Source of the DNA: an uncultured Luminiphilus sp. | GTDB taxonomy: Bacteria; Pseudomonadota; Gammaproteobacteria; Pseudomonadales; Halieaceae | Assembly: GCA_938084055.1 (NCBI GenBank) | Contig: CALKDK010000006.1 | Coordinates: 62,001 to 126,000, forward strand | Length of the DNA stretch: 64,000 nt | Reading direction: 5' to 3' | In this document: positions 1 through 64,000 of the stretch, piece after piece | Layout of the letters: every line of letters starts with the position of its first letter | Numbering within the stretch: position 1 is the first letter of the stretch | Made by a program: the position numbers and the translations under genes | The notes under the pieces: generated by a model | The model's database searches: none | Told to the model about the DNA's origin: nothing | What the model saw: the letters and a program-made list of their open reading frames with translations, nothing else

Positions 1-564
1 GGCGCACTGCGCGACGTTTTCATGACCCATGACGGACGCCTGGGTGGACATATAACCCTAGATGTGACGCTGGACCCGCAGTCCCTGCTGCTCTCGGGAG
101 TACCAGCAGAAACAGCGCATAAGACGGCTTACCACCGCGCGATGCTGTTGGCGACTGCGGAGGGCGTAGGTGCCATGCAGGCTGCCCTCGACCTCACCGT
201 GGAATACACGCGTCAGCGGTATCAATTCGGTCAGCCCCTGTCCTCCTTTCAGGCACTGCAGCACCGCATGGCCGATATGCTGATCCAGATTGAACTCTCC
301 CGATCATTGCTGGGCGCGGCCTGTCTCGCTACGGATCAGGGTACCGACGACGCTGCCGAGCTGACGCTCGCGGCAAAAGCCAAGGTCGACGCGGCGGCAC
401 GCGGGGTTACTCAGGAAGCCATCCAGATGCATGGGGGTATCGCAACGACTAACGAATATCGCGTGGGTCACTATTTCAAGCGCATGGCACTGCTGGCAAG
501 CTGGCCCCAGCACCGTGATGCACTGGTGGAAGAATTTATCAGGATTCGCAGGGAAACGAACTGA
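1..564 (+). CDS. Acyl-CoA dehydrogenase, C-terminal part (cut by window edge)
   Basis: The frame is open from base 1, so this is the last ~187 codons of a longer gene. It carries the C-terminal four-helix domain of FAD-dependent acyl-CoA dehydrogenases. The segment with EAIQMHGGIA, followed by a YRVGHYFKR-type stretch, is the family signature near the FAD/ETF contact, and RYQFGQPLSSFQALQH is the helix that usually precedes it. Family enzymes desaturate acyl-CoA thioesters at C2-C3 and pass electrons to ETF. The catalytic region and the substrate pocket are mostly outside the window, so the substrate cannot be judged. An SDR follows 45 bp downstream on the same strand, suggesting one transcript. 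Confidence 0.9.
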   Translation, partial: GALRDVFMTHDGRLGGHITLDVTLDPQSLLLSGVPAETAHKTAYHRAMLLATAEGVGAMQAALDLTVEYTRQRYQFGQPLSSFQALQHRMADMLIQIELSRSLLGAACLATDQGTDDAAELTLAAKAKVDAAARGVTQEAIQMHGGIATTNEYRVGHYFKRMALLASWPQHRDALVEEFIRIRRETN

Positions 565-609
565 CAGGCGTTCCCTCACTATACCGTCAATAACAGCAGG
601 AGAAGCACC

Positions 610-1371
610 ATGGATCTAGAACTCGCAGGGAAAGTGGCACTGATCACCGGCTCAACCAAAGGTATCGGCCGCGGGATCGCGGAACGATTTGCGGCAGAGG
701 GGTGCCATGTCGGCATCTGCGCCCGCAATGAGGCCGAAGTCAACCAGGCCATTGAGGAACTTGGCGCCCATGGGGTTCAGGTGGTCGGAGCCGCGGTGGA
801 TGTGGCCAGTGCCGAATCAATGCAGGGGTGGATCGATCAGTGCGCGGCAGCGCTGGGCGGGATTGATATTTTTGTTCCCAACGTTTCGGCTGGTGGTGCT
901 GATGCCTCGGAGGAAGGATGGCGAGCCAATTTTGAGGTCGACATGCTGGCGACCTGGCGCGGCGTGCAGCTGGTGACGCCACACCTCGAGAAATCAGGCG
1001 CGGGGAACATCGTCGTGATCTCATCCACGGCGGCCCTGGAGGCTTTTGCCGGCGCGGTACCCTACAGCGCCTTGAAAGCGGCGCTGCTCAATTATTCAGG
1101 GAATCTCGCGCAGGATATGGCTCCGAAAGGCATTCGCGTCAACGCGGTAAGTCCAGGACCCATCTTTATTGATGGAGGAGCCTGGGACAATATCAAGCAG
1201 GCCATGCCTGAGATATATGAGGGTACGGTAGCCGCGATTCCTATGGGTCGTATGGGTAGTGCAGCTGAAGTCGCTGATGCCGTCGCCTTCCTGGCCAGTC
1301 CGCGCTCAGGCTTCACGACAGGGACCAACATGGTGCTCGACGGCGGCTTCACCAAACGCCTGCAGTTCTGA
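610..1371 (+). CDS. SDR family oxidoreductase
   Basis: A classical short-chain dehydrogenase/reductase of 253 residues. The N-terminal Rossmann glycine motif TGSTKGIG lies at residues 13-20, and the catalytic YSALK (Tyr152, Lys156) follows the usual serine strand ISSTAA. The typical NNAG motif is replaced by NVSAGG, which is seen in some SDR subgroups. The C-terminus LDGGFTKRLQF is family-typical. These enzymes interconvert alcohols and ketones with NAD(P)H in the cytosol. The start is an ATG preceded by AGCAGGAGAAGCACC. It follows the acyl-CoA dehydrogenase closely, so a beta-oxidation or side-chain role is plausible, but the substrate is unknown. Confidence 0.9.
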   Translation: MDLELAGKVALITGSTKGIGRGIAERFAAEGCHVGICARNEAEVNQAIEELGAHGVQVVGAAVDVASAESMQGWIDQCAAALGGIDIFVPNVSAGGADASEEGWRANFEVDMLATWRGVQLVTPHLEKSGAGNIVVISSTAALEAFAGAVPYSALKAALLNYSGNLAQDMAPKGIRVNAVSPGPIFIDGGAWDNIKQAMPEIYEGTVAAIPMGRMGSAAEVADAVAFLASPRSGFTTGTNMVLDGGFTKRLQF

Positions 1372-1387
1372 CAGCTCACCGAGCGCA

Positions 1388-1406
1388 TGTGGGGTCCATC
1401 CCCACA
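1388..1406. terminator. Hairpin between convergent genes
   Basis: A perfect 7-bp inverted repeat, TGTGGGG/CCCCACA with a TCCAT loop, lies just after the SDR stop and 14 bp from the end of the convergent Rieske gene. There is no clear T-tract. The position suggests a bidirectional transcription end. Confidence 0.4.
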
Positions 1407-1419
1407 GCGCCCTGCGGGA

Positions 1420-2757
1420 TCAAGAGGGGGACATCAGGTCATTGAGATGTTCATGGAAGGACTGTACCCGACGCTCCTGGTTGGGCATCCAAAACCCCTG
1501 GAACCCCTCAGATGCCAGGCCAGCCTGCTGGGATCGCGCGATACTCAAATCCTGGTCCGCAGTGGTTCCCAGGGTCTTCTCCCCGTAGGCAATATGCTCG
1601 TGTTCGGCGTCCTCAACCGGTAGGTCAGGGCCACCCGCTGGCGAGGGGGTCATGTCCTGGCCCGCCACCCGGTTAACCAACCACCAGTGATCAAAATAGC
1701 AGCGGCCTGGATCCTTGGGGTGGGGCCTGGGTCTCAGCAATTGCACCCCATCGGGGCCTACTGTGATGACGTTATTGGGAAACAGGTTGTAAATGACGTA
1801 ATCCGTCAGCTGGTAGTCGGAGCGGTAGGCATAGTGCACAAAGCCCCGCTCAACCCCCAGAGCACGCTTGGACTTCTGTATGGCGAGGCGGAGATCGGTC
1901 CATGTGGATCTCCCGGGGTAGTCGTCGCTGTTGATATCCCAGGCTCCCGCCATACTTTTCAAGGGTTCGCCAATCACCTCAGAACCGTACTGCTGGCTGG
2001 GCATGAACGCCGGAAACCACCCGCGATTATGGCCGCCGGGAAACAGGTCGAATTGACAATCGTGATAGTCAGCCGCGATGTAGGGGATCAATTCCGGATG
2101 GAGCACCTTGACGTGGTAAGCCTCGTTGAAATTGTCGGTGATGATTTTCCAGTTCGCGTCGGCGTCGGCGGTAATATCCAGCACACGAACCATATCCTCG
2201 ATGCGATGTGAATCCAACTCCCGTGTAATCTGTTCCCCCAAGTACGCCTCAAGACCGGAAGCCCCGGTATCCAGGTTGTACCAAAGCAGACCGAAACGCT
2301 CCTCGCAAGGCACCTCCTTCAATCTCGCTTTACCACAGGGGCTGGCTCCATAGTCCTCTTCGTCAGGGACCGCCACCACGGTACCGGTCCAGTCGAACTC
2401 CCAGCCATGATAGGGGCAGTGGAAACGCGCCACCGCTCCATCCGTCGCCTCGGTTATGCGTGTACCGCGGTGGGGACACACGTTGAGAAAAGCCCGGGCA
2501 CTTCCGTCTGCCTGTCGAACAAGAATAATCGACTCGTGCCCAACCTCTGCGGTCAGGTAATCGCCCGGCTCCGGCATCTGGTAGGACACGCCTCCGATAT
2601 TCCACACCTGGCGCCAAACCCGTTTGAACTCGCGTTGCAGGTAATTACTGCACGTGTAACGATCAGCGGTGATGGCGTCCCCACGTAGCTCCGGCTCGGG
2701 TTGTTTGGGGGGCTGATTGAGATCCCAGGGCAGGGTCACTGGCTCACGGACAGTCAT
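1420..2757 (-). CDS. Rieske-type aromatic-ring/steroid-like oxygenase, alpha subunit
   Basis: A 445-residue oxygenase terminal component. The N-terminal Rieske [2Fe-2S] domain has ligands C94, H96, C114 and H117 (CPHRG ... CPYHGW). The C-terminal catalytic domain carries the mononuclear iron motif DNFNEAYHVKVLH with H215 and H220. Such proteins hydroxylate aromatic rings, steroids or quaternary amines using electrons from a separate reductase. No beta subunit, ferredoxin or reductase gene is adjacent, so those would be encoded elsewhere. The ATG start has GAGG seven bases upstream. The gene is divergent from a ThuA-like gene across ~135 bp and convergent with the preceding SDR. Substrate unassigned. 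Confidence 0.9.
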   Translation of the reverse strand: MTVREPVTLPWDLNQPPKQPEPELRGDAITADRYTCSNYLQREFKRVWRQVWNIGGVSYQMPEPGDYLTAEVGHESIILVRQADGSARAFLNVCPHRGTRITEATDGAVARFHCPYHGWEFDWTGTVVAVPDEEDYGASPCGKARLKEVPCEERFGLLWYNLDTGASGLEAYLGEQITRELDSHRIEDMVRVLDITADADANWKIITDNFNEAYHVKVLHPELIPYIAADYHDCQFDLFPGGHNRGWFPAFMPSQQYGSEVIGEPLKSMAGAWDINSDDYPGRSTWTDLRLAIQKSKRALGVERGFVHYAYRSDYQLTDYVIYNLFPNNVITVGPDGVQLLRPRPHPKDPGRCYFDHWWLVNRVAGQDMTPSPAGGPDLPVEDAEHEHIAYGEKTLGTTADQDLSIARSQQAGLASEGFQGFWMPNQERRVQSFHEHLNDLMSPS

Positions 2758-2893
2758 GGCATTACCTCAAAGATTCGTTGGTGATACAGCAAGCACAATG
2801 TAGCGATGACAGCAGAAAAGACAAGGACAGGGCTTTTTGTGCTGTACAGAGGTCAAAATCACCCTGCTTGCGAGGGGTGCTGGAGGGTGTGAC

Positions 2894-3691
2894 ATGGGTA
2901 TTATCAACTATCATGCCGACCTGCAGGTACTGGTAGCCACCAAGGGGCATCCCTACGCGAGGGATGCGTTCAGCGACCTGCTCGACAGTCTCTCTGGCAT
3001 GGCCTGCACAATCGTTGAGCAGCCTGCCAGCCAGGCCTTTATTGACCCGAGACTCGCCGCCGACTACGACGCCATCGTGTTCTACGATATGCCCGGCGTA
3101 GATTTCAGTAGCCAGCCGCCGGCATTGGTCGAGCCTCCCGAGCAACTCCGAATTAACCTTGACGGGCTTCTCGCTAGCGGTATCGGACTCGTATTTCTGC
3201 ATCACGCCCTGGCAGCCTGGCCCCTGTGGCCAGAATTTGGGGAGCTGATGGGCGGGCGTTTTTTCTACACACCGCAGACCTGTCGCGGCGAGGCTGTTCT
3301 GGACTCGGGCTATCGACACGACGTGGCGCAGACCTTTAGCGTCCTCGCACCCCACCACCCTGTCATGGAGGGCATGCCAGCGCAGTTCTCACTGACAGAT
3401 GAGCCCTACCTCTGTGAGGTGTTCGAGGATTCAGTCCAGCCACTCATGGCGAGCGACTACGCATTCGACCGAGAGAACTTTTTCTCAGCCCACCATGCGG
3501 TGACCGGAAAACTGTACTGTAATGACGACTGGCATCACGCTCAGGGGTCCGCGTTCGCAGGCTGGACCCGCCAGCAGGGCGCCACCCGTATTGTCTATTT
3601 ACAACCGGGAGATACGGCAGAAACCTTTGCGGACTGCCATTACCGGCGACTGCTAGGCAATGCCATCCGTTGGGTGGCGGACCGTACCTGA
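2894..3691 (+). CDS. ThuA-like domain protein
   Basis: About 265 residues with the ThuA (trehalose-utilisation, class I glutamine amidotransferase-like) fold. Visible landmarks are the first strand followed by TKGHPYARDAF, the DAIVFYDMPG segment, VFLHHALAAWPLWPEFGELMGGRF, and a terminal NAIRWV helix. An upstream GTG/ATG would extend the protein, but ATG 2894 has GGAGGG at 2882-2887 and matches the family N-terminus, so I use it. ThuA proteins are found in sugar and sterol-like catabolic loci and their reaction is poorly defined. It is divergent from the Rieske gene, so the two may share a promoter region. No signal peptide is seen. Confidence 0.8.
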   Translation: MGIINYHADLQVLVATKGHPYARDAFSDLLDSLSGMACTIVEQPASQAFIDPRLAADYDAIVFYDMPGVDFSSQPPALVEPPEQLRINLDGLLASGIGLVFLHHALAAWPLWPEFGELMGGRFFYTPQTCRGEAVLDSGYRHDVAQTFSVLAPHHPVMEGMPAQFSLTDEPYLCEVFEDSVQPLMASDYAFDRENFFSAHHAVTGKLYCNDDWHHAQGSAFAGWTRQQGATRIVYLQPGDTAETFADCHYRRLLGNAIRWVADRT

Positions 3692-3726
3692 CACCGTCTA
3701 GTCCGCGTCGGACAGTGCATAGGCCA

Positions 3727-4743
3727 TCAACCCGCGCCACCAACACGCACCAGATTCTTACCCATGGTCGTGCCGGTCATCATGGCGCTGTAGGCAACCC
3801 CCGCCACCGACAGGTCCTCAGCTATATTTTCCAGGACCTGTATACGACCCTCCTTTACCCACTGCTCCAGCTGCATCGCGGCCGCAGGCACATCGTCGAG
3901 ATAACTGTAGAGCAGGAAACCTTGCATCGTCAGCTGGCGTTCGATGACCTGCCACAGGTTGTATAGCGGGGTCGGAGAGCCGGCGTGATTGTAATCGCTG
4001 ATCATCCCACAGCCCACAATGCGGCCGCCCCCGGCCATCGCCGTCAACGCCGCATCCAGCATCTTGCCACCCACATTATCAAAATACACATCAACGCCCT
4101 CTGGACACGCGCGGGCCAGCGCAGCGGCAAGATCGGGTTCTTCGCGATAGTTGAGGACCGCATCGACGGCCATCTGCTCCTGCAATGTGCTGACTTTTTC
4201 AGGTGACCCCACGACCCCCACCACACGGCAACCGCGCAGCGCTGCAATCTGGCAGGCCATACTGCCGGTAGCACCGGCTGCCGCACTCACAAGGACCGTA
4301 TCACCCGACTGAATTTGACCGATACGATGCAGCCCGACATAGGCAGTCTGGCCCGATCCACCAAGGGCACCCGCGTACCAGGACAGGGGAAAATCGCGAT
4401 TTGGCGCCAGCTTCCGCAGCAGCACGGTGTTGGCATCACTCAGTGAATAGTCTTCCCACTGGTGCAGGCCAAACACCAGATCGCCAACTGTATAGCCCGC
4501 CATCCGGGACGCTTCTACCCGAGCGATGCTGGGCCCCCGTATGACACCCCCAAGAGGAATAGGTGCAAAGTAGTTTGGCGTGCCGTCGAGCCAACTGCGA
4601 ATGGCCGCTTCAAGGGACAGGTAAAGATTCCTGACGCGCATTTGTCCAGGGCCGGGCTCTGGTATCGTCCCTTCCACGAGCTGGAAATCGTCGGGTTGTG
4701 GCGCGCCACGGGGATGGGCTGCGAGGACAATCTGTCGGTTCAA
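3727..4743 (-). CDS. NADP-dependent MDR oxidoreductase, CurA/prostaglandin-reductase type
   Basis: A 338-residue zinc-independent medium-chain dehydrogenase/reductase. The N-terminus (NRQIVLAAHPRG) and the nucleotide motif AAAGATGSMACQIA are typical of the CurA/leukotriene-B4 dehydrogenase group, which reduce double bonds next to a carbonyl with NADPH. The cofactor loop is followed by GSPEK. The start is a TTG at 4743 with AGAGG nine bases upstream; no ATG or GTG is available nearby, and the family N-terminus begins exactly here. It is convergent with the ThuA gene and divergent from the first PQQ dehydrogenase. An enone reductase in a catabolic pathway is a reasonable guess. Confidence 0.88.
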   Translation of the reverse strand: MNRQIVLAAHPRGAPQPDDFQLVEGTIPEPGPGQMRVRNLYLSLEAAIRSWLDGTPNYFAPIPLGGVIRGPSIARVEASRMAGYTVGDLVFGLHQWEDYSLSDANTVLLRKLAPNRDFPLSWYAGALGGSGQTAYVGLHRIGQIQSGDTVLVSAAAGATGSMACQIAALRGCRVVGVVGSPEKVSTLQEQMAVDAVLNYREEPDLAAALARACPEGVDVYFDNVGGKMLDAALTAMAGGGRIVGCGMISDYNHAGSPTPLYNLWQVIERQLTMQGFLLYSYLDDVPAAAMQLEQWVKEGRIQVLENIAEDLSVAGVAYSAMMTGTTMGKNLVRVGGAG

Positions 4744-4841
4744 CTTACTGGACCTCTGTTCGATTCTGGAGTGACTGCATCATTGGGCAGCAAGAATACT
4801 TTATAGTGAACACACGCAAGCGCCACCTATAAAATAAAATC

Positions 4842-4856
4842 CGCTGAATATCAGCG
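4842..4856. promoter_or_regulatory. Perfect dyad upstream of the first PQQ dehydrogenase
   Basis: CGCTGA-ATA-TCAGCG is a perfect 6-bp inverted repeat 25 bp before the ATG at 4882. It lies just after an AT-rich TATAAAATAAAAT stretch (4828-4840) that could be the -10 region. The placement suits a repressor site. No regulator gene is adjacent, so the assignment is open. Confidence 0.35.
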
Positions 4857-4881
4857 TACAGCAGCACTAGGGGAGCACGGT

Positions 4882-6852
4882 ATGACAGTCCAGCAGCATA
4901 GCGATCCACAACAGCCGGCCGCCCACACGGGTCGACTTCTTCCGCGAGCTTTTATTGTCTTGATGGCAGTCCTCGTCCTGCCTACTCTGGCATCAGAGCA
5001 ACCCGCGACGTTGTCCTCGACTGACCAATTCCTGGCCGGCGCCGAATTTTCCGATCGCAGCACGCTCCCGGGCGCGGCACTCTACCAAAAGCACTGCGCC
5101 AGTTGTCATTTGGGCCAGGTGTACAAGGCCCCGCACCAGTCCTGGCTCGAGATGATGTCCCAGAGCGCTCTATACACCGCCATGAACGAAGGCGTGATGG
5201 CACCCCAGGCGGCCAAACTTTCCAAAAAACAGCGGATCGCTGTGGTCGAATACCTGACCTCGCGCCGCTTTAATGGCGAACTGGTGACACCCGAAGTCAC
5301 CTACTGCTCCGGTGAGGCTGGCGTATTCACAGCCTGGAATGCCGACGAAATTACGGGATGGGGCAGGGATACCAACCGTTTCATTCCTGACGACGTGGCG
5401 GGACTGGAGCGCAGTGACCTCCCGAATCTGAAACTAAAATGGAGCTTCGGCTACGCGGGTGCGATGCGCGCACGATCACAACCGGCGGTCGCTATGGGTG
5501 CCGTCTACACTGGCAGCCAAGATGGCACTGTTTACGCGCTGGATCTGAAAACAGGCTGTGTTCGCTGGACATTCACTGCCAGTGCCGAGGTCAGGACAGG
5601 GATCGTACTGGGTCAACATGACGACGGTCGACCACTTGCTTTTTTCGGTGACATTATTGCCAATCTTTACGCCGTAGATGCCCAGACCGGCACATTGCTC
5701 TGGAGGACAAAAGCTGATGAACACCCCAGCGCCACCCTCACTGGCACACCGGCGTATCACGCAGGCGTCCTCTACACGCCCGTTTCATCACTGGAAGTCA
5801 TTGCGGCGGCAGACCCCAACTATCCCTGCTGTACATTCAGGGGCAAGGTAATCGCAATCGATGGCCAGACGGGACGCACCCGCTGGGTGAGCCACACCCT
5901 TCCCAACACGCCACGGAAAAGCGGAATGACCAGCGCCGGCAAGCCGATTCTCGCACCGTCTGGGGCGCCCGTCTGGACAAGTCCGACACTGGACCCGGAA
6001 AACAACCGGCTGTTTTTTGGCAGTGGAGAGAATTATTCGACTCCCGCTGATAATAATAGTGACGCCATCTTTGCCGTTCGCATGGATACCGGCGAACGCC
6101 TATGGGTGCGGCAGGCCTTCGCAGGGGACGCCTGGAATGTCGGCTGTATGATGTCGGCTGACCACCCCAACTGCCCACCCGAACAGGGGCCCGATTACGA
6201 CCAGGGCTCCAGTCCACTGTTAATCAAGCGTGAGGACGGTGGCGACCTGATTGTGGCCGGCCACAAGGATGGCAATATCGTCGCTTTTGATGCTGCGACG
6301 GGAGCTGACCGAAAGTGGATTACCCGAGTGGGCCGGGGCAGCATCCAGGGCGGCGTTCATTTTGGTATGGCGGCAGAGGGCAGTCGGGTATACGCCCCGA
6401 TCAACGACATGAATGACACGCGAAACGGCGACTTCCTCGATCCAGACCAGGCCCGGCCGGGTGTTCATGCCATCGACATAAACGACGGCTTAGTCCTGTG
6501 GAGCCATATACAGGAGAACCTGTGTGGGACTGAGCGGCCCTTTTGTGACCCCGGCGTCTCGGCACCGCTGACCGCCCTGTCGGATGCGGTAATTGCGGGA
6601 CACCTCGATGGACACATTCGCGCCTACGATGGCGAGACGGGTGACGTGCTGTGGGACTACGACACCGCGCGGGAATTCACCACCGTCAACAATGTGCCCG
6701 CATCTGGTGGTGGCATGAGTGGGGCCGGCGCCACAGTCGCCAACGGACACCTGATCATGAATTCAGGCTATGGCCTCTACTTCCATGAACCGGGCAACGC
6801 CCTGTTGGTATTCGCAGTGGCAGGTGAAGACGCCGTGGCTAAATCGCCCTAG
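4882..6852 (+). CDS. Cytochrome c-PQQ dehydrogenase, polyvinyl-alcohol-dehydrogenase-like
   Basis: A 656-residue exported quinoprotein. A signal/anchor hydrophobic stretch at ~22-37 is followed by an N-terminal cytochrome c domain with haem site C72-A-S-C75-H76, then an eight-bladed PQQ beta-propeller with repeated blade motifs (YALDLKTGCVRW, YAVDAQTGTLLW, IAIDGQTGRTRW, RAYDGETGDVLW). Adjacent cysteines C316-C317 in a YPCCTFRG context resemble the vicinal cysteines of PVA dehydrogenase (cytochrome). Such enzymes oxidise alcohols in the periplasm and pass electrons to the haem. The ATG has GGGGAG nine bases upstream. The gene stands alone. The true alcohol substrate is unknown, and PQQ synthesis genes are not in this window. 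Confidence 0.88.
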   Translation: MTVQQHSDPQQPAAHTGRLLPRAFIVLMAVLVLPTLASEQPATLSSTDQFLAGAEFSDRSTLPGAALYQKHCASCHLGQVYKAPHQSWLEMMSQSALYTAMNEGVMAPQAAKLSKKQRIAVVEYLTSRRFNGELVTPEVTYCSGEAGVFTAWNADEITGWGRDTNRFIPDDVAGLERSDLPNLKLKWSFGYAGAMRARSQPAVAMGAVYTGSQDGTVYALDLKTGCVRWTFTASAEVRTGIVLGQHDDGRPLAFFGDIIANLYAVDAQTGTLLWRTKADEHPSATLTGTPAYHAGVLYTPVSSLEVIAAADPNYPCCTFRGKVIAIDGQTGRTRWVSHTLPNTPRKSGMTSAGKPILAPSGAPVWTSPTLDPENNRLFFGSGENYSTPADNNSDAIFAVRMDTGERLWVRQAFAGDAWNVGCMMSADHPNCPPEQGPDYDQGSSPLLIKREDGGDLIVAGHKDGNIVAFDAATGADRKWITRVGRGSIQGGVHFGMAAEGSRVYAPINDMNDTRNGDFLDPDQARPGVHAIDINDGLVLWSHIQENLCGTERPFCDPGVSAPLTALSDAVIAGHLDGHIRAYDGETGDVLWDYDTAREFTTVNNVPASGGGMSGAGATVANGHLIMNSGYGLYFHEPGNALLVFAVAGEDAVAKSP

Positions 6853-6888
6853 GGCGCAAGCCGGGGGATCTGCAGCCCACCGGGAGTC

Positions 6889-6904
6889 GCCCCACGTCTG
6901 GGGC
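6889..6904. terminator. Hairpin between convergent PQQ and LLM genes
   Basis: GCCCCA-CGTC-TGGGGC is a perfect 6-bp stem in the 108-bp gap between convergent genes. It has no T-tract. The position supports a shared transcription end. Confidence 0.35.
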
Positions 6905-6960
6905 CCGAGCGGACCCCACGCCTCAGTGCGGAGCCGTGATGCGACTGTATTTCGGGTAGG

Positions 6961-7965
6961 CTATGCCCTGAGTCGCGGCAGGACCTTTTCGGCAATGTAA
7001 TTGAGCCGTCGGTTCCCGGACTCGACAGTTTCACCCGGGAACTGGGCCCAGAAGTGAATGTCAGAAATCATGGGGTAGGTCTCGATCAAGCCTGAGAGTT
7101 TCTCCACGGCCATATCGGCATCCCAGAGTTCGTATAACCCGTTGTCAATTGCGGCCCTGGCATCGGGGAACAGCGGTGTCTGGTCGGGCGGGCCAAAGGC
7201 TCCCCAACGGATATATTCGTTGGATTGGTAAAGCACATGCTCACCCACCCTGGCCGCCTCTGCCTCGGGATCTTCGGCAATGATCGCCCAGCAGCCCAGT
7301 ATGATATTACCGTCCTCCGGGGCCTTGCCATTGTTTGCCAGCGCCTCGACATAGGTATCCATACCGATGCCTCCTGTGCAGAGAAAACCATCAGCAATGC
7401 GGGCTGCACGATCAATGGCAGGTGGCGCCATACCACCCAGAAGCACTTTCGGCGCCCGTTTGGGGACCGGGGTGATCCGCAGGTCACCCACATTGAAGCG
7501 CTTGCCCTCAAAATTGACCGGTTGCCCCGACCAGGCCCGCCGCAGTATCTCGATGCCCTCCTCGACCAGACTTGGGCGATGGGAGATCTTGCGGCCAAAC
7601 TGGTCAAACTCCAGCTGCCGATACCCAATGCCCACCCCGAGGTCAAATCGCCCCCCGGTCAGCAAGGAGAGGGTCGCCGCGTCTTCAGCCATACGCACCG
7701 GATCTGCGATTGGCAATAACATCAGGTTCGTACCCAGCTTCATGTGACGGGTCCGGGCACCGATGGCGGCATGAATCACCAAAGGTGATGGTGTGTAGCC
7801 GTCGTCACAAAAATGGTGCTCAGTGAGCCAGACGGAATTGAAGCCCATATCTTCCGCCGCCGCGATTTGGTCAATCCGCTCCTGGTAGAACACTTCAAAG
7901 TCGATTTGCCAGGGTTCCGGGTTGCGAAAGTCGTACCACAATCCAAAATCTACGTTATTCGCCAT
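6961..7965 (-). CDS. LLM-class (luciferase-like) flavin/F420-dependent oxidoreductase
   Basis: About 334 residues of the bacterial luciferase-like TIM-barrel family. It starts with the VDFGLWYDFRNPEPW region, then shows VWLTEHHF near residue 50 and the conserved GGRFDLGVGIGYR segment. These proteins use FMNH2 or F420H2 for oxygenation or hydride transfer. The EHHF motif is common in FMN types, so cofactor choice cannot be read from sequence alone. A TTG further upstream gives a longer frame, but ATG 7965 has GGGAG five bases upstream. It is the last gene of the SDR-kinase-synthetase-TetR-hydrolase operon, 14 bp after the hydrolase. With a complete F420 operon 16 kb away, this is one of the best candidate F420 users in the window. 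Confidence 0.85.
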   Translation of the reverse strand: MANNVDFGLWYDFRNPEPWQIDFEVFYQERIDQIAAAEDMGFNSVWLTEHHFCDDGYTPSPLVIHAAIGARTRHMKLGTNLMLLPIADPVRMAEDAATLSLLTGGRFDLGVGIGYRQLEFDQFGRKISHRPSLVEEGIEILRRAWSGQPVNFEGKRFNVGDLRITPVPKRAPKVLLGGMAPPAIDRAARIADGFLCTGGIGMDTYVEALANNGKAPEDGNIILGCWAIIAEDPEAEAARVGEHVLYQSNEYIRWGAFGPPDQTPLFPDARAAIDNGLYELWDADMAVEKLSGLIETYPMISDIHFWAQFPGETVESGNRRLNYIAEKVLPRLRA

Positions 7966-7979
7966 GGGAACTCCCGCAC

Positions 7980-8783
7980 TCAATGCGCATTAATGAAACC
8001 AATCAGGCTCTCAAGATAGGCCTCGCGCTCCTCGATGAAGGGCGCATGACCACTCTCTGGATACTCGACTCCGGTTGCTCTTGGATGATTATCTGCTACC
8101 CAGCGCGATATCTCCGGTGCAACAAAACCGTCCTGGCCGCAGATATATGACAGGATGGGCAGATCCAGTTCAGCCATAATGTCGCGCTGGTCCAAATGGG
8201 CGAGCTCACCCAGCGTCGCTGATGCACGCGCCGCCGAGGATACAAACGTTTCACCCATCCAGGCCAGCACCGCATCAGAAACCGGTTTTGCCGTTACGGC
8301 ATGGGCCAGTCCCGTAAGGAACGTAACGCGATCATCATTCATCGCCGCTACGACGCCCGCAACGTCCTCTGCCGTACCGCCCAGGGGCAGATCCGGCTTC
8401 TGGGTGTAAATTGGGCTGGCACCGGCAGTCAGGATTAAGCCTGCGCACCAGTTGCCCAAACTGTGTGCCGCCCGCGTTGCCACCGCTCCGCCCAGCGACC
8501 AACCGTTCAGATAGACTGAAGACAGGGACAGTGAGTCAACCAGGGCGACCACATCTGAAGCAATGGCGTCGATGCCCAGGTCAGCAAAATCATGATCCGA
8601 TCGCCCACACCCCCTGTGGTCCATTGTGATGACCCGGAAGCCCGCATCAATGAGGGGCAGGAGTACCCCGTCCCAGGCGCGGCCGCTCATCCCCCAGCCA
8701 TGGATCAGGATCAGGGCTTTGTTACCCGTTCCAATATCCTCAAAGTAAATGGACTTATCCCCGTCAACCGCTAATCGTGCCAT
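7980..8783 (-). CDS. Alpha/beta hydrolase
   Basis: A 267-residue alpha/beta-hydrolase fold protein. It has an oxyanion-region HGWGMSGRAWD, a nucleophile elbow G-W-S-L-G-G (NGWSLGG) with the catalytic serine near residue 100, an acidic residue after the CGQDGFV strand, and a C-terminal catalytic histidine in ESGHAPF. Members hydrolyse esters, lactones or carbon-carbon bonds. The frame is open upstream, but ATG 8783 sits two bases after the TetR stop with GAGG in range and matches the family N-terminus. A role in opening an ester or lactone made by a Baeyer-Villiger enzyme would fit the neighbourhood, as inference only. Confidence 0.88.
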   Translation of the reverse strand: MARLAVDGDKSIYFEDIGTGNKALILIHGWGMSGRAWDGVLLPLIDAGFRVITMDHRGCGRSDHDFADLGIDAIASDVVALVDSLSLSSVYLNGWSLGGAVATRAAHSLGNWCAGLILTAGASPIYTQKPDLPLGGTAEDVAGVVAAMNDDRVTFLTGLAHAVTAKPVSDAVLAWMGETFVSSAARASATLGELAHLDQRDIMAELDLPILSYICGQDGFVAPEISRWVADNHPRATGVEYPESGHAPFIEEREAYLESLIGFINAH

Positions 8784-8785
8784 GG

Positions 8786-9442
8786 TCAGTGCCTCGCATT
8801 GATCACATAAAAAGTAAGCATTTCTTCCAGATAAGCGAAGAATACATCGAGGTCGAGAGCATCCGCCGCGACTACCCACTGGTAAATAGCCCCAAACATC
8901 ATCGAACAGTACAAACCCCCCAGTTGCTGACAATCGATGTCCTTGCTGAAGTCCCCCGCTTCGACACCCTGTTCCAGCCAACGGGCCACATCACGCCGAT
9001 AAATCTTGTGGTGATGGGCGAGGCTGGCCCGAATATCAGAAGCCTCCCCCAGGGATTCATACCAGAGTATGTACATGGCGCGAAGATAGCCGGATTCCAC
9101 CCGAAAAATATCCCGCTGGGCATGAATCGCGCAGCGCAGCGCCTCCAGCCCCCTTTTGCCCTCGATGTAAGCACCAATATGGTCTTTCCATATATCGTCA
9201 AACTTATCGAATAGCTCAAGCCACAGGCCGTCTTTGGAACCAAAGCGGTAGCTCGCCAGTCCGCGGCTGTATCCCGCATGCTCACCGATATCCTTGAGTG
9301 TCGTCTTCGCTGTACCACGCTCGTTGATGAGTTCAATAGCGGCTTCGAACATTCTTTTATCCGACTGGGCGCTGCGTTCAGCCTGTCGGTTTCCGCCCGT
9401 TGTTTCGGTGCTGACTATGGCCTTCGCTGTTACTTTATCCAT
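8786..9442 (-). CDS. TetR family transcriptional regulator
   Basis: About 218 residues. The N-terminal TetR helix-turn-helix is visible as TTLKDIGEHAGYSRGLASYRF followed by GSKDGLW. The rest is a helical ligand domain with FGAIYQWVV near the C-terminus. I choose ATG 9442 (GAGGA ten bases upstream) over a TTG at 9493 that would overlap the synthetase end. It is co-transcribed with acyl-CoA synthetase upstream and hydrolase downstream. Acyl-CoA or steroid-CoA responsive TetR repressors are common in such loci. It is my candidate regulator for the four copies of a 20-bp motif, two of which lie at the head of this operon; this link is inference. Confidence 0.9.
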   Translation of the reverse strand: MDKVTAKAIVSTETTGGNRQAERSAQSDKRMFEAAIELINERGTAKTTLKDIGEHAGYSRGLASYRFGSKDGLWLELFDKFDDIWKDHIGAYIEGKRGLEALRCAIHAQRDIFRVESGYLRAMYILWYESLGEASDIRASLAHHHKIYRRDVARWLEQGVEAGDFSKDIDCQQLGGLYCSMMFGAIYQWVVAADALDLDVFFAYLEEMLTFYVINARH

Positions 9443-9480
9443 AAATCGGACATCCTCATTGTTACGATCCGCCGGCTTTG

Positions 9481-11115
9481 CTAATCCCGACAAATTTCGA
9501 CGTTAATTTGCCCATCGTCCAGACGCCTGCGCAACTGTTTTTTGTCGATTTTCCCGACACTGGTCTTGGGTAGGGTGCCGGTAAAATGCCAGTACTCAGG
9601 TATCCAGAAACGCGCCACACGGTCGACCAGGAAGGCGCGTACCTCGCTCGCCGTCACACCCTCCCCGCTGGCGGTAACCATGATGGCGAGGGGCCGCTCC
9701 TGCCAACGCTCATCTGGCGTTGCAATCACGGCCACTTCATCCACCCGGGGATGTTGCAGGATGGCATCTTCAAGGTCCACCGAAGAAATCCACTCGCCAC
9801 CCGACTTGATCACATCTTTCTTACGATCGGTAAGTTGTACGTAGCCCCGGAAATCGATGTGGCCCACATCGCCGGTGCGCAACCAGCCATCCTCCGTGAA
9901 GGCGTCGCTTTCCACATCCAGGTAACCACCGGTTACCCAGGCGCCCCGCAACTGGAGTTCTCCCACAGTTTTGCCATCCTCGGGCAGCGCATCACCGGCA
10001 TCATCAACAACACGCACCAAAATGCCCGGTACGGGCCGTCCACTTTTCATACGCCAGCGGGTCTCGGCGGTGTCTCCCATGTCTTTCGGAGGATGCGACA
10101 GAACACACATGGGGCTGGTCTCTGTCATCCCCCAACCCTGAATAACAGGCACGCCCCAGCGAGCACGTGCCTGTTCGATCATTGACGAGGGCACCGCCGA
10201 GCCACCACATACCAACGCCCTGAAACCGTTCATCTGCTCCCTGTTGAGGTCTTCATCACGCAACAAATCGCCCAGGATAGTAGGCACCATGGCAGTCAGC
10301 GTGGGTCGCGCAGCCAGGATCATCTGTTTCAGGTGCTGGATCTGAGTGTGTGGACCGGGCATAACCATATCGGCCCCCGATAACCATCCGCTGTAGGGAA
10401 AGCCCCAGGCATTGGCATGAAACATGGCAGGCAACATCAATATCGTGTCGCGCTCGTTGACGCCAAAACTATCGACTGCCCTGGAGGCCAACGCGTGCAG
10501 GTAAGTCGTTTTATGACTGTAGGCAACGCCTTTCGGATTGCCCGTGGTGCCGCTGGTGTAACAGATTCCCGCGGCCTGGTCTTCCGGCACTTCCGGCCAT
10601 GCAAAAGCACCACATTGATCCAACAATAATTCGTCGAGTGTAAGGACCCTGGGGTCATCAAGACCGTCCCGGGGTTGACACACAATAATGTGCTCGACGT
10701 TTGGTATGTGCGCCAGGACGGGCTGGAACTGGGCCTCGAGCCGCCCATCAACAAAGATACAGCGATCCCCCGCATGATTGATGATGTAGGCGATTTGCTC
10801 CGGTGCCAGCCGGCAGTTCAGTGTGTGCATAACCGCACCCATGCCGGGCACCGCCAGGTAAAGCCCCAGATGTGTTGAGCCGTTCCAGAGAAACGTACCG
10901 ATACGGTCACCACCCACAACGCCCAGTGACGAAAGTCCGTTCGCCATCTGGCCGGCAAGGTCAGCAATATCCGCGTACGTCTGCCAGTGCAGCGCCTCAC
11001 CATCCCAGTCGGCTACACGACTGGAGGCAAAATGCCTCGCGCCAAAATGCAAAAGGGTATGTATGCCCAGCGGCGTGTGCATCATGGTACTGAGCATGGC
11101 CGGTTCGACGCCCAT
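9481..11115 (-). CDS. Long-chain fatty acid-type acyl-CoA synthetase (AMP-forming)
   Basis: About 544 residues of the adenylate-forming superfamily. The P-loop-like AMP motif is YTSGTTGNPKGVAYSH, the A5-type motif is QGWGMTETSP, the hinge is LRTGDVG, and the C-terminal lysine motif is LPKTSVGKIDKKQLR. The enzyme activates a carboxylic acid to its CoA thioester with ATP. The substrate could be a fatty acid or a steroid side chain. The start could be ATG 11115 or ATG 11097 (the MLSTMMHTPL start typical of the family); neither has a strong Shine-Dalgarno. The gene follows the kinase by 11 bp and overlaps no conserved part of the TetR gene, indicating operon organisation. Confidence 0.92.
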   Translation of the reverse strand: MGVEPAMLSTMMHTPLGIHTLLHFGARHFASSRVADWDGEALHWQTYADIADLAGQMANGLSSLGVVGGDRIGTFLWNGSTHLGLYLAVPGMGAVMHTLNCRLAPEQIAYIINHAGDRCIFVDGRLEAQFQPVLAHIPNVEHIIVCQPRDGLDDPRVLTLDELLLDQCGAFAWPEVPEDQAAGICYTSGTTGNPKGVAYSHKTTYLHALASRAVDSFGVNERDTILMLPAMFHANAWGFPYSGWLSGADMVMPGPHTQIQHLKQMILAARPTLTAMVPTILGDLLRDEDLNREQMNGFRALVCGGSAVPSSMIEQARARWGVPVIQGWGMTETSPMCVLSHPPKDMGDTAETRWRMKSGRPVPGILVRVVDDAGDALPEDGKTVGELQLRGAWVTGGYLDVESDAFTEDGWLRTGDVGHIDFRGYVQLTDRKKDVIKSGGEWISSVDLEDAILQHPRVDEVAVIATPDERWQERPLAIMVTASGEGVTASEVRAFLVDRVARFWIPEYWHFTGTLPKTSVGKIDKKQLRRRLDDGQINVEICRD

Positions 11116-11126
11116 CACCGCATGGG

Positions 11127-12149
11127 TTACCAACTGCCTGCCGCGGCCTGTTCGGCCTCGGCAAGCAGGGCCGGCACATCGTGTGCCAGCCCCGCGGCGT
11201 AGGGTGTATCCATCTTACCTGCCACATGCAGGCCATACGCGCCCTCGACAATCGCGGCGAGTCGCCAGGCGGCAAATGCAATGTAGTAACCCATGGCATC
11301 CGTTGAACGCAGGGTGGCATCAGCCCAGTGACGCGCGAGCTGCCGCCGGTCAACAACCCCGGGAACGCGGGAGATCGCCTGTAAATGCGCAAAAGCTGGG
11401 ATCGCTGTGGCTCGCTTATCACCCCAGAATAACAGCGCCAGGGCCACGTCCATGGCGGGATCACCCACGGTGGCCAGCTCCCAGTCAATAATGGCTTTTA
11501 TCCTCGGGGAACCCACATCCACCAAGGTATTGTCCAGATGGTAATCACCATGGATCAGCGCGGGCTGCTCGGTAACCGGCATATTGTCCTGCAACCAACG
11601 GCCCAATTCGAAAAGCAGCGGCAGCTCGCGCACGGCGTGTTCCCGGCGAACACCCAACCACCGCTCCAACTGCCGCTGCAGAAAATTATCGGGACGTCCG
11701 AGCGTTGCCAATGACGGGTCGGGCCAGGTCAGTGCGTGCACAGCGGCCAACTGCAACATCATATCTTCCCCCAGAGCATTGGCGGCTGATACGGCGTCCC
11801 AATCTGCTGTGGGCAATGTATCCGTAACCGAACGGCCATCAATCCACTCCTGGATAAGGAAGGGCCGCCCCATGACCTGGACATCATCACACCACCCCAG
11901 CAGTCGCGGCGCCTTGACTCGACCCTCAACCAGCTTGAGAACTTTGGACTCCCGCTCGATACCCCGTGCTGAATTGGGTGAAATCGCTTCATCGGGCGTG
12001 GTTCGGACAACGCAGGCCTGGTCTGCAGAGCAAAAATGCCAGGTAAGGTTAGAATTGCCACCACTCAAAGGCCCGGCGAAGCTGACCGACGTCCATCCCA
12101 GATTGTCTTCAATCCACCGGGCAACCGCCGCCTGGGGTGCCATGCTCAT
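11127..12149 (-). CDS. APH-type phosphotransferase (ACAD10/11- or LvaA-like kinase)
   Basis: A 340-residue aminoglycoside-phosphotransferase-fold kinase. It shows the glycine-rich segment FAGPLSGGNSNLTW, the catalytic loop LIHGDYHLDN with HGD and the trailing N, and the metal-binding IDWELATVGDP. The ATG at 12149 overlaps the TGA of the preceding SDR (ATGA), so translation is coupled. In ACAD10/11 and the bacterial levulinate pathway, kinases of this family phosphorylate 4-hydroxyacyl-CoA, and an acyl-CoA dehydrogenase-like partner eliminates the phosphate. An acyl-CoA dehydrogenase is divergently encoded here at 13196, which makes that role attractive, but antibiotic or other small-molecule kinase activity is not excluded. 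Confidence 0.85.
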   Translation of the reverse strand: MSMAPQAAVARWIEDNLGWTSVSFAGPLSGGNSNLTWHFCSADQACVVRTTPDEAISPNSARGIERESKVLKLVEGRVKAPRLLGWCDDVQVMGRPFLIQEWIDGRSVTDTLPTADWDAVSAANALGEDMMLQLAAVHALTWPDPSLATLGRPDNFLQRQLERWLGVRREHAVRELPLLFELGRWLQDNMPVTEQPALIHGDYHLDNTLVDVGSPRIKAIIDWELATVGDPAMDVALALLFWGDKRATAIPAFAHLQAISRVPGVVDRRQLARHWADATLRSTDAMGYYIAFAAWRLAAIVEGAYGLHVAGKMDTPYAAGLAHDVPALLAEAEQAAAGSW

Positions 12150-12892
12150 GGGCTTACGACACCAAAGCTGCACATCAAACCACCGTCCACGGGCACAGTT
12201 GCTCCCGTCATATAGCGACTCGTACTGACCCAAAAAACCACGTCCGCCACTTCATGGTCCTCACCAAGGCGACCGACTGGTATTTTGGCTTTCATGTTAT
12301 CCATGGCCGAATCGCTGAGACCCGACGTCATATCAGTGAGCACCAGTCCCGGTATGACCAGATTCACGGTGATCCCCTGCTTCGCCATTTCGATTGCAAG
12401 CGCATTGGTCATGCCAACCAGTCCGGCCTTTGATGCGGCATAGGCCACATCGCCGGGAAAGCCCCGCAAGCCAACCACCGCACCCATATTGATAATGCTG
12501 GCACCCGCCTTGAGGTGGGGCTTCGCAGCGCGTATCACGTTAAGGGCTCCGGTGAGGTTGGTATCCAGTACGGCCTGCCAGTCTTCAGTTGTCACCCGCT
12601 CTACCTTCCCCCCCCTGTGCACTCCGGCGTTGTTCACCACGACATCGAGTCGGCCGAAATGTTCAACCGTCTCGTGGATTGCCCGGCGAGCAGCCGTGTC
12701 GTCGGCAACATCGGCGCGCACCCCAAGCGTACCGGATCCGAGTTGGCGGGCAGTATCCAAAACGGCGTCGCCCCGCGCTACGATAGCCACCCGGCACCCC
12801 TCGGCCTGTGCTTTGGCAGCAATGGCAGCGCCGATACCGCGGGAAGCGCCAGTGACCAACCACACCGGTGAATTGCTGGGGTTACCGCTCAT
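12146..12892 (-). CDS. SDR family oxidoreductase (FabG-like)
   Basis: A 248-residue classical SDR with TGASRGIG near the N-terminus, NNAG in the middle, and the catalytic YAASK. The C-terminus has VPVDGGL, a common FabG-like ending. The start is ATG 12892 with GGAG seven bases upstream; a TTG upstream is less likely. It heads the minus-strand operon and its stop overlaps the start of the kinase gene. Its upstream region carries two copies of the 20-bp motif shared with other operons of the window. It could act as a 3-hydroxyacyl-CoA or hydroxysteroid dehydrogenase. Confidence 0.9.
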   Translation of the reverse strand: MSGNPSNSPVWLVTGASRGIGAAIAAKAQAEGCRVAIVARGDAVLDTARQLGSGTLGVRADVADDTAARRAIHETVEHFGRLDVVVNNAGVHRGGKVERVTTEDWQAVLDTNLTGALNVIRAAKPHLKAGASIINMGAVVGLRGFPGDVAYAASKAGLVGMTNALAIEMAKQGITVNLVIPGLVLTDMTSGLSDSAMDNMKAKIPVGRLGEDHEVADVVFWVSTSRYMTGATVPVDGGLMCSFGVVSP

Positions 12893-12945
12893 CTTTGTCT
12901 CCAAATTTGCGCCTACAGTGATGTGCGAGCACTATGTTTCAGGTT

Positions 12946-12965
12946 CTTGTTTGCGCCCAGCTAGT
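12946..12965 (-). promoter_or_regulatory. Operator-like 20-bp motif, copy A
   Basis: Reads ACTAGCTGGGCGCAAACAAG on the minus strand, preceded by CCTTA. It lies 54 bp upstream of the SDR start in the divergent intergenic region of the LLM/TetR operon. It is the most diverged of four copies: the outer parts match copies B and C, while the inner bases differ. Confidence 0.5.
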
Positions 12966-12978
12966 TAAGGGCGGCGAC

Positions 12979-12996
12979 CCGGGTTGGCAAACCCGG
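12979..12996. promoter_or_regulatory. GC-rich perfect dyad between motif copies
   Basis: CCGGGTT-GGCA-AACCCGG is a perfect 7-bp inverted repeat, and a third AACCCGG follows at 13004-13010. It lies in the ~300-bp divergent region (12893-13195) between motif copies A and B. It could be a second operator or an RNA hairpin. No other gene was found in this gap. Confidence 0.35.
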
Positions 12997-13061
12997 CCCA
13001 GCGAACCCGGTACCCAAATGGCGCATTTCGTTCATAATCCGGTTCAGCATCCGCCACATTG

Positions 13062-13081
13062 CTTGTTTGCGTTAAGCAAGT
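13062..13081 (-). promoter_or_regulatory. Operator-like 20-bp motif, copy B
   Basis: Reads ACTTGCTTAACGCAAACAAG on the minus strand, preceded by CCCTA. It contains the dyad TTGC-N5-GCAA. It lies ~115 bp upstream of the acyl-CoA dehydrogenase start and on the far side of the operon promoter region, so it could serve both directions. It closely matches copy C at 23479. Confidence 0.6.
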
Positions 13082-13195
13082 TAGGGCTTATCATTACATA
13101 TCTTGCGCCCTCCTGCATCCTGATGCGCGGGGGAACCAGACCCGGCCCACGAGAGCTGGACCACATTTCATGAAGCAATCCAAGGAGGGTATTCC

Positions 13196-14491
13196 GTGGC
13201 CTGGTCGTTCGAAACGGATACAGAATTTCAAGAGTCTCTGAACTGGATAGACACCTTCACAAAAGAGGAAATTGAGCCTCTCGATCTGGTCTTCAGAGAG
13301 CCCGGTGATCCCTGGGACCCCAAGTCCCCAGCCGCCAAAGCCATGGCACCCCTGCGGGACATCGTGAAACGTAAACGCCTGTGGGCCTGTCATCTGGAGC
13401 CAGAACTCGGCGGTCAGGGTTATGGGCAGGTGGCTCTGGGCCTGATGAACGAAATACTGGGTCGCAGTCGCTTTGGTCCCAGTGTGTTTGGTTGCCAGGC
13501 GCCGGACTCGGGCAATGCTGAGATACTTGCCAAATTTGGCACACCGGAGCAGAAAAAGACCTTTCTGACGCCTTTACTCAATGCAGAAATCGCCTCCTGT
13601 TACTCGATGACAGAACCTCAGGCGGGAGCGGATCCGGGTGAATTTCTCTGCACCGCCACCCGCGATGGCGATGAGTGGGTCATCAACGGCGACAAGTGGT
13701 TTGCCTCCCACGCCCGCTTCAGCGCTTTTTTGCTGGTTATGGTCGTCACCAACCCCGATTTACCGATTCACAAAGGAGCCTCCATCTTCCTTGTCGAACA
13801 GGGCACTCCCGGCATGGATATACTGCGCAACTCCGCTGTTGGCCCCTATATTGAGCAGGGTGATGGGGTCCATGCCTATATTCGATTCAGGGACTGTCGC
13901 GTGCCGGCAGACAATCTTCTCGGCAGCGAGGGCGATGGTTTTCTCGTGGCACAGACGCGACTCGGAGGGGGTCGCGTTCACCATGCGATGCGGACGGTTG
14001 GCGTCATCCGAAAAGCACTCGATATGATGTGCGAGCGTGCTCTCAGTAGAACAACAAAAGGGGAACTCCTTGCCGACAAGCAGATGACCCAGGAGAAAAT
14101 TGCCGACGCCTACACAATGATGATGCAGTATCGACTACACGTGCTCTATACCGCCTGGCTGATCGACAAGCACAAGGAATACAACCGCGAGGTACGCAAG
14201 GAGATTGCCGCTATCAAGGCTGCAACACCCAAGGTTCTACTCGAAGTGGTATCCCGGGCGATGCATCTGCACGGCAGTCTGGGCAGTTCCGACGAGACGC
14301 CCCTAGCTACCATGTGGGCCAATATACCGGAACTCGGCGTCGTGGACGGTCCAACCGAGGTCCACAAGATAGCCGTAGCCAAGGCCGTGCTCCGCGACCA
14401 TGAGCCCTTTGACGCGTTGTTCCCCTCGTACCATACCCCCACACAGCGTGCGAAGGCCCAGGAAAAATATGGTCACTACCTGAAGAGCTGA
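13196..14491 (+). CDS. Acyl-CoA dehydrogenase (ACAD11-like length and layout)
   Basis: A 431-residue FAD-dependent acyl-CoA dehydrogenase. The mid-domain FAD/substrate motif is CYSMTEPQAGADP, followed by the beta domain WVINGDKWFAS and a C-terminal helical domain with AMHLHGSLGSSDETPL. The start is a GTG at 13196 with AAGGAGGG eight bases before it. The substrate is unknown. The gene is divergent from the operon containing the APH-type kinase, an arrangement known for pairs that remove a 4-hydroxyl group from acyl-CoAs by phosphorylation and elimination. Ordinary alpha,beta-desaturation is equally possible. Two operator-like motif copies lie in the shared upstream region. Confidence 0.92.
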   Translation: MAWSFETDTEFQESLNWIDTFTKEEIEPLDLVFREPGDPWDPKSPAAKAMAPLRDIVKRKRLWACHLEPELGGQGYGQVALGLMNEILGRSRFGPSVFGCQAPDSGNAEILAKFGTPEQKKTFLTPLLNAEIASCYSMTEPQAGADPGEFLCTATRDGDEWVINGDKWFASHARFSAFLLVMVVTNPDLPIHKGASIFLVEQGTPGMDILRNSAVGPYIEQGDGVHAYIRFRDCRVPADNLLGSEGDGFLVAQTRLGGGRVHHAMRTVGVIRKALDMMCERALSRTTKGELLADKQMTQEKIADAYTMMMQYRLHVLYTAWLIDKHKEYNREVRKEIAAIKAATPKVLLEVVSRAMHLHGSLGSSDETPLATMWANIPELGVVDGPTEVHKIAVAKAVLRDHEPFDALFPSYHTPTQRAKAQEKYGHYLKS

Positions 14492-14602
14492 GTCCATGCC
14501 AATGGCGAGGCCAAGGACCTCTCGTAAGCTGGGCCCGCACCGGTTCAGTTTGGGAAGGGGTAGCAGTCTGGGCCAGGAGATCTCCCGAGCAGAGCCAGGA
14601 TT

Positions 14603-16669
14603 ATGAAAATGTTCAAGTTTGCTGCATTATTTTTGTTGGCCACGTCCGCGCTACTCGAGGCCAGTTCCCGGGGCGCTCCGCTGTATGAAGAACACTGTGC
14701 CGGCTGTCACAGCGCTACCCTGCGCGGCTCAGCACACGGTGCAGCACTCTCTGGAACAGCTTTCCTGGATCGCTGGCAGCACCGCAATGCCCGGGAGCTG
14801 CTCAGCCTGAGCATGGAGAGCATGCCGCCCGGTCAAGCGCATACCCTGTCGACTGAAACCCATGCAGCAATCACCGACTATATCGTCCGCTACAGCGCAG
14901 CAGCGCTCGCTGGCAGTGAACTGCTGGCCAGCGCTGACACGCTGTTGGCTGATACTACAAAGTCAGAACCCGAGGCCGTGGAATTTTCCGGTGCCGACAG
15001 CGTCATGGACATGGCCCGTAATGCGGGAGGGTTCAACAACCGCGTCGTCGAAAACTTTTCTGACGTCAGCAACCATGACATTAACAGCCCCCCCGATAGC
15101 GACTGGCTGAGTTGGCGGCGAACCACCACCGGCCATGGCCACAGCCCTTTACAACTGATTGACCGTTCCAACGTCCGTCAACTGGGGCTGAGCTGGTCTA
15201 TCGCCATGCATGGGGGCAGTAACCAGGGCACGCCCCTGGTGCGTGATGGGGTTCTATTCCTGACCCACGCCAATAACAAAATCCAGGCCCTTGATGCCGC
15301 CACCGGCGACCTGATTTGGGATTACCAGTACGATTTTCCCAGTGGCGCCAAACTCCTGGGTGGCCCCACCCGAAATATTGCAATCCATGGACATCGCTTG
15401 TTCCTGACGACCTACGATGCCGCCATAGTGGCCATCGATGCCCGCTCAGGTGTTGAGCTTTGGCGCTCTGAAAAAGCCGACTACCGTGAAGCGTTTACCC
15501 ACAGCGCGGGGCCCATTATGGCGGATGGTGTGGTGGTCAGCGGTATCAACGGCTGTGAGCTTTTTACCCAGGCCGGCTGCTTCATCACGGGGCATGACCC
15601 CAAAACTGGGGAAGAATTATGGCGAACCTCAACCCTCGCACTGCCCGGCACGCCCGAGTTCGCTACCTGGGGTGATATCCAGCCGGATCGTCGCGGTGGG
15701 GGGGATACCTGGATTTCTGGCTCCTACGACCCAGATCTGAAGCTGGTTATCTTTGGTACATCCCAGCCGAAACCCTGGGCCGCCGTCAGTCGCGGTATGA
15801 CCACTGCAGACGCGGCGCTGTACACCAACTCAACCCTCGCTCTCAGACCCGATACCGGGGAAATCGCCTGGTATTTCCAACATATTCCCGGGGAAACCAT
15901 TGATATGGAGGTGGGCTTCGAACGCATTCTGGCGACCAGCAATGGCCTGCCCGTGGTGCTGACCGTGGGCAAAGACGGCATTTTGTGGAAGCTGGATCGT
16001 CGCAGCGGCGCCTATATCGACCTCCTGGAGACGATGGACCAAACTATTTTCAAGGTGAACCGTACTACCGGGGAACTGACTTACCGGAGCGATATCGTCA
16101 ACGCCGATATCGGTGACACCTTCACCGCCTGCCCCGGCATTTATGGCGGTCATAACTGGCAGTCAGCTGCATTTGATGAGGCGGGCCAGGTGCTCTATCT
16201 GCCCGTACACCAGCTGTGCTCGGATATGACTCCACGAGCCGTTGATTTGGGCCCGGGCGGGGGCGGTTACGGTGCCGATGTGGCCACCTACCCGATGCCG
16301 GGTAAAGCGGGACGGATCGGCAAACTGATGGCTATCGATGTTGTCGGTATGAAGCCCATGTGGGAATTCGAGCAGACGGCCATGTTCCTGACCGGCGCTT
16401 TAACAACCGACGGGGGTTTGCTGTTCATTGGTGACCTGGACCGCGGCTTCAAGGCGTTTGACACCGCCAGCGGTGAACTGCTCTGGTCAACACGTCTGCC
16501 AGCCCCCGCCCATGGCTACCCCATCACCTACGCGGTGGGGGACCGACAGTTTGTCGCTGTACAGACGGGTATCGGTGTCTTCAGGGCGCTGACCGCAGTG
16601 CTGTTCCCGGAGATTTACCAACCCGCGGATGGCCAGGGATTATTCGTGTTTGAACTGGTTGACGGGTAA
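14603..16669 (+). CDS. Cytochrome c-PQQ-dependent dehydrogenase (quinoprotein)
   Basis: A 688-residue secreted quinoprotein. A signal peptide (about 1-22) precedes an N-terminal cytochrome c domain with C32-A-G-C35-H36. A propeller of the methanol/ethanol-dehydrogenase type follows, starting with DWLSWRRTTTGHGHSPL and containing blades such as IQALDAATGDLIWDYQYDFP and FKAFDTASGELLW. Classical quinohaemoproteins carry the haem domain at the C-terminus, so the N-terminal position is notable and shared with the other PQQ gene here. It would oxidise alcohols in the periplasm. It lies 111 bp after the acyl-CoA dehydrogenase on the same strand, so co-transcription is possible. The substrate is not determinable. 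Confidence 0.88.
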   Translation: MKMFKFAALFLLATSALLEASSRGAPLYEEHCAGCHSATLRGSAHGAALSGTAFLDRWQHRNARELLSLSMESMPPGQAHTLSTETHAAITDYIVRYSAAALAGSELLASADTLLADTTKSEPEAVEFSGADSVMDMARNAGGFNNRVVENFSDVSNHDINSPPDSDWLSWRRTTTGHGHSPLQLIDRSNVRQLGLSWSIAMHGGSNQGTPLVRDGVLFLTHANNKIQALDAATGDLIWDYQYDFPSGAKLLGGPTRNIAIHGHRLFLTTYDAAIVAIDARSGVELWRSEKADYREAFTHSAGPIMADGVVVSGINGCELFTQAGCFITGHDPKTGEELWRTSTLALPGTPEFATWGDIQPDRRGGGDTWISGSYDPDLKLVIFGTSQPKPWAAVSRGMTTADAALYTNSTLALRPDTGEIAWYFQHIPGETIDMEVGFERILATSNGLPVVLTVGKDGILWKLDRRSGAYIDLLETMDQTIFKVNRTTGELTYRSDIVNADIGDTFTACPGIYGGHNWQSAAFDEAGQVLYLPVHQLCSDMTPRAVDLGPGGGGYGADVATYPMPGKAGRIGKLMAIDVVGMKPMWEFEQTAMFLTGALTTDGGLLFIGDLDRGFKAFDTASGELLWSTRLPAPAHGYPITYAVGDRQFVAVQTGIGVFRALTAVLFPEIYQPADGQGLFVFELVDG

Positions 16670-16716
16670 TCCTGCCAGGCGCCATCACAGGCCCCCAATG
16701 CCTCTCCCCTCAGCAG

Positions 16717-16757
16717 CCTGGCTGTGAACACCCTCCCCCAAAAAGGGGTCAGCCAGG
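16717..16757. terminator. Long hairpin between convergent genes
   Basis: CCTGGCTG (16717-16724) pairs perfectly with CAGCCAGG (16750-16757). Inside, CCCC and GGGG enclose an AAAAA loop. It sits between the converging PQQ dehydrogenase and rhodanese genes. A short A/T run is in the loop only, so strength as an intrinsic terminator is uncertain. Confidence 0.5.
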
Positions 16758-16807
16758 TTAGTCCTGCCCCGGAGCTTGAAAACAGCCCCGCAAACTGACG
16801 CCGCTGG

Positions 16808-17374
16808 TTAAAACTCACCCTCAACCGTGGTCAATCCAAGGGCATCCCAATCCAGCATGCCGCCACGGTAATAGTAAATTCTGTCCGCGGGAAAACCATC
16901 TCGGATCATGGCACGCATCGCCGTCGGACTTTGCGGGCACACCGGTCCATTGCAGAAACCAAGCACCTTCATGGCACGGGCACAATCCCATCCGGAGCCC
17001 TGCTTGGCGCAGCCCAGTTCATCCATGCGCATGGCCACTTCGGTGTAGGGGATATTCACTGAACCGGGTATCGTTGCATCGAGGAACCATTCCTGGGTCC
17101 GCATATCGACCAAAATAAACCCCTCATCATTAATGGCATTGAGGACTTCAATTTCCGTTACGGGTACGATGCCCGGCTCGGGAACAAGCGGCTGCAACCA
17201 TCCCTTGTTTTTCGCGCAGGGCGTCATTTGTCGCGTAATCCTGACCGACTCACCGGAGTCAAGCGTCGCAACGAACACCTTGTCCTCATCAATAATCCTG
17301 AGATCTTCCGCGGACGCAGCACCCATCCACGCAACTGCAATCACCGACAGCAAAATTCGCATCACCAAGCTCAT
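16808..17374 (-). CDS. Exported rhodanese-domain protein
   Basis: 188 residues. A cleavable signal peptide (about 1-22, ending ASA) is followed by one rhodanese domain. FILVDMRTQEWF opens the domain and the active-site loop is C141-N-G-P-V-C146-PQSP. In this subgroup the first cysteine of CNGPxC is the sulfur-carrying residue and the second is also conserved. The protein would act in the periplasm in sulfur transfer or in thiol handling. The start has GGAGGTGAT directly upstream, an exceptionally complete Shine-Dalgarno, which suggests strong translation. It faces a long structured intergenic region at its 5' side. Confidence 0.85.
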   Translation of the reverse strand: MSLVMRILLSVIAVAWMGAASAEDLRIIDEDKVFVATLDSGESVRITRQMTPCAKNKGWLQPLVPEPGIVPVTEIEVLNAINDEGFILVDMRTQEWFLDATIPGSVNIPYTEVAMRMDELGCAKQGSGWDCARAMKVLGFCNGPVCPQSPTAMRAMIRDGFPADRIYYYRGGMLDWDALGLTTVEGEF

Positions 17375-17491
17375 CTAATCACCTCCAATGGACCTTCATT
17401 TAGCGGCGGCAATCCATGCCGCCTCATTTGGAATTAATAAATAACCTAAATGCATAAGGCATACAAGCGCGTATTCGCCCGAAAACCCCTG

Positions 17492-17510
17492 TTGCCCGGA
17501 TCACGGGCAA
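17492..17510. promoter_or_regulatory. Perfect GC-rich inverted repeat
   Basis: TTGCCCG-GATCA-CGGGCAA, a 7-bp perfect stem in the 343-bp gap between the divergent rhodanese and O-antigen-ligase-like genes (17375-17717). It could be an operator or an RNA stem. It is followed by GGAGATAGACC and an ATG that opens no sizeable reading frame. Confidence 0.35.
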
Positions 17511-17560
17511 GGAGATAGACCACCATGACTGCGCCGGGACACTCGGGCACAGGGTGTGCT

Positions 17561-17630
17561 ATCAGCAATCACCCCACGGAGGGGGATTACCGGGGGCGGG
17601 CGGTGCTAAACTCCGTTAACGATTGCTGAT
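17561..17630 (+). ncRNA. Candidate structured RNA element (three-tier stem-loop)
   Basis: ATCAGCAATC (17561-17570) pairs perfectly with GATTGCTGAT (17621-17630). Inside, ACGGAG (17576-17581) pairs with CTCCGT (17611-17616), and inside that ACCG (17589-17592) pairs with CGGT (17601-17604) around a G-rich loop. Together they form a nested 70-nt hairpin with a small asymmetric internal loop. It lies ~90 bp upstream of the membrane-protein start. No known riboswitch class is recognised. Strand is arbitrary, as the fold works on both. It could be a 5' leader, a small RNA or a fortuitous repeat. Confidence 0.35.
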
Positions 17631-17682
17631 GAGAGAGGCCCGGTGTCTGATTATCCACGCGTCCACAGGGTGTTTACAGGCG

Positions 17683-17698
17683 ATGGTCTCCAGACCAT
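17683..17698. promoter_or_regulatory. Perfect dyad next to the translation start
   Basis: ATGGTCT-CC-AGACCAT, 7-bp arms, ends five bases before the AGGA of the next gene's ribosome-binding region. In RNA it would form a tight hairpin near the start. In DNA it could be an operator. Confidence 0.35.
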
Positions 17699-17717
17699 AT
17701 GGTAGGAAATAAAGAAA

Positions 17718-18971
17718 GTGCGCAGTGATCAGCCGGGCATGACGACGACTGTACTGCGCGGGTCACTTGCCCTGCTCATCATAGCCCCCCTGATCAATGT
17801 GGGGCCGGTCAATATCAGCGCCTTCCTACTGCTGCTCGCCAGTTCGCTGTGGCTGGCAAAGCACCCCGACCAATGGTGGGCTTACTGGCGGCAGCACCGC
17901 CCTCTCCTGCTGATAACGCTGCTGCTTCCGGTGGCCTTCTGGTTATCCAATCTGTTGAATGACAACGAAGGGATAATGGCCGCCACGTTTTCCCAAAGCC
18001 GCTGGCTATTACTCCTCACGCTGGCCGCACCAGCCATCGCCGGCGGTTTTGACCGGCGCACATGGCGCCGAATTTTTTATTTTGTGTGTGTGACGACGCT
18101 GATGTTCACGGCGATCTACTGCATCGACACCGGACTCTATTGGGGGTTTAACTCCAATTTCATGCTGGATGTTGTCGATGCTGAACGTGTTGACCTGCTG
18201 CGGCCATCCTGGGTCTTCAACCCCCACCCGTTCTCCAGAACATTGGTCGCCGCGCTGCTTCTGTTCGCGGCGGCCCTTGCCACGACAGGAAACGAGATGT
18301 GGCGCATGATTTGTCTGGCGGGCATGCTTGGACTGGCCGTTATCCTGATCGCTGGTGCGGTCCGCACAGCGCTGTTATCACTCGCGGTAATTGCGGCTTG
18401 TGGGGTGGTACTTTATGCGCGAAGGGGACTATTTTTCGGTCTGGCCGTGGGCTTCATTTTAGGCGCGCTGGGACTCTGGACCCGGGCTCAAATCTTTCCA
18501 CAGCAATCTGCTGACCAGAGCCTGCAATTTCGCACAGCACTTTTTGAGCAGGGTATCCTCGCCTTTCTCGAGAAGCCCTGGTTCGGAGGTGGCTACCAAG
18601 CAGCGCGGGAGATCCCTTGGCCCGAAAGTCTGCAGGCATTTACGGCGACACAGACACTCGCGACCACCAATACCCACGTTCAGTGGCTGGAAATGCTGGT
18701 TAGCTATGGGTTGATCGGTGGCGTCTTGTTTGTACTCTTCTGGTCCCTGTGGGGCTGGTTTGTCTTTACCGCACAGCGGCAGGCTACGGGCAAATTCAGA
18801 CTGGCCGGATTTTTGCTGCTGCTAAACTGGGTCAGTCTCACCGTAGCGGGCTTCACCACGGTGTATCGGGAATCCGAATGGGCGCTTTGGCTCATCACGG
18901 TTCTTGGTGCTGTGTGGCTAACGCAACACCGGGGCGAACCGGAGGAACCCAACCTGCACACAGGTCACTAG
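17718..18971 (+). CDS. O-antigen ligase/polymerase-like membrane protein
   Basis: A 417-residue polytopic membrane protein with about ten hydrophobic helices. Its large loop carries the Wzy/WaaL-type signature region: FRTALFEQGI, PWFGGGYQ, then TNTHVQWLEMLVSYGLIGG. This family transfers or polymerises O-antigen or other lipid-linked glycans at the periplasmic face. The start is a GTG at 17718 with AGGA eleven bases upstream; ATG 17739 is an alternative. No glycosyltransferase or polysaccharide genes are adjacent, so the glycan is unknown and it may be an isolated ligase. Two dyads and a structured element precede it. Confidence 0.8.
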   Translation: MRSDQPGMTTTVLRGSLALLIIAPLINVGPVNISAFLLLLASSLWLAKHPDQWWAYWRQHRPLLLITLLLPVAFWLSNLLNDNEGIMAATFSQSRWLLLLTLAAPAIAGGFDRRTWRRIFYFVCVTTLMFTAIYCIDTGLYWGFNSNFMLDVVDAERVDLLRPSWVFNPHPFSRTLVAALLLFAAALATTGNEMWRMICLAGMLGLAVILIAGAVRTALLSLAVIAACGVVLYARRGLFFGLAVGFILGALGLWTRAQIFPQQSADQSLQFRTALFEQGILAFLEKPWFGGGYQAAREIPWPESLQAFTATQTLATTNTHVQWLEMLVSYGLIGGVLFVLFWSLWGWFVFTAQRQATGKFRLAGFLLLLNWVSLTVAGFTTVYRESEWALWLITVLGAVWLTQHRGEPEEPNLHTGH

Positions 18972-19008
18972 GGCAACAGGCGCAGGCCTTGACAGTCCAT
19001 GCAGCCCT

Positions 19009-19026
19009 GTCCCTGCTATCAGGGAC
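19009..19026. terminator. Hairpin after the O-antigen-ligase-like gene
   Basis: GTCCCTG-CTAT-CAGGGAC, a perfect 7-bp stem 37 bp after the stop, in the 157-bp gap to the convergent SDR. There is no T-tract. It is a probable transcription end. Confidence 0.4.
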
Positions 19027-19128
19027 TCGCGTGTGAGGCCTAGGACCTGCCGCCTAAAAACCATCCAACCATCATGCCCGGCCCGCTGAGAGCACAGCGG
19101 CTTGCAGGCCAAAAGCCCAGTGCCGGTT

Positions 19129-19965
19129 TCACAAGCCGCTGTTACCGGCCTCGCGCATGATGGGTTGATACTCAGCAAAGTTGGGCGCTCCCGGCTTGGA
19201 ACCGGTGGTCAACCCGGCATCTATCGCGATCGTCTGGCCATTGACATAACCAGATTCCTCGGATGCCAGCCAAAGCACCGCATTGGCCACGTCCTCTGGC
19301 ATACCGGCGCGACCGGGGATGGGTGACTGCTCGGCAAAAACTGGAAGGGCCTGTTCAACCCCATCGGGATCACCCACGGTGGCCGCTGCCGCCAACGGCG
19401 TCGCTATCAGGCCGGGAGCCAGGCAATTGACCCGCACGCCAAAGGCGCACATCTCAGCGGCCAGGTTTTTGGTCAGCCCCACTACGCCGTGTTTGGCCGC
19501 TGCATAGGCATGGGGACCCAGGCCGCCCATGACGCCCGCTGTACTGGACATGCTGACAATGGAACCCCGGCGCGCTCGCTTCATGTGGCCAGAGGCATGC
19601 TTCATGCCATAGAACACGCCGTTGAGCAGGATATCCAGGGTGAACTTCCACTCTTCTGTGGGTGTGGTATCGAGGGGACCGATAGCACCTACAATGCCCG
19701 CATTGTTGAACATCACATCGATTCGGCCGTGGCTGTCCATAGCCGCCTCAACAAGCCCCTTGACCTCCTCCTCCCTGGTCACATCGCAACGCCGTCCAAC
19801 CGCACTGTCTCCCAACTCTTTGACGAAACCGGCGAGGCGATCCTCCTGAATATCACCCAGAACAACTTTGGCGCCATGGGCCACCAGTTTCTGGGCCGTC
19901 GCGGCACCTATACCACTGGCGCCGCCCGTGATGACAGCCACCTGTCCCTCAAGACGTCGTTCCAT
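19129..19965 (-). CDS. SDR family oxidoreductase
   Basis: A 278-residue classical SDR with TGGASGIG near residue 15, FNNAGIVG in the middle and catalytic YAAAK (HAYAAAKHG). The long C-terminus after the usual AIDAGLTTG resembles hydroxysteroid/cyclohexanol-type SDRs. ATG 19965 has GGAG eight bases upstream; a GTG nine bases earlier is less likely because it abuts the Shine-Dalgarno. It is the last gene of a minus-strand run with two NTF2/SnoaL-like genes and a TonB receptor. A role on a polycyclic or hydroxylated ring substrate is plausible, not shown. Confidence 0.9.
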   Translation of the reverse strand: MERRLEGQVAVITGGASGIGAATAQKLVAHGAKVVLGDIQEDRLAGFVKELGDSAVGRRCDVTREEEVKGLVEAAMDSHGRIDVMFNNAGIVGAIGPLDTTPTEEWKFTLDILLNGVFYGMKHASGHMKRARRGSIVSMSSTAGVMGGLGPHAYAAAKHGVVGLTKNLAAEMCAFGVRVNCLAPGLIATPLAAAATVGDPDGVEQALPVFAEQSPIPGRAGMPEDVANAVLWLASEESGYVNGQTIAIDAGLTTGSKPGAPNFAEYQPIMREAGNSGL

Positions 19966-19999
19966 CTGCCCCACTCCTCAGTTATTAAACTATCAGCAG

Positions 20000-20572
20000 C
20001 TACAGCTTCGGTAGCTTGTATACAAAGTCATCGGGGAACCGCTGACCAACGATATCCGGACCCATGCCAGCCATACCCCGCCCTGAGGGTGCCTCGAGGC
20101 GCATCCAGTCGGTCATACCGGTACGGTGAATAATTTTCCAATGACCATCACGCTGTTCGAATTTATCGAGGTAGCGGCCGGCCACGAAAAAATCCATTTC
20201 CGTGTCAAAAGCATCGGGACCTGCGAGAGGATCTTCCACGGCACGCATTTTGTGAAATGCCGTGAAATACGTCTCGACCAGGGCTGTTGTCTCACCAGTG
20301 AACTCCACCAGTGTATTGCCCAACTGGTGATGAGTTCGGGTATAGGTATTCAGGACCATCATGGCAAAACGTACAAAATCTCCGGGGTCCTCCTCGGTGG
20401 CTGGTCGTTCGGGGTCACAGGACGGCCCCTCGTAAAAATGATTGTGGGTCGAGCCAGGGTGAAAGGCAGACTGCAGCAGAGCCTCGTCGAGGCGGTCAAT
20501 GGCCCGGGCATACCGGACCACGACCTCTTGGATCTCCTGTTTCGCCAGTAATTGAGCCAATGCATCGCTCAC
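20000..20572 (-). CDS. SnoaL/NTF2-like domain protein
   Basis: 190 residues with the cone-shaped NTF2/SnoaL fold. A helical N-terminus (LLAKQEIQEVVVRYARAIDRLD) is followed by a strand region with GSTHNHF and THHQLGNTLVEF, then YLDKFEQRDGHWKIIHRTGMTDW near the end. The layout resembles the SnoaL_4-type proteins found in ring-degradation and bile-acid dehydratase families. The start is a GTG at 20572, four bases after the TonB receptor stop, with GGGGGA upstream. An in-frame extension into the receptor gene is not used. A dehydratase or isomerase function is inferred from the family; the catalytic pair cannot be proven here. Confidence 0.82.
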   Translation of the reverse strand: MSDALAQLLAKQEIQEVVVRYARAIDRLDEALLQSAFHPGSTHNHFYEGPSCDPERPATEEDPGDFVRFAMMVLNTYTRTHHQLGNTLVEFTGETTALVETYFTAFHKMRAVEDPLAGPDAFDTEMDFFVAGRYLDKFEQRDGHWKIIHRTGMTDWMRLEAPSGRGMAGMGPDIVGQRFPDDFVYKLPKL

Positions 20573-20576
20573 GGCT

Positions 20577-22805
20577 TTATCCCCCGAAGTTCCAGACAAC
20601 CTCGGCGCCGATGGTACGGGGTGGACGGGTTGCTGCATAGGACCAGAGGCCCGCCACGTCGTAGCCATGGGTATAGCCATCTTCATCGGAGAGGTTGCGA
20701 CCAAAGAGGCTCAGACGCAGGTCATTGATCTCCCAGTTCAGCGAGGCATCAAGCAAATGCTGGCCGTCGTTCTCAAGTTCTGGCGCATTGGTGACGTTGA
20801 CAAAGTGCTCGCCCAGATAGTGATAGGCGCCCCGTGCCCAAACACGCCCATTGGCCATGGGCCACTCATAGGTGGCGTCGATGGTGCCCGTAATATCGGG
20901 TGCCCTCCGGAACTCCAGGTAGCTGAAGTCCACCTCCTGTCCGGTCTGCAGATCGGTATAACCAAAACTATCGTACTCGGTATCGAGGTAGCCAATGTTG
21001 GCGCGCAGGGTCAGACCCTCGCCAAGAACAGCCTGGGCCTCGAGTTCGACACCCCAGATCTCCGCTTCCGACGCGTTGGTTACAACCGTCTTTTGCCCCG
21101 TACCCGTATCTGAGGGCAGCTGCAGCTCTTCCTGCTTGTCGTCGTACATCATGTAGAACACAGCGCCGTTAAAGCGCAGTCGGTTATCAGGACTCTGGTG
21201 CTTGAAACCGATCTCGAAGTTGTTCACGGTTTCAGGATCGTAGGGTTGGGTGGCCTCCTCCGGAGAATTCACGCGACCATTGAAACCTCCCGAACGATAG
21301 CCCGAGGAATAGGTAACGTAGGTCATCAGACTTTCACTGAGTTCATAACGCAGGCTGGCACGCGGTGTGAACTCGCTCCAGGATTCCTCCGCCATGGCAT
21401 TCACGTTGCCTGTTTGTTCCGTACTCTTTTCATCCCGCGTGTAGCGACCTCCAAAATTGAGGGTCATGGCATCCGTCAGACGCCAGTCAATATCGGCAAA
21501 GACCGCCTGGGATTCACTCTCTTGCCGGGACTTCTGCAGAATATCAAGGACCAGACCCGGCACTACGAAACCGACCCAGGAGCGCAGCGGGATCTCATAT
21601 TCAGAATCCCAAAGATAGGCGCCGACCACCGCGTTGATCGCACCGCCGTTATCCCAGCCCAGGCGCAGCTCATGGGACGTTTGCTCGTAGGTCGCCGGCC
21701 GTGTCGTGCCATAAAGAAAATCAGGCGTACCATCCCAGTTGGAAATGATGGTTTCATCGGTCTCATAACTACCAAAGATGTAGTCCACACTGATGGCGTC
21801 AGTGGCCTGCCAGCGGGCTTCAATAATGTGGGTATCGGCATCAAAGGTCGCGGCCATCTCGGCTTCAGTGGCCTGATCGGGGGTTGAGAAAGCAATAATC
21901 TGGCCCCCCGGATCCGGCGGCGCATAGCCCACGTTGGCGGTTTTACGACGATCTCCGGTAATGGTGGAGTCAAGGCTGGGCGAGCAATAGCCATAAGCGC
22001 TACAGAACACATGACGCTGCTGTCCGGTATTTAGCAGGGGCGGCGTGTCCTGATCGGTTTCCTCAAACTGACCGGTGTATTCGAGTTCGAGGTTATCAGT
22101 GGGCGTCCAGAGGATGTTGGCGCCAAACGCCTGATAATCGTTGCGCCCCACATCACGGCCGATTGCATCATTCTGGTAGTAGCCCTCGCCCTGATCGCGT
22201 TTCGCACCGGTGAGCTTGACACCCACATTCTCGCCGAGACCAAAATTTAAGATACCGTCCATGTAATAGGTATCGTATTCCTCATAGCCAGCACGAATTT
22301 TACCCCCCAATTCACCAGTGGGCTGGGTCCTCGTGATGTTGATAATCCCGCCGATGGTATTACGACCAAACAGGGTTCCCTGCGGACCGCGCAGAACCTC
22401 CATGCTGGCGAGGTCAATACTACGCAGCAGGCTGCCCGCATTGGCGCCGATAAACATGCCATCAACCACCACCCCCACCGCTGGATCAAAGTTCTTTTCG
22501 ACATCGGCAACACCAACGCCACGGATGAAGATGGCCGCAACACCGCCCGGGCCCTGTGCCGTGTCATCAATAACGATATTGGGTGATATGTTCGCCAGAT
22601 CGGTGATATCGCGGGCAAATTGCCCCTCTATCTCTGACTGGGTCAACGCACTCACCGAGAATCCGACGTCCTGAAGGTTTTCGGTTCGTTTGCGCGCGGT
22701 AACCACCACCTCTTCGAGGGCCAAATCCTGCGCGTGGACTGCCACATTGGCTGTTGCGGTCACGATGCCCGCGAGTACGGCTACTGCCAGGGGGTGCTTT
22801 TTCAT
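20577..22805 (-). CDS. TonB-dependent outer-membrane receptor
   Basis: 742 residues. A signal peptide (about 1-25, ending VHAQ) is followed by the TonB box region EEVVVTARKR, a plug domain with IFIRGVGV and MEVLRGPQGTLFGRNTIGG, and a 22-strand barrel in the remaining ~550 residues. The plug motifs match receptors for hydrophobic or organic substrates rather than clear siderophore types. It lies between two SnoaL-like genes in one operon, which argues that it imports the substrate those enzymes act on. The start is ATG 22805, and ~135 bp of upstream DNA separates it from the first SnoaL-like gene, so an internal promoter is possible. Confidence 0.93.
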   Translation of the reverse strand: MKKHPLAVAVLAGIVTATANVAVHAQDLALEEVVVTARKRTENLQDVGFSVSALTQSEIEGQFARDITDLANISPNIVIDDTAQGPGGVAAIFIRGVGVADVEKNFDPAVGVVVDGMFIGANAGSLLRSIDLASMEVLRGPQGTLFGRNTIGGIINITRTQPTGELGGKIRAGYEEYDTYYMDGILNFGLGENVGVKLTGAKRDQGEGYYQNDAIGRDVGRNDYQAFGANILWTPTDNLELEYTGQFEETDQDTPPLLNTGQQRHVFCSAYGYCSPSLDSTITGDRRKTANVGYAPPDPGGQIIAFSTPDQATEAEMAATFDADTHIIEARWQATDAISVDYIFGSYETDETIISNWDGTPDFLYGTTRPATYEQTSHELRLGWDNGGAINAVVGAYLWDSEYEIPLRSWVGFVVPGLVLDILQKSRQESESQAVFADIDWRLTDAMTLNFGGRYTRDEKSTEQTGNVNAMAEESWSEFTPRASLRYELSESLMTYVTYSSGYRSGGFNGRVNSPEEATQPYDPETVNNFEIGFKHQSPDNRLRFNGAVFYMMYDDKQEELQLPSDTGTGQKTVVTNASEAEIWGVELEAQAVLGEGLTLRANIGYLDTEYDSFGYTDLQTGQEVDFSYLEFRRAPDITGTIDATYEWPMANGRVWARGAYHYLGEHFVNVTNAPELENDGQHLLDASLNWEINDLRLSLFGRNLSDEDGYTHGYDVAGLWSYAATRPPRTIGAEVVWNFGG

Positions 22806-22940
22806 GTCGCTGCTCCGATGTTAAACATGGTTATAGGTATACGATGTGCCACTGTCGTGCTGTCGATTCACTTGCCTTGGGGCAGTTCCTGCCCGGTCTT
22901 TTTGTATCCCTTGGCCGCCCACTTGGGGGACCACACCAAT

Positions 22941-23411
22941 TCACTGGGCGATCGGCTTGCTCAGTTCTGTATTTTCGAAGCTGTTGAAGTAATGGATAAC
23001 AACATCCCGCTGCTTGATTTTCCAAACCCCGGACCGACGCTCAACGCGATCGGTATAGGTTGCGCCGACAAAAGTTGCCTTGGCGCTGTCAGCCAGTACG
23101 CCGGTGCAATCCACATCACAACAGGCGACTGCGGTATTGGCATCCACAAAATCCACAAGATGATTGGAGGTAATGTGCTGACTCATGCCCCAGGCCGGCC
23201 AGAGCACATCATGCAGGGCGGTGAGGATCCCCGCATGGCCCTCGAAACTGCCAAAGGGTGGGCCAATCGCCCAGACACAGTCCTCCCACCAGATAGACAG
23301 GAAACGGGCTTCATCGCGTTTGTCAAAACCGTGGCAGTAACACGAGGCCAGGTCCTCGATGGCCTGTCGACTCTCTATCCGGTCGAGCCGTGACGGAAGC
23401 TCATCGATCAT
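22941..23411 (-). CDS. SnoaL/NTF2-like domain protein
   Basis: 156 residues, NTF2 fold of the SnoaL_4 type. The N-terminal helix SRQAIEDLASCYCHGFDKRDE and the FLSIWWEDCVWAIGPPFG strand are typical. A central HITSNHLVDF contains a histidine pair often placed at the pocket, and DRVERRSGVWKIKQRDVVIHYF closes the fold. ATG 23411 has GGGAG five bases upstream; two earlier starts are weaker. This is the first gene of the SnoaL-TonB-SnoaL-SDR run. Copy C of the 20-bp motif lies about 70 bp upstream. Related proteins act as dehydratases or isomerases on steroid-like or polyketide rings; the substrate is not known. Confidence 0.82.
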   Translation of the reverse strand: MIDELPSRLDRIESRQAIEDLASCYCHGFDKRDEARFLSIWWEDCVWAIGPPFGSFEGHAGILTALHDVLWPAWGMSQHITSNHLVDFVDANTAVACCDVDCTGVLADSAKATFVGATYTDRVERRSGVWKIKQRDVVIHYFNSFENTELSKPIAQ

Positions 23412-23461
23412 TGCTGCTCCCATTGTTAACCTATACCGATGCACCGATGGAAGATTAAACC

Positions 23462-23476
23462 GTTGCCAGGGGCAAC
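23462..23476. terminator. Hairpin downstream of fbiC, next to motif copy C
   Basis: GTTGCC-AGG-GGCAAC is a perfect 6-bp stem. On the minus strand it is followed by GGTTTAATC. It could end the F420 operon transcript before the next operon starts, or belong to the operator region of that operon. Confidence 0.35.
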
Positions 23477-23478
23477 CC

Positions 23479-23498
23479 CTTGTTTGTGTTCAGCAAGT
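23479..23498 (-). promoter_or_regulatory. Operator-like 20-bp motif, copy C
   Basis: Reads ACTTGCTGAACACAAACAAG on the minus strand, preceded by CCTTA as in copy A. It lies ~70 bp upstream of the SnoaL-TonB-SnoaL-SDR run and just after the fbiC end. It differs from copy B by only two bases over the 20. Confidence 0.6.
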
Positions 23499-23537
23499 TA
23501 AGGAAAATCATCGGCGGCGTCAAGCCCTCCGCTGGCG

Positions 23538-25931
23538 CTAAAGGACTTTTTGTGTGGCTCTCGGCCGCGCCATGGACTGTTCAATGGGCAGCAAATGCAC
23601 GTCACCCTCAACGCGCCTGAGGGCTGCCTCTATCGACACATCGCCGTAGGTGGTGGAGCGTTGCCGGTGGGGTCGATTCAGAGCGGCGATGGCAGCCTCC
23701 ATGTCATCGGGCGCCCAGCACTGCCCGTGAGCTGCGCCGGCGGCCCTAGATATACTCTCATTCATCAAACAGCCACCCAAATCGTTGACACCGACACCCA
23801 GCGTGCGAAGCGCCTCATCCTGTCCCAGTTTGGTCCAGGACGCCTGGATATTGGGAATTACATCACCCAACACAATGCGCGCAATGGCGTGCATGCCGCG
23901 ACACTCCTCGCGCGTGGGGCCCGGCCGGGACAGGCCACGACGATAGAGTGGCGCCTCACGAGCCACGAAGGGCAAAGGTACAAACTCGGTGATGCCCCCG
24001 GTCATTTCCTGCAGCCCCCGTACGGCCAGCAGGTGGGTAGCCCAGTGTGGCGGCAAATCGATGTGGCCAAACATGATGGTTGCTGTGGAGCGCAGCCCTG
24101 CGCGGTGGGCGGCGGCCAGCGTGTCCAGCCACTGCCGGGTACTCAGCTTGTCGGGACAAATTTTTTCTCGAATCCGATCATCCAGAATTTCTGCTGCTGT
24201 GCCCGGCACCGTGTCGAGGCCAGCATCCACCAGACTCTGCAGGTAATCATCGAGACCGAGGCCAAGTGAATCGGCACCGTGGTGAAGTTCAAGAGGCGAA
24301 AAAGCGTGGATGTGTAACTGGGGCACCGCCCGCTTCACCGAGGCGACAATACCGCGATAGGTGTGGCCATCATATTCTGGGTGAATACCACCCTGAAGGC
24401 ATACCTCGGTCGCGCCCAGTTGCCACGCCTCCAGGGCGCGCCGCTGCAACTCTTCGCTACTGATGTCGTAGGGGCGTTCACGGCCCTCAGACTTGGGCAG
24501 GCCCTTGGAGAATGCGCAGAACGCACATTTGTACAGACAGACATTGGTGTAATTGATATTACGATTGACCACGTAGGTTACGGTGTCGCCAACTTGCTGC
24601 GCGCGGAGTTGGTCTGCACATTGGTAAACCGCCTCACGATCAATATCCACCGTTGCAAACAAGCGCGTAATGTCGCTGTGCCCGATGCTCTCACCGCACA
24701 GGCGGCGCCGTAGAATTTTTGTAATTTCCCCGTCCTGCTTGAGCAGGACTGGCGCCTGTAACGGAGCCGCCGCGGTTACCGCCTCGCCCGGACGCCAGGC
24801 GTCCTGCCGCAATTGCCCCGCAGCATCTGACTGCTCGAGACATCGGGTATACATAGCCTCATCCAACCAACCCGCCTGCTGAATGTAACGGGAGTAAACC
24901 GGCAGTCGGGGACGAAGGACCTTGCCGGCTTCTGCAGAAATCTTCTCCAGTCGCTGGATTGCAGGCCACGGGGCCTCGGGGTTGACGTGATCCGGTGTGA
25001 CGGGAGACACCCCTCCCCAGTCATTGAGCCCTGCGTTAGCGAGCCGATGTAGGTCGTCGGGCGACAGGTTTGGCGGCGCCTGAATGCTGATATCGGATGG
25101 AAGCAACAGGCGGGCCGCAGCAATCGTCCACAGCAGCTCGTCAAGGGGGGCATCGGGCACGTGCGCCATCCGGGTCCCGGGCTTGGCACAGAAGTTCTGG
25201 ATAATGACCTCCTGAATGTGCCCATAGTGTGCGTGCAGCCTTGCAATGAGTTGCAGGTCAGCGAGGCGCTGGGCGCGATCCTCGCCGATACCCACCAGGA
25301 GGCCCGTCGTGGAGGGAATGCCGAGACGGCCTGCCCGGGCGAGGGTCGCCAGTCGACGCCAGGGTGTTTTATCCGGAGAGCCAAAATGAGGCCCGTCCCG
25401 CCCAAGAAGGGCTGTAGCGCCTGACTCGAGCATCAAGCCAAAGGAAGCCATGACCGGCCGAAGCCGCTGCAACTCACCGCGGGTGAGATTTCCCGCATTA
25501 ACGTGGGGAACCAGACTGGTCTCACGAACGATGGCATCACAGGCAGCCACGACGTAGTCAACGGTCGTTGCATAACCCCGTTCACTGAGCCAGTCACGGG
25601 CAACGCGGTAGCGTAACTCGGGCTTCTCTCCCAGCGTGAGCAACGCCTCGCTGCAGCCCGCGCCCTCCCCGTTGCGAGCCACGTCGACGACTTCATCCAG
25701 CGTCATGAAGGGCGCTGAAAGACGACTGGGCACCTGGGCAAAAGTACAGTAGTGACAGACATCCCGGCACAGCTGAGTGAGTGGAATGAAGACTTTTGGG
25801 CTATAGGTCAGGGTCCGTCCAAAGTGCTCGTCACGCACCCATCTCGCCTGTTCCAGAAGCGCAGGCAAGTCCTCCGTGGCGGACAACAGAAGCTCCCCAA
25901 CCAGCGTCTCCTTGCAACCAATTCCAGCCAT
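23538..25931 (-). CDS. fbiC: FO synthase, fused CofG/CofH radical SAM enzyme
   Basis: A 797-residue bifunctional enzyme that makes 7,8-didemethyl-8-hydroxy-5-deazariboflavin (FO), the chromophore of coenzyme F420, from 5-amino-6-ribitylaminouracil and tyrosine. Two radical SAM domains are visible: the CofG half with C55xxxC59xxC62 (CRDVCHYCTF) and the CofH half with C465xxxC469xxC472 (CLYKCAFCAF). In archaea these are separate proteins, and the fused form is the bacterial (FbiC) type, with the usual order CofG then CofH. Full family length with no breaks. Its ATG overlaps the cofC stop by one base, so it is the last gene of a coupled operon npdG-cofE-cofD-cofC-fbiC. Confidence 0.96.
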   Translation of the reverse strand: MAGIGCKETLVGELLLSATEDLPALLEQARWVRDEHFGRTLTYSPKVFIPLTQLCRDVCHYCTFAQVPSRLSAPFMTLDEVVDVARNGEGAGCSEALLTLGEKPELRYRVARDWLSERGYATTVDYVVAACDAIVRETSLVPHVNAGNLTRGELQRLRPVMASFGLMLESGATALLGRDGPHFGSPDKTPWRRLATLARAGRLGIPSTTGLLVGIGEDRAQRLADLQLIARLHAHYGHIQEVIIQNFCAKPGTRMAHVPDAPLDELLWTIAAARLLLPSDISIQAPPNLSPDDLHRLANAGLNDWGGVSPVTPDHVNPEAPWPAIQRLEKISAEAGKVLRPRLPVYSRYIQQAGWLDEAMYTRCLEQSDAAGQLRQDAWRPGEAVTAAAPLQAPVLLKQDGEITKILRRRLCGESIGHSDITRLFATVDIDREAVYQCADQLRAQQVGDTVTYVVNRNINYTNVCLYKCAFCAFSKGLPKSEGRERPYDISSEELQRRALEAWQLGATEVCLQGGIHPEYDGHTYRGIVASVKRAVPQLHIHAFSPLELHHGADSLGLGLDDYLQSLVDAGLDTVPGTAAEILDDRIREKICPDKLSTRQWLDTLAAAHRAGLRSTATIMFGHIDLPPHWATHLLAVRGLQEMTGGITEFVPLPFVAREAPLYRRGLSRPGPTREECRGMHAIARIVLGDVIPNIQASWTKLGQDEALRTLGVGVNDLGGCLMNESISRAAGAAHGQCWAPDDMEAAIAALNRPHRQRSTTYGDVSIEAALRRVEGDVHLLPIEQSMARPRATQKVL

Positions 25932-26632
25932 CAGCGCACCAACCCCTGGCTTACTCGCCCTGCAGTTTTTTCAGCTACCAGCAGCCCTCGATCCCGTGCG
26001 GACTCCAGCCACTCGCGGGTTGCGGGCCCAACCTTCAAACCCGATTGATTACCCCAGAGCAGATCGAAGAGGTCATCCGGTGTATCGATATCCCAGGCCA
26101 GGCCTGCGCAGTCCACGGCCACTGGGCTCATTCCCCCAGCGCTGAACGCCTGCTGGTGTCGTTGACAGCTATCGACGCCAAAGACAAATGCAGGAGGAGA
26201 GCCCGCGTTGAAAGCAAGGGCATTGGTGCCCCGCCGTCGTCGGTCAGGACAGACAACGCCCGAACCCGACCCCAGAGCCGCCCCAACGGCCTCCAGATCT
26301 GCCACCGACAGGCAGGGCAGATCTGCGAACAGCACCAATTGCCGGGGTGCCCGGAGCCACTCCACACCCCGATGCAGCAATTCATTCAGGGTGCCTGCGA
26401 GCAGTGCCCCCTCGCTAACCAGCTTGAGTCGCGCTGAGGCGGGCATCACCGGTGGCCATTCTTTTCCCTGCAACACCACAACAGACCCGCAGTCTGGCCA
26501 GTTCATCAGTGTGGCCAGCACATCCCTGGCCATTGCCACCGCGAGGTCCTGGCGTTGTGCCGAGGTTAAAACAGCTGCCAGGCGGCTCTTGGCCAGCGGC
26601 AGCGATTTCAGTGGCAACAGGACATCAAACAT
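25931..26632 (-). CDS. cofC: Phospholactate/PEP guanylyltransferase of F420 synthesis
   Basis: A 233-residue nucleotidyltransferase of the CofC/FbiD family. The N-terminus LLPLKSLPLAKSRL contains the nucleotide-binding KxxxxAKSRL pattern, FADLPCL is the metal/substrate strand, and WDIDTPDDL lies near the C-terminus. It makes the GDP/GPPG-activated three-carbon acid that CofD transfers to FO. Known homologues use 2-phospho-L-lactate, phosphoenolpyruvate or 3-phospho-D-glycerate; the sequence alone does not tell which. ATG 26632 overlaps the cofD stop by eight bases; a GTG three codons earlier is the alternative. Its presence with all other pathway genes supports a working pathway. Confidence 0.9.
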   Translation of the reverse strand: MFDVLLPLKSLPLAKSRLAAVLTSAQRQDLAVAMARDVLATLMNWPDCGSVVVLQGKEWPPVMPASARLKLVSEGALLAGTLNELLHRGVEWLRAPRQLVLFADLPCLSVADLEAVGAALGSGSGVVCPDRRRRGTNALAFNAGSPPAFVFGVDSCQRHQQAFSAGGMSPVAVDCAGLAWDIDTPDDLFDLLWGNQSGLKVGPATREWLESARDRGLLVAEKTAGRVSQGLVR

Positions 26633-27587
26633 CAACGACACACTCAGCGAGAACCTGCCGAACCAGTGCTGTTTTTTCAGCAGCTCCGGTCATCACGGTG
26701 TCGCCTATCAGGACACGATCGCCCTGAGCACGCAGTTGCTCTGCAAATGCGGCATCACGCTGATCAAACACCCACAAATCGATAAAGCTCGGATACATGG
26801 TTTTCATTTCTTCGACCCACGAACCCACGGTCGGCTCAAGGTTTTTTTCCCTCATTATTTTGGCGAGCGGACCCTTGATGGCCTCACCATTGACAATAGG
26901 TGACACCGCCACGACCGTGTCGGCCTTTGCAAGTGCATCAACGATACTAGGAATTGCCAGTATCGGAGCTATACTTAAGTAGGGGTTGGAAGGCCCCAGA
27001 ATGACACAGTCACACCCCTCCCCCAGAAACGACAGCAACTGACTGTTCGGAAGCGCCTGTTCCGCGCCACGGTACTCGAGTTTTTCGATCCGCGGTGCGC
27101 AGCCCCTCGCCACAAAATAATCCTGAAATTCCATGACGCCGTCTGCGGTGTGGACAAACGTGCGTACCGGCTGGTCTGACGCCGGAATGATACGCATAGC
27201 CCGAATTCCCAGGGCGACCGCCAGGTCCGAAGTCACTTCCGTGAGTGTTTTGCCCCCAGAGAGCCCTGCGTGACGCAGCAGGTGCAGTGCAATATCCCGA
27301 TCACCGAGGCTGAACCATGTCGGTCCATGCAGGCGCTCGATCTCAGCAAGAACCGACCAGGTCTCATCACGACGTCCCCACCCACGCTTCGGATCGATGG
27401 CGTCAGCCACGGCATACAACACACTGTCAGTATCAGGACATACCCACAGGCCGAGGTGCTCAAAGTCGTCACCGGGATTGGTCACCACCAGCGGGTTGAC
27501 CGCTCCGCTTAACCCATACAAACCCCGCGCCATCCGGGCGCCACCCCCCCCACCAGCCAGCAGGACGACTCTGGGGATCCCACTCAT
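26625..27587 (-). CDS. cofD: 2-phospho-L-lactate (or PEP) transferase, F420-0 synthesis
   Basis: A 320-residue CofD/FbiA-family enzyme. The N-terminal glycine-rich segment LAGGGGGARMARGL (about 10-23) and NPGDDF (37-42, usual form NTGDD) bind GDP and FO. LGDRDIALHLLR and ILGPSNPYLSIAPIL are conserved family segments. It transfers the activated three-carbon moiety to FO, giving F420-0 or dehydro-F420-0. The ATG overlaps the cofE stop as ATGA. Length and motifs are complete. Note P instead of T in NPGDD; the meaning of this change is unknown. Confidence 0.95.
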   Translation of the reverse strand: MSGIPRVVLLAGGGGGARMARGLYGLSGAVNPLVVTNPGDDFEHLGLWVCPDTDSVLYAVADAIDPKRGWGRRDETWSVLAEIERLHGPTWFSLGDRDIALHLLRHAGLSGGKTLTEVTSDLAVALGIRAMRIIPASDQPVRTFVHTADGVMEFQDYFVARGCAPRIEKLEYRGAEQALPNSQLLSFLGEGCDCVILGPSNPYLSIAPILAIPSIVDALAKADTVVAVSPIVNGEAIKGPLAKIMREKNLEPTVGSWVEEMKTMYPSFIDLWVFDQRDAAFAEQLRAQGDRVLIGDTVMTGAAEKTALVRQVLAECVVDV

Positions 27588-28354
27588 CGAAACATATCCG
27601 TGGCCTGGGACCGCAACAGCGCCGTCGCCGAACCCGTAGACGCGGAGGAAACGGGGCAGCCCCGCACCCAGACTACCGGCCTCCCCTCTGCCGCTTCACC
27701 CTGCACCAGTGCCGCCGCAGCGGCGATACCATCCGCTGTCGCAGGCTCAGTAACCCTAAGCTCATTGCCGTACAGGTCTGCCTGTCCAACCTGGTTCCAG
27801 AGCGCCGCAAAACCGTACAAGCCTATGGCATGGCCAACAGTGCCCATGCGCCAAGCCCGTCCGATGCTGTCATTGATCACGACCGGCACCCTGAATCCGT
27901 AAGTTTCTGAGATCCGGTCCGACAACTCGCGGGCGCTGGCATCAGGATCTTTGGGCCACAGGAGAACGCTGCCTCCCCCGCCGCCCTGGTCAATATTCGA
28001 CGCATCGATACCGGCATTGGCCAAGACATGCCCCGTTCGGTGCTCCACAATAATCAAGCCGGGCCGCGAGCGCAGGACACCCCGCGACTCCGATAGAATC
28101 AATTCCACCAGCCGCGGGTCCTTACCGGTCTCGCCAGCAACTGCGTTGGCGCGCAAACTCGGCTCAACCTCGTCGAGATTGACGTACCGATCCTCTGATT
28201 TGGACACAATTTTTTGGGCTACGACCAGGGTATCCCCCGACCTGGGGACAATACCCTGGCGACCAGAGGCAGACGCTATCATGGCCACCAGATCATCACC
28301 GGGAGCAATGAGGGGCAGCCCTTCCAGAGCCGTCAGGGCTATCTCAGCCGACAC
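27584..28354 (-). CDS. cofE: F420-0:gamma-L-glutamate ligase
   Basis: About 256 residues of the CofE family, which adds glutamates to F420-0 with GTP. Recognisable parts are LIAPGDDL, GDTLVVAQKIVSKSEDR, the glycine-rich DASNIDQGGGGGSVLLWPKDPD, and VVINDSIGRAWRMGTVGHAIG with metal-binding aspartate. The protein is only the ligase: the nitroreductase-like domain fused in actinobacterial FbiB is absent, so reduction of dehydro-F420 would need another enzyme if that route is used. I pick GTG 28354 because GAGG lies six bases upstream; a TTG at 28369 overlapping the npdG stop is the alternative. Confidence 0.93.
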   Translation of the reverse strand: MSAEIALTALEGLPLIAPGDDLVAMIASASGRQGIVPRSGDTLVVAQKIVSKSEDRYVNLDEVEPSLRANAVAGETGKDPRLVELILSESRGVLRSRPGLIIVEHRTGHVLANAGIDASNIDQGGGGGSVLLWPKDPDASARELSDRISETYGFRVPVVINDSIGRAWRMGTVGHAIGLYGFAALWNQVGQADLYGNELRVTEPATADGIAAAAALVQGEAAEGRPVVWVRGCPVSSASTGSATALLRSQATDMFR

Positions 28355-28361
28355 AATCGCC

Positions 28362-29036
28362 TCAGTCAATGCCGGTCAGGCGAATGCCCGCATGGGTCTT
28401 GTATTGTTTATTTATGTTGATGAGGATCGAGGTCAGAGCTTCAGCAGCCGCGGCGTTGTTGATCATTCCCGCATGGAATCCACGGACGTCAATGACACTG
28501 AGAATATCGATCACCGTCTGACGCGCTTCCCTGCTGTTGCCTGTGACCAGTACATCGCAGTCAATCGGACCATCACCGTTGAGGTGTGCCGCAGCAACGT
28601 TCTGCAAGGCACTGACCACTTGGACGCTATCGCCAAGCACAGCCTGGGCGATCTGCCCGGCGCTGCCACCCTCAGGCAATTGCACCCGGGCGACTTTTGG
28701 CGGCACCAGCGGGACGGTGACATCCACCACCACTTTGCCCACAACAGCGTCTGCGATCCCCTCGAGAGTTGCTGCATGCGCGGAAAATGGAACTGTCACA
28801 AAAACAATGTCAGCGGCCGTTGCCGCATCCTGATTGCTGGCACCTGAGACCTTTAATGCGCCCCATTGGCTCTCGGTCCCCAGAACTTTCAGTGCATCAG
28901 CAGCAGCCTGGGCCTGGGCCTCATGGCGAGAACCGATGACCACACCGAATCCGGCCCGAGACAATCTGCGAGCCAGCCCGGCACCCAGATCACCGGTACC
29001 ACCCACTATGCCCACCGTCACTGCTCCTGTATCCAC
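28362..29036 (-). CDS. npdG: F420-dependent NADP oxidoreductase
   Basis: A 224-residue Rossmann protein of the F420H2:NADP oxidoreductase (Fno/NpdG) family. GIVGGTGDLGAGLARRL is at residues 9-25, and GSRHEA after the second strand is typical of NADP specificity. VFVTVPFSAH and QNVAAAHLN follow in family order. It would move hydride between NADPH and F420, supplying F420H2. The start is GTG 29036 with GAGGA eight bases upstream. It is the first gene of the F420 operon. The promoter region faces the Baeyer-Villiger gene and holds motif copy D. Confidence 0.92.
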   Translation of the reverse strand: MDTGAVTVGIVGGTGDLGAGLARRLSRAGFGVVIGSRHEAQAQAAADALKVLGTESQWGALKVSGASNQDAATAADIVFVTVPFSAHAATLEGIADAVVGKVVVDVTVPLVPPKVARVQLPEGGSAGQIAQAVLGDSVQVVSALQNVAAAHLNGDGPIDCDVLVTGNSREARQTVIDILSVIDVRGFHAGMINNAAAAEALTSILININKQYKTHAGIRLTGID

Positions 29037-29177
29037 AATAAAAATCCTCTAGATCGACTGTATGATGGCCCGGACGGACAAACGCGGCTTGACCCGAGAC
29101 GCCAAAAATATTGACCACATGTGCCCGCAATTCTTGACAAGCACCCATCGCTTGGCTTTGGATAGTTTCGCCGCACG

Positions 29178-29197
29178 ACTTGTTAAACACAAGTAAG
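29178..29197 (+). promoter_or_regulatory. Operator-like 20-bp motif, copy D
   Basis: Reads ACTTGTTAAACACAAGTAAG on the plus strand. It matches copy C at 16 of 20 positions and contains a perfect dyad ACTTGT-TAAAC-ACAAGT (29178-29194). It lies between divergent npdG (142 bp away) and the Baeyer-Villiger gene (117 bp away), so one site could control both. Confidence 0.6.
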
Positions 29198-29313
29198 TTT
29201 AGCCGATACCGCTGCACCCCAGCGTAAAGCCGACTAAAGTGGTTTTTGCCGGGGCAGCACAGGCTGACAAATGGCGCTGATAGCGCAAAGAGCCAATAAA
29301 GAGGAAAACAAAG

Positions 29314-30936
29314 ATGCAGGCAACAGAAACCGATTTTGATGCAATCGTTGTGGGTGCGGGCTTTGCAGGGGTCGCGCTCACTCATTACCTGCGCGAGGCC
29401 GGCCTGTCACTGAAGGTCTTTGACCGGGCTCCTGATATCGGCGGGACCTGGGCCTGGAACAAGTATCCAGGCGCAGCGACAGACAGTGAGGGCTACTACT
29501 ACTGCCTCACTTTCTCCAAAGAGGTGCTGCAGGAGTGGACCTGGTCAAAGCGCTATCCGGGGTGGGAGGAAACCCAGAACTACCTGCGCTTCGTTGCCGA
29601 TAAATTCGACATGTGGCCCGATATGCAGTTCAACACTGAAGTCACCAGGGCCGAGTATCAAGCCGACAGCGGTACCTGGGTGGTTACCACCGGCGAGGGT
29701 GAAACACACACCTGTCGTTTTTTCATCAGCGGTATGGGTATGATTTCCCAACCCCAGATTCCCAGTATTCCGGGACAAACAACGTTTAAGGGACCCTGTT
29801 TCCACTCGTCACGTTGGCCGGAGGGGCTCGAGTACGCGGGTAAGCGCGTGGGCATCATCGGGGCCGGTGCCACGACGGTGCAGATGCTACCCGAGGTGGC
29901 CAAAGAAGCGGCCAGTGTGACCGTTTTCCAGCGCACGCCAAATTTTGTCATGCCCGCCATGCAGAAACCGATGACTCCAGAGTGGGAGCGGGACATTAAG
30001 GAAAACTACCAGGCGATCATCGATAAATGCCGCAACCACATGTTCGGCATGGCGTTTAACCCACCATCGGGTCGCACGGTGGCCGAGAGCACACCAGAGG
30101 AAATACAGCAGGTGTTTGAGGAGAACTGGCACGGGAGCTTCCGATGGGTGTTTGAGACCTTCGACGACCTGCTTGCCACACCCGAGGCGAATCAGGCTGC
30201 GGCCGATTTCATTATCGAAAAAATGATTAAGGCCAAAGTGCACGATCCCGAGCTGGCCGACCTGCTAACACCCAGGGGTTATCCTCTGTTTGCCAAACGG
30301 CCACCGCTGGATCATGGCTATTATGAAACCTTCAATCGCGACAACGTGCACCTGGTTGATATCAAAGACCGGGAGCCAATCGTTGAAATTACCGAGACCG
30401 GGATCAGGACCACCGAACACCTCCATGAATTCGACATCATCGTACTGGCTACGGGTTTCAAGGCCTACACCGGGGCGCTGGAGGCAATGGACATTGTGGG
30501 TGAAAACGACCAGATCCTGCGGGACAAATGGCAGGACGAATCAAGCTCGATCATGGGTGTCGCCGTTGCGGGGTATCCCAATTTCTTCATGGTAACGGGG
30601 CCCCAGGCACCCTTCGCCAATTTACCCACCTCAATCGAGCAGAATGCCCAGTGGATCAGTGCGTGTGTCAAGAAGATGCAGGCCGAGGGCAAGGCCATCT
30701 TCTACCCCAGCGCAGCCGCCGAAAGGGAGTGGACCGATCTCACCGCGGAGATTCATGCGCAGACCATGATGGCCCAGGGTGACAAAGTGAACTCATGGAT
30801 GATGGGCGCAAATCGAGAGGATCGCAAAGCCCGTGTTCTTATTTTCTTCGGTGGCGCCCATGTGTATTACGACCGACTGAAGGAGTCATCCGAAAATGGC
30901 TTTCCGGAGCTCGCTTTTTCGGAACACGCCGCCTGA
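29314..30936 (+). CDS. Baeyer-Villiger-type flavin monooxygenase
   Basis: A 540-residue class B flavoprotein monooxygenase. It has an FAD Rossmann motif GAGFAG (14-19), an NADPH Rossmann motif GAGATT (183-188), and between them the Baeyer-Villiger fingerprint F158-x-G160-xxx-H164-xxx-W168 exactly. GGTWAWNKYPG is also family-typical. Such enzymes insert oxygen next to a ketone, giving esters or lactones, in the cytosol with FAD and NADPH. Close relatives act on cyclic and steroid ketones. AGAGGAAAACAAAG precedes the ATG. It is divergent from the F420 operon, and a perfect hairpin overlaps its stop. Confidence 0.93.
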   Translation: MQATETDFDAIVVGAGFAGVALTHYLREAGLSLKVFDRAPDIGGTWAWNKYPGAATDSEGYYYCLTFSKEVLQEWTWSKRYPGWEETQNYLRFVADKFDMWPDMQFNTEVTRAEYQADSGTWVVTTGEGETHTCRFFISGMGMISQPQIPSIPGQTTFKGPCFHSSRWPEGLEYAGKRVGIIGAGATTVQMLPEVAKEAASVTVFQRTPNFVMPAMQKPMTPEWERDIKENYQAIIDKCRNHMFGMAFNPPSGRTVAESTPEEIQQVFEENWHGSFRWVFETFDDLLATPEANQAAADFIIEKMIKAKVHDPELADLLTPRGYPLFAKRPPLDHGYYETFNRDNVHLVDIKDREPIVEITETGIRTTEHLHEFDIIVLATGFKAYTGALEAMDIVGENDQILRDKWQDESSSIMGVAVAGYPNFFMVTGPQAPFANLPTSIEQNAQWISACVKKMQAEGKAIFYPSAAAEREWTDLTAEIHAQTMMAQGDKVNSWMMGANREDRKARVLIFFGGAHVYYDRLKESSENGFPELAFSEHAA

Positions 30937-30946
30937 CGGGCGGCGT
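30926..30946 (+). terminator. Hairpin overlapping the Baeyer-Villiger stop codon
   Basis: ACGCCGCC-TGACG-GGCGGCGT is a perfect 8-bp GC-rich stem whose loop contains the TGA stop. No T-tract follows. A terminator or mRNA 3'-end stabiliser is likely. Confidence 0.45.
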
Positions 30947-31075
30947 CCCGTGGCCGGGTAATTTCCGGGCAAAGGTCTTAGGCGAGGACGTCAGAAGCGA
31001 TGGGCAATACGGAGAGCCCCCCGGGGTGCGCCCGGCCAACGCCAGCCGAGGCGTTAACCTGCTCGATGGTTAGGG

Positions 31076-32500
31076 CTACGGGGCTATTCGGTCTTCGCAC
31101 CATGCGCCCAGGGCGACGGCCCTGCCCGCGTAGTGGGGCTGATCGATCATCAGCCGTTCGAGTGTCGTCAGGCGCAAATGATTCCAGCAGCCATCATCGT
31201 GGCAAAGGGTAAAATCGTCGCGCAGCGCCGCACACAAGGCATCCCCCGAGTAACCAAGTGCCCCGAGCCTGTCTGACTGGCGCGTTGCGTAATCCGGACC
31301 GAGCAGCAGGGCGCGCCGGACAATACCCAGGGCGTTGTTGGCCACCCGAGCGGCAAATACCGTGTGACCCGATGCGTCGGCCAGTACATCTGTTCTGTTC
31401 CAGTTCTCCAGCGCCCCAGCCATTTCGGGGTAGGTGATGTCCCCCGCCAGGGGGAGTTCAGGCTCGATCACTGCGGGGGGCACCCCGAGGGTATCCTCAG
31501 CCCGGTCACGCTTTTTACCAAGCGCCAATAAAAGATCGACTTCCACCTCTGAAACACGCCGGCCAATCACTGTACGCTCGACAGAAGGCACCGAGCCATC
31601 GCGATAGGTACTGCCGAGGCGCAGGCAGGTCACACCCCACCACAGAATATTGAAGATCATCCACCATTCGAATGATTCCCTCGGTACGACTTGGCCACTC
31701 GCCCGTTCATAGTCATCCAACCAGGTCGTCAGCGCGGCGAAACCACCTGCCTCCAGGTCGTAGTGTCCAAAGCGCCAGCTCGGAATGCAAAGGAATGAAA
31801 TATCCCTGAGTGGATCACCGATATGCGCCAGTTCCCAGTCCAGCACCGCCGTCAAACCATCGGTGTCAACAAGGAAGTTGCCCATACGAAAATCAGCATG
31901 GACCAGGCGATAGGCCTGGGGTTCGGGGCAATATTGTGACAGCCAGGCAAAGGCCAATTCGAAGACGGCATTGGCCGAGCCAAATTGACGGTAAAAACCT
32001 TCCTGCTCTTCCAGCAGTTCTCTTGGGGATAGCCTGGGCAGCGTTACGGGTAATCCCGCGGTATCGAGGCTGTGGATTCGAGCCAACTCAATCGCACACT
32101 CGGCACTGAGCCGCGCCCGGGCAGGGCCGTACTCAGGCTTGTTGAGCAACCGTGACGGCAGCGCCTCGCCCGCCACACAGGTCATGATAAATCCCTCGCC
32201 CAAGCGACTGTCCGGGGGAAGCTGAGCGATGACCCGGGGTACTTTCAGCCCGACACCATGGAGATGGTCAATGAGCCCAGCCTGCGTCGCCAGAGAAATA
32301 GCACCCACATCGTTGTCATTGGCTGCGGAACTCGCTGACGCCTGAAAGGGGAGCCGACGCAATACGAGGGGTTTGCCATCGAAGCTGAAGCGCCAGCTCT
32401 CCATGCTCGCACCCCCGGAGAGCCGGGTGAGGCCCGTCACTACACCCTCACCCAATGCTGCTCCACAGAGCTGCGTCAATTCGTCGATATGGTCCTGCAT
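31076..32500 (-). CDS. APH-type phosphotransferase fused to a DUF6285-like domain
   Basis: 474 residues in two parts. Residues ~25-330 are an APH-fold kinase with LSGGASMESW, the catalytic LVHADFRMGNFLVD and the metal-binding LDWELAHIGDP. From about residue 360 a helical region (FAARVANNALGIVRR, LGYSGDALCAALR, LRLTTLERLMIDQPHYAG) matches my recollection of DUF6285, which is usually a separate small protein encoded beside such kinases. So this is a natural fusion of neighbours. The kinase half is of the ACAD10/11-like group that handles acyl-CoA or hydroxyacid substrates. The start is ATG 32500. It is convergent with the Baeyer-Villiger gene; no acyl-CoA dehydrogenase is adjacent. Confidence 0.82.
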   Translation of the reverse strand: MQDHIDELTQLCGAALGEGVVTGLTRLSGGASMESWRFSFDGKPLVLRRLPFQASASSAANDNDVGAISLATQAGLIDHLHGVGLKVPRVIAQLPPDSRLGEGFIMTCVAGEALPSRLLNKPEYGPARARLSAECAIELARIHSLDTAGLPVTLPRLSPRELLEEQEGFYRQFGSANAVFELAFAWLSQYCPEPQAYRLVHADFRMGNFLVDTDGLTAVLDWELAHIGDPLRDISFLCIPSWRFGHYDLEAGGFAALTTWLDDYERASGQVVPRESFEWWMIFNILWWGVTCLRLGSTYRDGSVPSVERTVIGRRVSEVEVDLLLALGKKRDRAEDTLGVPPAVIEPELPLAGDITYPEMAGALENWNRTDVLADASGHTVFAARVANNALGIVRRALLLGPDYATRQSDRLGALGYSGDALCAALRDDFTLCHDDGCWNHLRLTTLERLMIDQPHYAGRAVALGAWCEDRIAP

Positions 32501-32626
32501 CCTGAACTCCCCTGCCGGTGAGTGATGATCTCATGAAACCCGGAAACACGATAAGAACCCTGGCGGCGTACAAGGACAACGCGTTGGCCGCGCAGGGCCC
32601 GGGGGACGGCTGGGCGAACGCCCCAG

Positions 32627-32642
32627 GCCAGCACCTGCTGGC
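32627..32642 (-). terminator. Hairpin after the amidohydrolase gene
   Basis: GCCAGCA-CC-TGCTGGC is a perfect 7-bp palindrome seven bases downstream of the amidohydrolase stop on the minus strand. A G-U and an A-U pair can extend the stem. There is no T-tract. Confidence 0.35.
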
Positions 32643-32648
32643 TTGTCG

Positions 32649-34361
32649 TTAGCGGTGGCTGAAAACCTCAGCACCACCAATAAAGGTTTTCTCCACCACC
32701 AGTGCACGCACATCGGGTGCCTTGAGTGGGTCTCCGGACAAAATAACCATATCGGCCAATTTACCCGGCTCGAGGGACCCCACAGAGCCGTCCAGAAAAA
32801 CCTGCCATGCCGCATCTATCGTCACCGCACGCAGGGCCTGCAGGGGGGTGACCTGCTGGTGGGGACCGAGTACCGCACCGGAGGTCGTGGTCCGCTTTAC
32901 CTGGCTCCAGACGACCTGCAGTGGTCGCATTGGGGTGACGGGTGTATCCGCATGAGCGCTGTAGCGCACTCCGGCGGCCAGCGCCCAACCCGCGGGACTC
33001 ATATTCGCAGCGCGTTCGGGACCCATGAAAATAGCGACATGACGATCACCCCAATAGTACGTGTGACTGCTGAAGAAACTGGGGGTTACACCCAGCTCCG
33101 CCATTCGACGTACCTGATCCTCCCGACTCATCTGCGCATGAATGAACAGCGGTCGGACCTCGGGCCAGGGCACAGCGCGCTGGGCCGCTGCAATGGCATC
33201 GAGGGCATCCTGCACCGACGCATCACCATTGACGTGAATGGCGTACTGAACCTTCTGCCGGTGCAGGCCCTCAACCTGGCGGAAAAGATCAGTCCGGGAC
33301 ACGGAAGGATAGCCCCGATAGCGGGCATCCCCCTTGTAGGACTCATAATAGGGTTCGCTCAGGTAGCCCGTATAACCCTGTATGCTGCCATCAGCGATAA
33401 TCTTCACTCGGGGTAAGGACAGCCTTCCCTGAGCCAGCGTCTCAGGCCGCCAGGTACCGCCCAACAACTCCGTCTCAACCTCCTCCAGTAGCGGAAACAG
33501 TGCAACGCGCTGGGGGAATACATTGAACCGGCTCAAGGGTCCCAGGGCCTTGACCAATGACAGGGGCATACCGCCCGCAGACGCTGTCGTAACCCCGGCC
33601 TGAAGATACTCCCGGGCCGCGAAGGTGGTCATGCGGAGCACATCCAGGATCCCGATATCAAGCATCTGCCGCATGGCATCCCGAGCAGCCGTCTCCTCGA
33701 GAACGCCATTGGGTCGACGCCCATCAGGTGAGTCTGGATCGCGCTGGATGAGTCCGCCCTCAGGATCTGGTGTCATCTCATCAATACCCAACGCTGCCAG
33801 TGCAGCGGAATTGACAACATAGAGGTGTCCGGAGATATGCGAGATAGCAATAGGACGGCTTTGCGACACCTGGTCGAGATCGTCCCGGGTGGGATGTCGG
33901 CCCTCCGTCAGGAGGGTGTCGTCATAACCGAAGCCACTCAACCAGCCATCGGGACGGCTCTCTGCAAATGCTCTAAGGCGGTTAAGTAACGCCGGTATAT
34001 TTTCGATATCCCCTATGGGAGGGCTATTGAGGTCAGCGGCGAAGACCACCTGACCTGAACCCGGGAAATGGCCATGGGCGTCGACAAAACCCGGCATCAA
34101 AGTTCGGCCCCTGAGCTCAGTGACTTCGGTTTCATCGGAAACGAGGGCTAAAATTTCTTCCGTCCTACCCACCCTCTCCACCGTGGCACCGCGGATACTG
34201 ATGGCCTCAGCAATGGCATTATTGGCGTCCATGGTGAGTATCTGTCCGTTGACGAATACCTGGTGATCAGGCGCCTGGGGTGGGCGGGTGGCAATCTGGA
34301 ACAGCACGTAAATGCCAAGAAGAAAGGCCGCCAGGATGGCAAGACCAACACGATAGGACAT
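32649..34361 (-). CDS. Membrane-anchored amidohydrolase (YtcJ-like)
   Basis: 570 residues. An N-terminal hydrophobic segment (about 5-25) probably anchors it or exports it. The rest is an amidohydrolase_3 metal-dependent hydrolase: the entry strand LMPGFVDAHGHFPGSG gives the HxH metal pair, HISGHLYVVNS and HVNGDASVQDALDA carry further histidines, HADTPVTPM has the catalytic-region aspartate, and SLEPGKLADMVILSGDPL is the usual end. The substrate is unknown; YtcJ relatives hydrolyse amides or cyclic imides. The ATG has GAGG nine bases upstream. It follows slyX by 18 bp and could be co-transcribed with it. Confidence 0.88.
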   Translation of the reverse strand: MSYRVGLAILAAFLLGIYVLFQIATRPPQAPDHQVFVNGQILTMDANNAIAEAISIRGATVERVGRTEEILALVSDETEVTELRGRTLMPGFVDAHGHFPGSGQVVFAADLNSPPIGDIENIPALLNRLRAFAESRPDGWLSGFGYDDTLLTEGRHPTRDDLDQVSQSRPIAISHISGHLYVVNSAALAALGIDEMTPDPEGGLIQRDPDSPDGRRPNGVLEETAARDAMRQMLDIGILDVLRMTTFAAREYLQAGVTTASAGGMPLSLVKALGPLSRFNVFPQRVALFPLLEEVETELLGGTWRPETLAQGRLSLPRVKIIADGSIQGYTGYLSEPYYESYKGDARYRGYPSVSRTDLFRQVEGLHRQKVQYAIHVNGDASVQDALDAIAAAQRAVPWPEVRPLFIHAQMSREDQVRRMAELGVTPSFFSSHTYYWGDRHVAIFMGPERAANMSPAGWALAAGVRYSAHADTPVTPMRPLQVVWSQVKRTTTSGAVLGPHQQVTPLQALRAVTIDAAWQVFLDGSVGSLEPGKLADMVILSGDPLKAPDVRALVVEKTFIGGAEVFSHR

Positions 34362-34379
34362 GGGTGACCTCGGCGCTTA

Positions 34380-34586
34380 TCAGTAGTGGGGTGGCGGTGG
34401 GTCGGCCGGGACATCTGCGGCATCCAGTCTGACCCCATGGGTCTTCAGCTCCTGGTGCAAAAACCGCACCTGACTCTGAAGGTCAAGAATTTGCTTTTGC
34501 TGGCTGGCCAGTGCCTTGTCCAGAATCGCCACGGCATCCTCCAGAAAAGCGATCTGAGACTCGAGCTCCGGCTGTGAGTCAGGCAT
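34380..34586 (-). CDS. slyX: SlyX family protein
   Basis: 68 residues, the usual SlyX length. It is a short coiled-coil (ESQIAFLEDAVAILDKALASQQKQ and on) with the diagnostic C-terminus DPPPPHY. Function is not established in the family. GGAG lies nine bases before the ATG. It is divergent from yciH across about 60 bp. Confidence 0.92.
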   Translation of the reverse strand: MPDSQPELESQIAFLEDAVAILDKALASQQKQILDLQSQVRFLHQELKTHGVRLDAADVPADPPPPHY

Positions 34587-34646
34587 GATTATTGGCTCCA
34601 GATGACACCCGGCGTACTATACCCGCGTGACACTCGGAGGTCTCTC

Positions 34647-35012
34647 GTGAACCGAAAAAAGGCATCGTCGTCCCGCCTGGTCTTCTCTACTGATGGGGGA
34701 CGGTTGTGCCCACAGTGCCAGCGCAAACTGCCCGACTGCGCCTGCGGAAAGTCTGCCCCGGGTATCGTTGGCGACGGCGTTGCGCGTATCCGGCGGGAGA
34801 CCAAGGGCCGGGGCGGTAAAGCGGTCACGGTCATCGAAGGTCTACCGGTCTCCCCCGCCCTACTCAAAGACACCGCCAAGCGCCTGAAGCAGCGCTGCGG
34901 CGTTGGGGGTGCGGTCAAAGAGGGCAACATTGAGATCCAAGGAGACCAGCGCGCGGCCTGTAAAGAGGTCCTCGAAGCAATGGGCCACAAAGTGAAGCTG
35001 GCCGGCGGCTGA
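34647..35012 (+). CDS. yciH: SUI1/YciH family translation-factor-like protein
   Basis: 121 residues. A zinc-ribbon-like N-terminus with CPQCQRKLPDCACGK is followed by a SUI1 (eIF1-like) domain containing RRETKGRGGKAVTVIEGL and a glycine-rich LKQRCGVGGAVKEGNIEIQGD. Bacterial YciH is thought to affect start-codon selection on the ribosome. I use GTG 34647 because GGAGG lies seven bases before it and the family begins here; a longer frame from 34602 lacks such a site. It is convergent with the MDR gene, 16 bp apart. Confidence 0.92.
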   Translation: MNRKKASSSRLVFSTDGGRLCPQCQRKLPDCACGKSAPGIVGDGVARIRRETKGRGGKAVTVIEGLPVSPALLKDTAKRLKQRCGVGGAVKEGNIEIQGDQRAACKEVLEAMGHKVKLAGG

Positions 35013-35028
35013 TGCCCCAGGGCACGTA

Positions 35029-36147
35029 TCAGGACATGGTTACCAGCGTCTTCTGGCCGGTCGCCTTGCGTCCGTAAGTTTGTACCACCGGCAACTCCAG
35101 TGCCTTCTCGAGCTCGACGCGATCAGAATAGTGGCTGGCAAACGTTGTTTTGAGCCCTGCAAGAACCCGCTGCTGCATGGCGATCATGCGCTCGAGGCCG
35201 GCTCGCTGGAGAAACGGGGTCAAGAGCCAACCGCCAACGCTCCAGGCAAAACCGTAGCCGCGGGTCAGGGACATAGGCGCGGGATCCAGCATGCCGTAAA
35301 CATAGACCTGCTTGTGTTCGTCAGACCCGTAGCGACTCCAAACGGGCATTCGTTTTTGTGCCGCAGTTTCCATGGCACCCAATATCTGGTTACTCAGGGT
35401 ACCGCCACCGATCGGATCAAACGCAAGCGTCGCCCCCGTCGCTTCCACCGCCGCCAGTAACTGCTTTGGGAAATCATCATCCTTGGAGTTAAGAACATGC
35501 TCAGCGCCCTGCCCCTTGAGCAGCGCCACCTGCTCGGCACTGCGGACAATATTCACCAGCGGTATGCCATCCTCGGCGCAAATCCGGTGCAACATTTGAC
35601 CAAGGTTCGAAGCAGCGGCTGCATGGACAATCGCCTTGTGGCCTTCCATTGTTGCCGTCTCGACGAAACCCAGTGCTGTCATTGGATTGACCACACAGGA
35701 AGCACCCTCCTCCGAGGAAACGTCGTCGGGCAAGGCCATACACTGAACGGCGGGGATACACCGGTATTGGGAAAACAGCTCACCACCAAACGCACCCACA
35801 CGCTTGCCCATCAAGGCCTGGGCCATCGCATCGGAGCCTGCGGCCACCACGGTGCCCGCACCCTCATTACCTCCCGGCAGCCATTGTCCAACGCGGCTCT
35901 TCATGGCGCGCATCATGGCCTCTGGAACAGGTAGTACCACCGATGGATAGCCATTGCGCTCACTGGCCTGGGCCGTGTCCGTATCCAGAATGCCAAACAT
36001 CAGTCCCAGGTCGGAAGGGTTGATGGGGGCAGCTTCGACCTTGATCAGTACTTCATGGGGCCCCGGCTCCGGGATATCGACTTCAAATAACGCGCACTCA
36101 ATAGTGCTGTTTTCGTGCACACAGGACTGTAATTGTAGGCTCTTCAT
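35029..36147 (-). CDS. Zinc-binding/quinone-type MDR oxidoreductase
   Basis: 372 residues of the medium-chain dehydrogenase/reductase family. The GroES-like N-terminal half has IPEPGPHEVLIKVEAAPINPSDLG, a quinone-oxidoreductase-type start, and GNEGAGTVVAAG. The Rossmann half has IVHAAAASNLGQMLHRI and IVRSAEQVALLKGQGAEHVLNSKDD. Zinc ligands of classical ADHs are not evident. The substrate is unknown, likely an enone or quinone reduced with NADPH. The start is ATG 36147 with GAGG seven bases upstream; a TTG two codons earlier is less likely. It follows slt by 16 bp on the same strand. Confidence 0.88.
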   Translation of the reverse strand: MKSLQLQSCVHENSTIECALFEVDIPEPGPHEVLIKVEAAPINPSDLGLMFGILDTDTAQASERNGYPSVVLPVPEAMMRAMKSRVGQWLPGGNEGAGTVVAAGSDAMAQALMGKRVGAFGGELFSQYRCIPAVQCMALPDDVSSEEGASCVVNPMTALGFVETATMEGHKAIVHAAAASNLGQMLHRICAEDGIPLVNIVRSAEQVALLKGQGAEHVLNSKDDDFPKQLLAAVEATGATLAFDPIGGGTLSNQILGAMETAAQKRMPVWSRYGSDEHKQVYVYGMLDPAPMSLTRGYGFAWSVGGWLLTPFLQRAGLERMIAMQQRVLAGLKTTFASHYSDRVELEKALELPVVQTYGRKATGQKTLVTMS

Positions 36148-36163
36148 GGCCAACCTCGCTTGC

Positions 36164-38128
36164 TTAGGGATAAGTATTTAACTCGTGTTGTCGCAACAAT
36201 TCGGGCCTGCGACCTGCCCGTTTGTCATAAATCACAGCATACGCCAATACGTTTTGCACATAGTCCCGCGTCTCACGGAACGGCAAACTTTCTATCCAGC
36301 GGTCTGTCGGAATCTCACTGCTCACCCAGCGGCTGACACGGTGGGGGCCGGCATTGTAACCCGCCAGCGCCTTGGGCCGGTGCTCCGCAAACCGGTCGAG
36401 CAGCGAACGATAGTAGTGTGCGCCGATCGCAATGTTGTAATCCACTTTCTGTAATCTGGAGGTTCGGTAAGGCAAGCCCATCTGACGCGCTACAATTTTG
36501 CCCGTTGCGGGCATGACCTGCATTAAACCCAGGGCACCCACCGGAGATCTTGCGAGGGGATCCATGGCGCTCTCGCGTCGAGCGATGGCCAGCAATTCAG
36601 TCATTGCCACCGACTCGGCCTCGGCGTGGGCTGCAAAAATGGACTCAAAGGCAACGGGGAACCGTAGGTCCACCTCATCCCAAGCCCGGGCGGTGTTGGC
36701 CGCATGGATGGCATAGTAAATCCAGCCGCGGTCAAGGGCGAGGCGGGCTGCAGCCACCCTGTCCTGGTCAGCCAGCCTGGTTATCATGGTACGCCATTCA
36801 ATACGGGCGGCTTCCATCTCATCAAGCGCCAGCAGTTCTTCCACCCGGCCTATCGCGGCATCGGCGAATGCCCCATCGGATGCTGCTGGTGCGGAGGACA
36901 GACGATAGGGTTCACCCAATCGCTGCGCCGCCAAAAATCCATGATAGCTGCGCTGCCCGGCCAACTCGCTGAAGAGCGACTGCGCCACGGCGTCTGCACC
37001 GGAGGCCAATTGGGCTCGGGCTTCCCAGTAACGCCATTTGTCACCGGAGCGAACTCCATCACTCAGCCAGGCAAGGCCCATGAGGATAGCTGGCCAATCA
37101 CCCTCCGCCACCTGGTTGCGAAGATAGATTTCAGTCAATTCGTCATCCCGCAATCGCATCAGTGTCTCGACCAGCCAGGGCTCTGGAGCCGCACTCTGGG
37201 CAAACAGGCTGTGCCTTACGATAAGCGACTCCATAGCTTCTAGCTGAAGATCGCTGAATGGTTGGGCACCCCGGGCATTCTCCAGGGCCCGGCGCGCCCG
37301 CTCCGGATTAACCCGCGCGAGGCGACGAATGCCCACGGTCATCAACTGGGCATGATTGACATCCCGCAGGTGCGCATCAGTAACCAACAGATCGGGACGC
37401 CGGTAAACAGCGAGAAGCTCATCCAGCAGGGGCCGCAGCGCGTTGGAGGCGAAGCGCTTTACATAGCGAATTAGGTGGGGATTTCGGGCATCGAAGGCTT
37501 TGAGCGCCCGCGACCACACCAGATCATCATCGGGTCCCGACCCCTCCTCAACCCACCGCTCGAAAAGTATGTCGCAGGCATCATCCTGTGATTTACCCAC
37601 ATTCCACAGTGCTGCAGCCCCACGCCAGGCGATCGCCCTGTCGCCCACGGTGCGCTGTGCACGATAGTAATAGCACTGCAGCTCGATATCCCTGGGAGGC
37701 TTGTCCGCAACCCCCAGAAATTCGCGCCAATGGCGGTCACGCCCCTTGTGCATCAGGTAGGCGTGTTGAAAACGCTCGTACAAGGGTGATCCCCTTGCCT
37801 GTGACAGGAAGCTATTGGCTTCTGCGGGACGCAGGTAGTGCAGCTGGCCCATGAGGGCCTCGTAGTCGAGGTACAGGGCGAGGGGGTAGTCCGCCAACTC
37901 GCTGCGGAGTGCTCGGTAGCGCGGCCCCATCCCCGTGCGCAGCTCACCGAGGGCTTCCGTATAGCGCGCTCGCTGCTCGGCACGCACATCGACGTTAGTG
38001 GGGCCAGTTGCCGACGACTGGGCAGCAGCCGTCTGGGGCCACCACGACACAGGTAAACACAGGGCCAGCACCATCAGCCCGATACAAAGTTTCAACGCAC
38101 TCTTATCCCTGACCACATTACACGCCAC
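36164..38128 (-). CDS. slt: Soluble lytic murein transglycosylase
   Basis: A 654-residue Slt70-type enzyme. A signal peptide (hydrophobic core about 14-28, ending TAAAQ) is followed by a long alpha-superhelical U-domain and a C-terminal goose-lysozyme-like domain with catalytic Glu in IARRESAMDPLARSPVGALGLMQVMP, and later YNAGPHRVSRW. It cleaves the N-acetylmuramic acid-N-acetylglucosamine bond in the periplasm with 1,6-anhydro product formation. Length agrees with Slt70. The first codon is a GTG at 38128 without a clear Shine-Dalgarno; a TTG at 38095 could be used. It is divergent from selD. Confidence 0.93.
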   Translation of the reverse strand: MACNVVRDKSALKLCIGLMVLALCLPVSWWPQTAAAQSSATGPTNVDVRAEQRARYTEALGELRTGMGPRYRALRSELADYPLALYLDYEALMGQLHYLRPAEANSFLSQARGSPLYERFQHAYLMHKGRDRHWREFLGVADKPPRDIELQCYYYRAQRTVGDRAIAWRGAAALWNVGKSQDDACDILFERWVEEGSGPDDDLVWSRALKAFDARNPHLIRYVKRFASNALRPLLDELLAVYRRPDLLVTDAHLRDVNHAQLMTVGIRRLARVNPERARRALENARGAQPFSDLQLEAMESLIVRHSLFAQSAAPEPWLVETLMRLRDDELTEIYLRNQVAEGDWPAILMGLAWLSDGVRSGDKWRYWEARAQLASGADAVAQSLFSELAGQRSYHGFLAAQRLGEPYRLSSAPAASDGAFADAAIGRVEELLALDEMEAARIEWRTMITRLADQDRVAAARLALDRGWIYYAIHAANTARAWDEVDLRFPVAFESIFAAHAEAESVAMTELLAIARRESAMDPLARSPVGALGLMQVMPATGKIVARQMGLPYRTSRLQKVDYNIAIGAHYYRSLLDRFAEHRPKALAGYNAGPHRVSRWVSSEIPTDRWIESLPFRETRDYVQNVLAYAVIYDKRAGRRPELLRQHELNTYP

Positions 38129-38219
38129 GCAGCATGGAGCGTGTCGCTACAATTTTCAATTCGCTGGGTTAGCATAGCCCTTTGGTCCGCACTGCCCGCA
38201 AAGGTTCCAGGCAACGTCT

Positions 38220-39269
38220 ATGAATGATACACCCCGCCTCACCCAATATAGCCACGGAGCCGGTTGTGGCTGCAAAATAGCACCGGATGTGCTCGCCACC
38301 ATCCTAGGGAACAGGCCTTCCGACAGCGACGCGTTTCCGGGCCTGCTGGTGGGTCATGACAGTCATGATGACGCCGCTGCCATCGATCTGGGCGATGGCC
38401 GGGCTATCCTAAGCACTACCGATTTTTTTATGCCCATCGTCGATGACCCCTTCGATTTTGGCCGGGTCGCTGCGACCAACGCCATCAGCGATATTTTTGC
38501 CATGGGGGGCCGGCCTATCGCCGCGATCGCAATTCTCGGATGGCCGGTAGATAAACTGGACCCCAAAGTAGCAGCTGACGTCATTGCCGGGGGTCGCCAC
38601 GTGTGTTCGCAGTTGGGCTTCCCACTGGCTGGCGGCCACAGCATCGACTGCCCGGAACCGATTTTTGGCCTGGCAGTCACCGGCGAAGTTGCCCTCGAGC
38701 ATTTAAAGCGGAATAACACGGGACAGCCCGGTGATCGGTTGTACCTGACCAAACCCCTGGGCATCGGCATCCTGACGACGGCTGAAAAGCAGGGCAAGCT
38801 ACTGGACAGACACAGAGGGACAGCCACCGACCTGATGTGTCGCAGCAATAAAATAGGGCGGGACCTGGCGAAGATTGCCGGCGTCCATGCCATGACGGAT
38901 GTCACTGGTTTTGGCCTGGTCGGACACCTGCGCGAACTGTGTGAAGGTGCGGGGCTGAGTGCCCAACTCGATTTTGAGGCGATACCCCGGGTTGAAGGCC
39001 TCGCAACGTACATAGATGGGGGCTGCGTGCCGGGGGGAACGGCCCGTAATTTTCGAGCCTGCGCAAGCCATCTGGCGCCACTGGATGCGGGTGAGCGCGC
39101 CGTTCTATGCGATCCGCAAACCAGCGGGGGACTGCTCCTTGCCGTGGCCCCCGATGCGGCGGCCGAAGTGGAACAACGACTGGCCGCCTCGGAGCTGCCA
39201 CACCACGCTATAGGCTATCTCGCCCCGGCCACAGCTGAAAACGGGATATATATCAGCCTACAGCGCTGA
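38220..39269 (+). CDS. selD: Selenide, water dikinase
   Basis: A 349-residue SelD. The N-terminal catalytic loop HGAGCGCK places the reactive Cys16 and Lys19, matching the E. coli Cys17/Lys20 pair; cysteine, not selenocysteine, is used. [13 protein letters not shown] and [15 protein letters not shown] are the ATP-grasp motifs, and [13 protein letters not shown] is the C-terminal signature. It makes selenophosphate from selenide and ATP. It is followed seven bases later by mnmH, so the visible use of selenophosphate is tRNA 2-selenouridine. No selA/selB or tRNA-Sec is in the window. Confidence 0.97.
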
Positions 39270-39276
39270 AACTACC

Positions 39277-40401
39277 ATGGGGGATATCGAGGATTATGCA
39301 GCGCTGTTTCGCAACCAGACCCCGCTCATAGATACGCGGGCACCCGTCGAGTTTCATCGGGGCAGCCTCCCCACCGCCACCAATTTACCCTTGATGGACG
39401 ATATGCAACGCGACGCGGTAGGGCGATGTTACGCGGAACAGGGACCCGACGCCGCTGTCACGCTGGGACACCAGCTGGTGAGCGGGGCGCTGCGCGAAAC
39501 CCGAACGGCCGCATGGCTGGCCTTTGCACAGGCAAACCCTGGCGGCGCGCTGTTTTGCTTTCGGGGCGGACTGCGCTCGGAGCTGGTACAACAATGGTTG
39601 AAGGAATCCGGCGTTGACTACCCCCGGATCAGGGGTGGCTACAAGGCGCTCAGGCGCTGGCTTATGGATCACAGTGCGTCTATCTACCTGAACAGACCCT
39701 TCATTGTGGTTGCGGGAAAAACTGGCTGTGCCAAAACCCGCCTGATCAACGAAGGTGCCTCGGGGCAGCGCCTGCCCGGCAGCGTCGACCTTGAGGGGCT
39801 CGCAAATCACCGCGGGTCGTCCTTTGGTCGCAGGGATGGTGGTCAACCCAATCAGCTGAACTTTGAAATTGCCGTGGACCTGGCGCTGTTCTCAGCCAAT
39901 GAGGAAGCGACAGGTCACATCATCGCAGAGGATGAAAGTCGATTGATTGGGCGATGTGCCCTGCCCCACCAGCTCAAGGAGTGTCTGGGCCAGTCTCCCC
40001 TGGTCGTGGTGGAGGCCGATCTGGGGACGCGCGTCGAACATTCATTCGAAAATTACATCCTCGCCAATCTCGCTGATCTTGAGGCCCGGCTCGGTCCCGG
40101 TCCCAGGGCATTTGAGGAATTTGCCAGCGGCCTGCACGGTGCACTGGATCGCATTCGTAAACGCCTCGGTGGTGCACAGCACGGGCGCTTGTCCCGCCAA
40201 CTCACTGATGCCATCGAGTCGCACCGGGCGGGGGATGGCAGCGACCACCGCATCTGGATCGAGGGATTACTCAAGGGCTACTACGACCCCATGTACAACT
40301 ACCAGCTAGAGGGGCGTGAGGGACGCATCCTGTTTCGGGGTGACGAGAGCGAAGTCGCAGGGTTTCTCAGGCAGCGGCAATTGGAATCTACCCACGTTTA
40401 A
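39277..40401 (+). CDS. mnmH: tRNA 2-selenouridine synthase
   Basis: A 374-residue SelU/MnmH. The N-terminal rhodanese domain has FCFRGGLRS with Cys94 (E. coli Cys97). The C-terminal part is a P-loop domain with AGKTGCAKT (about 146-154) and LEGLANHRGSSFG. It replaces the 2-thio group of wobble uridine by selenium via a geranylated intermediate. It is in an operon with selD. Its 3' end overlaps the convergent RNA methyltransferase by 14 bases. Confidence 0.95.
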   Translation: MGDIEDYAALFRNQTPLIDTRAPVEFHRGSLPTATNLPLMDDMQRDAVGRCYAEQGPDAAVTLGHQLVSGALRETRTAAWLAFAQANPGGALFCFRGGLRSELVQQWLKESGVDYPRIRGGYKALRRWLMDHSASIYLNRPFIVVAGKTGCAKTRLINEGASGQRLPGSVDLEGLANHRGSSFGRRDGGQPNQLNFEIAVDLALFSANEEATGHIIAEDESRLIGRCALPHQLKECLGQSPLVVVEADLGTRVEHSFENYILANLADLEARLGPGPRAFEEFASGLHGALDRIRKRLGGAQHGRLSRQLTDAIESHRAGDGSDHRIWIEGLLKGYYDPMYNYQLEGREGRILFRGDESEVAGFLRQRQLESTHV

Positions 40402-41563
40402 ACACGCTCAAAAGTTCGAGGTGGGGGGTTTGCGGGAAAAGATCAAGTGGCGTTACCCGTGCCAGCCGGAAACCCCGGCTCAGAAAATCTCCCGCATCAC
40501 GCGCCCAGGTCGCGGTATCACACGACAGGTACACGATGCTGTCCAAGTCGGGCATGGCGCCGAGCAGTGGATCCCGCACCTTGAGCCCCTCCCGCGGTGG
40601 GTCAATAACCAATAACCGGGTGCGGTCCCCCTGACCTATCCAGCCTTCAACCGCGGCGGGGGAATAGAGATTGAGATCGTGCCGCTGCACCCGGTCACCC
40701 AGCCGGGCTGCCAACAGGGAGGCCGCGCCCTCATGGCTCTCCACGGTTTTGACGAGGTTAAATTGCTCGACCAAAACCTCGGTTAAATTGCCCGAGCCCG
40801 CGAAAAGCTCAGTCACTGGCGTGTCACCCGGATAGTCAGCGATGACCTCTGCCAGCCAGCTGCGCATGATACCGTTCTGATGGGTATTGCCCTGTCTGAA
40901 GGGTAAGCGCTTGTTGACGGAGGGATGGTGAGTCGCGTCATCGACATCAATGGTTTGCCAGCCCTCTTTACGTTCATGCCATGCGGGGTTGGGGAGTTGC
41001 GTACGCAGCGCAGCGAGGTGTTGCGCATTACCGTCACTCAGGACTGGACAACGGTCGATGTCGATGAGCTTCCGGGTACCCCGAGCGAGATAACCCAGCA
41101 GACGTCCGTCAGTTTTGAACTGGGCCCGATTGCGGTAGCCGAGTTCCTCTGGCGCAAACAGCAAGGCGTCCACTCGGGTCGCTGTATCAGTCAGCCCGAT
41201 CAAAATGCTGTCGAGGCGCTGCTGTTTGGCGGCACCCTGGGCCTCATAGGTCATGAACATCCAGGGACAACCGCCACAATCACTGCTCCCCGGACCATGA
41301 TGGTGACAGGGCGCGCTCCGGCGCTGGAGATGGGGCTGCTGCAGTTCAACAACCCGTCCAAGGCCCACCTTACCCTGTCGGCCCACCGGCTGAATCAAGG
41401 CGGTTTCTCCGGGCCACACACCCGATACAAAAAAGGTACGCCCATCAGGATGCGGGGCGACACCTCGCCCGTCACTGGTCAAATCACGTATCTGACTCTG
41501 GAAAGCAGGTTCCCCCGCCACGCCCGCTTGCTTTTTTCTCGCTATTCGTCGATGTTTTGGCAT
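40388..41563 (-). CDS. RNA m5U methyltransferase, RumA/TrmA type
   Basis: A 391-residue class I SAM methyltransferase of the TrmA/RlmC/RlmD family. An N-terminal TRAM-like beta domain (QIRDLTSDGRGVAPHP) is followed by an Fe-S cluster cysteine set with C..CGGC (SSDCGGCPW), the SAM motif LFAGSGN, DPPREG, and the catalytic cysteine strand YLSCDTATWARD. It modifies a uridine in rRNA or tRNA. Which RNA cannot be told, although the divergent tRNA-Arg gene begins only 14 bp from its start codon. The sequence after the catalytic Cys (SCD rather than SCN) is somewhat divergent. Confidence 0.85.
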   Translation of the reverse strand: MPKHRRIARKKQAGVAGEPAFQSQIRDLTSDGRGVAPHPDGRTFFVSGVWPGETALIQPVGRQGKVGLGRVVELQQPHLQRRSAPCHHHGPGSSDCGGCPWMFMTYEAQGAAKQQRLDSILIGLTDTATRVDALLFAPEELGYRNRAQFKTDGRLLGYLARGTRKLIDIDRCPVLSDGNAQHLAALRTQLPNPAWHERKEGWQTIDVDDATHHPSVNKRLPFRQGNTHQNGIMRSWLAEVIADYPGDTPVTELFAGSGNLTEVLVEQFNLVKTVESHEGAASLLAARLGDRVQRHDLNLYSPAAVEGWIGQGDRTRLLVIDPPREGLKVRDPLLGAMPDLDSIVYLSCDTATWARDAGDFLSRGFRLARVTPLDLFPQTPHLELLSVFKRG

Positions 41564-41575
41564 AATCCCCGCGCG
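41561..41575 (+). promoter_or_regulatory. Likely promoter -10 and GC discriminator of tRNA-Arg
   Basis: CATAAT (41561-41566) matches the -10 consensus in five of six bases, followed by a GC-only discriminator CCCCGCGCG just before the tRNA. GC-rich discriminators are typical of stringently controlled stable-RNA promoters. A convincing -35 is not visible. The -10 overlaps the start codon of the divergent methyltransferase. Confidence 0.45.
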
Positions 41576-41577
41576 TA

Positions 41578-41653
41578 GCCCTCGTAGTTAAACAGGATAT
41601 AACTACCGCCTCCTAAGCGGTGATTCCAGGTTCGAGTCCTGGCGAGGGCACCA
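41578..41653 (+). tRNA. tRNA-Arg (anticodon CCT)
   Basis: The cloverleaf is complete. The acceptor stem GCCCTCG (41578-41584) pairs with CGAGGGC (41643-41649), the D stem is GTTA/TAAC, and the anticodon stem ACCGC/GCGGT has loop CTCCTAA giving anticodon CCT (reads AGG, Arg). The T stem CCAGG/CCTGG carries a TTCGAGT loop. Discriminator A and an encoded CCA follow (41650-41653). Confidence 0.97.
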
Positions 41654-41728
41654 CGCCTCACTGCGGTCAACCGCTGGTCGTCAACATTCATTCCCCATGC
41701 TCAGGCCAACAAGAGATAGGCCCCGGGT

Positions 41729-42298
41729 TTATTCTCGGGCAGCCGCCAGGCTTTGGGCCATTTGCATCAGTGACGGAATATCACCGTCCCTGCCCTTGCG
41801 CCAGCTATCCGGGTCCCACAGACCGGCCTTATTCAGCGCATTCGAACAATGGGGAAACACCTTCGTGAGCTCAATGGTGATGGACAGTTTATTGCGCTCC
41901 GGATTGCCACCCATCGCTGCTATCACCCCCGGGTCATCACTGGTCGTGGCAACCCCATGGGCCCGCACAACCTCTTTAATGCCGGGAATAAAAAAGCACA
42001 AACCCACCTTGCTGTGCCCAAGCAAATTAGTGAGGGTGTGTACTTTGCGGTTACCGGGCTGATCCAGGAAGCGCAGGTGACGGTTATCCACCACCTGCAC
42101 AAAACCGGGAGGGCCGCCCCGTGGACTGGTATCAACGAAGCCCTCGGCATTCACCGATGACAGCACCATGAAGGGACTGGCCTGAATAAAGGTGCGGGTG
42201 GTGGCCTCCAATTCCGGGGCCCACGCTTCGCGCACAAGATCCCGAGGCTCTCCATACAGGGCTCTCAGTTGCTGCTCACCTATGCTGGCTTCTGACAT
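41729..42298 (-). CDS. Pyridoxamine-phosphate-oxidase-fold protein (PPOX family)
   Basis: A 189-residue split-barrel flavin-binding-fold protein. FIQASPFMVLSSVNAEGFVDTSPRGGPPGFVQV is the classic strand pair, DQPGNRKVHTLTNLLGHSKVGLCFFIPG the flavin-phosphate region, and a C-terminal tail with CSNALNKAGLWDPDSW marks a PPOX subgroup similar to MSMEG_1061-type proteins. Members bind FMN, and some subgroups of the wider fold bind F420 or haem, so it is a possible F420 user in this genome. AGGTGATAGCCC precedes the ATG. It stands alone between tRNA-Arg and the glycosidase. True activity unknown. Confidence 0.85.
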   Translation of the reverse strand: MSEASIGEQQLRALYGEPRDLVREAWAPELEATTRTFIQASPFMVLSSVNAEGFVDTSPRGGPPGFVQVVDNRHLRFLDQPGNRKVHTLTNLLGHSKVGLCFFIPGIKEVVRAHGVATTSDDPGVIAAMGGNPERNKLSITIELTKVFPHCSNALNKAGLWDPDSWRKGRDGDIPSLMQMAQSLAAARE

Positions 42299-42416
42299 GG
42301 GCTATCACCTCTACCGGGTTTTCGGGTGGGGTTCTTGCGATGACAACTTTATCCCTACCCGGAAAAACATTACAAAAGTCACTGTCTGGACATGCATACA
42401 CTTTCGCCGACACGGG

Positions 42417-43478
42417 TCACGCGCAGCACAGACGCCGAAAGGTCTCCACCTCGTCGGCATCGAAGGCTGATCCGTCGGGGTGCAACAGGTCGTGATGCCA
42501 CAGCTCCGGCGCAGGCGACCCTGGGCGGTCCCCCCAACTGTGAATGGTTTGGGTTCGGCCCGATACCAGGCCCCAGTTATAACAACCCACGCGCTCCTCA
42601 TGAAAAATCGGCAGATGGCTGTGCACCCGGCTGCCCACAGGACGGGCCAGCCATTCGGTGCACAGCATGGGCCGCTGGTATCGCTCGCGAAGTTCCCCGA
42701 TTTTCTTTCGCAGGGCGTTGGCGCCCATATACTGATGAAACGAGATCACGTCAGAGCAGTCCAGTTGTAGCCGGTTCAGCCGCGGGATGGGCGCCCACAC
42801 CGCCACCGTGAGTGGCTGGCAGGGGTCAATCGCCCGGGCCCAGTCAAAACAGGAGCGCAACAGGGGCAAGGTAGGGCTGGGCAGTACAAAGTGCCTGAAT
42901 AACTTGGCGAGCGCCCCCGGCAGCGATTTGTAGGTCGGCAGTGCGGCGTAGGGCAGTATGGCGTTGCCGGGTTCATTGTAGAGATCCCAGATACAGACCC
43001 GCGGGTCCTGCCCGAAGGTGCCGATCATATCCTTGACGTACTGCTCCAGGCGGGGCCACTGGCTGGGATCGCGCACAACATCATGTCCCGGTGATTGTGC
43101 CCATCGGGAATTGTGGACGCCGGGTACGGGTTCGGGTTGTGGGCCAGGTTTGGGAGGAAACCAGCAGTCGTCGAAGAGCACCGGCATAGTCCGAATGCCC
43201 ACCCCATGGGCAAGCTGCAGGAAGGTATCGACCCTGCCCTTGAAGCCCTCGGCATCCGCCTGCCAAAGGCGATCATGGAGGAACACCCGGACGCTGTTCA
43301 TACCCAGGTCGGCAGCCCAGCCCAGTTCCCGAGCGATGGTGTCCGGATCGAAGCTATCGGGCTGCCACATCTCAAACTGATTGCTGGCGGTGCTGGGGGT
43401 AAAGTTACAGCCAACCCACCAGGGCTGCTCCTCTCCCCAGCGGGCCGCCCGCTCCTGGGTCCAACGCGCTCCAGCCAT
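42417..43478 (-). CDS. GH5-like glycoside hydrolase family protein
   Basis: About 353 residues with a (beta/alpha)8-barrel layout of the cellulase/mannanase superfamily (clan A). It opens with PWWVGCNFTPSTASNQFEMWQ, then GMNSVRVFLH, and the acid/base Glu is probably in WDLYNEPGN, with the nucleophile Glu in PMLCTEWLARP. YNWGLVSGRTQTIHSW near the end forms the sugar-binding tryptophan region. The longer upstream frame is discarded, since ATG 43478 has GAGAGGA seven bases before it. No signal peptide from this start, so it would be cytoplasmic, which is unusual for a polymer degrader and suggests an oligosaccharide or glycoside substrate. Confidence 0.85.
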   Translation of the reverse strand: MAGARWTQERAARWGEEQPWWVGCNFTPSTASNQFEMWQPDSFDPDTIARELGWAADLGMNSVRVFLHDRLWQADAEGFKGRVDTFLQLAHGVGIRTMPVLFDDCWFPPKPGPQPEPVPGVHNSRWAQSPGHDVVRDPSQWPRLEQYVKDMIGTFGQDPRVCIWDLYNEPGNAILPYAALPTYKSLPGALAKLFRHFVLPSPTLPLLRSCFDWARAIDPCQPLTVAVWAPIPRLNRLQLDCSDVISFHQYMGANALRKKIGELRERYQRPMLCTEWLARPVGSRVHSHLPIFHEERVGCYNWGLVSGRTQTIHSWGDRPGSPAPELWHHDLLHPDGSAFDADEVETFRRLCCA

Positions 43479-43660
43479 GGCTATGTCCTCTCCGTCGATC
43501 CTCAATTCTGCCCCGATGCCAGCGCCCCGGTGCGGCCGGGTAAAACCAACATACGCTGGACTATGCCCGGCTTGAAGTCCCAAGCACCACAAAAACCCCC
43601 TTCGTCCGATGAAAGGTGGCAGAGTAGCTCTGGCCCTTACCATTGCCGGGAGACTTGCCA

Positions 43661-44026
43661 GTGACCGACACCCAAGCCATCACCCAAACCATCCAGACCT
43701 ACTTTGACTGCATGCACGAATCGAGTCGGTCAAAGGCGGAGGCCGCCCTTCACCCGGATGCCTGGGTGACCGGGTATTTGCCCAACGGATACCAGCACAT
43801 GAAGGCAGGCGAGTTCGCGGACTTTGTCGCCGCCCAGCAGCCCTCGCCAAAGGCCCAGGGGGAGGCCCCGCAGCTGGACATACTGTCCATCGACATAGCG
43901 GGCCAGACGGCGGTTGCCCGTGTGCGGGACGGCTATCTGGGCCTTGTGTTCCTAGACACCCTGTCCTTTATCCACTGCGATGGCAAGTGGCAGATTATCA
44001 ACAAGCTGTTCCACGTCGAGTCCTGA
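43661..44026 (+). CDS. NTF2-like domain protein (copy 1)
   Basis: 121 residues, lumazine-binding-like/NTF2 fold: an N-terminal helix AITQTIQTYFDCMHESS, a central HPDAWVTGYLPNGYQHM, and a C-terminal WQIINKLFHVES. The start is a GTG at 43661 with GGGAG nine bases upstream. It is a paralogue of the gene at 53233 (same length, the same C-terminal LFHVES), and both are followed by a convergent thiolase gene. Function is not known for this subgroup; small-molecule binding or catalysis on thioester-related substrates is possible. Confidence 0.85.
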   Translation: MTDTQAITQTIQTYFDCMHESSRSKAEAALHPDAWVTGYLPNGYQHMKAGEFADFVAAQQPSPKAQGEAPQLDILSIDIAGQTAVARVRDGYLGLVFLDTLSFIHCDGKWQIINKLFHVES

Positions 44027-44167
44027 CGCCGCTTCTGGCTGCAGCGCCAAGGCGCTTCCCAGGCAGGTCTTCTTGACTGGGCAACTAAGCTGAAAAAACC
44101 GGATGCTGGTATTGGCGTATTACCCGGCAACCCAGCCTGACAAGCGCGGCCACTCCCCTGCCCCGGA

Positions 44168-45408
44168 TCAGATCCGTTCTATGATGATGGCGGGCGCCAT
44201 GCCGCCGGCCGCACACATGGTCACCAAACCGTAGCGCTTTTGCTGCCGCTCCAGTCCGTCAAGGATGGTGCCAATCAACACCGACCCGGTGGCACCAATC
44301 GGGTGACCCAAAGCCATGGCACCGCCGTTGACGTTGACCTTGTCACGGTCCAGGCCCAGATCACGGATAAATTTCTCGGCCACAACCGCAAAGGCCTCGT
44401 TGATTTCCCATAGGTCAATATCACCAACCTCCAACCCCGCTTTGGCCAGCACTTTGCGGGCCGCCGGCACCGGTGCATTCAACATCAGGGTCGGACAGTC
44501 ACCCTGGTTGACCGTGGCGACCACCCGCGCCCGGGGGGTAACACCCCGCTTTTCGACGTAGGACTCGGACGCCAGTAACAGGGCGGCGGCACCGTCCACA
44601 ACCCCCGATGAGTTGCCGGCGTGATGAATATGCTGGAAGCGCTCCAACTGCGGATACTTCTGCTGTATCAACTGCCCATAGGTGGTACCCGCGGCGTCCA
44701 CTGGGACATCCCGAACCACGTCAAAAACCGTTTTAACCCCGACAGGCTCTCAAGGGCGGTATCGGGCCGGGGGAATTCCTCGTGATCCAGGGCAAGTGAG
44801 CCGTCGGGGTTGTGCACCGCAATCAGGGACCGGTCGAAGCGCCCCTCTGCAATGGCCCGGGCTGCCCGCTGCTGACTGGTGAGGGCGAGTTGGTCCACCG
44901 CCTCACGGTCGATACCTTCCATGGCCGCAATGGCATCGGCGCAGACACCCTGCTGGGACTGGGGGTGCATGGCGCGCAGGTCCAGGTTGCCCGAATCCAA
45001 CATGGGAGGAACGCCGGGTTCTCCTATGGAGGGGAAATAGCTCATCATCTCGGTGCCGCCGGCAACCACCAGATCTTCCATACCGGACATGACCTGGGCC
45101 GCCGCCAGGCTGACGCTGGTGATACCCGAGCCACAGTAGCGGTCGAGAGTCACGCCCGAAGAACGTATGTCATAGCCCGCATTCAGAGCCGCCATACGGC
45201 CAAGGTCACCGGACTGCTTGCCGCTCTGGGCCGATGTCCCCCAGATCACGTCATCGACCTGTGCGGTCTCCAGGTCATTACGCTCGGCAAGGGCCTTCAA
45301 CACCGTGGAACCAAGATAAGAGGGCTGCAGGTGTGCCAGGGCACCCTTGCCCAGCTTGCCAATGCCACGGGGTGTCCGGCAGGCGTCGAGTATGTAGGCG
45401 TTGGACAC
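44168..45408 (-). pseudogene. Thiolase (acetyl-CoA acetyltransferase family) with a frameshift
   Basis: The protein is split in two frames. The N-terminal ~220 residues (VSNAYILDACRTPRGIGK to ESLSGLK) read from a GTG at 45408 with AAGGAG six bases upstream, and contain the catalytic Cys in DRYCGSG. The C-terminal part (VRDVPVDAAG to IIIERI) with GHPIGATGS and CAAGGMAP lies in another frame ending at 44168. Compared with the intact paralogue at 53749, one A is missing at an A-run near 44731-44735 (minus strand). All catalytic residues remain, and both halves are well conserved. A recent mutation, a sequencing error or recoding would each explain it. Confidence 0.8.
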
Positions 45409-45545
45409 GACCATCTCCTTGAGTGTCATTTGCTGAAACCGGCACGCTACGCTGCCTGGTCGACCGGGGGTCAAGCGCCATCACTCGCTGCCGGCAACCA
45501 CCCGATGAAAGCCCGGCCGCCAGACGTGAAGGTCAGAACAACCGG

Positions 45546-46202
45546 TTACCTGCTGGAGGGCTGACAGGCTCCCAGTACAACCTGATAGATGGTTTCACAA
45601 AGTCTGTCATCATAATCTGCAGGCAGTTGCAGTGCGCCATCGCCAAGATCAGCTACCACATGAAATCCCTCAATCATGGTGATCACCAAACCCACTAGGG
45701 CATTGATGTCGTCCTCGGAGGCATTTGGATTGAGGGCCGAAATCATAGCCAGGTGTTCATCCCTGGCGGCACGATACATATCATCACGAAGTTCGCTGAC
45801 GATATCGCTGTGGGTAGCCAGACCCCAGATTTGGAAAAAAACCGAGCGCGTGTCAGCTTTTTTGCAGTCGGCTATCAGGTAACGAATCCAGGCTTTGAAG
45901 CGCCCGTGAACATCATCGGGGAAGTTTTTCTGCTCTGCCGCCAGCGCCCGTTCATACTCATTTAGCAGGTCCACAATAATGGCTTTCAGCAATTCGATCT
46001 TGCTCGGGAAATAATAAGTGAGGTTGCCCAGACTGATGTCGAGATTTTTCGCGACTTTGCGCACAGTCAGGCCTGCATATCCCTCGCAGATGAGAATGGA
46101 CCGAGCCGCATCGAGAATGCTGCGCACCTGACGCTTGCCCCGGTACCGCTTGGCTGTACCCGCCTTATGACCGACCGTGTGTTCTGGGACTAACACTTCC
46201 AC
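45546..46202 (-). CDS. TetR family transcriptional regulator
   Basis: About 218 residues. The N-terminal HTH is LTVRKVAKNLDISLGNLTYYFPSKIELLKAI, typical TetR, and the rest is an alpha-helical ligand domain. The start is uncertain: a GTG at 46202 (GGGGAG ten bases upstream) is preferred over a GTG at 46232 without a site. The gene is divergent from the TonB receptor at 46323, and a perfect dyad covers that receptor's promoter region, so it is the likely repressor of that receptor. It is on the same strand as, and downstream-facing to, the frameshifted thiolase. Confidence 0.88.
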   Translation of the reverse strand: MEVLVPEHTVGHKAGTAKRYRGKRQVRSILDAARSILICEGYAGLTVRKVAKNLDISLGNLTYYFPSKIELLKAIIVDLLNEYERALAAEQKNFPDDVHGRFKAWIRYLIADCKKADTRSVFFQIWGLATHSDIVSELRDDMYRAARDEHLAMISALNPNASEDDINALVGLVITMIEGFHVVADLGDGALQLPADYDDRLCETIYQVVLGACQPSSR

Positions 46203-46263
46203 TGACAACTGACTCCCCAACTCAAGTGGCACAGTTTGGCTAATGCCAACTCCGGAAAAAACT

Positions 46264-46291
46264 TGCGTTTATAGTACGTATGTCCTATAAA
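46264..46291 (+). promoter_or_regulatory. Promoter with overlapping dyad operator
   Basis: TTGCGT (46264-46269) and TATAAA (46286-46291), 16 bp apart, form a plausible sigma70 promoter for the TonB receptor. A perfect 7-bp dyad TTTATAG-N10-CTATAAA (46268-46274, 46285-46291) overlaps it. A smaller inverted repeat TTGGC-TAAT-GCCAA lies at 46236-46249. Such placement fits repression by the divergent TetR protein. Confidence 0.5.
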
Positions 46292-46322
46292 AGTTGCAAA
46301 ACAACAAATACAGGGGTGAGTC

Positions 46323-48563
46323 ATGTCTACTAAAGTCAATAAGCGCAACCTTGCCGTCGCGGTAGCCACCGCTTCTGCCACCGCTCTTCTGGTCGGCAGT
46401 CCGCAGAACGCCAGTGCCCAGTTGCTGGAGGAGGTGCTCGTCACCGCACAGAAACGTGAGCAAAGCATACAGGATGTCGGCATTTCCATTACCGCCCTGT
46501 CCGGCAGCCAACTGGACGCCCTGCAACTCGACAACATGCAGGAAATCAGCCAACAGATACCGGGCCTGCAACTGCAAACCTTTACCCCAGCGTTCACCAT
46601 TTTTAACCTGCGCGGGGTATCCCAGAACAACTTTACCGATAACCTCGAGGCACCCATCGCCGTCTATGTGGATGATGTTTATGTCTCCAGCATGAATGCA
46701 GTCGGCATGCAGATGTTCGACATGGACCGTCTGGAAGTTTTGAGGGGGCCCCAGGGAACCTTATTTGGTCGCAACGCCACCGGCGGCCTTATTCACTACG
46801 TCACCAACAAGGCCGATGAGACCGAGAGCAACGGCTATTTACAGGGGATGGCAGCCGACTTTGGCACCTATGCCCTGGAGGGGGCTGTGGGCGGGTCCTT
46901 TGGCGATTCAGCCCGGGGCCGAATAGCCGCGCGCTGGGAACAATCCGACGGCTACGTAGAGGCAGGCACCGAACCCTTTACCGGCAGCGAGGTGACCGGT
47001 CGTGATACCTATGGTGCCGACGGCTACACGGTACGGGGATCCCTGCAGTTCGATCCCTCGGAACGGGTGCTGGTTGACCTCGGTGCCTCCTATACCAAGG
47101 AGGACGATGTCCCCACCGGCATGTACATCGTTACCTTTGCCGATTTTGATCCCAACACCGGACTGGGTGTTCCCGTCAGTGGCGGTACCGGACCCCTGGA
47201 CGGCGGCGACTCCCTGGCCGGGGACGTCCATGAACACGCATCCAACGAAAATCCGTTCTACAACCGGGAGGTGATGACGGCCCGGGCTGACATCACCGCA
47301 GAACTCAGCAACGGGATGGAATTCCGATCGATTACCGGCTATTTGGACCTGGAGAAGTACTACGAGGAAGATGCCTGTGGCGGTCTCTGCTTTTTCCCGT
47401 TTACCACCATAGCGGACGTTCAGCAATTCACTCAGGAATTTCGTCTCTCGGGTAGCACCGAGGCAACCCGCTGGCAGGTCGGTGCTTACTACATGGACAT
47501 CGACATGGTCACCGCAAACCAGGTGGAAGGCGCGGTCATTACCGGGTCACCTGAAGGCATAATCCGCTCCGATCTCGATATCACATCGGAAAACTGGTCC
47601 GTGTTTGGCCAGGTCGAGTTTGACCTCACTGACGCCCTGACCTTAATTGGTGGGTTGCGATGGTCCCAGGATGACAAGGAGTTGGTCTTCGATCAGACCA
47701 GCTTCAACATGGATGACCAGGGCATACCTACCGGCACGGTTATTTTTGACCTGGCCGACGAGGCCGTAGGCCCCTACGCCGACGTCCCGATCATCGACTA
47801 CGGCGACTACGCTGCCCGACTGCAGTTGAACTTCCACAGCAGTGAAGACACGCTCTGGTTTGTATCCTGGAATCGAGGCATCAAGGGTGGCAACTGGACC
47901 GCCGCCGCCGCGGTGGAAATCGACGAACTGCAGCACAAAGAAGAGGTGCTCAATTCATACGAACTCGGCCTGAAAACCAGCTTTGCCAATGGCGCCGCGC
48001 GCCTGAATGCTACGGCCTTCTACTACGATTACGAAGATTACCAGGCGTTCTCCCTGACCGGCCTGACCCCCCAGGTCACCAATTCAGACGCTACCGTCAG
48101 CGGCGGTGAAATTGAGTTGTACTGGAGCCCGGGTCAGGGCTGGGATGTGATTCTGGGGGCATCGTTCCTGGATTCGGATGTCGATTTCGTGCCCGCGGTA
48201 TTCCCCGGAACCGGAACCTCTGGGGCGGAGCTACCCCAGGCACCCTCCTCCAGCATCAACGCACTGATTCGAAAAGGCTGGACTATGGGAGGCGGCGAAC
48301 TGGCCCTGCAGGTTGACGGCAACTGGAACGCCGACCAGTGGATGGAGGGGACCAATTCCCTGGTGTCCAAGCAGGACTCCTATGCCGTCATTAATGCCAG
48401 TGCCAGCTATGCGACCGACCGCTGGAGTGCCTCGGTCTGGGTGAAGAACCTGAACGATGAAGACTACCTGCTCTACAACTTGGATCTCGGCCTTGCCGGC
48501 TTTATCGAGCAGGTCTATGCACCACCCCAGCAGTGGGGCGTCACGCTGCGCATGGACTGGTAG
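46323..48563 (+). CDS. TonB-dependent outer-membrane receptor
   Basis: 746 residues. Signal peptide (about 1-33, ending ASAQ), TonB box LLEEVLVTAQKRE, plug domain with FNLRGVSQNNF and LEVLRGPQGTLFGRNATGG, then a barrel ending with aromatic LRMDW, the usual last-strand C-terminus. GGGGTGAG precedes the ATG. It begins an operon with an exported NTF2-like protein and a Tat-exported FAD oxidoreductase, so it probably brings in the compound that the flavoprotein oxidises in the periplasm. Divergent TetR gene and dyad upstream suggest substrate-inducible control. Confidence 0.94.
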   Translation: MSTKVNKRNLAVAVATASATALLVGSPQNASAQLLEEVLVTAQKREQSIQDVGISITALSGSQLDALQLDNMQEISQQIPGLQLQTFTPAFTIFNLRGVSQNNFTDNLEAPIAVYVDDVYVSSMNAVGMQMFDMDRLEVLRGPQGTLFGRNATGGLIHYVTNKADETESNGYLQGMAADFGTYALEGAVGGSFGDSARGRIAARWEQSDGYVEAGTEPFTGSEVTGRDTYGADGYTVRGSLQFDPSERVLVDLGASYTKEDDVPTGMYIVTFADFDPNTGLGVPVSGGTGPLDGGDSLAGDVHEHASNENPFYNREVMTARADITAELSNGMEFRSITGYLDLEKYYEEDACGGLCFFPFTTIADVQQFTQEFRLSGSTEATRWQVGAYYMDIDMVTANQVEGAVITGSPEGIIRSDLDITSENWSVFGQVEFDLTDALTLIGGLRWSQDDKELVFDQTSFNMDDQGIPTGTVIFDLADEAVGPYADVPIIDYGDYAARLQLNFHSSEDTLWFVSWNRGIKGGNWTAAAAVEIDELQHKEEVLNSYELGLKTSFANGAARLNATAFYYDYEDYQAFSLTGLTPQVTNSDATVSGGEIELYWSPGQGWDVILGASFLDSDVDFVPAVFPGTGTSGAELPQAPSSSINALIRKGWTMGGGELALQVDGNWNADQWMEGTNSLVSKQDSYAVINASASYATDRWSASVWVKNLNDEDYLLYNLDLGLAGFIEQVYAPPQQWGVTLRMDW

Positions 48564-48604
48564 TTAGGTCTGTAAACAATAAATCAAACAACGAGGTGAC
48601 GATC

Positions 48605-49120
48605 ATGCCCGGCAAAAGACCCTACAGTGTTATGAACCTACTGATGACCTCGATACTGTTGCTGGGCACCGCAGCCCCCGCACTTTCAGGGCCAGGCCAG
48701 GGCGACACCGGCCAGCCCGCGAATGAGGAACTGAACGCCTTCAAGGCGGCCACCCGCGCCAAGTACGACCTCAAGGAAGAGGCATTCAGGAACAACGACG
48801 TCGAGCCCATCATTAACCGCTTCTACTCTGAACGGGTCATTTCCGTTGATCCAGAGGGCAACAGCCACACCGGTAGGGACGGTATCCGAAAGGTGTATGA
48901 GGAAGTCATTGGCTCTTTCGTAGGAATTGAGTCCTACGAATCTTTCGTGAACGGTGATGCGGGCTGGGACTGGGTAAACTTCCACGTCAGTTTCCCGCCG
49001 GAAGCAGAAATGGAACCTTTCTCCTTCAAGATGCTGTTTCTGTGGGAGAAGATCGATGGCGAGTGGTGGTCCCATGGTGAGATGTATGTGCCCGGGGTAT
49101 TTGAAATAGCTGGGAAGTAA
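48605..49120 (+). CDS. Exported NTF2/SnoaL-like protein
   Basis: 171 residues. A signal peptide (about 1-28, core MNLLMTSILLLGTAAPALSG) precedes an NTF2-like domain with FRNNDVEPIINRFYSERVISVDPEGN and the closing LFLWEKIDGEWWSHGEMYVPG. ATG 48605 has GAGGTGA seven bases upstream; the longer frame into the receptor gene is not used. It sits between the receptor and the FAD oxidoreductase, so it is expected to act in the periplasm on the same substrate. Enzymatic or binding role is unknown. Confidence 0.85.
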   Translation: MPGKRPYSVMNLLMTSILLLGTAAPALSGPGQGDTGQPANEELNAFKAATRAKYDLKEEAFRNNDVEPIINRFYSERVISVDPEGNSHTGRDGIRKVYEEVIGSFVGIESYESFVNGDAGWDWVNFHVSFPPEAEMEPFSFKMLFLWEKIDGEWWSHGEMYVPGVFEIAGK

Positions 49121-49141
49121 CGCTGGATTTGGGGGAAGGCA

Positions 49142-51097
49142 ATGGCTGATAACAAGAGCGACACTAAAGCATCGATAACACGACGGGATTTTGTCGGTGG
49201 TACGTTGATTGGTAGCGGCGCGGCGCTGCTTGGGGCTGCGGCACCCGGACTAGGCCGCGCCCAGGGCTCAATCCAGCTACCCCCTGAATTTAAGCAGACG
49301 ATCGGCGCCCCATTGCGTGACCTGGATACCGCCTGGACAGGCCCGGGTGGCGTGGGTAGCTATGCCACAGCTAACGGCAACACCCACGAGGTCGTCAATG
49401 CCGCCCACACCTTCCGCAACCGTGATTTCGATGCCCGTCTCGCCAGCGCTGAAGCCACAGGGGAAGACTTTGACCTGGTGGTGGTTGGGGGCGGTTTCGC
49501 AGGTATAAGCGCCGCCTACACGTACCTGAAATCAAAGCCGGATGCCCGGGTTCTGATTCTGGACAACCACGCTATGTTCGGTGGTGAGGCACGGCAAAAT
49601 GAATTTGAAGTTGACGGCTATCGCCTCTGGGGACCCCAGGGCTCCAACGGTGCCGTCTGGCCCCTGGAAGGGGCGAAAAAAATCGAGATGTACTCCCACA
49701 TCTGGGGAGAGCTGGACCTTCCTACGGAATTTGAATGGCAGGAAGCCAAAAACAGCAATCTGAAAATTCCCAAAGACATCTATTCGCCGATGCACCTGAC
49801 CTGGGAGGCCACCGATCTGGGCTGGTACAGCGAAGGTTCCGGCATGGCGGTCAACCCCTGGGCCAACCGGTTCAGGGACGTGCCCATAGACGCCCGAACC
49901 AAGAATGACCTGATCTGGATGGAACTCTACCGACAGCCACCCGAGCGTGAAGACTGGGCGCAATGGCTAGACTCAATGACCTACAAGGAGTTCATGAAAA
50001 ATGAAATGGGTATCGAAAATGAGTTTATTGACGAATACCTGAATCCTTTTGCCGCGGCCATGGGCTGCGGCCTTGGCACCGATGTGATTTCCGCCTACCA
50101 GGCCTTCAATTTCATACAGCCCGGCGTCAATCAATACGGGCGTCAGTTTGGCATTGGCGATCCCACCGATTATGTCTATCTGGCGAGTTTTCCTGGCGGC
50201 AATACCGGGATACTGCGTCACCTGGTACACAGAATCATTCCCGACGCTTTTGGTGATGCAAAGTCATTGACCGAGATTATTTCCAACCCGGTCAACCTCC
50301 CGGCACTGGATGTGCCGAACCAGCCGGCCAGAATCCGGCTCAGTTCACTGGTGGTCAATGTGCGCCATGAGGGCTCCCCCGATACGGCCGGTAATGTCAT
50401 CGTCACCTATCTGAAGAATGGCCAGATGTACCGGGTCAATGCCGACCGGGTGGTCATGGCCGGGCAACAGCACATGAACAAGCGCGTCGTATCTGACTTG
50501 CCGGACGCGTATCGCGAGGCCATGGACCAGTTCGTGCACTCCCCCATGCTGACCATCAATGTGGCGCTGCGGAACTGGAAATTCATGGATAATCTGGGCG
50601 TGGCCTCGGTGCGCTGGTTTGACGACAACATGGGGGGCTGGTTCACGACCCTGCGCCGACAAATGATTCTGGATGGCAAGGAGCCCATGCCCCTCGACCC
50701 CGAAAAACCCACGGTTCTGACGCTCTACAATTCCTTTGGTGTGCCAGGCTTGCCGCTCGAGGAACAGGCGGTGGCTGCACGCATGCGGTTGTTTTCACTG
50801 AGTTACGCCGAAGTGGAAGCCGAGGTCCGCAATCAGTTTACCAAGATGTTTGCAGCAGGCGGCTTCGACGCCGATCGGGATATCGCGGGTATCACCCTGA
50901 ATAGACAGGGTCATGCCTACCTGGTCACACCCCCGGGTTTCTTCTTCGGCACGGATGGCAATCCCCCCCCCAGCGACATCATCAGGCAGCCCCATGGCCG
51001 CATCGCCTTCGCCCACGCCGAACTGATGGGTTACCAGATGTGGGAGGGTGCAGTTCATGAAGGGGAACGTGCCGCGGCCCAGATGCTGGCCATTTGA
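49142..51097 (+). CDS. Tat-exported FAD-dependent oxidoreductase (amine-oxidase-like fold)
   Basis: 651 residues. The N-terminus carries a twin-arginine motif (ITRRDFVGG) before a hydrophobic stretch ending LGRAQG, so export of the folded flavoprotein is expected. The FAD Rossmann motif is DLVVVGGGFAGISAAY, followed by LILDNHAMFGGEARQNEF. A spermidine-dehydrogenase-like layout is suggested by the segment IMFGG...WGPQGSN and by the overall length. The redox partner and substrate are unknown. It is the third gene of the TonB receptor operon, with 21 bp between the genes. Confidence 0.85.
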   Translation: MADNKSDTKASITRRDFVGGTLIGSGAALLGAAAPGLGRAQGSIQLPPEFKQTIGAPLRDLDTAWTGPGGVGSYATANGNTHEVVNAAHTFRNRDFDARLASAEATGEDFDLVVVGGGFAGISAAYTYLKSKPDARVLILDNHAMFGGEARQNEFEVDGYRLWGPQGSNGAVWPLEGAKKIEMYSHIWGELDLPTEFEWQEAKNSNLKIPKDIYSPMHLTWEATDLGWYSEGSGMAVNPWANRFRDVPIDARTKNDLIWMELYRQPPEREDWAQWLDSMTYKEFMKNEMGIENEFIDEYLNPFAAAMGCGLGTDVISAYQAFNFIQPGVNQYGRQFGIGDPTDYVYLASFPGGNTGILRHLVHRIIPDAFGDAKSLTEIISNPVNLPALDVPNQPARIRLSSLVVNVRHEGSPDTAGNVIVTYLKNGQMYRVNADRVVMAGQQHMNKRVVSDLPDAYREAMDQFVHSPMLTINVALRNWKFMDNLGVASVRWFDDNMGGWFTTLRRQMILDGKEPMPLDPEKPTVLTLYNSFGVPGLPLEEQAVAARMRLFSLSYAEVEAEVRNQFTKMFAAGGFDADRDIAGITLNRQGHAYLVTPPGFFFGTDGNPPPSDIIRQPHGRIAFAHAELMGYQMWEGAVHEGERAAAQMLAI

Positions 51098-51145
51098 CGA
51101 TCGCCAGAGCAGTCCCTTTGCGGTAAGTGGATAGCGCTTGGGCGC

Positions 51146-51298
51146 TCAAACAGCTTCTGTCAATTGCTGCATATGACTCAACCCGTCAGGAAAGCCCCAC
51201 TGCTCGGCTATTTTTCCATCGGCTATCCGGTAGATCGATACCTCCCCGATCGCGCACGTTCGGCCGAGAGGCGAAATACGGCCCGAACTGAAGACGAT
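51146..51298 (-). pseudogene. Remnant of a SnoaL/NTF2-like C-terminus
   Basis: On the minus strand an open stretch of ~50 codons without a start reads SVRAVFRLSAETCAIGEV, SIYRIADGKIAEQWGFPD, then GLSHMQQLTEAV and stop at 51146. The IYRIADGKIAEQWGFPD segment is the classic C-terminal strand-helix of SnoaL-like proteins. It begins right at the end of the sensor-kinase gene, so the 5' two-thirds of the gene are missing. It looks like a decayed gene truncated by rearrangement. Confidence 0.6.
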
Positions 51299-53002
51299 TC
51301 AATCGACAGCGGGGAATGCCATAACGAACAGTGCCCCCGCATCGGACGCATTCTGTGCATGGATTGTGGCACCCATATCCGAGAGAAGCTTGTGCGCTAC
51401 TGACAGGCCCAGTCCCGTACCCTCCCCGGTCTCCTTGGTGGTGTAAAAGGGGTCAAACAAGTAAGGGAGCGAGGAAGCATCAATACCGAATCCCGAGTCC
51501 GCCACCGTCAACAATATTTTGTCCTGCTCCCGGGACAGGGCAATACGGATCCAATTGCCCGCGGTGCGCCCACTCTTTATGACCGCATACTCAGCGTTAT
51601 TCAAGACACTCAATAGCACCTGTTCAACATCGAGCGGGTGTCCCAGGATCTTCAGGTCTCCATCGGGACGGTCATAGATCAGTTCAATCTCGCGTAGCCG
51701 CAGCTGCTCAGCACTCAGACTCAAAGCACCATCCACCACCGTTTGCAGGGCAAACAGCTCCGCTGGACCCGTTTCGGATCGACCAAAAAGCCGCATGTGG
51801 TCAGTGACGCTGGCGGCGCGCTCCACCTGCTGATCTATACGCTCAATTTTGGCCCGGACAAACTCCTTGTCTAATAATTCGCTCCGGGCGATGCACTGGT
51901 TTATCTTCTTCACCAGGTTAGTGGCGATCAGCCTTATGATTGCCAGGGGCTGGTTGATCTCATGGGCTATTGACGTGGTCATTTCGCCCAGCGTGGTTAA
52001 CCTTGAATTTTGTATAACCTGACTTTGCGTCTGCTTAAGCTCGGTGACATCCTGACCCACACAGATAACCCCCAATACTTGTCCCTCGGCGCCGTAATGT
52101 GGCGATGCGTTCCAGATAAAATCGAAATGGCGGCCTTCACGATCAGACAATTTTGTCTCAAGGTTGACGACATCTTTTCCCTCAACAGCTTCCATCAGTT
52201 CCGCAAGCAGGCGCGTCGCTCCCGGACCCGGAGGCAACAGGTTCTGCAGATAATCCTTGCCGACGTTATTTTCCTTTCGCAAAAAAATCTTTTCCGCATT
52301 GATATTCCAATCCAGGAGGCTCAATTCTTCATTAATGACAAAAAGGTAAGCCGCAGCTTGCTGGATAAGCGCCGCATTGTAGGAGGCTTCACTTTCCAAC
52401 GAATTTAGCAGGGTGCGCTGGAACTCCAGCATCCGCGACAGCGCAGACGAAATAAAACCACCCAACAGGACAATGGTGAGTATTGCTGTTACCCAGGTCT
52501 GGATAGACTTATGGTAGTCATTGACCTCAGCGGCAACCAGCACCTCGCCAGACACGAACGCCCAACCAAAAAACAGCAAGCTGAGAGCGCTCAGAGCGAT
52601 CGCACAGTACGCATATTTGGTGTCCGAAAATAACGCGGTCAATACGATAAACACCAGTAACATCAACTTGCCGCCACCGAGGTGGCCAAACGACCATAGA
52701 CCCGAAACAGCCAAAATATAAATGGAGCCCAACAGAACAGTCACCCTGATCATATAGCTCAGGGTCTTTCTTTTAAGCGTGACTATCATGAGCGTCGTCA
52801 AGGCGATGGATTGGGCAATCATGACGGGCGTCAACCCGAACTCTGAGATCCTGGACAGGCTCGCCAGCAGCGCGGGCAAGCCCAGGATGCAGGCTGCCGT
52901 AAGAATCGTATTGCACATGCGACTGCTTAAATCAGCCAGCTTTACGTCCGAGGCCGACAGGGGGCTTTGAAAACTGGCTAGGGGAGACGTATCTGTAATC
53001 AT
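51299..53002 (-). CDS. Membrane-bound sensor histidine kinase (orphan)
   Basis: About 567 residues. Six or so hydrophobic helices (residues ~30-190) make an integral membrane sensor, followed by a PAS-like domain (ESEASYNAALIQQAAAYLFVINEEL...), a HisKA dimerisation domain with phospho-His in TTSIAHEINQPLAIIRL, and a HATPase_c domain with N-box NNAEYAVIKSG, G1 DSGFGID and G2 GEGTGLGLSVAHKLL. The HEINQPLA form is the family of NtrB/FixL-like sensor kinases. No response regulator is adjacent. ATG 53002 is chosen over a GTG nine bases earlier; neither has a good Shine-Dalgarno. Confidence 0.9.
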   Translation of the reverse strand: MITDTSPLASFQSPLSASDVKLADLSSRMCNTILTAACILGLPALLASLSRISEFGLTPVMIAQSIALTTLMIVTLKRKTLSYMIRVTVLLGSIYILAVSGLWSFGHLGGGKLMLLVFIVLTALFSDTKYAYCAIALSALSLLFFGWAFVSGEVLVAAEVNDYHKSIQTWVTAILTIVLLGGFISSALSRMLEFQRTLLNSLESEASYNAALIQQAAAYLFVINEELSLLDWNINAEKIFLRKENNVGKDYLQNLLPPGPGATRLLAELMEAVEGKDVVNLETKLSDREGRHFDFIWNASPHYGAEGQVLGVICVGQDVTELKQTQSQVIQNSRLTTLGEMTTSIAHEINQPLAIIRLIATNLVKKINQCIARSELLDKEFVRAKIERIDQQVERAASVTDHMRLFGRSETGPAELFALQTVVDGALSLSAEQLRLREIELIYDRPDGDLKILGHPLDVEQVLLSVLNNAEYAVIKSGRTAGNWIRIALSREQDKILLTVADSGFGIDASSLPYLFDPFYTTKETGEGTGLGLSVAHKLLSDMGATIHAQNASDAGALFVMAFPAVD

Positions 53003-53232
53003 AAGACGCACAATGCTTTAACGGTTACGTTGATACTCTAGATAATAAAACCTCCAGACAAGCCCTTTTATATCAGAAGTTTATTGAAATTTTTTTTGAA
53101 TTGTTTTTGTTCGTTTAAGTCATGCCGGGAAGCAGAGATCCAGACCTCGCCCAACACCTGAGACGCACTGAATTTCCCAATACTCCCTGGTGGGTTACGC
53201 TGGGATCTGGCCACTTGCGAGGATAGTCTGTG

Positions 53233-53598
53233 ATGACGGACAGGGGAAAAATAGAAAAAACCATCCAAACTTACTTTGACAGCATGCATGAATCCAGTGC
53301 GGAGAAAGTCTTTACGGCCTTCCACAAAGACGCCTGGATTACAGGCTATATGCCCGACGGGTACCTGCATGTCACGGTGGCAGAGTTTGCTGATGTAGTG
53401 GCCAGCCAGCAGCCTTCGCCCAAATCCAACGGAGACCCCGCTGTGCTGGAGATCCTATCGGTCGAGATTGCAGGGCGCACTGCCGTGGCTCGGATTCGGG
53501 ACGCCTACCTCGGACTGATGTTTCTCGACATCCTGTCCTTTATCAACCACGAAGGCGAGTGGCGCATCATCAATAAGCTCTTTCACGTCGAGTCCTGA
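53233..53598 (+). CDS. NTF2-like domain protein (copy 2)
   Basis: 121 residues, the same fold and length as the gene at 43661: IEKTIQTYFDSMHESS, HKDAWITGYMPDGYLHV, ILSVEIAGRTAVARIRDAYLGL and the terminal INKLFHVES. The start is ATG 53233; the preceding GTG could be used too. It is convergent with an intact thiolase, as is copy 1. The upstream region to the sensor kinase (53003-53232) is AT-rich, with a long T run, and probably holds promoters for both divergent genes. Function unknown. Confidence 0.85.
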   Translation: MTDRGKIEKTIQTYFDSMHESSAEKVFTAFHKDAWITGYMPDGYLHVTVAEFADVVASQQPSPKSNGDPAVLEILSVEIAGRTAVARIRDAYLGLMFLDILSFINHEGEWRIINKLFHVES

Positions 53599-53748
53599 AG
53601 GTGCGTGACAGGCTGTAGGCTGGGAGGAGACCCGCGGGTTCGCCACCACCAGTGCCATCACCGGGTGGTAATCCATTCGAACCTAACCTACAGGGCGGCT
53701 CTGCACTCACCGGGATGCGGGTGACAGCGGGCGTGTCTGCCGGCTCAG

Positions 53749-54996
53749 TTATGATCCGACACGTTCAATGATGATGGCGGGAGCCATTCCTCCGGCCGCG
53801 CACATGGTGACCAGCCCGTAGCGCTTTTGTTGCCTCTCGAGTTCATCGAGGATGGTGCCAATTAAAACTGACCCTGTGGCCCCAATAGGGTGGCCAAGCG
53901 CCATCGCTCCCCCATTCACATTGACTTTTTCCCGGTCGAGGCCCAAATCGCGAATAAACTTTTCAGCCACCACCGCAAAGGCTTCGTTGATCTCCCACAG
54001 ATCGATGTCCCCCACCTCCAGACCTGCCTTGGCAAGCACCTTGCGGGCCGCAGGCACCGGTGCATTTAACATCAGGGTGGGACAATCTCCCTGGTTGGCA
54101 GTGGCTACAACCCGCGCCCGGGGGGTAAGACCCCTGCGCTCAACATAGGACGCCGAGGCGAGTAACAAGGCAGCAGCGCCATCCACCACCCCCGACGAAT
54201 TGCCCGCGTGGTGGATGTGATCAAAGCGTTCCAGCTGAGGGTATTTTTTCTGTATCAGTTGTCCATAGGTCATGCCAGCTTCATCAACCGGAACATCCCG
54301 AACAACGTCAAACACGGTTTTCAATCCTGACAGACTCTCCAGGGTTGTATCGGGTCGGGGAAATTCCTCATGGTCCAACGCCAGGGAGCCATCGGGATTG
54401 TTGACCGCAATCAGTGAACGATCAAAGCGCCCTTCCGCAATGGCTCGGGCGGCCCGCTGCTGACTGGTGAGAGCAAGTTGGTCCACCGCCTGACGGTCAA
54501 TGCCCTCCATCGTTGCAATGGCATCAGCGCACACGCCCTGTTGGGACTGCGGATGCATGGCACGTAAATCCAAATTACCCGAATCCAGCATAGGGGGTAC
54601 ACCGGGTTCACCAATGGACGGAAAGTAGCTCATCATCTCAGTGCCACCGGCAATAACCAGATCTTCCATACCGGACATAACCTGCGCCGCAGCAAGATTG
54701 ACACTGGTAATCCCTGAGCCACAGTAGCGATCCAGCGTCACGCCAGATGAGCGGACGTCATAGCCCGCATTCAAGGCTGCCATGCGCCCGAGGTCACCGG
54801 ACTGCCGGCCACTCTGCGCCGAGGTTCCCCAGATCACATCATCCACCTCGGCGGTGTCCAGTTGATTACGCTCCGCGAGCGCCTTCAATACGGTAGAACC
54901 CAAATACGACGGATGAAGATGTGCGAGAGAACCTTTCCCGACTTTACCGATACCGCGGGGGGTGCGGCAGGCATCAACAATATAGGCGTTGGACAT
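53749..54996 (-). CDS. Thiolase (acetyl-CoA acetyltransferase family), intact copy
   Basis: A 415-residue thiolase. The N-terminal domain has the nucleophilic Cys92 in DRYCGSGITSV, and the C-terminal domain has the catalytic His in GHPIGATGS and second Cys in CAAGGMAPA. It cleaves or forms 3-ketoacyl-CoA. The start is ATG 54996 (MSNAYIVDACRTPRG); the frame runs further upstream, but only this ATG aligns with the family and with the paralogue, and AGGAAA lies upstream. It is convergent with NTF2-like copy 2. It would terminate a beta-oxidation round for the substrate handled in this region. Confidence 0.95.
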   Translation of the reverse strand: MSNAYIVDACRTPRGIGKVGKGSLAHLHPSYLGSTVLKALAERNQLDTAEVDDVIWGTSAQSGRQSGDLGRMAALNAGYDVRSSGVTLDRYCGSGITSVNLAAAQVMSGMEDLVIAGGTEMMSYFPSIGEPGVPPMLDSGNLDLRAMHPQSQQGVCADAIATMEGIDRQAVDQLALTSQQRAARAIAEGRFDRSLIAVNNPDGSLALDHEEFPRPDTTLESLSGLKTVFDVVRDVPVDEAGMTYGQLIQKKYPQLERFDHIHHAGNSSGVVDGAAALLLASASYVERRGLTPRARVVATANQGDCPTLMLNAPVPAARKVLAKAGLEVGDIDLWEINEAFAVVAEKFIRDLGLDREKVNVNGGAMALGHPIGATGSVLIGTILDELERQQKRYGLVTMCAAGGMAPAIIIERVGS

Positions 54997-55309
54997 GGAT
55001 AATTTCCTGCAAAAGATGAGGCTGTAAGTCGGAGACGCTACGCCGCCAGCCCCCCGTGGGTCAAGCCAGATAAAAAAAGGGTTGGTTGCCGCCGGCCAGC
55101 CCAAAACCAAGAGTGGGCTACCGAAAACGAGTTAGCGCCAGGGCGACGTGCACACTGCAACCCCTATCAGCAGATACTCTCGGAAAGCCACTCCGACTCG
55201 TCTGGGGTAATGGCAGGGTGTCGCTGCCGGGTTCGACAGGCTGGCCATCCCGCGGGTTGTCATCGCGCTTGCTATAGTCGCTCTTCCATCACGCGATAAG
55301 GCACCGACA
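54997..55309. other. Intergenic region, no gene found
   Basis: A 313-bp divergent gap between the thiolase start and the MAPEG gene. The first ~70 bp still resemble the region upstream of the frameshifted thiolase. No reading frame, tRNA or clear promoter pair was seen in the rest. It must hold both divergent promoters. Confidence 0.6.
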
Positions 55310-55729
55310 ATGGCTATTTTATTTCCCATGCTGGGCATGATTGCCTGGTCAGCCGTGATACTGCTGATCCTGTTATGCCAGCGTATTCCCGCGGTGCTAA
55401 AGAACTGGGGGCATCTGCAAAGCGCCATGCACTCTGACGAGTTACGCCCCAATCTCCCTGACCGAATGCGGTACGTCACAGATAATTACAATCATCTCTT
55501 TGAACAGCCCACCCTGTTCTACGCGGTCGCGGTCTACATCCATCTTAGCGGCCATTCCGATCCAGCCAACATGGTCCTGGCATGGGCCTACGTGGGGCTG
55601 AGAGTTATTCATTCGTTGATACAGATCGCCCACAACAACGTGTCGTGGCGGGCCGCGGTCTTTGCTCTTTCGGGATTCTGCCTGCTCGGGATGATTGCGC
55701 GAGAAGTGACAAAGGTGCTGCTCACCTGA
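55310..55729 (+). CDS. MAPEG family membrane protein
   Basis: 139 residues with four hydrophobic helices. The family segments NHLFEQPTLFYAVAVYIHL and WAYVGLRVIHSLIQIAHNNVSWRA are clear. MAPEG proteins are glutathione-related membrane enzymes or unknown in bacteria, located in the inner membrane. The ATG has AAGG ten bases upstream. It is a single gene, with no evident partner; the GST-like gene at 62.9 kb is not nearby. Confidence 0.9.
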   Translation: MAILFPMLGMIAWSAVILLILLCQRIPAVLKNWGHLQSAMHSDELRPNLPDRMRYVTDNYNHLFEQPTLFYAVAVYIHLSGHSDPANMVLAWAYVGLRVIHSLIQIAHNNVSWRAAVFALSGFCLLGMIAREVTKVLLT

Positions 55730-55772
55730 ACACGCTGGCTACGCCCCAGAGTGGCTGCCGCGAAGGCCCAGA

Positions 55773-56000
55773 TCAGGGTTCGATTGCCGCACAGTCGGCA
55801 TCGATGATCGAGGGCTCGCTAGCATGGCCGAAAGAAAACCAGCCTAACCGCATATATTTGCGCTCCTGAAAACCACCACTTTCCCGAGCCACGCATTCGG
55901 GGAAGAAAGGCATTTCAGCGCCAGCCACGGGCACTGGGTCTGGCGAGTTGCAGGCGCAGAGAAAGAGCGAAAAAAAAATCAGCGGCGGATAGCGGCTCAC
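55773..56000 (-). CDS. Small putative lipoprotein
   Basis: About 75 residues from a GTG at 56000. A short hydrophobic stretch (PPLIFFSLFLCAC) ends in a lipobox-like L-C-A-C with Cys16, followed by a polar PDPVPVAGAE tail and several cysteines. An in-frame upstream extension starts at 56060 or 56111 and contains a CEECH sequence, a possible haem motif, but without a signal sequence before it, so I prefer the shorter form. A good Shine-Dalgarno (GAGGAG) lies 12 bases upstream, rather far. Real coding status is moderately supported, no family recognised. Confidence 0.4.
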   Translation of the reverse strand: MSRYPPLIFFSLFLCACNSPDPVPVAGAEMPFFPECVARESGGFQERKYMRLGWFSFGHASEPSIIDADCAAIEP

Positions 56001-56127
56001 AGCCCGGTGACACTCCTCACAACGCCTGCCCAGGCATTCAGCGCTAACCATACGAAACATCGCGGGGGAATTCACCTGCTTGACGGTGCGCTCAGGGTGG
56101 CCACCAACCACCTGAGATCCCTATCAG

Positions 56128-56604
56128 TCAGGGCGTCAGGTCGCGAATATAACCCAGCTCTGTTTTGAAGTGTTTGGTGGGCGTCCCGGTGGCCCTGAGC
56201 ATGTTGACCGAGGCGTCTGCCACGTTACCGTAAAGCTCCACGGTAAATACATCCAGCAGCGGCCCCACATCCTCCAGGTATTTAATCAGGTCCGGGTTCT
56301 GAAGATGGAACTCCAACGCCGCGCTATCGGCATAAACTTCGGTCCACACGAACCCCAGTGGATCATCGGGGTCCCGGTCGAAGGTATGGAGCAGCATGCC
56401 GGGCTCGCCCGCCTGCACAGCCCGGTCAGCCGCTCCAGAAAGCGCAATAACCTCAGGAGCCTGGCCGGGGAGTGCATGGAGTCGCGCAATCAATACGAAA
56501 GGTTGCATCCCGGTTTCCGCACCGTGGCCATGGTCGTCCCCAAAAGCCAGTGGGGCCAGGGTTAGACACATACCAACAATAATTTTCAGCATCAGATGGA
56601 TCAT
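56128..56604 (-). CDS. Exported antibiotic-biosynthesis-monooxygenase (ABM) domain protein
   Basis: 158 residues. A signal peptide (about 1-22, core MLKIIVGMCLTLAPLAFG) is followed by an ABM/quinol-monooxygenase-like ferredoxin fold: FVLIARLHALPGQAPEVIAL, then GMLLHTFDRDPDDPLGFVWTEVYADSAALEFHLQ. The dimeric alpha-beta barrel family includes small monooxygenases acting on quinols without cofactors. Export to the periplasm is uncommon. The ATG has GGAG seven bases upstream. It is divergent from the MFS gene and co-oriented with the small lipoprotein. Activity unknown. Confidence 0.82.
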   Translation of the reverse strand: MIHLMLKIIVGMCLTLAPLAFGDDHGHGAETGMQPFVLIARLHALPGQAPEVIALSGAADRAVQAGEPGMLLHTFDRDPDDPLGFVWTEVYADSAALEFHLQNPDLIKYLEDVGPLLDVFTVELYGNVADASVNMLRATGTPTKHFKTELGYIRDLTP

Positions 56605-56807
56605 GTGAGCTCCGCTATCGGCATTGACGTCGCGAGGAACAATAGCACGGGCTCATTGCGTATCAATACCCTTCCCGGCACCGCTAACGGTCCCCGATAC
56701 CCGTGGAACCTGCAGGGCGGCGACATGCCGTAAAATAGTGTTTGGGGCGATCTGGATTACATGCCATAGTGCCGCCACGTCACAAAAATAAATAAAACGA
56801 GGTACGC

Positions 56808-58115
56808 ATGACGGTCTCCTCAGAACGCAAAAATATGCGCAAGGTCGCACTGACTTCGCTAGCCGGCACCAGCATTGAGTGGTATGACTTTTTTCTCTAC
56901 GGTACGGCAGCTGCGGTCGTTTTTCCCAAAGCTTTTTTCCCCCAGGATCTGCCCCCTATGGTCCTGCTCGTCATTTCCTTCAGCACCTTTGCCGTGGGGT
57001 TTATTGCCAGACCCGTAGGCGGGGTAATTTTTGGTCATTTCGGAGATCGGGTCGGGCGCAAGCGAACATTGGTTGTCGCATTGATGATGATGGGCGCCGC
57101 CACGACGCTGATCGGCTTACTACCCACCTACGGCACTATTGGTGTCGCAGCTCCCCTGCTATTGGTGCTGTTGCGATTCATACAGGGTTTAGCAATCGGC
57201 GGACAGTGGGGAGGTGCCATGTTACTGGTCACCGAGAGCGCACCCGCCACCAAACGCGGTTGGTATGGCGCCTATGCCCAGGCGGGCGCGCCCGTGGGCG
57301 TCATCCTGGCCAACCTCGCCTTCATTGGCGTCAGCATGAATATGAGTGATGACGCCTTCATGAGTTGGGGCTGGCGGCTGCCTTTCGTCGCCAGTATCGC
57401 GCTTATCGGTATATCGTTGTATGTGCAACTCAGACTTGAGGATACCGAGGCCTTCAAGGCGCTGCAGGCAAGTCGGAAGGAGGACGACAACCCAACTACC
57501 GTGGCGCCCTCCCCTGTCATAGAGGCACTGCGGCGCTATCCCCGCCGAATTATGCTGGCCGCCGGTGCATTCCTCTCGGTACAGGTGACTTTCTACATTT
57601 TGATCGCCTTCACCGTTGCCTACGGGCTCAACTCCCCTACCGTCAACCTGTCTCGTGACGCCATGCTCACCGCAGTACTGATTGCCGCAGGCGTTATGGT
57701 GCCCACCCAATTTTGGTTCTCTGGGCTATCTGATCGACTCGGGCGTAAGAAAATTTATCGTTGGGGCGCGATACTGACAGGGTTGTGGGGCTTCGCCCTG
57801 TTTCCCCTCATTGATACCGGATCCCTGCCCCTGATCATCCTTGGCATTACACTGGGGATGACGTTTCTTGGTATGCAGTACGGACCCCAGGCTGCCTATT
57901 TCACTGAATTATTTACCACTGAAGTACGCTATTCCGGAGCCTCGTTGGGCTACCAGATCGGCGCCATCATCGGTGGCGCACTGGCACCGACCATTGCGGT
58001 GTTGCTGTGGAATGAACTGGGCATCTTCTTTGTATCACTCTACATTCTGCTCGCCGCAGGACTAACGCTCTGGTCGCTGTCCCTGCTGGAGGAAACCGGA
58101 GGGCGGGAACTGTAA
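56808..58115 (+). CDS. MFS transporter, metabolite:H+ symporter (MHS) family
   Basis: A 435-residue, 12-helix major facilitator. The MHS-type start SLAGTSIEWYDFFLYGTAAAVVF, the first loop GHFGDRVGRKRTLV, and RFIQGLAIGGQWGGAMLLVTE, all classic for shikimate/alpha-ketoglutarate/proline-betaine symporters. It should import a small carboxylate or zwitterion with protons. GAGGTACGC precedes the ATG. It is convergent with the P450 operon, separated by a possible hairpin. The substrate is unknown. Confidence 0.92.
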   Translation: MTVSSERKNMRKVALTSLAGTSIEWYDFFLYGTAAAVVFPKAFFPQDLPPMVLLVISFSTFAVGFIARPVGGVIFGHFGDRVGRKRTLVVALMMMGAATTLIGLLPTYGTIGVAAPLLLVLLRFIQGLAIGGQWGGAMLLVTESAPATKRGWYGAYAQAGAPVGVILANLAFIGVSMNMSDDAFMSWGWRLPFVASIALIGISLYVQLRLEDTEAFKALQASRKEDDNPTTVAPSPVIEALRRYPRRIMLAAGAFLSVQVTFYILIAFTVAYGLNSPTVNLSRDAMLTAVLIAAGVMVPTQFWFSGLSDRLGRKKIYRWGAILTGLWGFALFPLIDTGSLPLIILGITLGMTFLGMQYGPQAAYFTELFTTEVRYSGASLGYQIGAIIGGALAPTIAVLLWNELGIFFVSLYILLAAGLTLWSLSLLEETGGREL

Positions 58116-58125
58116 GTTACCGCTG

Positions 58126-58150
58126 CCCGTGTCTGGATGATCCAAACGGG
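58126..58150. terminator. Hairpin after the MHS transporter
   Basis: CCCGT pairs with ACGGG, and inside TGGA pairs with TCCA around TGA (58126-58150). It lies 11 bp after the transporter stop. Weak T content follows. Confidence 0.35.
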
Positions 58151-58323
58151 TAAGAGCGCCAAAGTCGGCCACTCTGGAAACACGGGAATTTAAAATCTCG
58201 GTGAGGCGGGGTGGCTGATGCTTTTAAAACCCCAGGACTTTAGTCGCACAATCCTGCCCATCGGCCGGCGCGGAGATACAGCGTTTACAACGCCTGTCGT
58301 TGAGCCTTTGAAGCAACCGTACT

Positions 58324-59601
58324 CTAGACCAGTGGGTGGAGTCGCACCGGCAATTCATGGTAACCCCGGACAAAAGAATTGCAGGTCCTTACCGGCGGGC
58401 CCATCACCTCGATACGGTCAAACCGCTGCAGGATTTCTTCCCAGACAATGCGCAGCTGCATCTCGGCCAGGCGGTTACCCATGCAACGGTGAATACCCAT
58501 ACCGAATGACAGGTGGTTGCGAACATTGGGTCGGTCAATGATGAATTGATCGGCATTGGCAATGGCATCACTGTCCCGGTTGCCCGATATGTACCACAGC
58601 ACCACACGGCTACCCTTTGGGATCAGCGTGCCATTGAGCTCGACGTCCCGGGTCGCGGTACGGCGCATGTGGGGCAGCGGCGTCTGGTAGCGGATGATCT
58701 CCGACACCATGGACGGGATGAGCCCAGGATTCGCCTTCAGTTTGGCGAATTCTTCGGGATTGTCATACAGGTGCAGAACGCCACCGGTCATTGAATTGCG
58801 GGTGGTGTCATTGCCGCCGACAATCAACAGCATCAGGTTGCCCATATAGGACAGCGGGTCGTCCACCATGTTGGCGGTCTTGGGGTCACGCTGCAGCATG
58901 CGGATCAAGTCAAAAGATTCCCGATCATCGGCTTGGTGCTGGTGCCAGAGCTTGGTGAAGAACTCCAGCATCTCAATCATGATGACCCGGCGCTCCTCGA
59001 TGCTCAGTCCCCGACCCGCAGTAATGCGCGCGTCCGATGTGGCGGTATCCGACCAGTGGGTCAGCAGCTGACGCTGCTCCTGGGGAAAATCAAACAGGGT
59101 CGCCAGCATCTTGGTGGTCAGGTCAATGGACACGCGATCCACCCAGTTGAAAGTCTCGCCAACCGGCAGGCTGTCCAGGGTTTCCTGGGTGCGCTGGCGG
59201 ATCAGCACCTCAAACTCCTGAAGATTCTTGGGCGCAACCACCCCCTGTACGGCACGACGCTGGTCGTCGTGGAGGGGCGGATCGGTGGAAATAAACATCT
59301 GCACCGACATATCGGGCTCGGGGTCGAGAATGGCAATGGAGGGCTCAGAGGAAAACGCCTCCCAGTTTTTTTCGACTTCGACGATGTCTTGATAACGGGT
59401 AATCGAGAAAAAATCGCCCTCGGCTCCCGGCCCACCGGGACCGTAGGACTGGTAGTGCACGGGGGACTCCCTGCGCAGCCGTTCAAACAGCGGCTGCCAG
59501 GTGTCGTGCTCGAAGCGCCGGGGATCAGCGACATCAAGTTGCTCGAGGGGTGTCGCCAACGGATCGGGCAATCCATCCCTTTGTCTGACGGCTTGATTCA
59601 T
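58324..59601 (-). CDS. Cytochrome P450, CYP153-like
   Basis: A 425-residue bacterial P450. The I-helix has GGNDTTRNS (262-270), the ExxR motif is E301-I-I-R304, and the haem loop is FGMGIHRC373MGNRLAE with the thiolate Cys373. HLSFG...GNRLAEMQL and the GGNDTTRN motif are close to CYP153 alkane/fatty-acid omega-hydroxylases. It would hydroxylate an alkane or aliphatic side-chain using electrons from the ferredoxin encoded upstream in the same operon (85 bp gap). GAGGAAATAA precedes the ATG. A ferredoxin reductase is not in the cluster. Confidence 0.9.
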   Translation of the reverse strand: MNQAVRQRDGLPDPLATPLEQLDVADPRRFEHDTWQPLFERLRRESPVHYQSYGPGGPGAEGDFFSITRYQDIVEVEKNWEAFSSEPSIAILDPEPDMSVQMFISTDPPLHDDQRRAVQGVVAPKNLQEFEVLIRQRTQETLDSLPVGETFNWVDRVSIDLTTKMLATLFDFPQEQRQLLTHWSDTATSDARITAGRGLSIEERRVIMIEMLEFFTKLWHQHQADDRESFDLIRMLQRDPKTANMVDDPLSYMGNLMLLIVGGNDTTRNSMTGGVLHLYDNPEEFAKLKANPGLIPSMVSEIIRYQTPLPHMRRTATRDVELNGTLIPKGSRVVLWYISGNRDSDAIANADQFIIDRPNVRNHLSFGMGIHRCMGNRLAEMQLRIVWEEILQRFDRIEVMGPPVRTCNSFVRGYHELPVRLHPLV

Positions 59602-59686
59602 TTATTTCCTCGTCTCTCCGGCAGATGACGGTCCGTTAACCCACTGATATTCCCAGCGACGCCGAGACGCGTCCACGGTGCTGGGG

Positions 59687-60001
59687 TTACATTTGGAATT
59701 CAGGCAGGCGAACCGTCATGTCGCTCATCTGGTCACTGATCTGCAGCTGACAGCTCAGTCTCGAATTGGACTCCCTGTCGGGCCGCAATCCCAACATGGA
59801 TTCCTCCTGGGGTTCTACCTCGGGCAGTTCACCCGCCGTTTCCACAAAGCAATGGCAAGTGCCGCACACCGCAGAACCTCCACAATCGGCATCAATACCG
59901 GGGACGTTGTGCTTCATGGCCGTCTCCATCACGGTCATGCCGGATTCACCATCGACCTGGTGCTCGGTACCGTCGAACTCGATGAAGGTTATAACGGGCA
60001 T
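59687..60001 (-). CDS. [2Fe-2S] ferredoxin, adrenodoxin type
   Basis: A 104-residue ferredoxin with ligands C40-x5-C46-x2-C49 and C84, the vertebrate/bacterial P450 ferredoxin pattern. DCGGSAVCGTCHCFVE is the cluster loop. It transfers electrons to the CYP153-like P450 downstream and perhaps from a reductase elsewhere. AAGGAGATTCAGC precedes the ATG. It follows the desaturase by 43 bp, in one operon. Confidence 0.95.
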   Translation of the reverse strand: MPVITFIEFDGTEHQVDGESGMTVMETAMKHNVPGIDADCGGSAVCGTCHCFVETAGELPEVEPQEESMLGLRPDRESNSRLSCQLQISDQMSDMTVRLPEFQM

Positions 60002-60044
60002 GCTGAATCTCCTTGCCTTTATGGGGTTTTGGTGTGGAATGGTG

Positions 60045-60971
60045 CTAATTGATGCGCCGCCAGTTTAGACCGGACAGCTCGTAGGTGGGCATGCCCTGCT
60101 CCAGAAGATCCTTGCGATTGGCTTCGAATACCTCGCGGTAGCGATACCAGGGAACCCTGGGAAATGCGTGATGGATACCGTGGTAATTCTGAAAGCCCCA
60201 GCACCAGGTCCCCAGACTTCTGATCCACGGGGGTAACACAAAGATTGACGTATCACGGAATTTTTCCTGCACCGAATGGGGAACATGTACGACATAGGCA
60301 AACAGATAGACCAGCAGCACCATCCCGAGAGTCGGACCCAGTATCAGGGTTATAAAGACATCCAAAGCAACCGCTCCAAGGGACTCCCCCGCCCCCGCAG
60401 CCACTGGACCAAACAACGCCAGCAACAACAGCACGCGACTCAATACAATAACCGCGGTCTCCAGCAGGAAAGCACGGCGCAGCCCCACGTGTGCTGTAGG
60501 CCAGCGACCACGCAGGAACAGGCTGTACTGGTTGGTAAACAGCGTCACCGGGGACACCACCATTCTCCAGAGGTTCCGGGTCATATCTGCGCAGGCCACG
60601 TCCGGGTCCTCAGCCTGATCGTTGGTGTGGTTGTGATGCAAAAAATGCTCATAGCGGTGGGCGCTCAGCGGCGTCCCCATGGGGATAGCGGCTGCATAGC
60701 CCACCCACTCGTTGAGCCAGCGGTACTGTTGCTGTCCACCACAGACCGCCCCATGCACAGATTCGTGAAGCGCGGTGTAGCCGGCATAGGTCAGAAGGGC
60801 CATCACAACCATGCCTATGGCAACAGGAAGCCACCCTGCAACCACGGCGACAGGGGTAACGAAGTACAGAGGCACTACGACCGCAGCCAAGATCACGGTA
60901 GGCCAGGCCAACGTGTCACAGTAATCATTGGCAGACCGTTTCAAGGCCTGTATTTGCTCGCGATTCGACAT
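60045..60971 (-). CDS. Membrane fatty-acid desaturase/hydroxylase family protein
   Basis: About 308 residues with four or more hydrophobic helices and the three histidine boxes of di-iron membrane desaturases: HESVH (69-73), HRYEHFLHHNH (105-115) and a C-terminal NYHGIHH. It would use oxygen and electrons from ferredoxin to desaturate or hydroxylate an acyl chain or hydrocarbon. ATG 60971 is used; GGGAG lies seven bases upstream. It is the first gene of the desaturase-ferredoxin-P450 operon and is divergent from an AraC regulator, which supports substrate-induced control. Substrate not known. Confidence 0.88.
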   Translation of the reverse strand: MSNREQIQALKRSANDYCDTLAWPTVILAAVVVPLYFVTPVAVVAGWLPVAIGMVVMALLTYAGYTALHESVHGAVCGGQQQYRWLNEWVGYAAAIPMGTPLSAHRYEHFLHHNHTNDQAEDPDVACADMTRNLWRMVVSPVTLFTNQYSLFLRGRWPTAHVGLRRAFLLETAVIVLSRVLLLLALFGPVAAGAGESLGAVALDVFITLILGPTLGMVLLVYLFAYVVHVPHSVQEKFRDTSIFVLPPWIRSLGTWCWGFQNYHGIHHAFPRVPWYRYREVFEANRKDLLEQGMPTYELSGLNWRRIN

Positions 60972-61040
60972 CATCAATCTCCCAAATCAGGCGCCCAATC
61001 TACCCCAAACTGGGACCGTGGTACCGTTCCTGTTACGCCA

Positions 61041-61074
61041 TTTAGGTGTCATTATACGCCTTTTGGGGGCATTA
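61041..61074 (+). promoter_or_regulatory. AraC-type direct repeat binding-site candidate
   Basis: TTTAGGTGTCATTA (61041-61054) and TTTTGGGGGCATTA (61061-61074) match at 11 of 14 positions and are spaced exactly 20 bp start-to-start, about two DNA turns. They lie between the divergent desaturase and AraC genes and end three bases before the regulator's start codon. AraC proteins bind such repeats. Confidence 0.5.
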
Positions 61075-61076
61075 GA

Positions 61077-62102
61077 ATGATAAGTGCGCACTATGCGCGA
61101 CTGGTGCATCGAGAATTTTCCACCCGTAAACTGGATGAGAAAAAGCTGTTTGCCGGCTGTAGCATTGATGCAGACGCGCTCTGGCAAATAAGCAAACTGG
61201 ATCCTGAGGATTTTCTGCAGCTTCTCGAGAACGCCCGCCATATGTTGGGCGATGTGCCCCTCGGAACACTCATCTCCAGTCGCAACCGTCTGGCGACCCT
61301 CGGCATGATGGGCGCAGCTATGATGTCAGCGCCCACACTGGGTGACGGTGTGCAGGCCATGTCCAGCTATTCGACGCTGGAAGCTGACTACCTGCACTTC
61401 CAGTTATCGGCGGGGCAATACACAACCCGAATTACCCTCGAGACTGAGCGGGATCTCGGCGACTTCCTGTTGCTGCACACTGAGACCGTCTTTGTGCTGC
61501 TGCAGGATTACCTGCTTGATCTGGTGGGCAACGCGCCCGGGCATATCAATTTCAAAGTCGCCCTCAGGGCACCAACCCCCAGCGCATTCCTCGCGACGGT
61601 GTTGCAGGGGCCCCTCAGCTTCGACAGCCGCTTCACGGGGCTTGAATTCCCAACCGAATGGCTGACGATCCGGTCACCCTACAGCAACCCCGAGGTGTGG
61701 CAGCTGTCCCGACGCCACTTGGGCGAGCAACTACAGATCGCTTCGGTGCCTGGGGATAAGCCGTTTACCCGTCATTTACGCAGCGTGCTGCAGGCCAGGC
61801 GAGCGCCCCTGCCAGATATCAAAGACATTGCCGAGTCCCTGCACCTGTCCCCCAGAACCTTGAGTCGGCGCCTCATGGAGGAGCAAACCACCTTTCGGGA
61901 GCTTAAATTACAGGCAGTCCACAGGTATGCGAAAGGCATGCTGCTGGAGAACGCCAGTGTGGAGGCCGTCGCCGCAGAGCTCGGCTACGAAAATGCTGCC
62001 AACTTCCGACGCTCGTTCCGGGCCCTGAACCAGTGCTCGCCCAAGGAGTGGGTCTCGCTGTATCACGCCGGGGAAGTGGAGCTCAGTCGGGTCGGGCTTT
62101 GA
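61077..62102 (+). CDS. AraC family transcriptional regulator
   Basis: 341 residues. The N-terminal ~220 residues are a ligand domain of the Arabinose_bd/OruR type, and the C-terminal ~100 residues are the double-HTH of AraC: IAESLHLSPRTLSRRLMEEQTTFRELK and AVAAELGYENAANFRRSFRALNQCSPKEW. ATG 61077 is chosen; an open frame extends far upstream, but is the antisense of the desaturase. It is divergent from the desaturase operon, so it is its likely activator, as for alkane-monooxygenase operons. It overlaps the convergent SDR end by 20 bases. Confidence 0.92.
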   Translation: MISAHYARLVHREFSTRKLDEKKLFAGCSIDADALWQISKLDPEDFLQLLENARHMLGDVPLGTLISSRNRLATLGMMGAAMMSAPTLGDGVQAMSSYSTLEADYLHFQLSAGQYTTRITLETERDLGDFLLLHTETVFVLLQDYLLDLVGNAPGHINFKVALRAPTPSAFLATVLQGPLSFDSRFTGLEFPTEWLTIRSPYSNPEVWQLSRRHLGEQLQIASVPGDKPFTRHLRSVLQARRAPLPDIKDIAESLHLSPRTLSRRLMEEQTTFRELKLQAVHRYAKGMLLENASVEAVAAELGYENAANFRRSFRALNQCSPKEWVSLYHAGEVELSRVGL

Positions 62103-62859
62103 TGCGAAACAGTCGCCGGGTCCAAACCGACTGGAATAAAGGATCCAGCCAGCGGTACAGACGCCCTGAAACCACCACGGGTTTGCCCGCCTGGACGCCC
62201 CGGATACCCTCCCTGACGACCACGTCAGCACCGTACCAAAGCCACTTTGGCATGGCCGATTTCATCTCACCCAGCCCAGCGGTTTCATGGAAATCGGTGT
62301 GTGTGAAGCCCGGACAGAGGGCGGCCACATGCACTCCCTGCCCTGCAACAGTGAGATTGAGTTCCTCGCTCAGCGCCACAAGGTAGGTTTTACTGGGCCC
62401 GTAATTACACCCACCTGAGCGGGCGATCCGTCCGGCCACAGAGGCAACGTTGATCACTCGCCCAAATCCCCGGTCGGCCATTGCGGGCACGAAGCGATGG
62501 CAGAGCTCCGCAATCGACAACATCATCAGTTGGAAAAAGTCCCTCTGTGCCTGCCAGTCCCGGTCCGTGAGCAAGTCAGGACCGGCAACACCGGCATTGT
62601 TGATCAGCCAGTCGATTTGCAGCCCTTCCCCGCGACAAAAGCTCTCAAGAGCAGCAGGTGTGTCCGGGTCCACGAGATCAGCCGCACAGATCCTGACCTG
62701 CACATCAAATTCATCGCGTAGCGCGCTGGCAAAACTTGATAAAAGCGCCTCCCGTCGCGCCACCAGCAGCAGATCCCAGCCCGCTCCTGCCAGCTGCCGG
62801 GCGAATTCTGCACCGAGACCGGCAGACGCTCCTGTGATTAACGCATAACCTTGTTTCAT
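62083..62859 (-). CDS. SDR family oxidoreductase (short-chain, DltE/YqjQ-like)
   Basis: About 258 residues. TGASAGLGAEFARQL is the glycine motif, INNAGVAG the middle motif, and the catalytic YGPSKTYL supplies Tyr and Lys. The C-terminal region is longer than in FabG types and resembles DltE/SadH-like SDRs. ATG 62859 has AGGA eight bases upstream; a TTG upstream lacks this. It is preceded on the same strand by the GST gene, 26 bp between them. Substrate unknown. Confidence 0.88.
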   Translation of the reverse strand: MKQGYALITGASAGLGAEFARQLAGAGWDLLLVARREALLSSFASALRDEFDVQVRICAADLVDPDTPAALESFCRGEGLQIDWLINNAGVAGPDLLTDRDWQAQRDFFQLMMLSIAELCHRFVPAMADRGFGRVINVASVAGRIARSGGCNYGPSKTYLVALSEELNLTVAGQGVHVAALCPGFTHTDFHETAGLGEMKSAMPKWLWYGADVVVREGIRGVQAGKPVVVSGRLYRWLDPLFQSVWTRRLFRIKARPD

Positions 62860-62885
62860 GACGCGATCCTGTCTTTTGCACAATC

Positions 62886-63815
62886 CTACGCGGGCTGCAG
62901 AGCATAGCCCTGCCGCGGGAAATGCACGTGCAGCAGATTGAAAGCCTGGGTTTGCCGTCCAAGGATAAATCGCTCAGGCGTCACTGCTACCAATTCCCCG
63001 AGAACCGGGTCCTGACCGTAGTCGTCGGGGCCAACCCTCACCTGCTGGTGCAGTTGGACATGACTCTCGCTCGGGGGTAAAGCACGGGGTTCCGCAGCGG
63101 CGGCTATTTCGAATGCCTTATCGGGAGGCAGTTCAGTCCGTGCGCCATGACCCGGTAGCAGCATTGCGTTATACCAGCGGTGGAGGTGCTCCAGCGATGC
63201 CGGCAATGCTCCACCCATCAAGTCCATTTTGAACTTGACCGGATGTATGGCAGCAAAGTCAGCATAACCAACCTGGTCCCCCGAGAGAAAAGGTGTTGCA
63301 GCCAACTCGCCATCCAATTCTCCAAAAAAACCCTCCACAACAGCCCGCGCCCGCTTGCCCGAGGGCGGCTGTATCGTCGCCTTTTTCATCATGCCCGATC
63401 GATCCTTGAAAAATCGGTAGGTTTGCCTGAAACCAAATTTTGCCAGTAACGCCCCCAGTATTTTCAGGGGAGGCTCACTGGTGATAATCGAGAAAAAGAC
63501 GTCACCCTGCGCACGAGACACCAGGTCAAGTCGCTCGGCGGCCACCGCATCGGGGCGCAGTCCGGCCTGATCCGTAACCCGCGCAATCTCGAGGGCGATC
63601 AGTGCGGTATCGCAAAATATGTCAGCGCCTCGTTGTACCACCGGAATCCGCCGGTAGCCTCCGGTGAGTGGATCGAGATTCGGCCGGGGTGGCATCGGTG
63701 GTGACAGTACTGAGCACCAGGCAAGGCCCGTGTGCCCAAACATCAGGCGAATTTTCTCCGCGTAGGGAGATTCCTCGTAGTGGTGCAGTATCCAATCAAC
63801 GCTTGAGTCAGTCAT
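62886..63815 (-). CDS. Glutathione S-transferase family protein
   Basis: 309 residues with a thioredoxin-fold N-terminal domain (LHHYEESPYAEKIRLMFGHTGLAW; GGYRRIPVVQRGADIFCDTALIALEIAR), where the RRIPV cis-proline and D-T-A-L glutathione contacts are visible, and an all-helical C-terminal part with GDQVGYADFAAI. The protein has a longer C-terminal tail than usual GSTs. GGGGGTATGG precedes the ATG. Function could be detoxification or a lyase role in catabolism. It is upstream of an SDR in one run. Confidence 0.88.
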   Translation of the reverse strand: MTDSSVDWILHHYEESPYAEKIRLMFGHTGLAWCSVLSPPMPPRPNLDPLTGGYRRIPVVQRGADIFCDTALIALEIARVTDQAGLRPDAVAAERLDLVSRAQGDVFFSIITSEPPLKILGALLAKFGFRQTYRFFKDRSGMMKKATIQPPSGKRARAVVEGFFGELDGELAATPFLSGDQVGYADFAAIHPVKFKMDLMGGALPASLEHLHRWYNAMLLPGHGARTELPPDKAFEIAAAAEPRALPPSESHVQLHQQVRVGPDDYGQDPVLGELVAVTPERFILGRQTQAFNLLHVHFPRQGYALQPA

Positions 63816-63858
63816 CCATACCCCCTCTAATTTGCCCGGTACTTATAAATGGCTTCGC

Positions 63859-64000
63859 CTAACCCGCTGAGCTTTGCATACCCAAGTAGAGAAGATGGGC
63901 CACAACGACGCCCAGCGTCAGCTGCATGCGCAGTGCAGAATACCAGTCTCGCTGCTCTGCGGTACGCCGCTCGTACCAAAGTAGCGCGATGTAACCCAAC
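63859..64000 (-). CDS. Membrane protein C-terminus (cut by window edge)
   Basis: On the minus strand the frame is open from the right edge to a TAG at 63859-63861. The ~46 visible residues are LGYIALLWYERRTAEQRDW, then SALRMQLTLGVVVAHLLYLG and a short tail MQSSAG, with two hydrophobic stretches. No family is recognised. It probably ends the next gene of the minus-strand run. Confidence 0.5.
   Translation of the reverse strand, partial: LGYIALLWYERRTAEQRDWYSALRMQLTLGVVVAHLLYLGMQSSAG

Follow-up and report, generated by a model that had tools for sequence, protein, structure and literature searches.

Two described F420 systems bear directly on the locus considered here. The mycobacterial pathway (FbiA, FbiB, FbiC and FbiD) resembles it in the fusion of FbiC and in the Gly of CofC at the position of FbiD G163, but differs in the reductase domain of FbiB, which is missing from our CofE. 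The 3PG-F420 system of Mycetohabitans, as described in the accessible part of PMC8764529, likewise belongs to a proteobacterial host and requires no reductase domain. The same part of that paper presents a serine at the position of CofC S162 as diagnostic of 3PG-F420 makers, whereas our CofC has Gly. As for cofactor use, the accessible part of PMC8498797 states that, by 2021, experimental work on the F420-dependent reductases and F420-reducing dehydrogenases of bacteria had not gone beyond the Actinobacteria.

The locus lies in a stretch of 64,000 nucleotides (the window) from a Halieaceae genome bin that is 83% complete; NCBI taxonomy places the family in the order Cellvibrionales of the Gammaproteobacteria, and its GTDB order is Pseudomonadales. 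On the minus strand, from 29036 to 23538, five intact genes follow one another in the order npdG-cofE-cofD-cofC-fbiC, with overlaps of 8, 4, 17, and 1 bases, in agreement with the overlapping genes described by the sequence-only reading. They encode an NADPH-dependent F420 reductase (Fno; npdG, 28362..29036; NCBIfam TIGR01915, 181.5 bits against a cut-off of 149.8), a stand-alone F420-0:L-glutamate ligase (cofE, 27584..28369; TIGR01916, 263.0 bits, cut-off 180.65; PF01996, E 2.5e-72), a transferase of phospholactate/PEP onto FO (cofD, 26625..27587; PF01933, 130.1 bits, cut-off 30), a guanylyltransferase (cofC, 25931..26641; TIGR03552, 119.3 bits, cut-off 105), and a bifunctional FO synthase uniting CofG and CofH (fbiC, 23538..25931). 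In FbiC, both domain models score above their NCBIfam cut-offs (CofG, TIGR03550, 472.1 versus 213.35 bits; CofH, TIGR03551, 514.1 versus 374.1 bits), and the whole-length model stops 11 bits short (1006.8 versus 1018). CofD scores just below the NCBIfam equivalog TIGR01819 (248.9 bits, cut-off 257.45) and matches the solved CofD and FbiA over nearly its full length (PDB 3c3d, E 1.3e-49; 6uvx, E 2.4e-41).

Both radical SAM triads noted earlier in FbiC (C55/C59/C62 and C465/C469/C472, CX3CX2C) are intact and invariant in 16 aligned FbiC sequences, and the ligase family is the sole Pfam match of the 261-aa CofE, which, as had been remarked, has no FbiB nitroreductase domain. With all five ORFs in place and the Halieaceae assigned to the Gammaproteobacteria, the claim of a complete F420 gene set in a gammaproteobacterial chromosome is upheld; the wording that all five steps are present is right for the genes, but NpdG, which moves electrons between NADPH and F420, takes no part in biosynthesis. 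The neighbors had been called gammaproteobacterial, and family matches confirm a TonB receptor (46323-48563), Slt, and MnmH, together with SelD, whereas the YciH/SUI1 match is just below the cut-offs. A chance arrangement is excluded, because the nearest members of the genus with the identical gene order share 80 to 85% identity in NpdG and 71 to 77% in full-length FbiC.

The operon is not peculiar to the window genome. In our relatives search, cofE was present in 36 of 97 genomes (own included). Of the 36 loci fetched, 32 have all five genes in unchanged order; three others (L057, L075, and L077) are truncated or fused yet consistent, and L045 is split. The same order occurs in Seongchinamella unica (L107), Neomelitea salexigens (L106), Zhongshania antarctica (L115), and Litorivivens lipolytica (L113). 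The view that proteobacterial sets are uncommon applies to the class, where 22 of 370 gammaproteobacterial genomes carry cofE, but not within the order, where 13 of 36 genomes outside the window's family do so in a sample of one genome per family.

In the genus, the operon sits inside a conserved catabolic island that also holds a luciferase-like oxidoreductase (LLM); both the island and the LLM link are new here. Divergent from the operon, a flavin monooxygenase that we tentatively label Baeyer-Villiger-like (BVMO; 29314..30936, plus strand; PF00743, E 2.4e-22) has pentalenolactone D synthase as its best NCBIfam model, with 250.5 bits, far below the cut-off of 1100, and an orthologue of at least 67% identity in 22 of 57 genus genomes. 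On the other side, the minus strand carries the SnoaL-like gene SnoaL2, next to fbiC (22941..23444; PF13577, E 1.5e-22), a TonB-dependent receptor (20577..22805; identified by reading the sequence rather than through a family library, with an 81% orthologue in G005), a further SnoaL-like gene, SnoaL1 (20000..20704; PF13577, E 7.6e-19), and the short-chain dehydrogenase SDR1 (19129..19974; PF13561, E 2.4e-62). The plus strand then carries a quinoprotein alcohol dehydrogenase-like gene with a cytochrome domain (14603..16669; PF01011, E 3.7e-56; TIGR03075, 340 bits, below the cut-off of 480) and the acyl-CoA dehydrogenase ACAD (13196..14491; PF00441, E 2.1e-29), whose orthologue, at least 81% identical, occurs in 24 of 57 genus genomes. 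Again on the minus strand are a second short-chain dehydrogenase, SDR0 (12146..12904), kept in the island and clustered with SDR1 by blastp, the APH-family phosphotransferase APH1 (11127..12233; PF01636, E 1.4e-40), an AMP-binding acyl-CoA ligase (9481..11133; PF00501, E 1.3e-73), an alpha/beta hydrolase (7980..8981; PF00561, E 4.1e-22), and the LLM that it precedes, a candidate F420-dependent enzyme (6961..7983; PF00296, E 2.4e-53). The sequence-only reading did not mention the island with its LLM.

Luciferase-like proteins in general accompany the F420 genes. Counting the best 20 or so matches per genome, the median number of PF00296 proteins was 4.5 in genus genomes with cofE (n = 20) versus 0 in those lacking it (n = 37; p 1.2e-7), and 13.5 (n = 16) versus 0 (n = 24; p 5e-7) among the family and order genomes; these p-values are overstated because the genomes are kin. 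Of the 25 genus genomes that carry at least one cof gene, 23 have an orthologue of the island LLM; of the 32 that lack cof genes, 3 have it, and in these three the contigs stop short of the operon site. Conversely, two genomes with cof genes and no LLM were found, namely, G004, whose island contig stops before the site, and G046, which is 74% complete. ACAD follows the cof genes almost as tightly (22 of 25 versus 2 of 32), and therefore the signal specific to the LLM comes down to two islands: among the 24 genomes with ACAD, the LLM is found in 21 of 22 with cof genes and in neither of the two without (p 0.011, likewise overstated by kinship). In these two genomes, G005 and G053, the hydrolase and island neighbors are present, and both the operon and the LLM are absent. 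In the BVMO tree, G005 groups with operon carriers (100/100) and G053 falls outside, in a place made unsure by its long branch; the island of G053 is rearranged and has no TonB gene at that place. Two losses are the basis of the link between LLM and operon, which is unproven.

From gene content, gene order, conserved residues, and co-occurrence, we infer F420 production, the cofactor of the LLM, its substrate class, and the order of the reactions. In the proposed pathway, FbiC would make FO, CofC and CofD would put a phospholactyl-type group onto it, CofE would attach glutamates, and NpdG would shuttle electrons between NADPH and F420. The island LLM, probably F420-dependent, would act on an alcohol, a ketone, or a related group, before or after ring opening of the Baeyer-Villiger type, hydrolysis, activation with CoA, and oxidation, so that F420 may serve in the breakdown of a cyclic ketone-like compound. 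We give a probability of roughly two in three to this account as a whole, i.e., an operon that makes F420, an old trait of the order, and in the genus an island whose LLM is probably F420-dependent and works in catabolism. The odds appear even to us for the narrower proposal of an aerobic F420-dependent catabolism in Halieaceae, with the LLM part of a Baeyer-Villiger/lactone-type island, the operon kept there as supplier, and the LLM dropped where F420 is lost while its neighbors stay.

The strongest competitor, which we regard as doubtful, leaves F420 production untouched and takes the island LLM for an FMN-dependent monooxygenase, e.g., of a type II Baeyer-Villiger-like kind, that co-occurs with the operon through the shared island. 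The near-equal behavior of ACAD would fit this explanation, as would the best solved relatives of the LLM in the PDB, which are alkanal monooxygenases, ahead of F420 enzymes; alkanal monooxygenases use FMN. Furthermore, the LLM reaches none of the cut-offs of the F420 LLM families (138.2 bits for TIGR03619, cut-off 166.9) and was not filed as a member, in the Rhodococcus clusters discussed below another LLM lies next to a flavin reductase, and marine SAR202 LLMs have been interpreted as type II Baeyer-Villiger enzymes, as far as the accessible part of PMC5395668 goes. However, G005 and G053 have kept the hydrolase that adjoins the LLM elsewhere while lacking both LLM and operon, and, in G060 and G063, which carry cof genes outside the genus, the LLM adjoins the hydrolase and the operon is elsewhere; in G063, they even occupy separate large contigs, each more than 150 kb from the nearest ends. 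Nor was a flavin reductase seen among the ten window proteins checked, a set drawn from position 6961 onward. The single-sequence fold of the LLM (pLDDT 36) was not used, and a search in viral contigs gave no match to it.

Less probable still is that the pathway ends in an unusual product, either dehydro-F420 or one with another tail, and not in classical F420. It would agree with the FbiB C-terminal domain (TIGR03553) exceeding 249.55 bits in none of the 97 genomes (best, 74.8), by a model that may miss a stand-alone FbiE, and with the four nitroreductases of the own genome, none of which is clearly a dehydro-F420 reductase. Against it, that genome is just 83% complete, a reductase is unnecessary on the 2-phospholactate route, and CofC lacks the diagnostic serine (PMC8764529, accessible part): aligned to 7p97, 6bwg, and 2i5e, it has Gly at the position of Mycobacterium tuberculosis FbiD G163 and Mycetohabitans S162, three residues ahead of a conserved Ser, and this Gly, in place of the Ser/Thr of 3PG-F420 producers, is of the 2-phospholactate/PEP type. 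The window and order set show Gly in 35 of 35 CofC (34 scripted, L043 by eye); the scripted reading of 92 loci gave Gly in 84, Asp in L103, L110, and L112, and Asn in L108, with L160 and L178 not parsed and L043 and L113 misparsed but Gly by eye. A second CofD-like gene of the own genome (G000:C12) was rejected as a pathway part, being a GAK-system CofD-like protein (TIGR04357, 485.4 bits, cut-off 340), and the nitroreductase beside it was rejected as a dehydro-F420 reductase, its nearest relative being NfnB (E 1e-47), with only 1.7e-10 over part of the length to the FbiB C-terminal domain. We consider least likely a recent gain of the operon by the genus from another phylum or class. It would explain the FbiC-only tree (112 rows, each of at least 700 residues), where the genus forms its own clade on a long stem, separate from other order members, and fbiC matches occur in 75 plasmid records, including alpha- and betaproteobacteria and Rhodococcus. 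Yet gene order is unchanged across order members, and the tree of NpdG, CofE, CofD, and FbiC (54 hand-picked rows from fetched loci, L105 and L109, labeled no further than Gammaproteobacteria, being assigned to the order by FbiC position) sets the genus beside Halieaceae G060 (99*). A constraint that unites every order row withstands the AU test (p-AU 0.78), with a likelihood 11.6 higher than that of the free quick search; both quick searches missed better trees, and because constrained trees scored above the free one, neither the FbiC nor the four-gene tree is final. The remark that proteobacterial sets are usually seen as transferred is therefore too strong, since the four-gene trees need no recent transfer, though FbiC alone differs. 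An older transfer may have occurred, and we see the F420 pathway as most likely a long-standing trait of the host's order, retained in patches, rather than a recent import into the window genome.

If the F420-dependent account is true, it would, as far as our literature searches showed, assign F420 a use in a gammaproteobacterium for the first time. We found no paper on F420 and Halieaceae, nor on F420, Pseudomonadales, and luciferase-like proteins together; the predicted-producer table of PMC8498797, a paper accessible in part, could list gammaproteobacteria. The locus supplies a candidate enzyme, relatives without both LLM and F420 genes, and named collection strains with the operon. It also suggests that marine luciferase-like proteins taken for FMN monooxygenases, such as those of SAR202 (PMC5395668, accessible part), may merit an F420 check.

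Among other Proteobacteria, the sets of Aromatoleum plasmid 2, a Paraburkholderia sprentiae plasmid, Neopusillimonas, and Rhodospirillaceae resemble the window in their five genes, stand-alone CofE, fused FbiC, and nearby NpdG. The gene order is identical in Neopusillimonas (L134) and Rhodospirillaceae (L121), and in P. sprentiae npdG is followed by genes for a quinoprotein-like protein and an LLM; L179 and L181 differ in gene order or strand, and no Halieaceae island was seen in their annotated stretches, the PLSDB tables being incomplete. All 18 plasmid records that match at least 80% of the LLM belong to Rhodococcus, Streptomyces, Mycobacterium, or haloarchaea, which favors our main account; shorter matches, which count against it, come from six Rhizobium and three Sinorhizobium records. 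The clusters of the Rhodococcus plasmids NZ_CP142144 and NZ_CP058639, whose LLM is 56 to 57% identical to that of the island, differ from it in their extra LLM genes, flavin reductase, and DHBP synthase/GTP cyclohydrolase II gene, and their stretches contain no annotated Baeyer-Villiger monooxygenase and one FAD-dependent oxidoreductase, in L221. They share with the island an acyl-CoA ligase, a hydrolase, SDRs, an NTF2-like protein, a phosphotransferase, and an acyl-CoA dehydrogenase, the partners being 29 to 52% identical where found.

Five minus-strand genes, running from 29036 to 23538, encode NpdG, CofE, CofD, CofC and FbiC according to NCBIfam and Pfam, with successive overlaps of 8, 4, 17 and 1 bases. 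The NCBIfam cut-offs are exceeded by CofE, CofC, NpdG and both halves of FbiC. CofD scores slightly below its own (248.9, cut-off 257.45), as does FbiC on the full-length model (1006.8, cut-off 1018); solved CofD and FbiA structures align with the window CofD across almost its entire length. The sequence-only reading had described an overlapping or nearly overlapping five-gene F420 set, with intact radical SAM cysteines in FbiC and a CofE devoid of the FbiB nitroreductase domain. The coordinates and family matches bear out the set, the cysteines proved unchanged in all 16 aligned FbiC sequences, and searches with NCBIfam and Pfam confirmed the absence of the FbiB reductase domain from CofE. 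This is a genuine operon of an ordinary kind; the literature searches made returned no earlier report of an F420 operon in Halieaceae.

The window belongs to a 2.92-Mb genome (79 contigs, 82.75% complete) of the Halieaceae, which NCBI taxonomy places in Gammaproteobacteria, Cellvibrionales, and whose GTDB order is Pseudomonadales. The relatives search covered 97 genomes with the own one counted, and cofE (PF01996) is present in 36 of them, namely 20/57 in the genus, 3/4 in the rest of the family and 13/36 in the order, as the search defines it and sampled with one genome per family. FbiC occurs additionally in five genus genomes (G024, where NpdG is cut by a contig end, G029, G038, G040 and G050), and at least one F420 biosynthesis gene (cof+) in 25 of the 57. 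Class-wide, cofE was found in 22 of 370 genomes (own counted; sample requested at ≥90% completeness), four of these matches scoring below 125 bits and possibly representing related ligases instead. The order npdG-cofE-cofD-cofC-fbiC was seen in 32 of 36 fetched loci, L046 with its short fbiC included, and in the named strains Seongchinamella unica, Neomelitea salexigens, Zhongshania antarctica and Litorivivens lipolytica. As for the other loci, contig ends interrupt the operons of L057 and L075, cofC and fbiC are fused in L077, where npdG is absent at the contig end, and L045 has npdG-cofE-cofD, its cofC-fbiC lying on a different contig.

The CofC-FbiC fusion is a single open reading frame in L077:3992-6997 (-) and L198:4973-8038 (-), with the CofC HMM matching at residues 3-198 and 1-201 and FbiC at 219-990 and 235-999, respectively. 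Its carriers, G076 and G077, represent two different families of the order, and in G077 (L045) the fusion and npdG-cofE-cofD occupy separate contigs. In G076 the cofE gene, which lies close to the end of its contig (L077:7992-8734 (-)), is divided between two frames and shows an in-frame stop within the match, reflecting either a broken gene or an assembly error. In G057 (L046 / L188, L199) fbiC is full-length on contig C5, but the operon on C61 has just a 349-residue fbiC match, possibly a duplicated, decaying copy. In G031 (contamination 4%), operons with similar proteins on two contigs (L053, L054) are either two copies or a strain mix.

In a 112-row FbiC tree the genus is separated from the remaining order members, and in a 54-row tree of NpdG, CofE, CofD and FbiC it adjoins G060, from another Halieaceae genus (support 99). 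Two constraints, one keeping all 34 order rows in a single group (p-AU 0.78) and one keeping the genus with four further rows from Halieaceae (p-AU 0.82), gave better likelihoods than the free search and were not rejected. Since these quick searches missed better trees, one old origin of the operon within the order is favoured but not shown.

According to Hasan et al. 2022 (PMC8764529), use of 3-phosphoglycerate depends critically on Ser162 of Mycetohabitans CofC, equivalent to Gly163 of M. tuberculosis FbiD, and CofC assays do not distinguish 2-phospholactate from phosphoenolpyruvate. Different from Mycetohabitans CofC and like M. tuberculosis FbiD, the window CofC aligns a Gly at this position, three residues ahead of a conserved Ser, as does every one of the 35 CofC in the set made up of the window and the order. 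The FbiB C-terminal domain was above cut-off in none of the 97 genomes (best 74.8 versus 249.55 bits), and the four nitroreductases of the own genome include no clear match to dehydro-F420 reductase. Classical F420 or dehydro-F420 is thus expected rather than 3PG-F420. Elsewhere, L103, L110, L112 and L108, with records titled Pseudomonadales, Proteobacteria or Gammaproteobacteria, have Asp or Asn at this position, and their CofC substrate may differ. The own genome also holds a GAK-system CofD-like gene (TIGR04357 above cut-off) followed by an NfnB-like nitroreductase (G000:C12, L002:1300-3316).

The operon lies in a catabolic island, between a tentatively labelled Baeyer-Villiger-like flavin monooxygenase (BVMO, 29314-30936 (+); match far below cut-off) and the genes for SnoaL2, a TonB receptor, SnoaL1 and the short-chain dehydrogenase SDR1. 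Then come a quinoprotein, an acyl-CoA dehydrogenase, SDR0, an APH kinase, an acyl-CoA ligase, a regulator-like ORF identified by eye, a hydrolase and a luciferase-like oxidoreductase (LLM, 6961-7983 (-)), one of the genome's five PF00296 genes. PF00296 genes are more numerous in cofE+ than in cofE- genomes, within the genus and outside, where counts near 20 are "at least" values and the cofE- group includes five genomes with fbiC. The LLM adjoins the hydrolase in all 20 genus stretches fetched around LLM matches, a sample that leaves out contig-end pieces of G029 and G051, and also in G015, G039 and G024. An APH-family kinase with a DUF6285 domain (31076-32500) adjoins the BVMO in six loci, window counted; where kinases of this type neighbour acyl-CoA dehydrogenases, their substrate may be hydroxyacyl-CoA.

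Within the genus, an LLM orthologue is found in 23/25 cof+ versus 3/32 cof- genomes, the three latter (G022, G023, G043) having island contigs that stop short of the operon site. The acyl-CoA dehydrogenase (22/25 versus 2/32) and the BVMO (20/25 versus 2/32) follow the F420 genes similarly; therefore, most of the correlation belongs to the entire island. The signal specific to the LLM consists of two losses (21/22 versus 0/2, p 0.011, uncorrected for kinship): G005 (83% complete) and G053 (one contig, 99% complete) keep the hydrolase and its neighbours, both operon and LLM are missing, and cofE, FbiC and NpdG were not found elsewhere in either genome. In G005 the BVMO-SnoaL2 gap is just 295 bases, and its BVMO groups with operon carriers with full support. 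In G053 the island is rearranged: the quinoprotein and acyl-CoA dehydrogenase genes flank the BVMO, and the usual site of the TonB gene lacks it. The BVMO of G053 falls outside the operon carriers on a long branch of unsure placement. In G060 and G063 the LLM adjoins the hydrolase and the operon is on a separate contig; both sites lie deep within large contigs in G063, and the short contigs of G060, with no operon next to its BVMO, would allow a link of about 20 kb or more. A candidate F420-dependent enzyme, together with two islands lacking both enzyme and F420, is the main interest here beyond a catalogue entry.

Two results count against an F420 reading of the LLM: it reaches none of the F420 family cut-offs, and the closest solved structures are alkanal monooxygenases, followed by F420 dehydrogenases and reductases. 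With the LLM as a candidate F420-dependent enzyme, the gene families suggest a substrate class and an order of steps in which F420 would be made by FbiC, CofC, CofD and CofE and linked to NADPH by NpdG. The alcohol dehydrogenases would produce a ketone, the monooxygenase convert it to a lactone, the hydrolase open the ring, and the product be processed further by the ligase and by the pair formed of kinase and acyl-CoA dehydrogenase; the LLM would take or give hydride via F420 at an alcohol or ketone step.

The classical F420 makers are given as Actinobacteria and Euryarchaeota in PMC8498797. Plasmid records matching at least 80% of the LLM number 18 (Rhodococcus 9, Streptomyces 3, Mycobacterium 1, haloarchaea 5), the best identity being 57%, in Rhodococcus; among the shorter matches are six Rhizobium and three Sinorhizobium records. 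In the clusters of two Rhodococcus plasmids (L220:13100-27367 and L221:13116-27406), an LLM 56-57% like that of the window is accompanied by extra LLM genes, a flavin reductase gene and a gene for DHBP synthase/GTP cyclohydrolase II, the last of which could supply the synthesis of flavin or F420. After npdG, a plasmid of Paraburkholderia sprentiae (L181:9126-12294) carries genes for a quinoprotein-like protein and an LLM and then pqqA/pqqB, another example of adjoining F420, LLM and quinoprotein genes. Like the island, the two Rhodococcus plasmids combine the LLM with acyl-CoA ligase, hydrolase, short-chain dehydrogenases, NTF2-like protein, phosphotransferase and acyl-CoA dehydrogenase; they additionally carry a second LLM with the flavin reductase nearby, and a third LLM is matched at 30% by an unannotated stretch of a Rhodococcus cluster.
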